Shown here in pieces: positions 1 through 64,000 of a stretch of 64,000 nt of DNA (positions are counted from its first letter, which is position 1; every line of letters starts with the position of its first letter). Location: the NCBI GenBank assembly GCA_964017235.1, contig OZ024938.1, forward strand, positions 47,032,332 to 47,096,331, read 5' to 3'. The position numbers and the translations under genes were made by a program. The notes beneath the pieces were generated by a model that was not told the origin of the DNA, did no database searches, and worked only from the letters and a program-made list of their open reading frames with translations. This DNA is from Sabellastarte sp. h YS-2021 (lineage: Eukaryota > Annelida > Polychaeta > Sabellida > Sabellidae).

Positions 1-465
1 ATTATTTGGCGTATGCCCCTTTTACACTACAGTCGGTACATCATGCTGTGACCGGTGATTTCAGGTGGTGGAACCACCTCCCAGGTTGCCCCATTTTTCT
101 GATGGTATTTAATGCGACTGTCCTTCTATTGACATGTCACGGTGGTTCCAACGGTCTATACACAGTAACACAGGTTTTGCCCAAGGTTTCTCACCGTCTT
201 TGGCGGTGAGGCATTGTCCTTGTTCTGATGTCCAATGTTTTCCTACATTCTGCATTTGGTAACATGTGCTACCCTCACGGTCAGATAAGGTAATGCAAGG
301 TTCCAAAAGATTTTCTGTTGGTGATGTATGTTTGTTGTACTATCGTGCCACTGTACTGGCAGTCACTTCTCGGCTGTGGTACAGTCCCCAAATGACTATA
401 AAACCATGAATCACAATCAACCACCATCATTTCTTCTGGTGACTTGAAGAGAGCAACATCGATAT

Positions 466-1664
466 GAATATTCAGCCAGCTGACAGATTAAGACGGCTTG
501 GTGCTATGCTGCAACTTCAGAATGATAGACTTATGCAAAAAAATTTCAGTTCACCTTCATTTGATCTGTCCTCGGGGCATAGGCGTCCCAGATAATGTTA
601 GGTTAGAAACTGGATCCTGGAGAGGCCACTGTTTGGCCAGTATGAAGTTTTGATGGACCAGCAGATGAATTCTTACGTATATGGGTACAGATATTTTGTC
701 AGATTACCTCCAGACCTCTTCACAGAGATCATGGAAAGAGTGGGCCCTGAAACAGAAGACAAGATTTCGTGAGCCACTTCCAGTAGGGTTGAAGGTAGCC
801 ATCACCCTCAGATACCTGGCCACAGGGGACTCCTACAAGAGCCTGATCTATGGCTTCAGGGTGACTTTCAACACCATATTGCTGTTTGTGCCAGAGGTGT
901 GTGAGGCCATCTACCAGATTGGTATGAGAAGGCACATCACTTTGGCCTGAGGTGGAACTTTCACCATGCTGTGGGAGCCCTAGATGGAAAGCATGTGGCC
1001 ATGAGATTCACAGGCAGTCAGGGTCTAGATATTACAACTACAAGGGTTTCTATTCGGCGGTGCTGGACTACAAGTTTCTGTGGGCAGATGTGGGGAGTAA
1101 TGGGTGTTGTTCAGATGCCCAGATCAATGATTGCCAGCTGAGGCAGAGCGTTATGGATGGGACCATAGGTTTTTCGGATGCTGAACTGCTGCCAGGTGAA
1201 GACAGGGACATGCCTTACTTTAAATTGGCAGATGATGCCTTTGCCCTGAGGACTTGGCTGATGAAGCCTTTTTCTGGTAGAAATTTTAATGATTAACAAC
1301 GCATCTTCAATTATAGACACTTCAGAGCCAGACGGGTGGTTGAGAATGCATTTGGAATGCTGGCCAATTACTTTAGATGCCTATTGACCACAATGAACCT
1401 GGAGCCACACAATGCCACGTCAGTGGTTTTGCTGTCTGTGACTCTGTACAACATAATTAGGACACATTATCGGGCAGACCATCAGGGACTAGCAGATGAA
1501 GAGGACAACAGGTGCCTGGAGGCAAGGTCAAGTTCTGTCTGATCTTGGGGCACTACAGTTGGGGAACCATGCTCAGTTTTGCAGCCAAGAGGCAGAGGGA
1601 GTATTTCATGCATTACTACAACAACGTCGTTGGGGCAGTTCCATGGCAGAATGACATGATTTAG
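466..1664 (+). pseudogene. Harbinger (HARBI1-like) DDE transposase, broken
   Basis: Translation in shifting frames follows the Harbinger nuclease in order. An N-terminal leader starts at 466. A helical region around 756-900 contains LRYLATGDSYKSL. The first catalytic Asp lies in GALDGKHV (about 970-995), the second in the SDAQ motif (about 1110), and the Glu in RVVENAFG (about 1333-1356). The C-terminus ends with a TAG at 1662-1664. Stops near 592, 765 and 1294, plus at least three frameshifts, interrupt it, so no intact protein can be made. In this family the protein cuts and joins the transposon ends with the help of the MADF-like partner encoded at the other end of the element. Confidence 0.85.
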
Positions 1665-1729
1665 TTCATGGACATTTATGAACTTTATAACTTGATTCTT
1701 GTTGCTAGTTACTGTGTTCACTTTCATTG

Positions 1730-4440
1730 TTATAAGTATTAAGTACTATAAAGTAATTTGATAAATGCCAATTTTATTTTTTCTGATGACATTGTAGAAT
1801 GGATAGTACACCAATAAAGTTTTCCTGGTAAAGTTCAACATTTTCCAATAAAGACATAAAGATCAGCACTTACTGATTTTGTCAAAGGTCACACTGGAGG
1901 TCATATTAGGGCATTGCTCCCATGTATTATTTTCAATCCATCTGTTTCACAAAGGCAATAGTAGATGTCATAAGGCAGGACAAATAATAAGTCAATTTTA
2001 TACATGTGTTACGTTTATTTATTTATCAAACATAAAATAAACAAAGTACAGAAACATAACAAAAAAGCATTAAAAAATAACCAAGTTCATTTACAAAAAG
2101 ACAAATCATAACAACAATAAAACCCAGTAAAAAGTAATTTAACATAAAACTGCCCAAAAAATATAACCAAGGTATCACAACTTATAAGAATTGAACTGCT
2201 ATATACTGAATGAACTGCTGTATAAACTGCACAAAGAAATTTTGAACCCTACATAAATCAGCCAAAGGAGGGAGTTAACCGAAATTAAAACAAAAATTGA
2301 ATAAACCCTAACATTTACAATTTGGAAAGGAAATCTAACAGAAGTAAAATTTTACACAAGTGACACTTAAGCCATAAGCTGTGGAGAACTTTGGGGCAGA
2401 AACTTTTTAAAAAGTGAAAACTTCAATAAAACATGACACTGCCTGAAAGTGACACTGTGAAAATAAAGTTAAAATGTACATTTGTGAAATGTACAAATCA
2501 ATTACAAAGTAGGGCTGAGATGGATATGACTAATAAGTGTTACCCATTACAGTAGTGTAAGCAGTACACCCTGAGTATAAAGTTACCACTCAGAAAAAAA
2601 ATGTATACCTAAAAGGTGTTTAAAGTAGTCTTGTAACACATGATAAGCCAACGACTACTTAGCCAGCTTATAACTTAAGCTGTAAAGATAATGCTACATT
2701 TACCAGCAGTAGTACTGTCGACTGTGAAAAGCCACTAATGCTCCAACTCAAAAACAAACCACACAAAGCCTAACATTACTACTGACAGCTGACCATACAC
2801 GAGATAACAAAAGTGAAAATAAAGTGAAATAAGCCAACAGTTAAAACCATAAGCAAACAAATGATCAAGTGTGAAACTGAAAAAGACATGCACCCTGGGC
2901 CAACATAAACACTACCAGCTGTAACAAAGTAACATGTAAAGTTAAAAGTTACAGTAACACAAACAGTAGTAATATCAGATGTAATATACCATAAATGTTT
3001 AAACCTTCAAAGCAAAAGCCACACAAACAATATTACTACTACCAGTTTCAACCACATGATATGTTAAGAAATAAAACACATAGGCCGACAGTTTAAACTG
3101 GTAGCTGCAAAATTCTTACTCAAAGTCTTACTGAAAAATAATCACAAGTCAGCTGTAAGCAAAGTTACTCATCATACTTAAAGTGAAAGACCAACAGTAG
3201 TACTAACAGCACTGAAAAACAACTAGGCTTACATTTGCTAAACTTAAACACATCAGTCAGAAACCACTAAGCTTACACATGCCAAACTTAAACACGTCAG
3301 TCAGAAACCACTAGGTTTACACATGTCAAACTTAAACATAGCAGTCCGAAAACCACTAGGCTTACACATGCTAAACTTAACCATAAGTGCTACTATCAGA
3401 TGTAAGAAAAAAATACAGGCCAACAGCACCAACTGTCAGCAACGACTGATGAAGAAGTACTTAAACATTACTCTAGGCCAACAGTAACACCGTTAGCAGT
3501 AACCAAGTTACTCTTAAAAATTAAAGTTACAATAAACACTGACAGTAGTACTTAAGCTGAAAAACCTCAAATATTACAAACCACACACAAGCAAGGCCAA
3601 AGGTACTACTGGCAGTTAGTAATAACTAACACAAGATAAGAAATCTTACAAGTTAATTAAAAATATAAGAACATGTCAGTTATAAAGTAATTTAAATATA
3701 CATAGGTCCAAATAAAATAATTACTTTAAGGCTAGTATTAAAATAACAATGATAGTAGGCAACAGACATTAAAGACCCATAACACTGTGCATCATGATTA
3801 CAAGCTTAGAGTTATAGGCAATTCAGACCAACTAAAAATCTGCACCAAATACAATGGAAGCAAAGTGAACCCAAGAGGTATTTGAAAAAAATAAATGTAC
3901 TTTGAGGTCTTAATCTTACACCAGAATAAAAATGCCACTTTTCAGGGACACCTTCATTTGGGTGCAGGTGCTACATTCAAAAAATCTCAAAATATATTCA
4001 TTGATTTCAATCACCTTTTGGATTTACTATGTTTCCATTATATTTGGTGACAGACAATTGGTGGAAATGAATGTTGACAGAGAAAATTAAACTAAACATT
4101 TTGTTAACCAAATCAACAAGAAAAAGTAAGTGTGAAATAACCTACAATCATTTCAGTGTCATCACCTCTAACTCTAAACTTTGTCCCACATTCCACAGTG
4201 TTCTAAACCTTTAATGACCAAAGGCGAAAAAAATGACTGAAATAAATCACTGATTGCCCTCTAGTAGTGCAGTTGGGGTAACATAGTAGAGGCAACCGCT
4301 AAAAGGTTCAGCAAAACATGTCACAGAATACTGTGACAGGTTGGTGGGTGCCTCTGTTGTGATGACCCAGATCTGAGACTCAGAAGCAACAGCCGTGCAG
4401 GGTATGACACCTTGGGAACAATGGGCACCTGTTAGGCCTG
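1730..4440. other. A-rich non-coding interior of the Harbinger element
   Basis: No coding sequence is recognisable here. The strand shown is A-rich, with recurring short phrases such as ACAGTAGTACTAACAGC and AAACTTAAACA. A tandem block sits at 3227-3395. It separates the transposase from the accessory gene. Confidence 0.6.
3227..3395. repeat. Tandem repeat, about 53-bp unit, about three copies
   Basis: Units of the form CTTACACATGCTAAACTTAA followed by ACACGTCAGTCAGAAACCAC recur three times, with a partial fourth and a few substitutions. They lie inside the Harbinger element. Confidence 0.75.
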
Positions 4441-4545
4441 AGACATGGCAACACCTATCAGAACGTTACACAAGATGTACTGTGGCTCCATCTGTACAGT
4501 AGCACTCTGCCTTTATGGCAGCAGACTGATTAACGTAATGTGTGA

Positions 4546-6080
4546 TCATCTGATACGACTGATCCTGGAACGACCTCCAAAAGACGGGTCAATGTCCTTC
4601 ACATTTGCCTCCATCCAAAGGCACCAGGCTTTCTTCACATTGGAACTGGAAGCAGAAAAGCTACTGTCAATCTGGTCCAAGGTGCCCTTGGTCTGTTCAT
4701 TGCTCTCCTTCGGGAGATTTGAAATCCCTTCAGTGTCCCCACTCTCCTTGCTGGACCTCTTGGTGGTCAAACGGGTAATCTGGTCAACCAACCCTGCCAA
4801 CACCTCTTCCTCACCATCAATGGTACCACCAGAGCCAAGAGAACTGCTAGAGTGTTGCGGAACAAGTAAAGGTGGTACTGGATCAGTGGCAACAGAAGAC
4901 GCGGAACCTGCAGCAGCAGCTGATACAGCACTTATAGATGCAGGTTTCAACTGAAAATACAAGAAACAAATTCAATTATATGTTGCTAGACCTGAAGGAC
5001 ATGGAAGGTAATTCACAGAAGGACATGACTCCAACACTTGCATCTGCCTGTACCTAAAAAAGGTTCTAGGGAAAAAATGTAAAAACACATACATATAGCA
5101 ATACAGCAAAAAGTACACATAGTTTATTAACAACTAATTAACATTAACAAATTTACATAGCATTTAAGAGTTTAACATATTGACATTTATATTTACACAT
5201 TGCACAGCTGCTAATAAAGTGTCGTGTATGTTGATGTATAAATTTGATACTTACAGAACAAGTCTGCCGACTAGGCATGCAGGCTATGTGCATCTCTAGG
5301 AACTGTAACTTCTCAAGGATGTACTTATCACGATCTGTCAATTCACGTGCACCATCCCCTGAATGATGCCCTGTAAACTTGCCAAATCTTGTGTGCACGC
5401 TTTTCCACCAAACCTTGAGGCCTTCAAATGTAACAGCAAAAACAATGATAAACATGTTTAGTACTGCTATACTTTCAGTAACCTTATCTATACATTCTGC
5501 ATCGTATAAAGAACACATTAGCATACACATTGCAGATTTACAATAAATTTAATTATTTAAATAATACAGTGAGCAGGGTCCACAGTAGTAGGGCAAGTCA
5601 CCATTTATTGCTACATCATTCACCATGTATACTGATCACTTAATGAGTTCTGCTGCGGTTATGCAGCATTTAATGGCTGTTAAACATATATCTATACACT
5701 CACAGTGATGTACAACTTATAATTATATATGGAAAAAATATTAGAAAATTATTTAAAAATTTAAAAACAATTTTAAAAATTAAAAAAAAAATACTCACCA
5801 GTCATATCCATCTCAGCAGCTTTTTTGCCAAAAGCCTAGATCTCTTCTGAGTATCTTTGTAATCACTCAAACCTTTCGGGTACAAGAAAGGGGACTCCCT
5901 AATTGAATTTATCAACACATCTTCTGTTTCAGTAGACATAATATTGTCAGTTTCAGTTGGTACGCCTCTTTTTTTTAACAGTTTCTTGGGATAACACCTC
6001 CTCAGACTCAGCAGTTGCCAGGTTACTACTGTATCACTGTCACTATTGTCATTATCAGTAACAACAGGCATGGGTTTGCG
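4546..6080 (-). pseudogene. Harbinger accessory protein, MADF-like DNA-binding domain, broken
   Basis: Read on the - strand there are three coding blocks. The first, 6071-5802, begins with acidic residues and contains the start of a MADF-like domain (TEDVLINSIRESPFLYP). The second, about 5440-5250, continues it with GLKVWWKSVHTRFGKF and LTDRDKYILEKLQFL. The third, 4962-4546, is Ser/Ala-rich and ends in a charged helix. Donor-like GTGAGT near 5797 and GTAAGT near 5253 suggest introns. A one-base change in an A-run near 5820 shifts the frame just before the first donor. In Harbingers this type of protein binds the transposon ends and brings the transposase to the nucleus. The exon borders are my estimate. 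Confidence 0.65.
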
Positions 6081-7051
6081 AGTGCGATTTCTTCTTGGTC
6101 CTGGGCATCTTGCGTAATACTTGAACGAGTTAATTCATGAAATAAAAGTCCAGAAATATATAAATAAAATAATATAAAGTTCCTGCTCCAAAGTTCCTTG
6201 CACAGCTTCCAAAATGGCCACCCGAATGAACACACATCAATCAGTGAGCATACCCTATTACCAAATATGGTGGTTGTGTTGTTCAGTATTTCACCTTCCG
6301 GAAAACTTTGACAACCAAATTGTAACAGATGCAGAGCCTTCAGTCACCCTCGAATACCTTGTGTAGAACTTGTGTAACAGTGGCATATCAGAAGCTTGAC
6401 AGTAATTCACCATCCCCCACCATGGAGACACCCAGGCAAACCTTATTTGACATTGTGTAACTGCGTAAAAAATAGTGTGCACAGTCTGCCACTGACAGGG
6501 ACTGACAGGTACAGTGATGTGCACGGTGGTAGTTCTGACATAGGATGGTGATTGACAATGACTGATGGGAAACTTCCCAGAGGTGGAAATTTAAAACTTT
6601 TGAAATGTCTGAGAGACGCAGTATGTTTTGGATGGTCAGCAAGGACTCAAACAGACGACAGGTGGTGATCCAAGGACAGGGATGTTTCATCAGTATCACC
6701 GTGAGTGATACTGCCTGTAATGTAAAAGGGGTATTATGTTAAAAATGTATGAGCCACAAAAGCTAATAACAAATGATTGAAATAAAAGATTCCATGCCAC
6801 AATGCACATAATTTCAATTCTATATGTTAAATGTACATCTTTTGTTAAATAGTTCAATTTATAGCATATTTTAGCTGTTGATATGTGTTTTTGAGGTTTC
6901 ATTTGTATCCACTAGGTGTTTACCACATGGTAAACTTAAATGAAGTAAAAAAATATCAGACAGAAAATATATCCCTCAATTTGAAGATTTATATGACAAA
7001 ATGCATAAATGATTCGGGCCACTGGTGGGTATAATCAGTTATGGTACAGCC

Positions 7052-9551
7052 TGTAACAACTTATTTTGTATCAACGACTTATTTTGTATTACCTGACTTA
7101 TTTTGTATCACTGTTTGATGTATTTTGTATTATTGACTTATTTTGTAGTAAAATTGCCTTATTTGTATTACTTGGCCGACTTATTTCATATCAGCAGTTG
7201 ACTTAATATGTTACAAAACGGTGCACAGGATTTTGCAGTATTTCAGGGTGATACAAATAAGTCAATAATACAAAATAAGTTGCTCTATAGACAACTTGTT
7301 TTGTATCACTGACTTATTTTGTAGTAATTTCAATTCACCTTGTATAGTGCCTTGTCTCCATCAAAGGATGGACTCAAAGCAATTTAATCCTTACTCTGCT
7401 CAATCTTGTAGTCCATTTACCATTTGCCTGATAGTAATTCTTATTTTCAGTGATGACATTTCACAGAGATATAATTGTTTAGTATATTGAAAATTATATC
7501 TGCATCTGTAAATGAATTTGAGTTTGGTGTTAAATCTTGGACTGGAATATAGTTGTGGAAGAATGAATGCCCTTGTTGAATCAGATAAAGTTAACATATA
7601 GAGACCACAGATTTGGTTTATCGGTAGAAACACTAGCATAAAAAGGTTAAAAAGTTTAAACTGGTAGCAACAAACATGTTGTATTCCAATAGCATAAGAG
7701 ATGCCCAGATGCCACAACCTTGGGAAAAATCAATGAACTCCACGAGATTAGATCTTAAAATGTACACTTTGTATACTCAAGAAACATCTGCCTAAATATC
7801 ATATTCATGTTCAACATTACAGAGTGAAACTTATAGGGAGCATTGATGTAAGACTATGCAATACAATACACCTCTCCCCCAGCCAATGTTCATGTGCGGT
7901 ATCAACTTTTGAAAGACTATAAAGGTCAGCATTGCTATGGCAAGGTCAAAGGCCAACATGTTAGACTGCACAATGCTAACCTACACTTCCTAACCAATAT
8001 CCCAACCAAGTATCAACCTCCTACACCTTACAGTTTAAAAGATATGGGCTGGATAAGATTTTAAAGATCAAAGTCGCTACAACAAGGTCAAATCAAGGTC
8101 ATACTATGATGTTGCAGGCCTAAACTCCCTAACCAGTGTCTTTCAATGTCTCTATCAAGGCTCAACATCCTACCCCTTATGGTTTATGAGATACAGCAGG
8201 GACAAGTCAATACTGAACCAGTCCACCTCCTTGACCAAGATACTGCCCAACTGCCCAACCTGACACCATGGGTAACAACAATACCTGCACAGTGTAAAAA
8301 CTACATATATCCCAAATTCTATCATGCAAAGTATCCAATTCTATACACAACAGGCAAATGATAATCACATGTCAGCTCAGCATTATTCAATAGAATATAG
8401 AGAAGGTGGCAAATGTGTTTATCCATTGGTAAGATTAAGCAGTTTTGTATGTATCAGAAAAAAAACAAGAAAGTCGTTGCAAATACTTAAATCATTTGGG
8501 ATAAATACAATTCTTATGTGCTAAGTACCATTGTAAGAAGTCCTTGTTCCACAAAATTATCATGAAAATTACATGAAAAGGATGAAAAAAAAATAATGTC
8601 AACTTTTAAATTGTACACAAACAAATTCATCCACAAAATGATCATAGAATAAATGTCATTTTCCTTCATAATAAAATTCTTTAAGGTCTAATTGCCTTGA
8701 AAATTGATTGCTGATTGACAAGTTCCTATTATACAGTTGTGTAACAATTGCTTATTTTTATCAAAACAAAATGTTCATGCACCTTTCTGAATATTTAGGA
8801 AATACCATTGTAATCCATGCTGTAATATTCTTATAATTTTCAATGACACTGGTTAATTACATGCAACTTTACAAACCCTTCTAAAGAAAATAATACACCG
8901 TATATCATTGTGACAAAATCATAATATACCAAAAGCCATTCATTAACATTATTTCTAAAATATTCTTAAGATGGTAAACCAATTAAACTCAACTTCACAT
9001 AATTCTACCCAGGCATTTCTGAGAAAAACAAGGATCTTCAATTTGCAGTAGGAATGGCTACACATCCGAGGAAAATTGTATGGTCTTTCATGGAATGGCT
9101 AATAAGAGGCAAATATTTTAAAATTATAACAATTTAGATGTATTTTCTAACTTGTGATGTTTTAGTGTAATTTATGCAAAAGTCTTATTGCAACATAAAA
9201 ATAATAAATAAAGAAAGAGTTCCACAGTTTTAAAAACAAAATTTCTTACACAGTTTGGAGTTTTATACCCTGATAATATAAAATAAATCAGTGATACAAA
9301 ACAAGTTGTCTATAGAGCAGCTTGTTTTGTATTATCGACTTATTTTGTGTCACCCTGAAATCTTGTCAAAATTCTGCGCACCGTTTTGTAACATATTAAG
9401 TCAACTGCTAATACAAAATAAGTCGGCGAAGTAGTACAAAATAAGGCAATTTTACTACAAAATAAGTTGGTAATACAAAATAAGTCAAAAATTGATACAA
9501 AATAAGTCAGGTAATACAAAATAAGTCGTTGATACAAAATAAGTTGTTACA
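7052..9551. mobile_element. Foldback element with 270-bp inverted arms of iterated motifs
   Basis: The left arm (7052-7326) and the reverse complement of the right arm (9280-9551) match almost throughout, starting TGTAACAACTTATTTTGTAT in both. Each arm is largely made of about seven copies of ACTTATTTTGTAT with 3-8 bp spacers. Each arm also contains a unique stretch (ATATGTTACAAAACGGTGC) and an inner small palindrome. The loop (7327-9279) has no convincing gene. It contains about two units of the 145-bp repeat that is tandem at 40950. I see no clear target duplication. Confidence 0.8.
7917..8210 (-). repeat. Two diverged units of the 145-bp repeat family
   Basis: Read on the - strand, this matches the tandem units at 40950-41390, sharing phrases such as ATAAGGTGTAGGAAGTTGAT (diverged) and the AAGGTCA clusters. 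It lies inside the loop of the foldback element at 7052-9551. Confidence 0.7.
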
Positions 9552-10570
9552 TGGCCTAATTTCTTTCATCTGATGCCCGAAAGCAAAAACAATGCAGTGC
9601 AAATGTATACCAGAGTATTCTGCTGATATTGCTCTTGGACGACATTTTGGAGTCAAGTCCGTCCCTGACAAGGTACCTTCTGGAAGTGAGTCTTTCCATT
9701 TTTGCAGCATCACAATAAAAGCCACCCTTTGGTGTGGTTACCTTGCATTTGCTGATCTGTAACAAGGTTACAGGCTGTAGTTGTATTGTATCTTTTTACT
9801 CAGTATAATATCTTGTTGTCCTTCAGGACTCAAAGTGCTACTTGACCTATCCCCACTCCATAAGTACAGCCCTTGTTCTTAAGTGACAATCATTCCCTGT
9901 CTGAAAGATAGAGGCTCAAGGATGACCATTTATCATTGTCATTGTCATGTTATCATTGAGGTTCTTTAGTCTGCTTCTGTGTATAGGGCCCAACAACAGA
10001 CTACCACGATTTTAAATGGTCATACGAGTCACTATGTATCTGTCTGTACGCGGGTTCAAATCCATGCCCTCTGTGTCCCTAGGCTGGTGTGTTACCCACT
10101 AGGCTACAAGGGCACAGATGTTAAAGACCTGCAGGGACATCAGAGCATCTAAATGGATAAGTGTCAGCTGTTCTTGAATAATACATACTGTAATTTATAA
10201 TTAATAAACTTATTCATGTGATATAAATGTTCATATTCATTTTTGGTGAGCTTTAGAAAAACTTCATGCGAAGACAAAGGAGAACATGATCCGTGTCATT
10301 TGTTTGGTTTATCATTAAAAAACATCTTTGTATTTACCTTTCACTCTGTCATAGTCATTGGACTATCAGTTATAAATCTTCTGACAGTGGCGTAAGAGTT
10401 TTCATAAATAAATAAGCTTGATATAAATATTCCAATAAATTTATCAGTTATTTATTTGGTTGCTAACAACAATGTTTCTGTATCACAGGAAGCATTTATG
10501 TTTTAGGCTGCTGAAGAAATTCTAATTTAAACTATAAATCCATAACATGTACAGTGATATTTCATTGCAG
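9552..10570. other. Intergenic region upstream of gene 1
   Basis: AT-rich spacer. It contains a tRNA-like SINE fragment near 10040-10115 and no coding region I can support. A splice-acceptor-like TTCATTGCAG ends at 10570, so a non-coding first exon of gene 1 may lie in this stretch. Confidence 0.5.
10040..10115 (-). repeat. tRNA-derived SINE fragment
   Basis: On the - strand, an A-box-like TAGCCTAGTGGGTAA is followed at tRNA-like spacing by a B-box-like GGATTTGAACCC. The rest does not fold as a functional tRNA. Confidence 0.45.
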
Positions 10571-10616
10571 GTTCGAAAATGTTGAAGAAGAGAAAGTAGT
10601 ACTTTAATAATTGAGA

Positions 10617-13600
10617 ATGATGGGCTTTACTTTTATCTTAGCACTTGTAAGTAATAGATTTGTTTGTTTTCATATTTAATTATCGGGAAAGAGATTAGCA
10701 ACTAATAAAATGGTAACAAGTTGATTACAGTAATGATGAAATTTATTGACTGCATGTTATATATTTTACTGTGTTTTATTCTTAATCTTTGAAACGGTAA
10801 AGGACTTAATGTTACTTATTGATATAATCAGAAATATTTTCTTTCATGTACCTGTTTATTAATCATATCAACTGAACCAATACCTGTCCATAAGTCCATA
10901 TAATTTCATCTGTTTTAAAGTGATTAAATATCATTGGTATAATTTTCATTAACATGGTCACTGCTATAAAGATTTTCAAAGACATATATTCAAGTTGCAT
11001 TACAATGCTTGTTGTCACATAAAACAGTTTGGTACTAGGGCTAGCTTACAAACAATATTGGTGAAGTCTTTCATTATCCATTTTTGTAAATATATATTCT
11101 TCTAGATATCAATTGTAACTTAACATTTTGTGGATGAAGCAATGCAACAAAATACTATTACTGGATATTGCTTGTAGAATAAGGCTTTTATATATAGGTT
11201 ACTGGTCAAGTAAGTGTCCAATTTGGAAAACAACGGACTGTTTACGAGGTTCGGAAGGAACTGACATATATATGACAGTAACGAGGCTATTAACCTATTT
11301 AAATTACACCTCTTCCTTAATTTATAAGTTTTAATATGTCGTTTAACATCATAACTTTTCATTTCTATATTCCTGGTGTGTATTTTTTTCGCTTTTTATG
11401 ATCAATTTATAAATGTAAAAGGTTTCTGTGGAAATGTGTTAGAAAGACTTCTACATATAGTCAAAATCACGAAGTGGCCAACAGTGAAAGATATTGGACA
11501 CTTTCAACAAAAGCTCGCATAGGTATAATTTAATGAGATGTAATGCCCGAGTCACACTGCAGGCAGGGGTGCCTATGTTTATCGGTATTTTATATAATGC
11601 CTGTTTTCTCCATATACTGCTGCACCATTGTGCCATAAAGTTTGCATAATGCAGCTTTCCTTGCTTTCCAAGACTATCTGGGCAGATGTTCAAAACTGTT
11701 CGAAATTCCTGCCTAATAGCTCAGTCACACTTTTCCAGTCATATATGTACATGTTGCTTTTCGCTTTGCGACCTCATTGATGCTCCAAAAAGAGACCCTT
11801 TATCTAGATTATAAACTTTGAAGAATGAGTGGCCCCAAATGTCTACACCATCCCTGTGGCTGTTCTGCCTTTTCTTCCACATCTGCGTTCCTCTTTCTGT
11901 TTCTCCAGTGAAGTTGAATGTTATATCTTATTTCAAATTAAATATTTGTAAGTAGGAAGTGTATGATTGTTGAAAGTGTTAAAGTATATATTAATATGGC
12001 CTTGTGGATATTAAAGAATAAAAGAATTTGCAATTTTTTAAAAAAATATTAATTACTTTGGCAGTTATAATTATCTTATCCACAGAAAAACATTGAAACC
12101 GATGATTTAATATATTAAAATACCTGTACCTTAAATTTAATATTCCTTGACTGCACCTTGAATTTAATACTCTTGTCATTTATGTATTCTAGAATGCAGT
12201 GTCAAGAAGGATAAAACTATTACCAAATCAGCTAGTCTAAACATGGAACTGTGGTTAAATAAATGATAATTCATTGATATCATGACACTGTATCAGCTGA
12301 CCTAAGTACTATTATTATTCTTTCACAAAAGTGTTTTTTCTGTATGAATTTTAGGTCTTTGGTAACCAGGTTATCTATGGAGCAAAAGGTGAGTTTCAGA
12401 ATTTGTTTTTAGTTACTGTTATTTTAAGGACTGGCCTGATTAATCTGAATTGGGGTAGCATTATAATTCTGTTTTAGATCTAGTCTTTATTTGGTGTTAA
12501 TGCTGCCCCTATGTTAAGCATAAATATTATGGAATATTTTTATTGTTCACAACAGTCACAATGTAACGATATTTTCTATGATTTCCTACCCGCCATATGT
12601 CACATTTGATCCAAATATCAGAACATATTAGGCCTCTGTATGTTATTTTGATATGCCCCAGTGCCCCTTAATATGGATACATTTTGCTGATTTTCTAAAT
12701 CAGGGAAATACAGATCAGAAAATAATTTGTTAAAATGTGACAGCGGCCCAAACACGTGTATTTCAGTGGAATTGGCAGGAAATATTCAATAAAATGGATA
12801 ATAAAAGTAAAAACTTTTGTATTAGACATATAAGGAAATAATATATCAGTCATGAAGTCTACAAAATTTTCATGTTCCACACTCGTATAGCCATCTCCAT
12901 TAGTGATATACCGTTGTATATGTTATCCTATCAGATATATAGGGGCCACGTTGGCAGAGTGGTAACACTCTGGCCTCCCACCTCTGAGATTGGAGTTCCA
13001 ATCCCGGCCTGACCTCATGTGGGAAAGCTGTTAGTTGCTTGCCGTTGGTGGGTAGTTTACAGTACAGAACCTTGACCAACTGTATGTACTGGTTTCCTCT
13101 GCCCATAAAACTACCCGTCGTGATGTGACCTATACAACGTGTTGAAAGCACCATTAAAACACAAATAATTCTAATTATTAGATACACAATAACATTTGTA
13201 GTTATTGTTACACTTTACAATAACACAGTTCTCGAAGGCTACATGGTTGCCAAGGATGGCTCAGTGTGCATCAAGACAGATGAAGTTTCGGGTGTTGTTG
13301 ATACCAGCAGTGTGTGCTGTCCAGTGGATGCTGATGAACTGGCCGGTTTATCCTGCACGCTGATTGCTATATATGATGGGACCACTGATGGTGTGTTATT
13401 ATGCTGTATATCACAAGCCAAAATCAAACTTAAATATAGTTCTTATTAGTGCTAACGTTAATTACCTTGTTATGCTGAGTATATAAATCTGAAAATAGTA
13501 AAATGCAATGTCATGTTTTCGTTAATTGACTATATTGCAATAATTAAGATTTGTCTTTGTCAGTAGCAACATATTCATAGGTGAGTTAGAGCAAATGCAA

Positions 13601-16600
13601 TGCAACATAAATTTGTCTGTAAATATAAGTACTCTCTGTGGTACCTCTTACCTGCTGGAACGGACATAAAACTCTAAATTTGATCTTTGATACAAAAGTG
13701 AAAGATAGGTACACTACAAATACTGCTTCAATGTCAATGCTGGGGAGGGAGAATATGCATAAGGATGGTACAATATGAATGAATTAATGAAGTGCAAACG
13801 GATTATTAATGGTTGCACTGCGCTTACACAAATTGTAAGATTGTACACACATTGTGGTTGTGATCAGCAGCTGATTATTTAACAAATGCTAGATAATTTT
13901 GATAGTGAAAAAAAAATTCAGTTTACCATTTCTTACTGTGATGACATCCTATGCTATATACTTCCCTGTGGTTCTTAATTCAGTCACACATCTTGCATAT
14001 AAATAAAGCAAAAAATAAGACACTTTCTCTTACCTTCATTTACAGGTCGATACATTATAGAAGATGCAGCAGATTTCTCCAAACAATTGAAATTAAATGT
14101 GGGTGCAGCAATAACATTCCCGGACACAGGGACAGAGGTAACCTTCACCCCAGAGGGTACCATGACACCATTGACAGGCATCACATCAGCTGATGTAATT
14201 AGCCTCACCACAATGTCAGAATCCGTTTATGTGGCTGATGTAGCTGATGATGTAGACAACACGGACTGTCTCCTGTTAACTGGAACGTATGTCCAAGGTG
14301 ATTCTACTGGTGACTGCACTGACCAGTTATGGTATTTTGTTACAGGTACTAAATTGTTACTTTCACAAGTTAGCATACTTATTATATATGAGATATGGAA
14401 TTAGTAACTTTTTTAGGATCTGGCAAACTATATTTCTAAAAACAATGGTAGTCAGTGAAGAGTGCCAGATACATTTTGAATCTCACATTTTATTTTACTG
14501 AAAGAACTCCCATCTTCATATGTTTCGGCATTAACTGTGACAGTAATCTATTGTGAATGACTTTAAAGTTATGGTATAATATAAAAACGAATTTCATTGC
14601 AATACGGTGAATTGCCACTTTTGTATACCTTGTAAAAGGGATCAGCTTTTGACCGACCAGAACTTATATGCAATCTTTGATATTTCCAACACAGTAAACA
14701 TCAACATTGATTTGTGATTGAATATCACCTTGTACAGGTTTTGATCTGTATAAAGTAAATATTTCAAGTTTGCTGCTGTGGTATGGCCGACAAGGAATGT
14801 GGTATAAAAAGCAGCACAGGCTGTGAAGGTGATAGAGTAAGAAATCTAAAATTCGCCAGGAATCTAAAATTCGCCACCTCTAAAACCTTAGTTAATTTTA
14901 TGAAGAAAATGATGTTTTTGTCCAAAAATTAGTATTTTTCAGTTCAAAAAGCCTTAATTTACTATCCAGTCAACAAATCTCACCACAATTCATTTATTTT
15001 ATTAGTATTTTCACATGTGGCGAATTTTAGATATGTGGCGAATTTTAGATTTCTTACTCTACCTAAAAACTCAGCCATTTCAATATTTGTTTTGTTATCA
15101 AGTTCTTGCGGTGATTAAGTAATTGCAAACACTGACTGAGATAAACAAGGAGGTTTTGAAATGTTTTTATCATATTTGCCATAAGCGATCTGTCATCGGA
15201 ATGAACAGAGTATTGTGGATATAAAGTAATACAGGAGTCTGGGGCTGATCTGTTTGTCAACTTTGACATCAGTCTTAATGTGATTCTAACTGTAGGGTAT
15301 TTTCTTGACTGTGCTGGCTGTGCCTTGGCTTGGTCTTGGCGCTTGCATGGTCTGATTTGAAGAGCACCATGGACTCCTGGATCCTAATAGCCAATGTGCG
15401 AATAGAAGCAAGTTGGACTAAGTTCATCATGGGGTGGGAGAACATCTGTCAATCTATGTTTATATTTCTGAAGTGTGATAGCTGTAACGTTCTGTGATAG
15501 ACTTTCATCTTATGAGTAGTAATGGTGTTCAAAAACCAGCATTTTATGCATTTACATCACATACATTTGTATTGTTTACAGTTCCTTGCACTGACAGCAA
15601 CTGCAAATTGTGCAATACAGGCCCAGATCTCTGCTCTGTGTGTGAAGTGGGTTCAGCATTCAATGAAGCCAGGACAGAATGTGTGGGTGAGTGGGCTAGC
15701 TGTTTATTTATGTAACAGACGCTAACATGTAAACAACTTTTAACTACTGTTGATTTTTGCAATTTTAATTTTGATCACCTTCGTTCTCAATAAATAACTT
15801 GCTTTTGCTATGTTCACTATTTTTTCCGGTCTATATCATCTCAAAACTTAGGCCTCATTAATCCAGTGATTTATAAGTTTGAATGTGATCATGGGTTAGA
15901 ATCCACTTCATGACAACAAATGAGAATCACTCAGGGCCTGTCGTTATATAACACTGTCTATTGAAAACACCCTTGGTGGGCAAAATGTGGCCAGAAAGCA
16001 AAAGTCTTGTCACTAGACTGGTTCCCTTGAATGACTCTTGCCTGATGGTTGAACAGATGTTTCTTGGTAATCAACATTCCTGCCATAAGATTTGTTGCAT
16101 ACTTTACACATTATCCTTTCGCTAAAATGCTTCGAATGCTTGTGTATGCATCATACTCAAATACAAATCCCAACTTATTCATTCTGGTGGATAGGACTAA
16201 ATACGATGCCTTTCAAACAACATATGACCCATGAGAATTTAAATATTTTGCCCTCATTGTTATATTTTTGGAGCTATCTCTTAAGCTAACTGAATCCAGA
16301 TGTTTCTGTATGTGTGAATTCAATAAACATTAATCTATTTGTTACTCTCGATCCATGGAATTGTCTATTTCGTAAAACAGGTAAAAAATTTGCCCATTTC
16401 ATTACATAGGCAAATGATTTGTCCATTTCATAAAATAGGCAATTTATCCAGTATTTGATTGCCCATTTCGTGCAATGGGTTAGAACTGAGTTGCCCATTT
16501 CTTGAAATAGGCAATACCATGTATGAAAAATAAAGTTTCATGCATACAAATATTTGATTACTTCAAAGCCACTGTAAACGTTGATTCACACATAATTTTC

Positions 16601-19600
16601 ATATTTTTATTAAAAGAGACACATTTTACTGTAAACATTTCACAAAATGTATGACTGAAAACAAGTACCTTAACCTTAAACCCCTTTGACTACTCAGGTG
16701 ACTTATCTGCCAAATGTGATTATAGTGACTGCTTTATAAACCTATTTTGTAAAGTTTCATAGAAACAAGTATAATCAAAGAACCAGCCTAACCTTTGTAG
16801 CCATAGTGCCCAATTGGAGTCACACCCCACGACGTGCATAATTGAAATACATTTACACACTTACTGTAAATCTTGACCCTACATATAAAAAAGTTTGATA
16901 TTACTAATTGATTAAGTTGTACCATGAAAATAATTTACTGTTAAAATAGGTATCTTTATAATTTTTTCCATTGTCTGATGTTTAATTGCATTCATGTTAC
17001 TATGAACAAAAATATTACATAATTCAAAGAACTGAGACAGAAAAACACCAGTTATTTATCTTTCGATTTACCTTTATCTTTTAAAATAACAGTTTAAACA
17101 TTTCGTACATATTTGTAGGCCTTTTCTTTTGTGTATGTTTGAAAATATAATTTTAGATTGCCTATTTTGTGAAATGGGCAAGCCACAATTGAATAAATTG
17201 TCCATTTCAAGAAATGGACAGGACAATTGCTTATTTCACAAAATGGGCAAAAAACTTCTTTTTATTTATCATTTTTATTGACACACAAGGGGTACAATTG
17301 CAAAATGTTTTAACAGAAGTACATGTTTGTCCATACATACTCTATATAATGGTTTACACATTCGCACAATAAGAAAATAGATTAGAAAGTTGCTTTGACA
17401 GCTAGTGAATTTAAATATTCCCTTACTGTTAATAGTACAATAAACACAGATACTTGAAAAAGAAAACTAGATGTAACTCAGATCCTCTGGACAAGCAAAG
17501 AAAGCAAACTCCAATTTTTCTTACATTTTTGGTCTGAAAGTGAGATAGTTGACAGATATGTTGTTTTCTTCGTATTTTTGTTTTTGAAAAATGTCAGAAA
17601 ACCAGTGAAATTGAGAGGAGTATTATTCACCAAAGATTTATAGATATACAGTTGAGCAAGCAAACACAAGATCCCAAGTTGCTTTTTATTAACAAGTCCC
17701 AGTCTCAGTTTTAGCGTTAAAAGTAAATGAAAGACCCACAGTTTCTTGAACACACTGCTTAATTTTTTGCCAGAACTCATGTGTAAAGGAACACTGGATA
17801 AAAACATTGGGTATTGTCTCCTGTGAATTTGTACAGAAGCAACAAAAATTGTTCTTTGATTTTTTCATCTTATACAGGAGACTTTTTGTTCCCAAAATTT
17901 GGTTCACAATTCTATATTGCATGTAAATTATCTGGTTATCTTGAATAAGTTTAAAGCAATGTTTATAGATTGTTTTCCAATAGATTTCTATGATGGCCAG
18001 CCAAACAGGTTTGAAAGTCGGGTCGTGTAGATGTATAGTAAAAAAATTTTCAAGTTGGCTTTTACGCGATGGTACTCCAGAAAATTAGTCTTTATTTTTT
18101 AAGATGTTGTTCATTCATCTAATGAAAGGAATCTACCGTCACAGAATAGGTCGGCAATATATATTATACCTTTACTGTACCAGTCATAACAGAATACAGG
18201 AACAGTCAAAATGAGTGGATTATACCAAAGAGGGCTATTGAGTACTTTATCATTCTGATTTTTTGGAATGCTATCTATTACTTTGGCCCATGATAATAAA
18301 GTACATTTCCAAAAATTGTTGGTGATCTTGCTTGCTAGCATTTTATGCCACAGAGAATGCATATTGAAACACTTCTCATAATATGTTAAATTAAAAAGAC
18401 ATAAGTCATACCATGATCAATGTTCTTGCATTAGCAAACGTCTTATCGAGGTGCATTTCAAACTACATATGAATTTTTCTAAATTAATCATACCGAGTCC
18501 TCCTCTCATATAATCACTACACAACTGCTTCCTGCTTATTTTATCAGCTTTGCAATCACAGATATTTTTTAAAAAGTAGACTGCAGCTTGTTTATGACAC
18601 TTTGATCCGGATTTGGGATAAACATAAACAAATGATTTAACTTTGATAAAATAAAGGTTTTTATCACAGTAATTTTACCCAGAGGTGTGAGGTATCTTTT
18701 TTCCATACACTAAAGGACTTGTTGATGTCATCAAGTATTGGATCATAGTTTAGGTTAATTATTAAATCTAAATCAACTAAGAATTTAATTCCCAAAAGAT
18801 TGAATATGTTTTTTCCCTATATCAGACCTTTTGAAATATGTATTGTTTTTACAATGCTCTTTCTTACCTATCCAGATTATCTGAGTTTTTTTTCTGTATT
18901 TACTGTATTTTGTGACAATGTACCAAATATTTCTATACTGTTTAACATTGCTTGGAGTGAACTCATAGTGCCATCTAATATGAGAATGGTGTCGTCTGCA
19001 AATTGAGTCAATTGAATTTCATTGTTATTTATTTTAATTCCTTTTATTGCTTCATTTTCGGAGATCAATATTTGTAGTATTTGCGCATCAAGAATGAACA
19101 AATAGGAGGAGATAGGATCTCCTTGTCTACAACCACAATAAATAGCAAAGGGTCTGAAAGGAAACCACATTGCAGGACATAGCCAAGAATATTAGTATTG
19201 AATAATGCAATCCATTTAATGAGTTTAGGTCCAAAACCTATTAGTTTTAGGTATTGTACAGAAAGTCCCATGATACTGAGTCGAAGGCCTTCTCAAAATC
19301 TATAAGCATGAGTAGTCCTGGAACGTTTTTTTCTCAGTGTAGTGAAGAATATTGTAAATTAGACGAGAATGCTCTCCAATAAATCTTCCTGCCACAAAGC
19401 CTGTTTGACTGTTAGATGTTAGAGTATCTAGAACAGTTTTAATTTATTAGCAATGGCAGAAGATACAATTTTATATATAACATAGAGTAATGAAATAGGC
19501 TACCAATTTTTTAACAGAGTTCTTGATTTATTTCCTTTTGGTATGCAAGAAATAACGCATTGTCTCAAAGAGATGGACTTTTTTCCTGTTTTATAGGACC

Positions 19601-21211
19601 AGTTATATGCTCGTAAGACAAAATCTTTGAGCTTAATCCCCAAAAATTCCACAGGAAATCCATCTATACCTGGGGCCTTACCATTTTTCATACCATGAAG
19701 GGCTTTTAAAATTTCAGTCATTGTTAATTCACATTCACGTTGATCAGACTCTTCTCTATTTACTTTTGGGTATGTTGAATTTTTCAGTACGACAGCCAAT
19801 TCTTTGTCACATATTTATTTTGCAAATAAATGCTTTTTTACTTCTTTCAGAATGCTATTTTGTTCAGCTAAGATTTGGCCATCTAGTTTTTCCAAAAGTT
19901 TTATAGTTTTTTTTTCTATATAATTTTTATTTTCGAGTGATGTTAAGTGCTTTAACGGTTTCTCACCATCTTTTAGCCAGTTTGCCCTCAAGTGTACCTT
20001 TATAGCCTGGATTTTGTCTTCTCTTTTATAACCTGGATTTTGTCTTCTTATTTTGTTTTCTCTTCTTTTGGCTTGTTTTTTATAAGTTTTTTCAAGGTAT
20101 TCAGTATCGGTTTCCACTTTATGTTCAAGTTCATTTAACCGCTTTTTAAGAGCACTTGCAAATTTTATTGTTTCACCTCTAATTTTGAGTAATAAACCTT
20201 CAAGAAATGTATCATCAGCTATGTTCAATTGTAGTTCAAAATCTGGAATTGTAGCCATGTTAATTGTATATAAGCCATCACTGAGTGTGCCAGGTTTTCT
20301 CTATCAATTAAGTTATTATCTGGAATAATGTAGTTTTTATTTTTGAGGAGGGAACAGTTAAGCTTTCATATTCCATGAATCTACAAATACATAACTTTGT
20401 GATCACAAAAGAGTGATCAGTCAAAAAGGAGTCTATTATCTGATATTCAAAATTTTTTTGAGAAGGGCTGCTACTGCTCTTGAGTTTTTTTGAGTCCTGC
20501 TATAAAATATTCTATTTCCATACACTTTTTATGCGTTTCGCATCAGACTCCGTCCAGTGTGTATCTTCCAAACAGAAAATTGATGCATCAATGTTTTCAA
20601 GATCATTTAAAACATCAATAAATTTGTTTTTATGTTGCGAGCCTTGACAATTTGCAGACAACAGATCAACTTCACTAGACATGGTAGAAGTTAAGAATCG
20701 AGTTCACTCGAGAAGTAAATAATGGATTATGATTGGTATTGTTAAATCTATTCACATTTAAATTAATATAAACAGGATCAAATACTTAAAGTATGGAATA
20801 ACGAAGGTACATGTCATGAACTTGTGACTGTATGAAGGGTGCAATTAACATGGTAATCATTAGCAAATTTATAATATCATTGAAACAAACATGGATTAGA
20901 AGGATATTCTGTGATGTGAAAACCCAGTGGTTTAACCTTTTCCCAGAAATGTATCAAGTAAAAAACTATCACTAGGATTCGACCTTAGCAAAACAAAACT
21001 GGTTTATATGAAAAACCAATTCTGTATTGACATTATAATATATTGGCGAACTTCTGCAAAAATAAAAAAATTAGGTCAAATTCAGACATAGTCTGTTCAC
21101 CCCTGTGATATAACATAAATATACCTAAGGATGCTCTATGAACTGTGAAATGGATATTATTGAGGTACCTTATTAGTGTTTTATAACTTTATTTTATACA
21201 AAGTTATTGTG

Positions 21212-21248
<37 letters not shown>

Positions 21249-23424
21249 AAAATATTTATCCCAATTGATATTTCCTGTCTTGGGGGTGGGGTCTTGGAAA
21301 TGAACATAAATATACCTAAGGATGCTCTATATTTTCCAAAATGGTCGAATAAAGGAATATCAATGGTAAGGGATATAATTGATGATCAATGGAATGTACT
21401 AAGCCCTGAAGATCTTAAGAGGAAATTTGAATTTAGCTTTAACATTTTAGATTATTATAGACTAAAATACCTTATGAAAACATTTATCACTACTTACAAG
21501 GAGAAATGACTCAATAATTATCTGAGGCCCCACTGTCCATTTCACCTAAAGATACTTCATAACTCCAAAAAGGGATGCAAAGACTTTTATAACATTTTAT
21601 TGGAAGGAAACACCAAGTACCCAGTCCCTATAACCAAATGGAAAGAGCTAGTCCTTCATAGTAAATACTCATGGACTCAAATTTATAAAATCTGCTGTAA
21701 ATCTATCAAAGACAATAAGTTCATCTGGTTCCAGTTTAAAATTTTAAACAATAAGTTAGATACACAGTATTACCTTTACATAATTAAAATCTCGGATGAT
21801 ACACTTGTAGATTATGTAGTCAACATCCAGAAACAATCTTGCATCTTTTCCCAGAATGCACAAAATCCTCACAATTATGGAGAAATGTCAAGCATTGGGT
21901 TTTTACTAGATTAGGTATGAATCTAGGTTTTGATAATGGAGTTAAAATACTTGGTTGCAATGACAATAATGAAAACTTCTGGCCATTAAATTTCATGCTG
22001 ATAGTAAGTAGATATTAAATCTACTGGTGTGCGAAAAAGGTTGTCAATTGAATAATTTCCATCTTCCAAGGAAAAATTTTAAAAAGGCTTAATGAACAGA
22101 AAACTTCATCATATATGAACAATTCAAATCAACTTTTTGAAAAGAGATGGAGTGTCTGGCAAAACATCTTTATTGACACCTAAGGTTAGATTATTCACAA
22201 TAGAGTATAGGTACTTTCTTACTCCTGGTCTGTTTCCACACATCTTTTTGTTAATGGTGGAATGATCCTGAACACACATCAGATGGTCAGCCACCTTCCT
22301 GTGTAAAACTTCCTGTGTTTATTTTTCAGGTCAATGTAAATAAAAACAAGACTAAAATTCTAGACAAAGTTTGTTTTATTTTTTTGTTTACTTCTATCAA
22401 GTAATCCTTATTTGGATGAAAGACTCTTAGGAGTATTGCTGACACCAGCAAATGAATGTTTGAATTCTGGTTTCTTATTTCAGGGAGTAATATTTTATAT
22501 TTATCTTGTATCTCTGAGCTGGTGGTTGTGGATTGAGGAGGAAGTTGTATATGATTGGCTTCCCCTTTTCTTTGTTTGTCCATGTACCATTGCCAAGTGG
22601 CCTTTGCCAAGTAGTAGTGCCACTTTATAGCCTTTTAAATTCAGATTTTTAATTTTTTGCCAGGTTGTCAATAGTAATACTTGGATACACTGGAGTAACT
22701 GCCCTTGTTAAATATCTATAGTGTTTTCCCATGGAGTCCACAATAATTATTCCTTCTTTTCTGTCCAAAAAGGTGCCAGTGCATACTGAAAAAAGTATAG
22801 TAGGGGTGAGCATGTACAAACAAGTTATTTGTACTTTGCTTTTGAGTGTGAATCAATTCAAAAGGTGAAGATAGAACAACATATTCTTAGATAACTTTTT
22901 TCATAAGAAATATTAATAATAACTTGTACAAAAATTACAAATGTCAGTTTAACATAAGAAACACTTCAATTCTTGGATAATTTGGCTCTTATCTCTTCCA
23001 AAATCTGACCCATAATGTTGGAAGATTTGGCCTATTTCGTAATACTCAAAATACTTGCCTGTTTCACGAAACGGGCACTTTCATGGATTGGATTTAACAT
23101 ATACATACATAGCAATGACATTTTGCTGTTTACATGTTTATGGAATCGCATATTAGTATGTTTTGATAGACCTAATCGGGAAGAACCCTAATTGACTGTT
23201 GCCACTGTATTATAGGTGTGGTTTTTTGGCATTCTACTTCTGGGTATAATTTTTTCTGTTTTATTACAGTCCGTGCAGCAGCTGCAGCCACCACAACAGA
23301 GGGTGGTAGAGAAGAGGGATTTGACATAGATGCTAGTGAAGAAGAGAGAAGTGGTGTTTTACTTGGCAAGGCTTCTCTTATGGTGGTGATTGGATTGGCC
23401 TCTTTCTTGCTGATTCTCTTCTGA
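10617..23424 (+). CDS. Gene 1: signal-peptide, Cys-rich surface protein with hydrophobic C-terminus (unknown family)
   Basis: Six exons: 10617-10646, 12355-12388, 13229-13390, 14046-14345, 15582-15686, 23270-23424. They give 261 residues with every junction GT-AG and intron phases 0,1,1,1,1. Residues 1-20 are a signal peptide split over exons 1 and 2. Exon 3 (22-76) has four Cys and the motif DELAG. Exon 4 (76-176) is an acidic, beta-rich segment ending GTYV...LWYF. Exon 5 (176-211) holds six Cys spaced C-x4-C-x2-C-x6-C-x2-C-x12-C. Exon 6 gives an Ala/Thr then acidic stalk and a 23-residue hydrophobic tail ending at the stop, which suggests a GPI signal or a tail without cytoplasm. No N-glycosylation motif is visible. 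I do not recognise the family. The six-Cys part resembles half a furin-like or growth-factor-receptor Cys module. Gene 2 downstream is its paralogue in opposite orientation. The first of two consecutive ATGs is taken as start. Confidence 0.85.
11540..11760. repeat. Possible MITE fragments in gene 1 intron 1
   Basis: TAATGCCCGAGTCACACTGCAGGC near 11540 resembles the Harbinger-type ends seen elsewhere in the window. A second phrase near 11713 (TAATAGCTCAGTCACAC) is in the same orientation. No matching inverted end was found, so this is weak. Confidence 0.25.
12942..13170 (+). repeat. tRNA-derived SINE, family A
   Basis: The tRNA-like head is GGGGCCACGTTGGCAGAGTG followed by GAGTTCCAATCCCGGCC. 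A body of about 150 bp follows (GAAAGCTGTTAGTTGCTTGC, then GTACTGGTTTCCTCTGCCC) and an A-rich end. It lies about 60 bp before exon 3 of gene 1. Further copies are at 61874-62110 (-) and, older, near 37385-37640. Confidence 0.8.
14833..15061. mobile_element. 229-bp MITE with 45-bp terminal inverted repeats
   Basis: It begins TAGAGTAAGAAATCTAAAAT and ends with the exact reverse complement. Each arm carries the word ATCTAAAATTCGCCA twice. A TA dinucleotide bounds both ends, consistent with a Tc1/mariner-type non-autonomous element. It lies in intron 4 of gene 1. Confidence 0.85.
15850..16030 (+). repeat. Possible tRNA-like SINE remnant
   Basis: An A-box-like TTAATCCAGTGATT is followed by a B-box-like GGGTTAGAATCC. 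The remaining sequence is degraded and I found no second copy in the window. Confidence 0.3.
17258..20700 (-). mobile_element. L1/Tx1-like LINE, near full length, degraded
   Basis: On the - strand the order is as follows. An APE-type endonuclease start at 20682 reads SANCQGSQHKNKFIDVL and, further on, ends in LEDTHW. A basic linker follows (20258-19815). The reverse transcriptase (19799-18877) shows GKAPGIDGFPVEFL, the GCRQGDPISSYLFIL block and the catalytic FADD. A C-terminal region (17922-17478) with CFCTNSQETI comes last. The 3' end near 17258 carries AATAAAAATGATAAATAAAA. Many stops and frameshifts make it inactive. It sits in gene 1 intron 5 in antisense orientation. Confidence 0.85.
18877..19799 (-). 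pseudogene. LINE reverse transcriptase domain, broken
   Basis: Contains recognisable RT blocks: the KAPGIDGFPVEF motif, a GFGPKLIKWI segment, GCRQGDPIS and the catalytic FADDTILIL. The blocks are spread over different frames. It is part of the LINE at 17258-20700. Confidence 0.85.
21215..21242. repeat. (TA)n microsatellite
   Basis: About 28 bp of uninterrupted TA between the two LINE fragments. It is flanked by two copies of a 27-bp direct repeat (ACATAAATATACCTAAGGAT and onward) at about 21112 and 21304. Confidence 0.9.
21290..22180 (+). mobile_element. 3' part of a second L1/Tx1-like LINE, opposite orientation
   Basis: Frames at 21294-21509 and 21600-21914, and their continuation to about 22010, read like the C-terminal region of L1/Tx1 ORF2. 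Recognisable parts are WTQIYKICCKSIKDNKFIWF, FKILNNKLDTQYYLYIIKI, then His/Cys-containing ETILHLFPEC and SQLWRN in neighbouring frames. It is a 5'-truncated fragment with frameshifts and has no poly(A) tail that I can identify. Confidence 0.7.
22320..22850 (-). pseudogene. SGNH-hydrolase-like remnant, probably from a mobile element
   Basis: On the - strand the frame near 22790 reads IIIVDSMGKHYRYLTRAVTP, followed by PSITIDNLAKN. This resembles the GDS block and following strand of SGNH/GDSL-type domains. Further on KGYKVALLLGKGH sits where such domains have GTND, and 22540-22340 gives LLPEIRNQNSNIHLLVSAIL followed by LIEVNKKIKQ. Stops and one frameshift separate the parts, and the catalytic Ser block reads VDS rather than GDS. 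Domains like this are carried by several retroelements. Which element it came from is not clear; it lies inside the palindrome-ended element. Confidence 0.5.
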
Positions 23425-23433
23425 GGCATAATC

Positions 23434-24801
23434 TTAACAAACTGGGGCAAAAGGGTCAAACACAATTCTAAGCATTTTCAAATGAATAGTGGAATAGTCT
23501 ATCATATTTGAATTACAGCGAAGCATTTTACACTATTAATAGATGTACTTTAAAAAAAAAAATTCAAAATGTCCATATGTTTAAGCATTTCTTAATTCCC
23601 CTTTCACACTACAGGCAATATAGGCTGTGGTTATTAGCATAAGACAAAATGCCCCTGTCCTTTAACTACCGTTGGATGTCCTTTTGCAAACTTGTGATAC
23701 AGTAGTCCGCAATCCCATTCCTGGAGCAATCTACAGGCTCTAGATTTCTCACCGTGACCTTCTGCAGATAAATTTTTCATACAGTATCTGAAGATGACAT
23801 CTGTGGTTTATATAAGGTTGTGACTCAGTTGTGTTACATTAGCATGTGTTCGTCTAACAGCTACCAAAGGTGAGTTGAGGTTATTGAAGGTTGCCTCTCA
23901 TAGAACAATGTTTGTGCTCCTGTGGTCACCCTACTGTTATTCACGGTTACCCATCATGTCCCATGCATGTGCTACCTTATGAATACTCCATATCTATGAA
24001 GATATGAGGCACCCTGGGAGGCATTTCCACCACCAAGAAAAACTTGTAACCACAGCGTATATAACCCGTAGTGTGAATGAGGCATTAGAATTTTGTTGAT
24101 CAATTAAACCGGAAAATAGAAGTGAAACATTAGACTTTGAAAATGGACAAAACAAAATTTTGTTTCTTTCTTAACTTTAATCTCAATAGAGATAATTTGT
24201 ACTCCTCACTGTTGTAAATGTATATTTTGACAGGGAAGTGACATTTAATCGAAAAGTTAATTTTGTTAAAATTGTTTAAATATTCCAACTTATAATGTTC
24301 ATTGATATTGTATATTTGTCTTTGTATTAACTTTCTGAAATGTTTGATCAATAACGATGATAATCCAGCACTTAAAGAACTTCTTGTAGATTTGATTGGT
24401 GTTTGTTTGAAAAATCAAAATGAGTTTTAAACAAAAAAGCAATAAGGAACATGCCAGTCTATTATGTGTTGTCATATTATTGTATGCTTGTCGGTCACCT
24501 GAGAACATTTTTGTATAAGGTATATGTGGCTTTTGGATAGCCTGTGAATGATATAAGTCTGCTAAAAACTTTATTTTTTTTATCTTTTATCTTTTCTTTT
24601 ATCCACTTGAAGAAACTACTATCAGCTACAAAATAAATCTTCCCTGTTTCTTATCAGAGTCAAAAGGTTAGTCAGTGAGACAGATATCTTTTATAGCTGC
24701 TCTGACTGTTGGTTTTTCTCCAATAATGTTTTCAAAATCAAGCAGTGGATTTTTATTGTTCTTTTGTTTCAACTACAATTATATCTAATTATTAGCAAGA
24801 G
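23434..24801. repeat. 1.37-kb tandem duplication, copy 1
   Basis: Begins TTAACAAACTGGGGCAAAAG ten bases after the gene 1 stop codon and is followed immediately by a second, highly similar copy. The shared content includes a Harbinger-type MITE (23596-24084). The likely 3' untranslated region of gene 1 lies within it. No AATAAA signal stands close to the stop. Confidence 0.9.
23596..24084. mobile_element. Harbinger-type MITE inside duplication copy 1
   Basis: The left end TTCCCCTTTCACACTACAGG and the reverse-complement right end TGCCTCATTCACACTACGGG form the inverted repeat. The flanks are taa and tta. The ends match the autonomous Harbinger at 14-6733, so it was probably mobilised by that family. 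Confidence 0.75.
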
Positions 24802-26204
24802 TTAACAAACTGGGGCAAAAGGGTCAAACACAATTCTAAGCATTTTTAAATGAATAGTGGGGTCTTTTTAAACCCTGTCTATCGTATGTCAATTACATTG
24901 AAGCATTTTACACTATTAATAGATGTACTTTTAAAAAAAAATTCAAAATGTCCATATGTTTAAGCATTTCTTAATGCCCCTTTCACACTACAGGCAATAT
25001 AGGCTGTGGTTATTAGCATAAGACAAAATGCCCCTGTCCTTTAACTACCGTTGGATGTCCTTTTGCAAACTTGTGATACAGTAGTCCGCCATCCCATTCC
25101 TGGAGCAATCTACAGAAATTTTAAAGTGTTTAAAATTTCTGGCTCTAGATTTCTCACTGTGACCTTCTGCAGATAAATTTTTCATACAGTATCTGAAGAT
25201 GACATCTGCGGTTTATATAAGGTTATAACTCAGTCATGTTACATTAGTATGTGTTCGTCTAACAGCTACCAAAGGTGAGTTGAGGTTATCGAAGGTTGCC
25301 TCTCATAGAACAATGTTTGTGCTTATGTGGTCTTACCATCACCCTACTGTTATTCACGGTTACACATTGTGGCCCATGCATGTGCTACCTTATGAATACT
25401 CCATATCTGTGAAGATATGAGGCACCCTGGGAGGCATTTCCGCCGCCAAGAGAAACTTGTAACCATGGCATATACAACCCGTAGTGTGAATGAGGCATTA
25501 GAATTTTGTTGATCAATTAAACCGGAAAATAGAAGTGAAACATTAGACTTTGAAAATGGACGAAACAAAATTTTGTTTCTTTCTTAACTTTAATCTCAAT
25601 AGAGATAATTTGTACTCCTCACTGTTGTAAATGTATATTTTGAAAGGAAGTGACATTTAATCGAAAAGTTAATTTTGTTAAAATTGTTTAAATATTCCAA
25701 ATTATAATGTTCATTGATATTGTATATTTGTCTTTGTTATTAACTTTCTGACATATTTTATCAATAACAATGATAATCCAGCACTTAAAGAACCTCTTGT
25801 AGATTCGAATGGTGTTTGTTTGAAAAATCAAAATGAGTTTTAAACAAAAAAGCAAAAAGGAACACGCTAGTCTATTATGTGTTGCCATATTATTGTATGC
25901 TTGTCGGTCACCTGAGAACATTTTTGTATAAGGTATATGTGGCTTTTGGATAGCCTGTGAATGATATAAGTCTGCTAAAAACTTTGCATTTATCTTTCCT
26001 TTTACCCACTTGAAGAAACTACTATCAGCTACAAAATAAATCTTCCCTGTTTCTTATCAGAGTCAAAAGGTTAGTCAGTGAGACAGATATCTTTTATAGC
26101 TGCTCTGACTGTTGGTTTTTCTCCAATAATGTTTTCAAAATCAAGCAGTGGATTTTTATTGTTCTTTTGTTTCAACTACAATTATATCTACTTATTAGCA
26201 AGTG
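24802..26204. repeat. 1.4-kb tandem duplication, copy 2
   Basis: Same order as copy 1 with scattered substitutions, plus an extra run of about 31 bp near 25114 (GAAATTTTAAAGTGTTTAAA). It ends at AGCAAGTG, followed by TTAA. The junction between the copies is also TTAA, so the event may have used TTAA microhomology. Confidence 0.9.
24975..25497. mobile_element. Harbinger-type MITE inside duplication copy 2
   Basis: Left end TGCCCCTTTCACACTACAGG after taa, and right end ..CCCGTAGTGTGAATGAGGCA before tta. It is the duplicate of the MITE at 23596, so the insertion came before the tandem duplication. Confidence 0.75.
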
Positions 26205-27910
26205 TTAATATTTTAAAATATCCCCTTACTGCAGGGGTGGTATTCACTAATATGCATTTAGATCAGATCAAATTTGAGAATAAAGGGGTTTTTTCTAGTG
26301 AGCCAGCAGATCATATAGCAAAGTATGGATCCCTTGAGCTACAAAGATTAATTATTTGATGTGTTTGTGCAATTGATGACATAAAATCTGCCATAAATAT
26401 ACAGTAATTTGCACGATGTAAAAAGAGTATCATTAATCATCGTCCAGAATTTTTTAATGATCAGTATTTGGATTTTAAAAAAAAAATATGGATGAAAACA
26501 GCATTATTGTACAATCCAAAATGCACCAAAGTAGTCAGGAATAATTACTGGTCAGAGAGGGAAAAGAAGTTGAAGAATGCATTGAAAAGTTCCTCTGTCT
26601 CTGTAGTGGCTGATGAAAAGATCCGCCTTGATATGAAAGTTAATCCATCAAAGTACATGTTACAAATTTAATCCAAACTTTAATCAGAAAATCAGATCAA
26701 ATATTTCGTGAATACAAATCTTAGTTGATCTAAAAAATCTGATCAAAAATTGATCATTAATTACTTAATTACAGCTGAAGCTCAAACACCTAAATTTGTA
26801 TTATATAGGTCTTAACATTTTTTTCACAAAAGTAATTATTCTTGAACAATGTGTGCCGTTTCCTCCTACAAAAAGTGAACCATTCAATTTTTCAGTCATG
26901 AGACCAAATATATAAATGATTAAGTGTTTTATTATTATCCATGATATTAATTTTACAAATTAGATTTTTGAATGTTCTGTTTAAATGCTTTAGGCCTTTG
27001 CTGCAAAATAAATCATTCAACTCTGCCAACAAAGACAATGTGTTTTTCTTGTATCATCTGACTCAACATAAAATGAGTCAGTCAAGAGGCATAAACTTGA
27101 TTCTCCAAAGCCTTTTTATGGATATGATATAATTCAGTGTTATGCCTATCCATAAGTTTTAAGATTCACTGATAGGATTTTTCGAGAGCTTTAGTTAAAT
27201 ATCATCGGTTCTTTTTAACCATCTATGACTGAGTTTTTTTCTTACAAGAACTAGATAACAATTCAACCATTCAAGTCTCCCAACAATGAGACATTAGGCA
27301 GACCAAATATTTTGACTGCCATTAACTGCTCAAAATCGACATTATTAGCTCTTTAAATATTAAAGATGGGTTGATCTCAATTTACTTAAAATGCTCCATT
27401 TGCATGCATTGCCTTGAAAAGTTACAATATCAAAGGGAGACCATTCATTTTCAATTTGACATTTTTAATTTGGGTAGCAGTCCTTTCTTATAATTTTAAT
27501 TATAGTTTAGATGCTGTTTGCATTAAATATTTTAAGTATATTTCAGTACTGACTGGTAAAAAGATTCCATCATTTTAGTCTTGGATTCGAGCCCAGGTCA
27601 TGGAAGAATTTTCATGGAAGGCCTTGTCTTGATATTGACCACTAGCTATTGAAAGGGACAGACATCCAAACTTTAACCTACACTGCTACACCATTCAGCT
27701 TGCTTTATGGACTTTCTGTTGCAAACACAAAAATGATAGTTTTTGGTGATGTTTGTTCCCAACATTTCACAAATACATTTTGGCACTTCAACAATGCTTC
27801 CAGTCTATTCTCCAGGCTTCCATTCCAAGATTATATTGGATGATGTTTGACACACACACTTCAAGAATGGTTTCAATGCTGTCTTCAAAACATGTTTCTG
27901 TTGCTTGTTG
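26205..27910. other. Spacer between the convergent genes 1 and 2
   Basis: AT-rich, with only short random-looking frames. It has a possible tRNA-like SINE fragment near 27575-27650 on the - strand (A-box-like TAGCTAGTGGTCA, B-box-like GGCTCGAATCC). Its right part probably includes the 3' untranslated region of gene 2. Confidence 0.5.
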
Positions 27911-30900
27911 TTATAAATATTTCACTGCAACTAGTTGTATGAGAGCTAACAGCCCAACACGAGAAGCTGTCTCTGAACTGCAACCGTTCGTGGGAGTGGC
28001 AGCCACAGAACCCTGTGTTGAGGAACTTGCTGGTGTGGTTGTAGTTATAACTAAAAATACAACAGTATTGTGTGTTTATCTTGCAAATTTTTTGTGACCT
28101 TTATTCAAGTTAATATAATGGGACAAAAATCACAAATTATTTTCTGGTGCCTAAAGTAATATGAAGATTTGCAAGAACAGTACTTTTTCACCACTTTTGC
28201 CTTGTTTGTCTCGATTCTGGCAGCATTTCCAAATATGGTTAATGATCCATGCCTTTTTACTCTGCTAGTAGAAACATTAAGGAATGCAAAAATATTATTA
28301 TACTAAGCAAGGAAACAGGCAAGGTGGCAGTTAATTGGCAAAAGTGGCTTCTTTCCGGGCAAAAGGGTTATGTCATTTGCTTTACTATTCGCAATGATAC
28401 AACACAGTGTATTGAAGGCGACATAAAACCTTGAATTGTCACAATTCCAGAAATGTTCAAAAACACATATATACGTACAGGTACATACAGATAGAGATAT
28501 GTATATACATATTATCATGGGCAGTATTTGACTAAAGGCCAGGGAATAAAGACCAGAAAATATTTTTTTGTTCCTTGGTATTACTTTACATGGATCATAA
28601 GCACAAAAAGTAAGAGTTTCTCATCTTTTGAATATGGATTCTGTTTGCAATAAAGTCGTTACAAAATTGTACTAAACTAAAAGAAATGAGTAAATGTTCA
28701 GGGGCAAAAACCATTGCATATTAATATGTATTAAAACAAATGAGCAAGTGTTCAATAGGAAAAACATCAGCTGCCAAGATTCGAATTTGGGACTTAATAC
28801 ATCTTGGTCCACCCTTCCAGCAGGCGTCCATAATGTCTGCTAAAGGGCTCATGAGATAATGTTTGGTTGGCAGGAGTTGTTCACTTCAACCATCTGAGGT
28901 AAGCCAAAACCAACAACTAGTTCCAAGGTAATGTCAAGGTCAAGCTCACTTCACATTGAAATATGTGGTTTATATGTGGTTTATTTACTTGTTAGTACAG
29001 AAGAATTGAAAGCCTAAAATGTTACAGAGTAATATTTTAAAAGCCCCCAAGCCCAGCTCAAAGAAGGAAGGGATGATTTTGGCAAAAATGGTAGATATAA
29101 TAGATGGAGCCAGAGAAGCACTTTTCAGGTATCTCTATCTTGCAGAGCTTCTCCATAGCTCATGGGATATGATATTGTGGATTTTCATGTTATTATCAAA
29201 AGCAAGGGTGGCACCTGAGTGCCTGAAGGTGTAAGGTGTGGAAACCGTAAACTCTGGGGGTAATGTTTGAACTTCAAAGCAACCCCAATATGTGTCCCAA
29301 TGACCTGGCTGTGTGGGTAGAATTTATTGGCAAATAGAGGGGCAGATGGTGAAAGAGGTCTTCATACAAGGAGGCCTGTACGGGCCTTAACTGGGCAAGG
29401 GAAATCATTATCTCTGGCTGGTAGTAGTGGTGGGATTTATGAAGCTGAAGGGTTCTAGTCCATTTGACCAGAAGGTGAGCACCCGGTGGAGTAAATATGA
29501 GATCCTGCCTGAGAAAATGAAAATTCTGACTGAAATCTGGAAGAGCCATGTGGGACAATGTTGGACATTGCTGTAAGAAATATTGCCCTGCATGATATTG
29601 GGTCAGAGAGGATATCAGAGGATAGGAATTTTAAGTTGTGACGTCAAAATAGAATTACCCACCCAAGTAGTGATGTTGTGACAGAATGAATCACAGTACT
29701 GATAAAACATATCTCTGGTTTGCGGTTTGTGCCTGTTTTTAAAATAATTATGGATACTTTCGGCTACATTTAAATATTGGATACTTATACTTCACATACC
29801 CAAACAAGGTTTATGAATAAATAAATGTCATTTCCCTTTACATCAAAGTATATTAAATCTCACCTTCACAAATTTTCATGTCTTCATTTGCTTCAGAATT
29901 AGCAGCACAAGAATTACATAAAAAGGCATCAACTTGACATTCATCACAATTTTCCACTTGACATTCAACTGTGAAAAAGGAAACACAGTTCAAGTGTTAA
30001 AATAAAGCATCAATGTGTAAAACTAATAATTTTTTTGTCAAATTCCCATGGCATGTGCTGTATCTTGCTTCAATGAAGGGATACTTTAACTTTCCTTGTA
30101 AGAATAATAAACTTCAAACTGGGGGTGATAATTGTTTTTTTTTTAAATTGTTTTCAGAAGCATGTAACCTATGTCCATGAAATAACGAGGTTACAATTTT
30201 TATCGCATGTCCTTCACATTTGTGGTTAACCTAACAAGGTGGGAATTAATTTGGGAAGTAAAGTAAAATGTTCAAACAACTTACCTTCAATAAAGTACCA
30301 TTTTGGTGGACTGGCATTGCTAACTGAGTAGGTACCATCATGACCTAAACCATCTGATACATCAGCACCAACTAGCTGTATCAGAAATGCTTGGTTTGAT
30401 GAAGTGATGCTATCCACTGAATTGGCAGTAGCTGTGAGAAGCAGGGATCCACTGAACAGATGAACTTGTGTCTCTGTACTATCAGTTACAAACTCAACAA
30501 TTTGGCCGGTTTGGAGTTTCATCACAGATGATTGGGCCTCTAACTTTTTGAGTTTGAAGGTGGCTAAGAATAAAATATAATACATAACTGCACGGTGGTA
30601 AAAGGAGTAACAATGTATTTATACATCATTGCTTTGATAATATGGAATATTTATAGAAGAAATATTTGTGTGTTAATAATACTGATTGATATTACTGGCA
30701 CGAGTTACTTGTGCAAAGGTATGATCAAATAGTGATGGTGATTGATATGAGTAATTGGAAAAAAGAAGAATATAGTATTGAAGCATTTCTACAAATTTCT
30801 GAATGACAAACACTCGTATATTTCCTGTTCTTTTATTCTATTTGAGATAATAATGCGATATTGGATAGAACCATTCTATTCCAGCTGACAGAGATAGTGC

Positions 30901-33726
30901 ACTCTATGACAGAAACAATCCTCCAATTTTATCAATAAAGGCAAAAGCCTTAGTTCAAACCCATGACCTCGGGTGTTACCCACTACATCACCTGACTATG
31001 GAGATTATTCTGAACTTATTCATGTTTCACTCACTTCCTGACGTTCCTTCCACCAGCAGCAACTTCACACAGCTGCCTGCTAAGTCCTGTTGCGACATGG
31101 AAGTGGGGCTGGATGCACTCATAGCATCTAAACCAAGACAAGTGGTGTTGTCTTCACTTACCAAATAAGCAGAGACTACTGCAAATAAAACATGCATTTT
31201 TGATCACATAGTGCTACAACTGTGCACAGTATGTGCACAAATAGGATCTCATTATATATTACCAGGTAGTGGCTTTTAACTGTTTCAATTTATAAACAAA
31301 ATATGTCACTCGAGTGGCACATTCTTATTAAATTTATGACATACTCTGACAAAGTGAAACTTTCAGATATCAGTTTATGATAATACTGGTAGCAAATGCT
31401 GACATTTAAAAAGTCCTAAAATCTGAAATAATAATCCATGAAGCTATATGTGTTTTATGAAGCTTTTCTAAATGTGCATAAGTCTCGGTATAATGGACCA
31501 TAAAGGAAATATAGTGTCCAAGCGGATATAATTCAGAAAAAAGTACTTGTATTACTATATCATACGTAGCACCTTGTTATTTATATAACCCAGCAAAAAA
31601 AGTACTTTTATTACTATATCATACCTAACAGCTTATAATCAGCTTGTAGTTTTATAGGATGGGTTTTCTTTATTTCCTGATTAATAATAAACTTACCCAA
31701 ATCACCAGACTCCCCAGTTGTTGATCCAAACAAACAGCCCTGAAAATGAATTGGTGAAACTGATCAGTTAAGTGCTAGCTATCCCTCATTCAGCAACAAA
31801 ACAGAACTGTTATTTATTTCAAATTGCATAATTTTCTAATGATACATCACCAAATGACATATGTTTGATTGCTCTCCATATTTCAGGCGATTTGTGAACT
31901 TTTCTGAATTGGATTAGAGGCTTCAGCTCACATCCTATCTTTATGAAACAGGCTTTATGACATGAGTCACAATCATCCCGAAACCTCACCGTTCTGATTT
32001 TTATTTTAAAAAATCAGATGAATTTCATAGTGTGGCACAGAGAAACAAAACCCACAGTAACGCAGAAATACATTGAGGCTGCTGGATGGATAAGCACGAT
32101 TCCTACTTTGGTAGATACAATCCAATATTTTTACTCCCAGTAAAATGGATGACGTGTCAGCGATAACTTTGCTCATGTAGAAGCTATTTGCTTAGTGATC
32201 TGTTTTTCATTGTTTCATTGAGGCTTGTAAGCCATCAAAATGTAGGCAAAGATTAAGGTATTTCTTGCTTAACACAAATTATAGCTTGATGCAAGACCAT
32301 AAATTTAGAACACCCCAGCCTAAAATATAACAGGAAATGCTTTTTGGGCTATTAATGGGATACAATGTGATGTATTTCCATCACCCTTAAAATATTATAT
32401 ATAATAACAGCCATATGGTTGTTCTTTACACATGTAATTCCTAAAATGGAACATTGTTGCAAAGTCCCAAAATCTGCTAATCCCTTCGTCCTAGAAGGAA
32501 GCTATTTAATCAATAATTTCTGGAACATAAGAATATTATCATATCTTATTTATTGGTGACCTGAATTGCCAACAGTGGTTTGAGAGTATCAATGGGACCA
32601 GCAGATAAAACTCAAACCCTATTAATTGGACAAACATAGAGTTGAAAACATATGAGATATGCAAAATGAGACAACAATGATTATCCTTTGAATGCAGTAA
32701 CACAGAACCCATATCTCGTCAAAGTAAAAATATTTTGAGCACTGAAATATGTGTGATAATTAATGTGGTCTCAGCTCAGACCAGGAACACAATGCACTGA
32801 TCTCAGAAATGGAACTAACATGACTGCCTTGTCAGTCTGCACCAATGACCTTGCAATACATGCAGATACCCTCCTATTTTGATTTTGACCATTTCTCAAA
32901 CTCGTATTGGATTAATAGGCATAGTCGGCATGTAACACAAAATCCTTCAACTAAAATGACTAGAACTTCCCTAATTTTGCTTTAATTTTAAAATTTTGCT
33001 TCAATTTTAAAGAGGGTGATTGGATGCTACTGGATGGTTTGGATGCCTCCCAGCCCTTAACTGTGTGGTAAAAGGCAACCCAAAGAAGGGTATAGCATTT
33101 AACAAGAACATTTGTTTCACAGAGTAAATGGAAGAATTCAACATCTAACCAAGGGACAGGGCTTAAAACAAAGTCTTAAGACACATAAAACAATTATAAA
33201 AAACAGAAGGCGACCGATTTTAAAACATCAATATGTATGAAAGATGAGAGGGTATTACTAGATGATAACACAACTACACTTTGATAGAGTACACAAGCTC
33301 GCTTTGGGTCCCTGACTCTGTAAAGAGCATCATAATCACTTCACATGCCAGCTATATTGCCCCCAAAAAGTCAGGTATTTTGTAACTGACTATATGACTT
33401 CAATCTATGAACCTGGATTTCAATCCAGTGCTTGAGCATATGTGGAAATTACTGATTGCCTGTAACAGTATGATTCTAACTGTTAAGCTCTTTTTAATTT
33501 TTACAGCCTTGCTGACCTGTAGGTATAGAAAACATCTAGAATTCATGCGGCATAATTGCATCAAGCCAGTTTAAAATATTGCATGAAACAATCACAATGT
33601 CCTGGTATAACATACATTTTGAACCAGTCAAGAATATAGGCGAGTACTTATAAACTAAATGTTGCCACTTACATAGACAATGTACCACAAAGGAAATAAA
33701 ATCATCTTCGCATTTCCTGTTAACAT
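27911..33726 (-). CDS. Gene 2: paralogue of gene 1, Cys-rich surface protein with Thr/Ser stalk
   Basis: Exons in reading order: 33726-33673, 31739-31697, 31178-31035, 30563-30285, 29968-29864, 28050-27911. They give 254 residues with GT-AG junctions and phases 0,1,1,1,1, the same as gene 1. The leader starts MLTGNAKMILFPLWYIVYG; a second in-frame Met at 33705 could be the start (247 residues). Exon 3 carries Y-x-V-x-x-D...C...DLAGSC like gene 1. Exon 4 ends GTYSV...KWYF. Exon 5 is again exactly 105 nt, with C-x4-C-x2-C-x6-C-x2-C-x12-C. Exon 6 begins with a Thr/Ser/Pro-rich stalk and ends in a roughly 15-residue hydrophobic tail at the stop, consistent with a GPI signal. Possible N-glycosylation sites are NTT and NAS. 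The family is unrecognised; the cell-surface location is inferred. Confidence 0.85.
28985..29640 (-). pseudogene. Tyrosine recombinase remnant (catalytic domain)
   Basis: On the - strand 29558-29274 reads HLLVKWTRTLQLHKSHHYYQ and onward. The next frame (about 29250-29060) reads YTFRHSGATLAFDNN, then HELWRSSAR and YLKSASLAPSIIS. The RH-x-GATLAF and H-x-LW blocks match the catalytic part of tyrosine recombinases such as those of DIRS/Ngaro/Crypton-type elements. Stops and frame changes show it is dead. It differs in sequence from the recombinase of the DIRS element at 50839. It lies in intron 5 of gene 2 in the same orientation. Confidence 0.6.
30945..31003 (-). repeat. tRNA-like SINE head fragment
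   Basis: On the - strand, GATGTAGTGGGTAACACCCG followed by GGTCATGGGTTTGAAC gives A- and B-box-like words. It lies about 30 bp beyond the donor of exon 3 of gene 2. Confidence 0.4.
31535..31640. repeat. Short tandem duplication, about 70-bp unit
   Basis: AAAAAGTACTTGTATTACTA recurs as AAAAAGTACTTTTATTACTA, followed in both by TATCATAC. It lies in intron 2 of gene 2. Confidence 0.7.
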
Positions 33727-35987
33727 CACAAATATGTCACCTTTTCCTATTTTTGTTTTATCCAATACAGTATATATCCCAATACAAAATGTTGTCCAAA
33801 AAGCTCTGCTTAACTTTGCCCGTTAAGCGCTATGCTTTCTTTGTTTGAATTTTTTTCTAAAACCCTTCCAGGTTTATAGTTGAAAAACTCAACTGGAGAG
33901 GTATCCTCTGGTCTTTAACAGTTTATATCTAACAGCATACTTCCATTTGTTGATAAGAGTCATTCCAAAAGTTCTCACTGGCAAGTCATCCATTTTACCT
34001 GACATAATAACCCATTACATAGTTATACCTATATGTTTGTTATTATTGTTGGTGGAAACATAGTATGCAATTGATACAACATTAAGTCAACAATATTCTA
34101 CCAGCTAATAAAAAGTCTATGACACATTTTATAGTTTCATAAATTTTAATTGAATATTCGGTATTTAGGTAACTTATGACATTTATATCACCGTTGATGA
34201 TAAAAACATTTTTTAAAATTACAAACTGTCAGTGGTACATTTAAGTAGCCCATAACTTTGGTATCATTTTAAATGACTACAAATCTTTTTTCACCTTTGC
34301 ATAACTTAACTGCAGTCAGACTGATTTGCAAGTGTTAATGACGTCAATGAATGCGATAATCCAGTCTGGCCTGTGGATATAAAAGAACAATGACAAGTCT
34401 TACAGAGAAATGTCTAGAAAGTTGAGATCAGCGGTTTTTGAGATTATTAGTAAGCATTCGACAACTAAACATAAACAACAGCAAAATACTTCATACCTTA
34501 TGTTACACTCTCTCCTTTACTTTGAAAATTCGCATGAGTAATAGAAGATATGTACTGTTTTCTTATTACTATTGCTGGCGTATGGTTCTATAAGAATCAA
34601 ATGAAAACAATGACCATATTTGCCATAGCATGTATTGGCTTAAACTTATACAAAGTGCCTTAAATTCCATAATACTGAATTAAATATCAAGAGCCTTTGA
34701 AAAGTCTTACAAATTAATGTTTGCCACCCTTTACCTACATTTCTACCACATTTTGTGGCCCAAGATAAGCTAATATTGATTCACCGTAGGTCACCAAATT
34801 CACAGTTCATCTGAATTAAATGAGAAATCTGACTTCATGGCCCACTTAATGTGTTGATTGTAGAAATTACCCAGCAGGCATGAGGTGACACTCATCCTTG
34901 GACAAACTGATCTATTTTCCGAATGATGATTCACATCCAGTGAGGCAAGAAAGTGACCTACATCTGGTGGGAGAATGTCCACATTTTTCTGTGATAGTTT
35001 ATATCACTGCGAAATTGAAACAATGACATTATAACAGTCGTATATCTAGCCTTATATTACCGAGAAAGTTTTGAAATGTTAAGATTGCTTGATCAAAGCC
35101 CGCTCTGTTTCAGGCTCAAGTCTGTTTAGTTTTCATTCCCCTCTTTGAAATGAATGCAGCAACATTCCTAACGAACTTGAATGTATCACATTATCTAATC
35201 AACATACTTTTATTGCACTTATTCTTTCCAGGCAAAATATAAGGCGCGACAGTTCAAATACATTTTAAAAAGATAAACCTGTGGAAGATATGCAACACTT
35301 ACTTAAGGTACGTTTAAAGACGAATTCATACGCTATGATTCCAAACCGGACAGGGAGGGGGATGTAACATAATGTAACATTTAGGGGGGGATCTTAATTT
35401 TGTACATTCATATACCTACAATCTATGACATAAAAGCTATTACAAGTAATCAAAAGTGCAAAATAATACGAACTACATACGTTTATATTGTCCCAAAATA
35501 AAAGCTTCATTATCTCAGTATATTAAAAAGTTGCTGGGATTGTAACTATTTATAAATAGTTGGGAGATATTCCCGTATAGTGTTTCAAAACACGTTCAAT
35601 CTGTACACTTGTGAGTTAGAAAGAAAATATGGAGTAATTTAATTAACATCACAAGAACAATGAGCTCAAGTTGAAGCTGAAGTCTTAGAAAATAATAACC
35701 TTCCATTCCCAAAGTTATTTTATGGGGAATATTTTTTTTGAAACTGTTCAAATGTTGTATGCTTAGATACTCGTTTATCTCATACATCTGCTACACAACG
35801 TATAGCTTGTGAAACTTGTCGTTGGTAACATCTGTAGCACCAGGACAAGATAGGATACTTTCTTAGTAGTACTACTTGCTGTGTAGTCAATCAATGTTAT
35901 CACAGTACTTTGTACAGGTGTTCTTTTCAAATCTGAAATTATATCATTGTCTTGGAAGGACTAGCCATCTAGGACTGTGAATTAAAC
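33727..35987. other. Head-to-head spacer between gene 2 (-) and gene 3 (+)
   Basis: 2.26 kb with no coding region I can support. It must hold the upstream control sequences of both genes, unless distant non-coding first exons exist. I see no CpG-rich island and no TATA box that can be placed with confidence relative to a start site. Confidence 0.5.
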
Positions 35988-38900
35988 ATGGCAGACAGTG
36001 GTATGCTGTACAGAAAATTGGGGACAACGGATATGGTGGTATCATCTGTGTCATTTGGTAATATGTCTAACTTATAATCCCAATAATCTGTTAATTTTTC
36101 TCTAGGCCTTGTCAATTAGTATCGAGGTCCTCGGTGGCCCAGTGGTTAGTAAGTTTGGCATCTAATCATAGGCTGTCACCTCTGTGCGGTTGGGCTCCCA
36201 CAAGTGACAATGTTGTGGACCTGTCCCAGTATAACCCTGGCTGTTGAATGGGACGTAAAACCCCTGACTTTGACAATTAGTACTTGACATATAAAATGAG
36301 TACTGGACCACCAGATACTGTTTTCCTAGTATGTGCAGTCACTTCTGGTGTTGACAGTCGTGTTTGTTTTGCAATGGTTGAATAGACACTTTATTGGTCT
36401 GCCTTTGTGGCTCTTTATGGGTCTTTGTCACTTCCATAGTGGCTTTTGTATTTCAAAAGCTTTTGTGTATACACGCGTGAGTGGAAGTACAGTAGACGCC
36501 CACATGTAAATATTTACGTTTTTTATCAGTAATAGTAATAATAATAATAACAATAGAAGGATAACATGGCAATATGTATCATTGCTGTTTCATTGTAGTG
36601 TAAGTAGCTTTACTTATAGTTCCATATAATAGGCAAGGCTCCTCAGTTACTATTTTTGTCGCCTCCGCCAATGATGTTTCAAATTCATAACTGTTTAATT
36701 GTCTGTCTGTCACATTAGTTTGTTGGCAGAATTACTTAAATACTAGTCACTACAGGTTGGATCTTCATGACAAAAATGAGAAGATGGGTCTTGGTCCCAC
36801 TTAGATCCCGTTAACTTTTGAGAGTGGTGTGGATCACCACCTGGATACAAATGATGTCAGAGATCCAGATTTTCCCATTTACTTATTATTCAGCAGTTTT
36901 GCTAAATAGAAAAGAGAGAAAAGATTCTGATATAAGCTATACATGCTTTGGTGGATGTATGTGCTCTATGAGTGCTCTCACTTATATTCTCATGTCCCAA
37001 ATTATGGACACCCACATGTTTATATTTTCAGTATGTTTTTTTGTTCGGAAAGACAGCCACTGATTGAAAACAGATTGTAACGGCTTATCATAGTAGTTTG
37101 ACCAAGCATTTGCCATTGTTAACTTTCCCAATTGATCATTTGGCTTAAATTTGTCACTCTGGCCAATGTGGGGTTTCTGCTCAGCTACCCAAGTTCGTCA
37201 CTTGCAATTTTGTTCACAATATTAAAACCTCTTCACAATTATCTTTCATTTTAGAGTTGTACATCATCCTTATTTGCAACTTTTCCACTTATTTCAGCCT
37301 CAATAATACATGTCCTTAACAGTTTTAAGGCTGGCAGGTGACAAACTTGGGTAGGCGATGATCTTCAAGTGGGTAGCTGAGCAGTACTGCGGCATCATGA
37401 CTAACATGATGGCCCTTTTCCTCCCAGGACCTGGGTTTAATTTTCTCTGCAAGATCTGAAGTGAGAAAGCTTGTAGCTGCCTGCTGCTGCCCGATTGTTT
37501 TCAGTGCAGAATCTTAACCAACTAGTATGCACTGCTCTCCTCCACCCTTTCAACTGTACCGTGTAATATGACACATGTAAACCTGAATCAATCCACATGT
37601 TAGTGCCAAATAAAGTGTTATGAGGAGAGAGCCTTAACCTAGGTTTCATCGTATTCTTTCAACTGTCTCTGTAGTGGGGACCTCCCTGTTATGTCTCTTT
37701 GAATTTTTGTGGATTTTTTGTTTCCTGATTGTTGTGCCTTAGAATCTGTCTCATTATGGAGATAAAGCATTATAAAAGTCCTATTGTAATTAGAATTATG
37801 AGCTGACCTATATAATAATTATGATACATGGCCAAGTCTGTCATAGTCACATCAAAAGTTTATTTTGAAATGTTTAGTTTACTTAAAAGTATGCAATTTA
37901 TATAGTTAATGGCTCTGTTTTGAGATGCAACCGTCAAGTGTATATAAATCATGAGGTACACAAAGAATATGTTTACTTTTGAAATCGAAAATTGTTATGC
38001 CTCCTGTATGTTGATGTTATTGCAAAACATAAAATTGTAATTTATTTGTAATTTTAATCAGTGTAATCAGTTGGAGTTCTTACTGGCTAGCTCAAGGTAT
38101 AAACATGGCATTAGTCAAATGGGATATGTTAGAAAGTGTAACCAGATCCAAGTATGATAACTAATTTTACTGTGAATTCATTCAGTTGTAGAGGTTTGAG
38201 AGAAAAAATGAAAAGATTATCATTTTTCAAATCACAAAGGAATAACATTACTGCAAGAAACACATTCTTGTAAGGAAGACAAAAATAAGTGGGAAAAAAA
38301 TTTAATTGTAAAATTTGTTACTCTCATGGGACATCCAATAGTACAGGTGTTGCAATTTTAATTCCATCAAATATTGATGTTGATATCAATATTCTTAAAA
38401 TTACGACAGATTACAAATGGTAGAATTTTGCTATTTCACTGTGAAATAGAAAAATCAATATACGTTATTGTATATATCTATGCACCTACTAAGGATGACA
38501 CAAAAGCTCAAAATGCATTGCTAAATGAACTTATACAGTTAATTGAAGAGTATAGCGGCAACCCTTTAATTATTGGTGGTGAGTGGTGATATAACATATG
38601 CCTTGATAACAATAAAGATAAAAAGGGAGGTACCCCAGACAAGGAATCAGTCTATAGGGAGAATCTACATAACTTTATGGAAGAATTTTGTTTATCGGAA
38701 ATATGGCGCATTAGGAATCCAGATAAAATACAATTTTTGGAGAAATAGTGGACCTAAAGTTTTTAATTAGTACAGTCAAGATTAGACTTTTGGTTAATCT
38801 CTAATTTTCTAGAATATGATGTAACTAAATGTTGTATTTAACCTGGACTGCTATCTGATCACAGTATATTGAAACTGTCATTGAACTTGACTGAAACCCA

Positions 38901-41900
38901 AGGCAGAGGCAGAGGGACTTGGAAATTTAACAATAATTTGTTAAAAGACTTCAAGTATATTGACCTTGTTAAAAAACAGGTTAAGTCCGTAAAAGAAATT
39001 TTTTTTGAAGATAAGAGAGTCCAATGAGAATTCTTGAAATGTCAAATTAGATCTGAAACTGTATTTTTTGCTTGCAACAAAGCAAAACAATTGAGGCATG
39101 AAGAAAAAACATAACAAGATAAAATACAAACTTTAGAAACATCTCTAGATGCCAATAACGAAGAACAAATCTCGGAATACAATCAATTAAGAGAAGATTA
39201 GGAAAACCTTCGAGAAATCAAAACTAAAGGTGCTATAATAAGATCGAAGGCGCAATTAGTAGAAGAGGGCGAAAAAAACTCCAAATACTTTTTTATCTCC
39301 CGCCCGGCTATTTAACTTATAAATTAATAAAAAACCAAAAGAATTATATAAACTTAAAAGTTCAGAGATATACTAGGAATTAGTAAACAATAAAGTTAAA
39401 GTACCAACTGCACTGTACACTTGGATTGACATATTTCCATTCTTAGAAAAACTAGAATGGTCTGAAATTTTTCGCCTGGCACATGAAATAAGTAAAGAAC
39501 CTTATTTACAAAGTTTCCAATTCAAAATCTTACACATGACCGTCGACTGTGGGTATAATCTTTTTAAGTGGAATCTTGCTGATTCTGCTGTTTGCAATTA
39601 CTGTAATTTGTGTATAGATACTGTTGAACATCATCTCTACTACTGTGTTGTAAGACTTTTGGTTGAAAGTCTCTGACTGGGCTGAATTCTTTTATGAGGG
39701 AAAGTTTTAGTCTTTCAATATGTGAAGTGCTTCTTGGTATCATTAAAAACGTCTACAACTGACACTCATTATTACACTCACAATTATGTTATCATACTTG
39801 GCAAGTGGTTTATTAATTGAAAAAAATATTAAAGAAAGGATTTGGTTTTCAGATTATATTGCACATGTCAAAAATAAAGTTAGAATTCTGAAAGAATCAT
39901 TTACAGTGACTAACAATGTGAATGTATTTAAACAAAGGTATGTAATACTATATAACCATTTATGTGACTGATTTATATATTAATTTGTGTAACTTATGTA
40001 ACCTCTGTTTTGTAACAACCATCTACTAAAGAGGCTAATAAAAGAATAAACAAATAAAAAAAATTATGATACATGGCCATTTCTTGTAAGTGTGGGAAAA
40101 TACTGTCTCATAATACTAGCTTTATATTGTCATTAGAAGAAAGAAAACACTTTTAGTCTTTATTACTTGTCTTCTGTGTAGGTGCCTCATCCCTGGGAAG
40201 TGTGTTCCATGACACCAAGGAGTCTGAGTCCATTCAAGTGGTCCACAAGGCCTTGGATCTGGGCATAAACTACATTGACACGGCACCCTGGTATGGACAC
40301 AGGAAGGCTGAATCTGTACTGGGAAAGGTAAGTGCAGCAGAAAGTCTTTGATAAAAGGCAGCAGACTTGCTAGTGAAAGATTGTGTTATATTGGTGCATA
40401 CGAGTACCTAAATATCTTAGATTTCTGGGAATTTTTCCACAAAGCATGACAGATAGTGGTGTCTTACTTATGCTTATTTCTGATTGTGTCCCAATCAGAA
40501 GATCCCCAGATTGAGTCATATTAGTTTGTTCTTGGTTTTTGTGTTTATATTTTACTTACTTGCAAGATAAGTAATGGTTCTAACACATGAATCCGATACT
40601 GTAATGGTGAAGAATTTAAATGAAACTATTTAATTATTGATATTCTTTAAATTCATTGTGGTAACCCTGGACCTCTCATAAAACTAGCCTAGCGAGTTCA
40701 GACAGAAGTGGACATAGTGGAGATCTGGTAATCCACAGCTGCCACAAGGCACTGCTGAGGTCCACCTTTAAAAACACCCCACAAATTAACATTTGGACAG
40801 ATACCATATGATCAAATATGAGCCCTCTATACGCTGCAGATAATGGTGCAATTTTTACCCCACAGCCCTAAAAATAAGGGCTGTTGGGGTATTGTTTTCA
40901 CACATGGTGTCCGGATGGGCGGGTGGGTGGGCAGCAGGAAGAAGTTTGTCCGGCCTGTATCTCAGAAACCATAAGGTGTAGGAAGTTGATACTTGGTAGG
41001 GACATTGGTTAGGAGGTGTAGGTGTGCAACGTCATGGTCTGACTTTGATTTGACCTTTGACCTTGCTGTAGTGACCTTGACCTATAAAATCTTGTCCGGG
41101 CTATATCTTGGAAACCGTAAGGTGTAGGAAGTTGATTCTTAGTAGGGACATTGGTTAGGAGGTGTAGGTGTGTAACGTTATGGTCTGACCAGGATTTGAC
41201 CTTTGATCTTTCCGTAGTGACCTTGACCTATAAAATTTTGTCCGGGCTATATCTCGGAAACTGTGAGGTGTAGGAAGTTGATACTTACTAGGGACATTGG
41301 TTAGGGGCTGTAGGTGTGCAACATCATGGTGTGACCTTGATTTGACCTTTGACCTTGTCGTAGTGACCTTGACCTTTAAAATCTTGTTGCACCTTTGGAT
41401 CTGTCTTTTGATGCAAATTATGCACTGTTAAAATCATATTAGAGTTCATTAAGAATTTTACTTTTACGACTTCCCATTGTAACAGATGGTATTTCATCAA
41501 GTGAGCCACAAATTTTGCTCCAACACCACACATAAACATTCATTGAATGTATTACCACTTCTGTATGCATGGTAATATTCAAAACATCTAAACCATAATT
41601 CGGCCATGCCAGATGTAAAGTACATGCATTATCTTTTTCATAGACAGTATTTTCTCTATTTAAACATTGTTTGGACCTTTATATAACTGACCGTGCTCTG
41701 AAAGTATCCTGAACTTTGTACTGATACAGTACTTCTATATCTCATGGTGTTAAAAATATTTCCCTAGGCTGTGGGGTACGGGCATCTCTGATGCTATTTT
41801 TTTTAAATGAATAAGGATATTCTGTTAATTTTAAGTGGAGCCCTGTATTATGTGTATAACTACAGGTATAGCTGTACAACCCCATAGTGGCATTGTAACA

Positions 41901-44900
41901 TTGAACGTCCATGTTGTGATTAATATTTTGAATTTAAATCATATTAACAACTTTATATTGTATTCTTCTATTACCAAACTGTCAAATGATATGCGTTATA
42001 ATTAACTGTTGCAGTATATTTTGTTACGTTTGCTTCAAAGTTTTATATTTTAATAAATAGTTTCTATTATCTGCCGTTTTACCACAAATAACAGAAATAC
42101 CAGGTAATGCCCGTTTTGTAAACAAGTAGAAGCAGTTTTCCCTGACCTCCAACAAAGAAATATAAGGCGTTGACTGGTAGGCAGTCACTTACTGGTAGAA
42201 ATTCACTATAAGAAAAATAACTTTTAAGGTTTTCATTATGACACTATGTTGTTATTTATTTGAATTTGTATAATATCGTGTTACTTTGAATTTGTATAAT
42301 CACATAGAAGAAACCCTATCAAGAATTTTAAGTATTTATAGTAAGTATAGTATAGTAAGACCTTCCTGAAATGATTTAGTAAGACCTTGCTGAAATGATT
42401 TAAATATAACATAAAGTTGAAATGATCTACAATGAAAGGTGATGTTTTTGTTCCAATTCATCCCTTAGTCAGGACCACAATTCTCTGAATTAGCTTATCA
42501 ATAACTTTTACAGCTGGTCCAAGTGCCCATTAAACACTTTAGTCTACAATAATTTGACACTAGCTTCCACAATTAATGTGACACTGTTTATTTAAGGCTT
42601 TGCAAGGCATTCCGAGGGAGAAGTACTTCCTGGCAACTAAAGTAGGTCGCTATGACCCAGATCCACTTCATCGGTTTGACTTCTCAGCAGAGAAAACCCT
42701 CGCAAGTGTGGATGAAAGTCTGTCCAGAATGGGAGTGGACTATGTGGATGTTATACAGGTAAAAAATTAACAAGCTACTGCTGTATTATATCAAGTCAAA
42801 TGGACACATCATTACCATATGTGCTTGAATTTGGTTTATCAAATGTAGTTTATACATGCCATTAGTCTATATTCTAATATTTTAAATTGTGATGTAAAGG
42901 GTTAAAATATTTTAACTATCATGGTAATATTTTAAATTGTGATGTAAAGGGTTAAAATATTTTAAAATATAATAGAGTGTATTACTATGCTGTTAAAATG
43001 TGCTAATGGTGTGTTAGTCATGTAACCCTAAACTACCTTAAAAGCGGTCCAATGTGATTGTCATTAGACCAAAATGGTCATATTTGTACCATGATTGTTT
43101 TCTCAATTTGACCAGATTGTAACTGCTATGAAACCTATCCACATCCCACAAGTTTGAGGGCTTTATCCTACCCCCAAATATGGACCATGCCCATCATGTT
43201 ATGTTCTAAACTGGGGGGTTATATGTATCAGATGTTATACCAAATTGGTGTTTTGTAGAAGTTGATCTGTATTAATTACATACCCATCAGTATTTAAGCA
43301 TGTATGAACATGTATGACAGAGTTAACACATTTGCAGCAAAAAGTTGATTTGGTCTTTAGTCATCAAATACACAATAAGCCGATCATATTTTTAAGGATT
43401 GTAACACAGTTTGGAACCACAATATGGCCAGGTGAAACATGTTAAATTCTCAATTAATGTCATATTCTTAATAACTCCAGATTTCCCCTTAAGTTTGCTT
43501 CCTGAACACTCTGAAAATGGAGTTATGTGCAAATTATTGGTAACACAACTAGCTGTTCTGTCAGCTCTTAAGGTTAGACGCATAATCGTGTTGATAACTT
43601 TTATTTCATTACTCCCTTTTACATAAATGACTGTTCTTGTTTAAGAATTTTCTGTCTTTCAAACAAAACATTACTTTCTCAGCATATTTTTATCATAGAA
43701 GCTGTACTGTATGAACTTTTGTTCTGAGAGGACATATTGTGTATTTAGCTTTACTTCTCATAGTACTGTGGGATGCAAAAGAAAATAATGGAAAATTTGT
43801 TTAAGTTTATAGCCTGGTGAGAAATATATTAACTATTAGTTGATATCTTCTGTAATAATCAAAAGGTTAATTGATATATCTCCCCCAGTCTGTTTAGCAG
43901 CTATGTCATTGATAAATTTTGACATAAATACATAAATAAATTCAATGTTATTGGTTTCACTACATCTTAGATAGCTTAATTATTGCTGGATATATAGTTA
44001 TGCTATTAGTAATGCTATTACATGCTTCAGATCAACTCCTACAAAACACCAGTTTGGTACAACATTTACGAAGTTCAGTTTGACTGGTACACACTAATGA
44101 TGTTGGAGAAACAATATTAGAACCAAAACACCAAAATATATCAATTAACAAATACTTGCAATTCACAGGTTCATGATATGGAATTTGCACCAAACCTGGA
44201 CATCATAGTCAATGAGACTTTACCTGCTCTTCAGAAGGTGAAGGATTCTGGGAAGGCACGATACATTGGCATCACTGGATATCCACTGGAAAACTTCAGG
44301 TTTTTATCAAAGATATAATTGAGACAGTACAGTAAATCTCATATTGAATCCAATGAAGCTGTTAACCTCTTTAACCAAAACTCGAGTCACTAGAATTTCC
44401 TTTTAACTTGAAATAATACAATGACCTTGGAGAGCCATTTTCATCAGAATATACACTGCTATATGGAATTGCTGTTTAAAGGGGCAAGTTTCCATATTGG
44501 TTCCAAAATCCTATTGAATTTTAATTCTGGCATACTTTGAGGCATTATCTGCAAGAGTAAAACCCAATTGGCTGCTGCAGTATTACAATTTGTCTATTTG
44601 ACAGTAAAACTCTCTGTAAATCCTTCTGTTCACAGCAGCAGAGCAGTTTTATATGTTTGTTATTTATGTGACAGTTGCCATGTATATTTTAAGATGTTTA
44701 ATTTAGTGTCATATGTGACAGACAACTAAATTGTTTTAAAATGCTCTTTGACCTCTCTCGAGTTTGGAGTTTCTACAGAAAATAATTTGTTGATCCGAGC
44801 ATATTTGAACTGACCACTCTATGTTATGATCTACTGCAGTGAGCAAACAACTATAAGCAGTTCAAGTAACATGTAATTCTGTGACAAGTAATTTTGGAAA

Positions 44901-47900
44901 GATCCACAAGTGTTGAGACAAGGCAGGTGTCTCTGCGGTAATGAAGAAGTAACTACATATTTTCTATCGCATAATGATAATTGAATTGGTTTGTGGTGTT
45001 GCACCTTAGAGTCTGCCTTGGAGAGATTGATTGCTATAAAAGTCTAGAATAGAATAGAATAAATATAGAACTGTATATATTTATCCAAAAAGAAGATTTA
45101 GAAAAAGACTAGATCTAAATAAGACTATGGTATGTGCAAAATCATCTGCGCATGCTCATGGTACCAAAATCAGAGGCAAAAATTTTAAACAGTTTAAAAC
45201 TTCTGTGGGACTCACAAGGTAATGGACGGTTCACCACAGACTCGCAAGTTTGCAAATGGATGTCCAATGGCAATCCAAGGACAGGGATGCTTCACCAAAC
45301 ACTGCCTATGGCGGGTGATACTGCCTGTAGTGTGAAAGGGGTATTAACAAGTTGTACTGAAACTACTGTACAGTCTACTTCTGGTCTGAGGTTTTTGTGT
45401 AATTTTACAGGACCATACTGGAGAGAACTAGAGTACCAGTGGATACAGTTCTCACCTACTGCAGGTACTCCATAAATGACACCTCACTGAATGAGTACCT
45501 GGAGTACTTTAAAGTGAGTACACATCATTCATAAGGTTTCTGCTTGTTCATATATCCACTTGGTATCAGTTCCCTTTATCACTCAGTATATAGGGGCAGA
45601 ATTTCATGTACATTCATCTTCTTAATTTACTCTTATGTAGAACTAGTTCCAAAGAAAATGGAAAAGGTTTCAGAGTAAAATTTTTTTAAAGTGTATGTTC
45701 AATGTATCTTTTTATTTGACATACAACATCCTCCATGACAACCAAATGACAAAATTATTAATGCTACCTGATTTCAGGAAAGCTTTAGTATTCAATTTAT
45801 TAAAAATTTATTGATATATTCTTAAAATTTCCTGGAATCAAAATTATTCTTAAACATTTCTCATTGTTATAAAAATTCAAAGAGAATAAATAATTTTAAG
45901 AATGCTAGTGACTGTGGGCCCAGTCAACATATGTCGTATTACGGTACCATTTGTTCACTTTTGGCCACTTCTACAAGAAAATCATGGACTTTGAATCTTT
46001 TTTTAACAGACTTTGCTATTACTCTCACATGATTTGGAAATAAATTATCAACTTTTAGAAAACCAATAGCTTGCAGTTAATTTGAACATTAGACCCCTAT
46101 TTCAAGGTCAAAATAGGCTAACTAAAATGCCTGCACTTTGTGATATCATAATATCTGAACATTAGCTGCACAAAAAATAACATTCCAAAAGCTAAAGCAA
46201 GATATTTCCTATCATTGTCACCATATTTCCTTATTGTGATATTTCCAACCTTTTGTGTCATAGAGTCATGCCATACAATAGGACTGTATGACTGAATTAC
46301 TCCTAACCATTTTGAAGCTATCAGGCACTCTACTATATTTTCTTTCCAACATATTGCTTTTCACCAATTATTTGTATCAGAGCAGCCACTTTTAAAGTTT
46401 CACGGAGTATGTCAAATCATTTGCATATTCATCATTATATGACAACAGCTTGAAGACATTTGGCCTTGTAGAACTGTATTTAACTTCTCTCAAAGAATGC
46501 CAAACAACTTGTTGCAGATGACCATAACTCAGAGACGAATATCTTTCATTGTTATTAGCCTAAGAGGTTTGGAATGTGAGAATAATATATAGGAAATCAT
46601 GGGATGGGTACCTAGTGCTGTGGCCAAATTGGACCATGACCCCCTTGTTCAACGCCAAACAAGGAAACCCAAACTAAAAATGGCCTATATCTCATTATTG
46701 TTCCTGTAGTTTCCATTGCGAAACCAAGTTATATGAAATCATAAGCTGGGTATCCTTTGATATGGTCACTTTTGACCTCGGGCTCCTTGGTCAGGGTCCA
46801 ATGTGGCCAGCCTAAGGGTTGGAACATTTGGCATTCTATTGAGATAGAGGTCTGGGGTATGAAAACAACCAAAAGGGGTACACTCTAAACTCGGATCTCT
46901 GTCCAACTTGGAATTCCAGTCAGACAAAGTGGTGATAGCGGCCATGGGGTTGGGGGTGGTCAGCGACGATTGGGGGAGAGTGGCGGCAGTGACGAAGGGG
47001 AGTTGGCCAACAGTGATTGCCAAAGTAAATAGCACTCTATTGTTTTCAGATATTGCTAGAAAACCCCCACAAAATTGTATGGTCTCATGTTTCTTCATTA
47101 ATATTAATCAATGTGATGTTGGGTTAAAACTCCATGGTTGGATCTCTTTGTATTTTTAAATTATTGCTAGAAAACACCAGTTGCCTCATGTTTCCTCATC
47201 GGGTGTACAACCCATTCAGTTGTGCACCCAAATTCAACTCATTACTTAATGAGGAAATGTGAGGACCTTTAGGTGGTTTTTCTAGCAAGATTTTATAAGT
47301 AAAAAGACATCCTGGCCATCTCTGCTTGACTTGGACAAGCACTGTTGGCAAACTCCCCTTTGTTATTGCTACCCACTCTTTCAGGGATCAACATGTATAT
47401 ATAGCTGTGGAATTTTGGAATCTTAAAACAGCTTAATAGCATGTTGTATTCTGTGAATGTTTTGTGGAGTTATATATTACCTCTAACTTCTAATAGTCAG
47501 TTATTTAAAATGAGTTTTAGTAAAGTACTTGGTTCTATTTTCCATCTTCTATGTGTTTGGTGATTATTTTGTATTCTAGTCTTGTAAATGTTTGTTTTTA
47601 TAATAATTACACTTTACTTGTATTTGGCCCTTTTGCTACAGTGTAAGTATACGTTAGCCATTAGCAAAACCAAAATCAAATTTCAATGATAATGGAGGTT
47701 CTGGTTAATTTTTGGCCTCAAGGAATTCAGTGACACTAATAAATTATGCTTGGGAGATTCCACGTTGACACCATGTTTTGTCAGAATTATTGATTGAGTT
47801 AAATTTGTTTTTCTGCAGTTTTATTAGTTCGGGGCAATCACCACAATATATGTGAGGTTGGGAGAGGTATCAGTTGGGTGTAGCTCTGTGAGAGGTTCTT

Positions 47901-50900
47901 GTTGTGGTAATCCTTGAAGATATTGAATTTATTGAAAACACTGCAAATACTTTGAACTTCTTCTGCTGTCTCTTGGAGTCCATTATATTGTTCATAAATG
48001 TTCATAATATTCTTTTTTTTATATGTTTCTCCTTAAACTCACCTTACTTTATTACACAGATTAATTTATTATTTCATTTTAATCATTGCACATTTTTCAT
48101 TGATTCATTTTATTATTCATATTTCTAAAGAATCAAATGTTCACTTTTCATTCTATCACTTTATTTATTTCAAGTTCTATTTACAAGTCAGTCAGTTAGA
48201 CTGTCAGTCCTGCTCAGTGTTTAATCAACAAAAGAGATTGAGTTTAGACAGAACTCAAACAGCTGATCAAAGAGAGCCAGAAAGACTCAGCATGTGTTTT
48301 ACATACTGGGCATTGTTTAGCCTGCTTGTACCGTGGGTTGGTTTTACTGGATGAGACAATATAGTTAAATTGTAAGACGCATAGCATTTTGTAGGTGTGT
48401 GATATAAATATTGCAGTATCAACCAAATAATATGTTGTACATACTGATATGTTTGCATTCTGCATACATCAAATTACAATAAAGCAATATAAAGAAGCTA
48501 CTATAGTTATTTGTTTTCTTTTTCATATCGATTCCACAGTCTAAAGGAGTGGGATTGATCAATGCTTCCCCTTTATCAATGGGCTTGTTGACCAACAGAG
48601 GACCAGCAGACTGGCACCCGGCCACACCAAATATCAGACAGGCCTGTAAACAGGCTGCTCAGTACTGTCAGGTAAGATTTAACTTTAGATAAGTGAGAAT
48701 TATATATATTGATATTTACTAAATCATTTCATACACCTTTGAGCTGAAAATTTTCAAAATTTATGCTGAACATGTCAGTTTCAATATTGTTTCCATTCAA
48801 GAAATCATGAAGCAGTGTTTTCAAAATATAGTTGTCTTTGTAACAAAGGTCAAAGTTATGGTTTTATGTCCAATGTAATAACTTTCAAAGAAATATTGTC
48901 TTAATGTTATGATATTTTTAAACACTAGGCATACACTAACATAACCTATTTCGGCATATGAGTAGCTATTACTTGATGTTTTTGTTGGCATGGTTGTTGC
49001 CATAGGGAGATGGAGTTTGATGTGGTTGTTTCCTCTGCTGTGTTCTGGATAAGCTATGTATAATATAGTAATGTGCTCATTTATAACTAGAATGAGCTCC
49101 CTACATCAGCAAACCATGCATTCTCCATAAGTAGACACAGATTAGTCTGAATGGTTGTCCCTGGACATCAGTGAACAAAATCAACAGCTACCCTCCCCTG
49201 TCCGAGACTGGTAACTACTCTCACGGACCTAGGTCTTTCTATGGTTATAGGTCCTGTAACTTAAGAGAACTATTCATACATTTTTCTAATGTTTAAATTT
49301 ATGATAGTTTTACTTTTTATTTTTTGGCATTATGAAAAAAACCCACTAAACCATGTACTGTTTTGGACTAACCACTTTGAATTAAGCTACATTGAAATAC
49401 AGAATGGTAACATTTTTAAGTTGCAGGTTTGCTGGACCTTGAAAACTTTTCAGTAAACTTTTTAATATATCTGATTGTTCTGTTCTAGTATTTATTGATC
49501 ATTAATTATTCATTGGTTGTTTATTTATTGGACTTTCTAACCATATTAGGTAAGTCTAAATAATGGAACTTGTATTTAATAGAGTATATACAAGTTATGG
49601 TACACAGAACCTAAACATGGTATGTGTATGATAAGGTTCTCTGTGGTGAGCTGGTGATGCACAATACAGCTTAACTAGTTTATATGAAAAATTACCCAAG
49701 AGACTCAATTACAGAAACCCTTTAAGAATTAGTGATATATAAAAGTCATAAAGAAAATTCCTTTCTAGGAATATGGGCTACTACAAAATTTTTTGAGTGG
49801 TCCATTAGAGATACTGATAACAAGGCCTTTTTTGGTAAACATCATTTTGTGTTTTACATCAAGATTACATAAATACAGGAACTGCAGGAAGGCCTGGTGT
49901 GAGTTGGTGGTGCCAAATTTCAAGTTGTCGATGCGGTGATGAGAAGTTTGTAGAGGGACTAATAAGTTGGTTGCACCGAGTTCTTGGGGAGATGATGAAT
50001 TGGTTGGTGATAAATTTGTACCTGCCAACAAATTTGAATAAAACCTTGTGAAATCTTAAAATTGTGGGCTCTTATATTATCTTGTGTATTGATGATTTAT
50101 TACTATTGTTTCAGGAACGCAATGTGGACATTTCTAGACTCGCGATGTACTTCTCCCATTCCTGTAAGGATGTACACACAACACTCTTCAGCACATCCAG
50201 GTATCATTCACTGTAATAACAGTTGGTTTTAAAATTTTGTTCTAATGGCTTCTGATCCAACACCCTGTCTCACTTTTCCATTGGGTATAACCAATAACTC
50301 TTTCAGACGAGTATGAACATGTCAGTCAGTCTCTTAATGCATTTATATGCATCTGGCAAAGTTTACAAGTCTTGTTTTGTTGGACTTCGCGAGCTGCAGA
50401 GGATCAGACAGTACCTACCAAAGACGTTGGCTGTCTCGGCAGCAAATACACTTGTCAGTAGCAGACTGGATTACTGTAATTCACTATACCAGTGTTTATC
50501 TAAAAGTAACTTAATAAGATTGCAGTGTCTGCAAAATGTGTTAGTACGAGTTGTCATGGGTTCTTGTAAGTGGACCCACATCACGCCTGTACTGAAGTCT
50601 CTACACTGGCTCTCTGTCAAAGAGAGAATCACTTTTAAAACTGCAACACTCATTTACAAACATTTGGATTCTGGCCTACTACAGTATTTTCATGAATACA
50701 TAAATTATTTTACACACTTTGTTAATACCAGATGTGCTGTTGCAACAAAGAAATACTGACCCCCAGGTTCACAAGTCTAAAAGTCATTTTGATAGATTGT
50801 TTACACAACGAAGGTTGCAAGAGTTGGGAGAATAACATTTTTATTGCATAAAACGTACTTACATAATCCCAACAAATGCTTACGTGACCTACCGTTCGGT

Positions 50901-53900
50901 CAAGGACACAGACAATGTGTCTCGCCATTTTTTATTACTGAAAGTACACACGTAAACCCCAGGGGGCACCTGCTGGAGGTTATATCTCCACTATAATTTG
51001 CCATTCTAATTTTGACCACCGTGAACTGCACACATGTTCTTTTCAGCGACTCAAGATGTCTGAAAAACAAAGAAAATGCTCAGTTTGCTTGGGTGATATG
51101 CTTCCATGGGATAATCACCAAGCCTGTTTGAAATGCAGAAACGACAAGAAGGGGAAAGACAAGTGTGTTGTGAGTAAGGAATCTGATTGCTCTATTTGTG
51201 CTGGGGCCTTAAAAATTCCTCACAGGAAAAAAGCTTCCAAGTCCAAAAGTTCTGAGAAGTTTGATGACTCTCTCTTGGATGAACCAACACCTTCAAAATC
51301 TTCACAGCCTTCTACTTCCAAACCTGATTCCTCGCTTCAAGACATGATTAAAGCTATGAATAATCAGTTGGCTTCCTTGGCTTCCCAGTTTGAAGAGTTC
51401 AAACGCAGTGACAAACCTTCAGTCTCTAAGAACAGTCTTCCTCTCTCTCAGGAGCAGGGTATGAGTGCCCCTGTCTCCCAGATGAGAACTCAGCCATCAG
51501 AAGGGGAGCTATCTGATGAAGTGTCCTCTTTGCCTGCCAGCAAACGACACAGATCTAAGTCTCCTCAAGGAGATGCAGACTCTCATTCACAGGAGTTAGA
51601 TCCCTCCTATGTAGAGATGCTCAATGCCATCAGAGGTCTACTGGACCTGGAGGTACCACAAGTAGAGTGCCTTGTGGTACCTTCAGCCTTTTCTAAGAAG
51701 CCCTCCAAGCAGGTGGTGAGAAAACAAAATTTGGCTTTACCTCCTGTTCAAGATATTCAGTCCATGTGGGACTACAGGTTTAGGAAGGCCTCTGGAACCA
51801 CAGTCAAAGACAAGTCCAGCTCTGAATCATTGTCTCAAGGACAGTTTTTGGCCTTTGAGAGGCCTGACATGATCTATTACACTACCTCTCCACAAAATAC
51901 GCCTTTGAAAGCTCCTTAAGTTACCTGACTCCTACTTCAACATAGCTAGAGTGAAATCTTTGTCAAATTCCATCTCTGTACCTTCCAAACAACATATTGT
52001 TCAAGAGACAGTTTGCAGGGAAAATGTTCAAATCTTGGGTCATGTAGTTTGGTTTTAAATGGCTATAGAGGACCTCAACAACAGAATCCAAGAGTTAGCT
52101 ACTGAAATTAGAGGGTCTGAAGATTTGGATACGGTCAAGGAATCAGCAGACCTCATGATAAAATATTCACAGCTACAGACTTCAGTTACCTCCTCCTTGG
52201 AGATAGCTCTGGATACGGTCCTGAAACAAAACATGACTCTGGCATGCAATATGCTCCTTGCAAGGAGAGACAGCTTATTGAAGGACTGCAGCTCAAAATT
52301 AGGTCCTAAGGACTTGGCAAACTTGCGTACAGACCATTTTGACCAGCAGGAGGTTTTCAACTCTGATATTTTATCCCAGGTTGAGGACAACATGATCAAA
52401 AGATTATCTATAATGAAAGACTCTGACTCCAAGTCATACAGAGATTCTGTGAAGAACTTCGATTTCAGGAGGTCTTCACATCCCAAGCCCTCTCAGGAAG
52501 GTAACAGGTCGTTTCGTGACCAACGAACGAAGCCAAACACCTCTTACAATCACTTCTCTGCACGCGCATCGCGAGGAGGCAGAGGCGGAAAGAGGAAGTG
52601 ACTTTCCAGGGACAAGATTGCAGGATTTTTGGCAGGTATGGGCAAAAAATCAAGCACATCCCAGAGTAGTAAGTTTACTACAACATGGTTATCGCCTCGA
52701 CTTCAAAATTCTACCCAAATTGTCGAAAATTCCGCTCATTTTGAGCAAATATCACAACAAAAACAAAAATGGCGCTCTCCACGAAGCGGTTCAGGCCATG
52801 CTTGCAAGAAAGGCGATAACTCATGTCAGGAAACCCTCTTCTCTGGGATATTACAGCAGACTATTTCTGGTACCCAAACCCATGAAATGGTGGAGACCAG
52901 TGATAGATTTAAGTATATTAAACAACCATTTACATGTACCGACATTCAAACTGGAAACAGCTGAATCTATCAGGAAGTCGATTAGAAAGGGGGAGTGCGT
53001 CACCTCGATAGACCTCACAGACACTTATTTTCATGTTCCAATTCACCCACAATCTCAAAAATATCTGAGATTTCAAACAAAAAAAGGGGTTTTCCAATTT
53101 CAGGCACTCCCTTTTGGTGTCGCAACAGCTCCCCTAGAGTTTACTCGCATTGTGAAAGAGGTAAAACTCATAGCTCAAGCCAAGAACCTCAGAATCCATC
53201 AATATCTGGACGACTGGCTTCTGCGGTCACCAACAAAGGATCAATGTCTCAAAGATTCGGAAAATTTAGTGAAATTTGTCCCAAGAACTAGGCTGGCTCA
53301 TCATCTGGCCCTTCCAACCCAAAAGAAACTCGATTGGTTAAAAGTTCAGACTGTTTCCATCAGAAAGTCATTAGTCTTGACTCCAAGAAAGCTCATGTCA
53401 CTCATAGGGACATTAGCTTCCTTAGAAAAAACAGTACCTCTGGGAAGGTTACACATGAGACCTTTTCAGTGGTACCTAAGGTCACACTGGAAGTTTCCCC
53501 AGTCACTGGACAAAAGGATCCCAATAACAGGGAATTTTCTGAATCATCTCAAATGTTGGGAGGATCTACAGAATCTTATGGCAGGTGCTCCTATCCATCC
53601 TCATGTTCACAACACATTGGTGTTCACAGATGCCTCCCAAAAAGGCTGGGGAGCTCACTTGAATGAAATAGTTCTCAGTGGCCTCTGGTCAAACAAGGAG
53701 GCTCAGCTTCACATCAACGTATTGGAGCTAAAAGCTGTTCTCCTGGCCCTAAAGGGGTTTCAGGAGCACTTGCAAGGTCAAAGCGTGCTCATCTGTTCAG
53801 ACAACAGTACAGTAGCATCTTATCTGAACAAAGAAGGAGGCACCCATTCCATATAAATGTGTGCTCTTATCTGGAGAATTCTGGCATTCACAAATTCCAG

Positions 53901-56900
53901 AAGGAGCCACATAAGAGCAAGACATGTACCTGGATCCCTAAATGTGATAGCAGACTCCCTATCAAGAAGGGACAAGGTCATGCAAACAGAGTGGTCCCTT
54001 CACCAACAGATATTCAACCAAATTTGCAAAGTTTGGCACACACCAATGGTAGACCTGTTTGCAACTCATCTAAATTACAAACTTCCAATTTATGTATCTC
54101 CTGTCCCAGACAAAAAGGCTTGGAAAATAGATGCATTGAATATCTGTTGGGGAGGCCTAGACGGCTATGTCTTCTGCCCAGTAGCCATCCCGCCACAAGT
54201 AATTAAAAAAATAATAACATACCCATGCAGGATGATAGTACTGGCCCCAGGGTGGCCAGGGATGCCATGGTTTTGGGATCTGGTGGATCTTTCGACCAGG
54301 GTACCCCTACAGCTCCCTCATTGGAAGACACTATTGAAACAGCCACACTCCAACAGGTTCCACAACAACGTGGAGTACCTGAATCTACATGTGTGGCTTC
54401 TGGATTCCAGGAATCCAATTCTGGAAGATTCTCATCTGAGGTGGCAGAAAGAATTAAGACACCTCAGAGGAAATCCTCAAGAAAAGTCTACCAATCAAGG
54501 TGGACCATTTATGGGCAATGGTGCTCACAGAATAAGGTGGACACCTCAACACCTGTTCCCCAGGTAGCAGAATTCTTAAACTACCTGTTCACAGTCAAAA
54601 ACCTCAAACCAGCTACAATTACTGGTTATAGAACAGCAATAGCTGATGCTTTGGGTTCTCAGGGTGAACTCATCTCAAAAAGTCTAGAACTGAATAGACT
54701 TATTGCCAGCTTCACCAGGGATAGACCTAAACCAAATAGGTCCATACCTACATGGGACCTCTCCTTGGTCCTCTTAGGTTTGACAAAACCTCCTTTTGAG
54801 CCTTTATCTGAGGCTCCTTTGAAGTGGCTAACTTACAAGACAGTTTTCCTGCTGGCTTTAGCGTCAGGTAAAAGAAGGAGTGAGATACATGCTTGGACTC
54901 ACTCTTCTGTCTCTTCAAGGAGAAATTGGTCAGAGGTCACTGTTTCTCCTTCTCCAGCATTCCCGGCCAAAAACCAGTTGGCTTCGGATGGCCCTGATTC
55001 CATTAAACCAGTAGTTATACCAGCTCTTACTACCATGTTGGACAGTTCACTGGTGGAGGACAAGTCACTTTGTCCAGTTAGGGCCCTCAAAGTCTACTTA
55101 GACAAGACCAAATCAATGAGAAAGGGCAAGGCCCTTCTCTTTGTATCACTTAGGGAAGGTTATTCCAAGGATATCTCAAGAATAGCCATTTCCCAGTGGA
55201 TCAAACACACCATTCACACTTGCTATCAGTCTTCGGATATGACTGATCAACAGGTCACTCAGGTCAGAGCTCATGATGTTAGAGCTATGGCTGCATCACT
55301 TGCGTTCAAAGGAGGTATCTCCTTAGAGCAGGTCTTGAGCTCATGTTATTGGACAGGAGATCCCACAATACCTTCACAAATTTTTATTTGAAAGATATTT
55401 GCTGGGAAAATGATGATATTTTAAAGTTAGGTCCCATTGTTTCTGCACAGCATATAGTGAACAATTGAGACTTAATAATTTAATCAGTCTTTATTTTTTC
55501 AGGATGTATGGAATTGGACTGGAATGTAGTAGGACTTTGATTTTTGAACACGACTATGGATAAGAATTCATGTTATGGCTGCTTGGCTTGAGGGACAGCT
55601 GCACTCTGACTGTTGGAGTTCTATTCAACTGGGCACAGCTGATCTTTGACCCCTGCACATCTGTACAGATAGGGTGACAGGATTCATAGATATCATACTA
55701 TGTATAGTACAGCATGCTGCTTTCATAAGTGGGTGAGTACTTTGCAGTTACTTTATTACAACTACTTTTTTCACTTTATCAGTACTTGTAATAACAATAA
55801 TATAATAATTACAGTTTAACTATATGTACTATATTACAGTTGTTTGTAGTATAACATATTGTGTCTATGCATTTTTAACGCTCAACGATAGGAGAGGGTT
55901 ATTGTAATCAGTTTGTTTCTGTCTGTCCATCTGTCTGTCTGTCTGTCTGTCTGTGCACCATTTCGCTCTTATAACTCAAAAACTATAACACCAATCAAGC
56001 TCAAATTTGGTGGGCAGGTATTTTATGGGGTACAGACAGATTCTTCCAAATTTGGTGTAATTTGTGTGAAAATTAAAGCCAGGAGAGAGTTTTTCTTATT
56101 TTTAATTGGGCTTTTACAGTGAAATCTGCTTCTCTGTCTGTGCACTGTTTTGCCCTTATAACTCAAAAACTATAACATCAATCAATCTCAAATTTAGTGG
56201 GCAGGTATTTTATGGGGAACAGATGGATTCTTCCAAATTTGGTGTAATTTGTTTGAAAATTAAAGCCAGGAGAGAGTTTTTCTTATTTTTAATTGGGAAT
56301 ACACAGTGAAACTGCTTCTCTTCATCACATAGTTAAAACAAGATGCACTCAGAGAGAGCAAAACGCTCGAATCAATGTGACCAGTCTCACAAGTGTTATA
56401 AAGTATAACACACATCCAGGCTTATTGGTATCCAGAATATTAACTAGATTTTCCTAAAATGTAATCACTCCTTCCCATGGCTAGCCCCTTCCTACTTAAA
56501 ATTTAACATCAAAATTTATTCATTACTTTTGAAGAAATATCAAGTAGAAAGCTAAAATCATTAAAATACATTGAAATGGGACCTATAAAAATTCATGATT
56601 TTTTGTATCCAAAATATGATCCAGGTCTTTCCCAAAAATTAGTAACTTCTTCCTTTGACCAGGTCCTACCCATAAAATTTTTATAAAGATCTGTTCATTA
56701 GTTCTGGAGTAATCTGAACACCAAAAACAGACAGACAAATAGACAGAAAAGCACACAAAAACATAAACTCCTGGTAGAGGTAAAAATATTGGTTAAAAGC
56801 CACTTCTTGGTGAAAATCACTCAGGGTAAATTTTTTGTGATGGACTGTCAAGAAATTGAAACAAACAAACAAACAAACAAAAAAACAGAAATAAATAAAC

Positions 56901-59900
56901 ATGGCAAACACACCACCTCCCTCTCAATTATCTTTATGTCAATTTCAAGACATAAATTTAATGAGAAGAAATATTATTACTTAAAGACAGCAAATATCAC
57001 AAGCTAGGGTTTGTGACCTCACAATGACAATTGCATTGTGACATCATTAAGTAATGACATCATCAGAAACAAAATATTGATTTTTTACATATGTAATGAA
57101 GAGTAGACATCTCATCTTGGTTAAGTGTTTTTTAGACACCAAAAATTTAAATGTGTTTAATTTTCTCTTTTCTTTCTAGCAAAACCTTTAAGAAATTCTT
57201 TAAAAAGCCTAAAAAAAGAAATACTTAAAAAAGAAAAACTGAAAAAAAATAGTGAATGGTATTGAACCCCAAACATAGGATTACAAGTTCTTCACATTAC
57301 ACTCACAGCTACAGAGGAATTCTTTTTGCACAAAAATTCATGAGGAAGAAATCCTGTCATGATATTGATTTTTCACATGTGTGACCAAGCATAGCAACAC
57401 ACACATACACACATTAATAAAGCATTGGGGGAAGCAAAGCTGATTGTGTGTGGATTATTGATTGATTGGAGAAGCAGATTTCACTGTAAAAGCCCAATTA
57501 AAAATAAGAAAAACTCTCTCCTGGCTTTAATTTTCAAACAAATTACACCAAATTTGGAAGAATGCATCTGTACCCCATGAAATACCTGCCCACCAAATTT
57601 CAGCTTGATTGGTGTTATAGTTTTTGAGTTATAAGGGCGAAACGGTGCACAGACAGACAGACGGACAGACAGACAGACAGACAGAATTAAACTGATTACA
57701 ATAACCCTCTCCTATTGTCGAGCGTTAAAAATCAATATTTTGCTTTCTGATGATGTCATTACTCTGTGATGTCACAATGCAACTGTCATTGTGAGGTCAC
57801 AAACCTAGCTTGTGATACTTGCTGTCTTTAAGTAAAAATATTTCTTCTCATTTTAATAAACATAATAAAGAGGGAGGTGGTATATTCATCATTTTTATTA
57901 ATTATTATTTCTGTTTTATTTTCTCTTTTTTTATTTCAATTCCTTGACAGTCCATCACAAAAAATTACCATGTGTGATTTTCACCAAGTGACCTTTAAGC
58001 AATATTTTTACCTCCACCAGCAGTTTAATGTTTTTGTGTGCTTATTGTTTATTTTTTTTATTTTATTTTATTTATTATTTTGTGTGTGGGGGGGGGGAGA
58101 TGTAGTTACTAAAAGAAAGATCAGGATCTTAATTTGGATACAAAAAATTCATGATTTTTCAGAGGTCCCATTTCAATGTATCATAAATGACTAGCTTTCT
58201 ACTTGATATTTCTATGAAGATTAATTTACATGTTTGGTTTTATTTTATTGTCTTCCTTACAATACCTTATATCACTTGATGAACTGGTCACATGGAGTCG
58301 AGCGTTTTGCTCTCTCTGAGTGCATCTTGTTTGTATCTGTATAACCTCAAGAACTCTCCTATAGCACTTGACAGTCCTCAGAAGTCTACCCACCCATGGA
58401 CCTCAGGGCTGCATTCAAGCATTTGTTGGGATTATGTAAGTACGTTTTTATGCAATAAAATTGGTTAATTTTATTGTAATTGGAATTTTTATAAATAAAA
58501 ATACTTAATAATCCCAACAAGGAGAGTCCCACCCTCCTCCCCTCTACCATCTTCTGAGGGTTAGGGTCAAAATTTTAAGAATGGCAACTTACAGTGGAAA
58601 TATAACCTCCAGCAGGTGCCCTCTGGGGTTTACGTGTGTACTTTCAGTAATAAAAAATGGCGAGACACATTGTCTGTGTCCTTGACCTAACGGTAGGTCA
58701 CGTAAGCATTTGTTGGGATTATGTAAGTATTTTTATTTATAAAAAGTCCAATTACAATAAAATTAACCAAGTTTGATATTTTTCAAAATCTGGTAACATC
58801 AGCTAGACCAAATCATGGAATTTGGATGTGCTCCAGAAAGGGTGTTATAGGTAGAGATCTCAAATTTGCAGGATATGTTCATCATTACACAATATTGATA
58901 GAGAATAATTTTGGCCTCATTTTGAAAAACATGATGGCCGCCACAGGCGTTTCTTTTTAGTCATGAAAAGTGTTTATATCTCTCTTATTATTGGTCCTAG
59001 AGGTCTGCAATGTGAAACCAACCAAAAGGAAATCATGGGCTAGGAATCGTCAAAGTCAAACGAGGATAACCAAATTTAAAAATGCTTTTAGCTTGCTTAT
59101 TATTGGTCCTAGAGGTTTACAATATGAAACCAACGTACAGGAAACCATGAGCTAGGAATCTTCTGATGTCCCCAAATTTGACCTTGGGCCCCTCCTACAA
59201 GGTCAGATGAGGGTAGCCAAACGTAAAAGTGCTAACAACTTGCTTATTATTGAAAAATGCTGTTTATCTTGGAAGCTATGTTAATTGTCCTTTTCTGGTG
59301 AGTATATCTTGCATCTGGCCACAGATGCGTCCTTGGTCTAGTTTTTTATTGCTGACAGATCAGGAGGGTTGGAGATGTGAACCCATGATATATTCATTTG
59401 CCAATATCTTTACTAATATTGCAAGTGTATTAAATTACATAGGTTGGAGTCAAAAGTACTGGGGACTCTAAGATTGGTCAGGATGGGTCAGATGAGTAGG
59501 GATAGGTTGGGTAACTCCACTCAGATCCCCAGGGTCTGGATGCCTTTGAATTTTCCTACCTTTTAAAATTCTTACACATTTCTACCCTTATTCTTGCTGA
59601 TGTTAAAGTCTAGATCTCTGTCCCATCAGTTCTTTAATATGGAACTAGGCCTTTAAATAAAGAAAACAACTGATAAAGGATGTTATAATTATTTGTCACA
59701 ATTCGTCTAACCGCATTTGGCTTCTCATCTTTTACAAATCATTTTTGGCTTTGACTTTTGTGGTTTTAAACTCAAATCTGGACTTATATAAACATGTCTA
59801 AAATGTTGGTGGAGTCTCCACCGATTCAACAAGGATTCAGTAAGAATTTGACTATGACAGGCTGTATTTTTTAACCTTTGTGGTGCGTATGGAATTAAAA

Positions 59901-60356
59901 GTGAATAAATTTAACCTTGCAGGGTATGAAACATGATGTCAAACATTGTACCCATTACTTACATCTATTTTTAGTCAATAATATCATACATTTAAGCAAA
60001 ATTTTAACTAAACCAATTAACTCCTGGATAAAGTGCAAAGTGTGTTTCATTGGCAAGGCTATTTTGAATTTTAAGAAATTGTAAGCAATCCTGAGACACA
60101 CATGTATGTATAAGATATTAGCTGTGTGTTCTACTTCTTTACTGGCTTTGATATACATTTGATTTTAAGGCTACAGTTCTACCATTTTCAAGAACTTTTT
60201 GAAAACTATATTTATGTGCTAATATAACATAAAAAAATTAAATTTATGGACACCTTCTTCTTATTGCAGTTTAGAAAATTTGAAGAAAAGCATTCAGTCT
60301 GCAGTTCAACCATTAACTACCAATGAAGAAGAGGTTTTGAAGAATATAATGAAAAT
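35988..60356 (+). CDS. Gene 3: aldo-keto reductase, L-galactose-dehydrogenase-like; 3' end uncertain
   Basis: Exons 35988-36057, 40182-40327, 42597-42758, 44169-44299, 45411-45513, 48540-48671, 50115-50200 and 60270-60356 give 305 residues plus two bases, all junctions GT-AG. The TIM-barrel oxidoreductase uses NAD(P)H. The catalytic tetrad is visible: D56 and Y61 (YIDTAPWYG), K87 (FLATKVGRY) and H128 (VHDMEF). Family blocks include RKLGTTDMVVSS, FDFSAEKTLASVDESL, ARYIGITGYPLE and GLINASPLSMGLLTNRGP, which point to the L-galactose dehydrogenase-like group found in plants and many animals. The substrate in animals is not settled. The protein is presumably cytosolic because there is no signal peptide. 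Exon 8 ends AAAAT|GTAAGT. Reading through gives a TAA at 60358-60360, but the strong donor suggests one more exon, for which 63643-63685 is a weak candidate. Confidence 0.93.
36125..36275 (+). repeat. tRNA-derived SINE, family B
   Basis: Head GGTGGCCCAGTGGTTAGTAA, then TCATAGGCTGTCACCTCTGT and CCCAGTATAACCCTGGCTGT. A second copy on the - strand is at 60970-61111, which confirms a dispersed family. Located in gene 3 intron 1. Confidence 0.75.
37385..37640 (+). repeat. Older SINE copy related to family A
   Basis: GTGAGAAAGCTTGTAGCTGC through ACCAACTAGTATGCACTGCT parallels the body of the family A SINE at 12942-13170. Its tRNA-like head is much degraded. In gene 3 intron 1. Confidence 0.5.
37725..37785 (+). 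repeat. Short dispersed 3'-tail repeat, copy 1
   Basis: GTTGTGCCTTAGAATCTGTC followed by GCATTATAAAAGTC. The same phrase recurs at 44990-45040, where it ends in an AATAG repeat. It looks like the shared 3' tail of a SINE or LINE. Confidence 0.5.
37835..40062 (+). mobile_element. L1/Tx1-like LINE, internally deleted, with 18-bp target-site duplication
   Basis: The word AATTATGATACATGGCCA stands at 37817-37834 and again at 40063-40080, giving an exact 18-bp target duplication. The inserted 2228 bp ends in ATAAACAAATAAAAAAAA. On the + strand it holds an APE endonuclease remnant (LLQETHS near 38255; YIYAPTKDDTKAQNALLNEL and PLIIGGEW near 38480-38580) and a linker with GEKNSKYFF near 39270. The reverse transcriptase is missing. 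The C-terminal region (CNYCNLCIDTVEHHLYYC near 39590-39645) follows directly. It lies in sense orientation in gene 3 intron 1. Confidence 0.9.
40930..41395 (+). repeat. Tandem 145-bp repeat, three copies
   Basis: Units start at about 40952, 41097 and 41241 with CCGGGCTATATCTCGGAAAC-like words. They run through GGTGTAGGAAGTTGATAC and CATTGGTTAGGAGGTGTAGG to clustered TGACCTT words. Spacing is about 144-145 bp. The same unit, reversed, is inside the foldback element at 7917-8210. In gene 3 intron 2. Confidence 0.9.
42876..42967. repeat. Short tandem duplication, about 50-bp unit
   Basis: The stretch AATATTTTAAATTGTGATGT followed by AAAGGGTTAAAATATTTTAA occurs twice in immediate succession in gene 3 intron 3. 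Confidence 0.85.
44990..45060 (+). repeat. Short dispersed 3'-tail repeat, copy 2
   Basis: GTTGCACCTTAGAGTCTGCC then GCTATAAAAGTCTAG and an AATAG run, matching 37725-37785. Confidence 0.5.
45220..45346. mobile_element. Solo right end of a Harbinger-family element
   Basis: GGTGATACTGCCTGTAGTGTGAAAGGGGTA, with CCAAGGACAGGGATG about 50 bp before it, closely matches the right end of the Harbinger at about 6670-6733. It lies 64 bp before exon 5 of gene 3. I did not find the matching left end. Confidence 0.65.
46545..46800. repeat. Dispersed repeat related to 58960-59260
   Basis: Phrases such as TCATTATTGTTCCTGTAG and GAAATCATAAGCTGGGTATC parallel the units at 58975 and 59094. Gene 3 intron 5. 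Confidence 0.5.
50290..50838 (+). mobile_element. CR1-like LINE fragment (C-terminal part of reverse transcriptase ORF)
   Basis: An open frame of 148 residues (50313-50759) contains SRLDYCNSLYQCL, IRLQCLQNVLVRVV, HITPVLKSLHWLSVKERI and FKTATLIYKHL. These are typical of the region after the polymerase in CR1/L2-type LINEs. It stops at 50757-50759, and further coding traces continue until the DIRS element cuts in at 50839. Only this fragment remains. It is in gene 3 intron 7. Confidence 0.8.
50839..51016 (+). repeat. DIRS left inverted terminal repeat
   Basis: Starts TTTTATTGCATAAAACGTAC and contains ACATAATCCCAACAAATGCT and GACACAGACAATGTGTCTCG, the latter a short palindrome. It is the inverse of 58566-58770. 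Confidence 0.9.
51056..52601 (+). pseudogene. DIRS gag-like ORF, frameshifted
   Basis: The first frame (51056-51919, 287 residues) opens with a Cys/His cluster (CSVCLGDMLPWDNHQACLKC and a later CSIC), followed by a Ser/Lys-rich region. A stop at 51917-51919 and a frame change lead to a second frame (52059-52601, 180 residues), which has a coiled-coil-like middle and ends in a basic RGGRGGKRK tail. In DIRS elements the first ORF is taken to be the nucleic-acid-binding structural protein. The end overlaps the polymerase frame by about 86 bp. Confidence 0.75.
52516..54567 (+). pseudogene. DIRS reverse transcriptase / RNase H, one stop and internal damage
   Basis: The RT region shows WWRPVIDLSILNNHL, CVTSIDLTDTYFHVPIHP, FQALPFGVATAPLEFTRI and the catalytic YLDD at 53203-53214, followed by W as usual for DIRS. 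The RNase H shows LVFTDASQKGWGAHL, INVLELKAVLLAL and ICSDNSTV. A TAA at 53854-53856 splits it; the same frame continues at 53857 with the rest of RNase H (RHVPGSLNVIADSLSR). Near 53275-53340 the frame shifts and returns, and a short segment seems to be missing. It cannot make a full protein. Confidence 0.88.
54225..55468 (+). pseudogene. DIRS tyrosine recombinase, frameshifted near its end
   Basis: The open frame 54225-55391 overlaps the polymerase frame by about 340 bp, as in other DIRS elements. It has the SAM-like N-terminal core (YQSRWTIYGQWC, ATITGYRTAIADAL), then the catalytic part with the first Arg in LASGKRRSEIHAW and HDVR for the His/second Arg pair. The nucleophile Tyr is not in this frame. 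It appears in the next frame (NFYLKD, about 55379-55396), which runs on to a TGA at 55466-55468. A single indel near 55360-55378 therefore separates the Tyr from the rest. Confidence 0.88.
55915..55953. repeat. (TCTG)n microsatellite
   Basis: Nine or so TCTG units in block A of the inverted repeat. The reverse-complement run is at 57650-57684. Confidence 0.9.
57650..57684. repeat. (CAGA)n microsatellite
   Basis: Mirror of the run at 55915, with one CAGACGGA interruption. Confidence 0.9.
58416..58520. repeat. DIRS internal complementary region
   Basis: AAGCATTTGTTGGGATTATG to GCAATAAAA is the reverse complement of the left terminus. TTGGTTAATTTTATTGTAAT to AATCCCAACAA is the reverse complement of the right terminus. 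The abutting of the two marks the circle junction template. Confidence 0.85.
58566..58770 (+). repeat. DIRS right inverted terminal repeat
   Basis: Reverse complement of 50839-51016 over nearly its full length, extended at the outer side by AGTCCAATTACAATAAAATT and AACCAA. Confidence 0.9.
58960..59270. repeat. Tandem units of about 120-145 bp
   Basis: TTATTATTGGTCCTAGAGGT recurs at about 58983 and 59098, with a partial TTATTATTG at 59241. It is related to 46545-46800. In gene 3 intron 7. Confidence 0.65.
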
Positions 60357-60969
60357 GTAAGTACCAATTTTCAATTATACTTTACCTGTTTTAGTGTTAT
60401 AAGAAATGCATGCTTTGTAATTCAATTCTGGACATGAGTTATTTCTTTATTCAACTATTTAGGTAGCTCATATTCTTAGCTATTTCCTATGACACATAAC
60501 TCCTTGCCCAATGCAGATCTCTAAGGTTACATGACTTAACCAAATATATATACATATAATGTGAAAACTTTTACTGTAGGTATGGTTGTGATCTTTGTGA
60601 TGTCCTGCCCAAATTTTAGTGTTACAGATGAATATTTGACATAACTTTTATGGGGTGAATGAGATGCATATGGCATCTACAGTGTTCACCCACCATAGCA
60701 GTAACATTATTTTGCCACCAAGATGTAATGTTGTATAACTGATCCCTTAATTATTAAAGCAACTTTCTGAATCCCATGGCAAAACATTGTCACTGTCTTG
60801 ACAGAATTGAAGGTGCGAACTGACTTTGGCATTGGGATTTAATTGACATTCTTCTCATATCATTTCCAAATTTCAACATTACATGTGAATTTTGAAAATT
60901 TATAAAAATTATGTGCAAAACAGGATGTGCATGGTACTTGAGATTGGGGTATCAAAGTCAACGTTAAGG

Positions 60970-61111
60970 TTTTAGTATACATACTGTTCAACAGCCAGGG
61001 TCATATTGGGACAGGTCTTTAGCATTGCCACTTGTGGGACTCGAGCCTACAGAGGTGACAGCCTATGACTAGATGCCAGACTTGCTAACCACTAGGAAAC
61101 TAAGGATCCTA
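60970..61111 (-). repeat. SINE family B, second copy
   Basis: On the - strand it reads TTTCCTAGTGGTTAGCAAGT, TCATAGGCTGTCACCTCTGT and GACCCTGGCTGTTGAACAG, matching 36125-36275. Confidence 0.75.
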
Positions 61112-61873
61112 AGAGATTTGAGTATCAGCAAGCTGAAGGTACGAAGAGACTTTGGTATTGGCATGTAATTTTTTTTTATGTATTTAATTTTGAAATCTAT
61201 TCCATAGCTCTAAATTCAGTACTCCTCACAACGTGTCAAACTTTCATGGTTACATATAATTTTTTGACTCATTTGTGGCAGAAAAAAATTATGCACATGG
61301 TACTTGAGATTGAAGTATCAGTAGATCAAGGAGTAAGGCTACTATGGAATTGGGTGTAATTTTAGACCAAGTCCACAGTCCTTACTGTCATACTCCTCAC
61401 ATCCTGTCCAACTTTCAGCTTTACATATAAATTTTTGGCTCAGTTATGCGGAAAACCAGGGTGCATCTGGTGCTTAAGATTGGTATGTTGGTCATTCAAG
61501 TGGTGAAGTAACTTTGACTGCAGGATGTAATTGGAAAACCTATTCCATTGTTCTTAGTGGTATGCTGTTCACATCCTATCCAATTTTCAGTGTTATATTT
61601 AAAATTTTTGTCACATTTATGTGGATAACAAATTGAATCCGGTCGTTGACATTGTAGTATCAGAGGCTCAAGCATTGAAGTGACTTTTGCAGTAGAATGC
61701 AAAATTGAAAGCAATTCCACAGTTCTAACTGCCATACTTTCAGTATTCTTTCCAAGTTTCAGCATGACATATGAGTTTTTGGCTCAGTTATTATGGAAAC
61801 AGGATGTATTTAGTACTTCAGATGTATTTAGTACTTGAGACAGGGTTATCAGCAATCAGGGGATGAAGTAACA

Positions 61874-62110
61874 TTATTTATTTATTTATTTGGGGTTTTA
61901 CATCGCTTTCAAAACTGTAGAGGTCATATCATGACAGGTAGTTGGAAGGGCAGAGGAAACCAGTACATACAGTTGTCAAGGTTCTGTACTGTAAACTGCC
62001 GATGAATGGCAAGCAACTGCCAGCTTATCCACTTGAGGTTGGGCCCGGAACCAAACTCCAATCTCAGAGGTGGGAGGCAAGAGTGTTACCACTCTGCCAC
62101 TGTGGCCCCC
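61874..62110 (-). repeat. SINE family A, second copy
   Basis: On the - strand it starts GGGGGCCACAGTGGCAGAGT and follows the family A body seen at 12942-13170, ending in an (AAAT)n tail at 61874-61891. Confidence 0.85.
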
Positions 62111-62359
62111 TTTATGGGTTCTTGAAGACAATACCTCAAACATGATACTTAAAACAAGCCAAAAGTTTTGCAAACCAACAACATTAAAACAAAATTTTCA
62201 ATTGTATTTCTTAGTTCTAAGTACCTCATTCCTGCTACTTGAATTTGAGTATCAGATGCTCAAGGGATGAAGTGACTTTCACATTGTGCACATCACTGTA
62301 ATGTTAAAACCAATTCATCAATTCTTACTAACTTGGTGAAATCTGTACAAAAGGGTACT

Positions 62360-62965
62360 TGAGTAAGGGGGGTAGCATGTTTTTAGCAACCAGATATAAT
62401 GCTTATAGCTATTCTGTTTATGTCATTGCCACCTATGGTATGGTGTGCCAAAATTTGAGCATTCCCAATGAAATTTTGAGAAACTTATGGGGTAAAAGGT
62501 ACGCACAGTATTACTTGTTTGAAAGGTCACATCAAGAGATACCATGTTTTAGCAACCGGATGTAATGCTAATAGCCATTCTATTTTTGTCATTGCCACCT
62601 ATGTTATGTATTTGCCCAAATTTCCGCAGTCAGATGAACTTTTGAGAAACTTATGACATGAAATGTGTGCACAGGAGTACTTTAGTGATCCCATTAAGGG
62701 GTGGCATGTTTTGCCTACCTGGTGTAACGCTGATAGCTATTCTGCTTTTGTTATTGCCACCCATGTTATATATAGCACAAATTTTAGCATTACGGATGAA
62801 CGTTTGAGAAACTTACTGGGTAAAATATGTGTACAGGTGTATGTGAGTAGATGGTCGTATCAAGGGTAGCATGTTTTTAGCTACCTGATGTAATGCTAAC
62901 GACTATTATATTTGTGTCACTGCCACCCATGTTATGTATTGTCCAAATTACAGCTTTTATTGTAG
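62360..62965 (+). repeat. Tandem 162-166-bp repeat, about 3.6 copies
   Basis: GGTAGCATGTTTTTAGCAAC-like words start at about 62372, 62538, 62700 and 62865. Each is followed by GTCATTGCCACCTATGTTAT and TTTTGAGAAACTTATGGGGT. Open frames at 62359 and 62663 come from the repeat and are not genes. Confidence 0.85.
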
Positions 62966-63642
62966 CACAATAGGTTAACATGTGGAACTAAATGCTATCT
63001 CAGATGGCTGCAGGCATCTGACCAACTGAAGAAAAATGAGCATATTATATAGCTAAGTATCTTAATCAGTGAATACCTGGAGGTGACCTAGATAGTGACA
63101 AAAACACAACTTCCTTCTTCTTATTGGTCTCCATATTACTGAACCTAAAGAAATTGCTGGGAAGTTTTTCCTTATTTCGTAGATTACATATTCTGACTTT
63201 TATTTTGGAAGGATAAGTATTATTTCCTTATTTTACCGTTTTGTTGTCAAATCGGACAGCTAGCTGGCTTTTCTTTAGAACCTTTGAACCCCAATAAACC
63301 TGATTGGTGTATTCGGAAAAAGTGTTCTTTGAAGTGTCATCACATGTTACTTCATTTATACCACCTATTCCCTACCTGCATAGAATCAGGTAAATGGATG
63401 TTTCTGCCTTACTGGCAGATCACACTTACTTGTGCAGCATTCTTTGATCAACAAAAGAACAAGACAATGACTCGGCAGGTGCTTGCCAAACTATAGCATA
63501 GGGTGTAGGTTGGTTTGGCAACAATAAAATATTTAGAATATTCAGTAAGATCTTTGTAAAGTAGATGAATATTTAATGCACACTTGAAAGGCAATTGGTA
63601 AACATGGGGTATTGTTTAATAGTTTTTGCCTTCTCTCCCCAG

Positions 63643-63685
63643 TACTGCCTCAGTTCAACAGAAAATTGGGGTTGTTTCCAATTAA
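63643..63685 (+). other. Weak candidate last exon of gene 3
   Basis: A strong pyrimidine tract and acceptor (TTTTGCCTTCTCTCCCCAG) ends at 63642. Read in the phase left by exon 8 it gives 14 residues and a TAA at 63683-63685, for a total near 319 residues, the usual length of the family. The residues do not show the Trp-containing ending common in relatives, so the true exon may lie beyond 64000. Confidence 0.25.
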
Positions 63686-64000
63686 CTGCTAAATCAATGA
63701 ATCTCTGCAATACTCTAGAGTTCTAAGCCCTGGATCCTGTGATCCTTACTTTGGATTTTGACTCCAAATGTACTATTCAGTGGTGGATCAGATTACTGAA
63801 TCAGATTCAAAGTATAGTCGGAATCACGAATTGAATTTTTGTCAGATTCATCCAGTCTGAGTGAGGCAATGGAAGTTAAACTTGTTAGGTCTCTTCATGT
63901 CCGAATTTGCAAATCAGATCCAATTTATTCAGATGCTGATTTGGACTTTGAATTGGATAACAACTTTTAAATCAAGGGGCAAGTAGAAAAAAATCCTCTA

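Follow-up and report, generated by a model that had tools for sequence, protein, structure and literature searches.

Two tail-to-tail genes as members of a larger multigene family of putative small cell-surface proteins

Two genes that face each other tail-to-tail, 4.5 kb apart, raise the question of whether they form a pair of their own, as the initial annotation had it, or belong to something larger, and of what their proteins might do. The window, by which we mean the whole 64,000-nucleotide stretch of DNA that was analyzed (G000:C19:47032332-47096331), comes from a genome with 1,785,957,881 bases in 647 contigs. Both gene models were rebuilt by hand and by script from the sequence alone (Table 1). 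Gene 1, on the plus strand, has six exons that encode a protein of 261 amino acids and ends with a TGA stop at 23422-23424; alternative acceptors for its exon 6, at 23279 and 23282, are likewise in phase. Gene 2, on the minus strand, also has six exons and encodes 247 amino acids counted from the ATG at 33705, and an in-frame ATG at 33726, seven codons before it, would add seven residues. The clean six-exon splicing first proposed for both genes is present in their sequences: neither gene has an exon that is closed or out of phase, every intron is bounded by GT and AG, and both genes show intron phases 0,1,1,1,1. Equally present are the 105-nt length of exon 5 in both genes, its cysteine spacing C-x4-C-x2-C-x6-C-x2-C-x12-C, and the motifs said to be common to the two, namely Y-x-V-x-x-D..C..DLAG/DELAG in exon 3 (GYMVAKD..C..DELAG in gene 1, AYLVSED..C..DLAG in gene 2) and GTY..WYF in exon 4. 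Gene 1 and gene 2 look like real genes.

Table 1. Exons of the two window genes, with the part of the protein that each encodes.
Feature	Position	Strand	Description
Gene 1 exon 1	10617..10646	+	Putative signal peptide, start and core (MMGFTFILAL); phase 0 donor gtaagt
Gene 1 exon 2, 34 nt	12355..12388	+	Putative signal peptide, end; phase 1 donor; nine C7/C11 copies share the block and both its splice sites
Gene 1 exon 3	13229..13390	+	N-terminal domain, first part (GYMVAKDGSVC..DELAG..C)
Gene 1 exon 4	14046..14345	+	N-terminal domain, second part (..DCLLLTGTY..C..LWYF)
Gene 1 exon 5, 105 nt	15582..15686	+	Six-Cys module
Gene 1 exon 6	23270..23424	+	Ala/Thr-rich putative stalk, hydrophobic C-terminus, probable GPI signal, stop; tail like C7 copies L040, L042, L046
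Gene 2 exon 1	33673..33726	-	Putative signal peptide; ATG 33726, or 33705 in frame
Gene 2 exon 2	31697..31739	-	Putative signal peptide, end
Gene 2 exon 3	31035..31178	-	N-terminal domain, first part
Gene 2 exon 4, 279 nt as in L052	30285..30563	-	N-terminal domain, second part; both conserved Cys replaced
Gene 2 exon 5, 105 nt	29864..29968	-	Six-Cys module
Gene 2 exon 6	27911..28050	-	Thr/Ser-rich putative stalk, hydrophobic C-terminus, probable GPI signal, stop

The window also holds repeats and retroelement sequences. Between their 3' ends lies a direct tandem duplication of approximately 1.4 kb with 92% identity (23434-24805 and 24802-26208), and inside the 7.6-kb intron 5 of gene 1 there is a LINE-type zf-RVT zinc-binding fragment (17689-18084, minus strand, E 2e-7). 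Farther along the plus strand, a retroelement at 52453-55391 encodes reverse transcriptase and RNase H (Pfam RVT_1, E 2e-15). The frame that follows it resembles a DIRS-like tyrosine recombinase by eye and had no Pfam match. At 40946-41387, 55946-56321, and 62370-62954 there are tandem repeats, whose units measure 146, 187, and 166 bases, respectively.

Relatives of the two genes were found well beyond the window, and all member counts given here are lower bounds. With exons 3-5 of gene 1 as the query, 32 places were found at E <=1, of 36 candidates scored. An exon 4 consensus matched 14 of the 16 places that were scored, namely gene 1 itself, nine on C7 (24.50-25.36 Mb), three on C11 (15.78-15.93 Mb), and one at C19:6.0 Mb (L053, E 5.4e-5). 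The close exon-4 loci number 13 or more (gene 1, the nine on C7, and the three on C11). Five more distant members comprise gene 2, L052 at C19:46.98 Mb (E 2.9e-4 to gene 2), L053, a locus at C4:60.3 Mb (60.34 Mb; E 1.7e-9 to L053), and one at C14:23.0 Mb (22.98 Mb), where exon 3 matches L052 at E 4.7e-7 and an exon-4 match (E 6.1e-5) has two stops inside. Profiles made with neither L052 nor gene 2 recovered exons 4 and 5 of L052 (E 2.1e-5 and 9.5e-4) and of L053 (E 3.8e-12 and 1.1e-6); in the profile search, exon 3 of these two loci was not above noise (E 0.034, behind a chance match, and 0.35, respectively). The six-Cys exon alone was found at C8:106.1 Mb (L054, E 2.6e-6), C3:42.9 Mb (L055, E 2.9e-5), and C19:49.3 Mb (L056, E 5.6e-7). 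The repeated module type was found in numerous places along C4, C7, and C19, among them C19:46.99-47.015 Mb, a short distance upstream of the window, and L052 and further module-bearing stretches lie 28 to 59 kb before gene 1. On C4, clusters of six-Cys or exon 4 matches at 7.56-7.57, 11.88-12.53, 28.15-28.24, and 60.2-60.4 Mb may be related gene arrays; the matches near 7.56 Mb are weak (E 0.6-0.7). Since the family has 13 or more close members plus five that are more distant, among them gene 2, the description of the two genes as a pair is not supported. Judged by sequence, gene 1 and gene 2 are members of a larger multigene family that is spread over several chromosomes.

These relatives also provide a measure of whether the resemblance between the two window genes exceeds chance. 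The exact cysteine pattern of exon 5 turns up twice when the window is read in all six frames, and it appeared in none of 20 first-order Markov versions. When profiles of the C7/C11 copies, which contain no window sequence, were scanned against 2121 window reading frames, the gene 1 exon ranked first and the gene 2 exon second for exons 3, 4, and 5 alike. The E values were 2.4e-17, 1.9e-45, and 1.6e-10 for these exons of gene 1 and 0.0058, 0.13, and 0.24 for those of gene 2, which are weak singly; once L052 was added to the profiles, the latter fell to 1.2e-5, 2.1e-6, and 4e-5. Gene 2 was not found at E 1 by a single-sequence search with gene 1. A separate module scan was not exhaustive and its filter missed exon 5 of gene 1, and the profile scan is the better test of the window.

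The arrangement of exons was compared in 15 genes, namely the two window genes and 13 copies (L039-L047, L048/L049, and L050-L052). The script used here sought phase-1 borders only, and the copies were compared from exon 2 onward; exon 3 of L039 fell outside the stretch analyzed. The order of exon 3, exon 4, and a six-Cys exon 5, with phase-1 borders, was found in the window genes and in copies. As these exon borders recur in the copies, the gene models are supported without RNA. Exon 4 measures 300, 297, or 279 nt in 13 of the 15 genes: 300 in eight (the L047 donor is ambiguous), 297 in the three on C11, and 279 in gene 2 and L052. In L041 and L045, exon 4 is closed in its 5' part, and both were counted as decayed. 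An exon 5 was identified in 12 of the 15 genes, with a length of 105 nt in 11 and 108 nt in L052; it was not found within approximately 10 kb in L041, L045, and L047. The closed exon 4 of two copies and the missing exon 5 of three indicate that decay is also at work. Nor is the layout universal, since the exon-4 match of L053 is split between two frames approximately 2.2 kb apart and that on C14 carries stops. By blastn upstream of exon 3, exon 2 and its splice sites recur in 10 of 14 loci (gene 1, six C7, and three C11), in the position that the initial annotation had given, and no conserved exon 2 block was seen in L040, L045, L052, or gene 2.

What varies most visibly among the relatives is the number of modules. 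In the stretches analyzed, extra phase-1 six-Cys exons of approximately 93-114 nt follow exon 5 in many copies: among those on C7 there are three in L039 and L040 and two in L042, L044, and L046; on C11 there are two in L050 and L051 and one in L048; and L052 has one. None were seen in the stretches analyzed for L043, L041, L045, and L047. Three or four six-Cys modules are consequently present in five of the nine C7 copies, and one is present in each window gene. This difference in number among relatives indicates that symmetric phase-1 exons were gained or lost, and the earlier idea of symmetric phase-1 modular exons gains from the finding that the six-Cys exon type has multiplied. In three of the nine C7 copies (L040, L042, and L046), the last exon is Thr/Ala-rich with a hydrophobic end like that of gene 1; in the stretches analyzed, no last exon was found for the other copies. 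A probable last exon of L055 (5070-5312 in the reverse complement of the locus) is Asp/His-rich before a hydrophobic tail and possibly metal-binding.

Searches for an identity of these proteins returned little, which, as far as Pfam goes, agrees with their initial description as unrecognised. In Pfam, nothing scored above cut-off and only chance-level matches were obtained for both window proteins, 15 exon-4 sequences, and 12 exon-5 sequences. NCBIfam gave no match for two strings of the C7 copy L040, and PADLOC gave none for gene 1. The best E value in a sequence search of the PDB was 0.089 with profiles of exons 3, 4, and 5 and one module string, and 0.62 with gene 1 alone. Prokaryote and viral collections, searched with a reach of close relatives only, yielded nothing related to exon 4 of gene 1 at E 1e-3. 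In the part of the literature seen, which is mostly bivalve-oriented, a family of this sort was not found described, and this is not proof of absence. A structure model of the two window exon 4s only was unusable (mean pLDDT 39.6, pTM 0.26). By eye, exons 3-4 resemble a ricin-type beta-trefoil in their Cys-Leu..Cys..W motif ends and their length of approximately 150 residues. This candidate found no support: none of the 15 exon-4 sequences had a ricin-type Pfam match, and a comparison of the exon 3 and exon 4 profiles for the internal repeat of a beta-trefoil gave an 11-column match only, with a probability of 2.2%. The exon 3-4 domain, at approximately 150 residues and unclassified, is a candidate new domain.

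Our preferred reading, to which we assign a probability of about 60%, is that both genes come from a family that is tandemly expanded and diverging fast, that arose by repeated duplication, and whose products, small cell-surface proteins, would be GPI-anchored and would bind a ligand through the exon 3-4 head. Expanded families of this general sort are common in animals. In both window proteins the N-terminus is hydrophobic by eye, and by eye and a hydropathy filter a C-terminal hydrophobic stretch reaches the stop with nothing after it. A tail of this kind, lacking a cytoplasmic part, suits replacement by a GPI anchor, and the type of anchoring that was proposed at the outset is compatible with both ends as judged by eye and by the hydropathy filter only. 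The hydrophobic N-terminus would send the protein into the secretory path, after which the tail would be lost and the protein held on the outer membrane by its anchor. The six-Cys module or modules and the Thr/Ala-rich stretch may form a stalk and so raise the exon 3-4 domain above the membrane, where it could act as an exposed variable head for a microbial, gamete, or self ligand. Duplication and loosely constrained change would then diversify what the head binds. Most likely, to go by these sequence features, the proteins serve diversifying surface recognition or adhesion.

The main rival, which we consider possible but not probable, makes them loosely constrained coat or matrix proteins: they would be abundant GPI-anchored constituents of a structural or mucosal coat, and their change would reflect lost constraint rather than selection for recognition. 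The rate of sequence change bears on this. For gene 1 and the intact C7/C11 copies (gene 2, L052, and two broken copies were left out, and pairs with dS outside 0.05-1.2 were dropped), median dN/dS was 0.65 (exon 3, 41 of 45 pairs used), 0.50 (exon 4, 53 of 55 pairs), and 0.60 (exon 5, 22 of 45 pairs). Among usable paralogue pairs, dN exceeded dS in 1 of 41, 0 of 53, and 3 of 22, respectively. Such values among paralogues are fast change under constraint and not proof of positive selection. The suggestion that the genes evolve fast consequently stands insofar as paralogue dN/dS is raised (medians 0.50-0.65) and falls short insofar as it is rarely above 1. A ratio that is high yet below 1 in most pairs is what a coat protein might show, and the two broken copies, the Thr/Ala-rich stalk, and the loss of the exon-4 cysteine pair in gene 2 agree with it. 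However, the fold is under strong constraint. All 15 rows retain Y81, W95, Y96, and F97 of exon 4, and 14 of the 15 retain its cysteines C74 and C90, the exception being gene 2, which has neither, consistent with the loss of one disulfide; the six cysteines of exon 5 are kept in 12 of 12. Strong divergence around a cysteine frame, as initially noted, is borne out by this retention beside an exon 4 identity of 25% between gene 1 and gene 2.

A bolder form of the preferred reading is that exons 3-4 are an undescribed recognition domain and that the clustered, GPI-anchored proteins make up a diversifying receptor repertoire for immune or for self or gamete recognition, with specificity set by the domain and reach by the number of six-Cys exons. 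We regard this as quite unlikely. If this reading were correct, the family would offer a compact model of how invertebrate surface receptors diversify without somatic rearrangement, in which one domain and the number of spacer exons are varied in clustered copies on several chromosomes. Even if this is a family of coat proteins, the searches made here against Pfam, NCBIfam, and PDB sequences returned no match for its exon 3-4 domain.

A more specific role in gamete recognition or allorecognition would put the proteins on sperm, egg, or haemocytes as GPI-anchored molecules with a single domain that have diverged strongly. Families with such roles diverge fast, and clustered duplicates, wide divergence, and a variable module number would be in keeping with one of them; the rarity of dN above dS between paralogues is not, and on balance we find this role improbable. 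Could the two window genes instead be pseudogenes or unexpressed remnants that are no longer used? Gene 2 sits on a long branch and has lost two conserved cysteines, and gene 1 carries the LINE-like fragment in its intron 5. However, the six exons of each gene are open, in phase, and bounded by GT-AG splice sites, and we think disuse very improbable.

The preferred reading has the family arise from repeated duplication along several chromosomes, and the relationship of gene 1 to gene 2 bears on this point. In a tree of 17 rows, gene 2 grouped with L052, 78 kb away from it (support 98/98), and gene 1 fell among the C7/C11 copies (83/95), with its position inside them not resolved; gene 2 and L055 are long branches, and their exact places are unsure. 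In exon 4, identity between gene 1 and the ten intact C7/C11 copies is 53-66%, against 25% between gene 1 and gene 2, and the genomic DNA of gene 1 and gene 2 gave no blastn match at E 1e-3. The tree grouping, the identities, and the missing blastn match make a mixed cluster likelier than one inverted duplication as the source of the tail-to-tail layout. The inverted duplication originally proposed would fit the orientation and 4.5-kb spacing of the genes, their common exon phases, and their exon 5 length, but with each gene grouping elsewhere (gene 2 on its long branch) and their DNA unmatched, a true pair from one such event is extremely unlikely.

Of known systems, the closest are furin-like or growth-factor-receptor repeats and the variant-specific surface proteins (VSP) of Giardia; the cysteine spacing of exon 5 is probably of the furin-like/VSP type. 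The VSP model (PF03302) matched two of five module strings of relatives below cut-off and none of the other three. The two were a string of the C11 copy L050 (E 0.002, 17.5 bits) and one joined from the three loci L054, L056, and L055 (E 0.0076, 15.6 bits), against a cut-off of 31.4. None of nine cysteine-fixed shuffles of the L050 string matched VSP, and the 12 single exon-5 modules had no furin-like or VSP match in Pfam. The sub-threshold matches and the probable furin-like spacing suggest, without proving, a furin-like/VSP-like module, and that the six-Cys module is wholly novel is doubtful. Two differences separate it from these systems: the scores obtained here lie below the Pfam cut-off, and each window gene has one module in place of a long array. 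Small GPI-anchored Cys-rich surface proteins, such as those of the Ly6/uPAR and three-finger kind, resemble the predicted products of the window genes in size, putative signal peptide, Cys-rich ectodomain, terminal hydrophobic tail, and clustered copies, and differ from them in cysteine pattern and exon layout.
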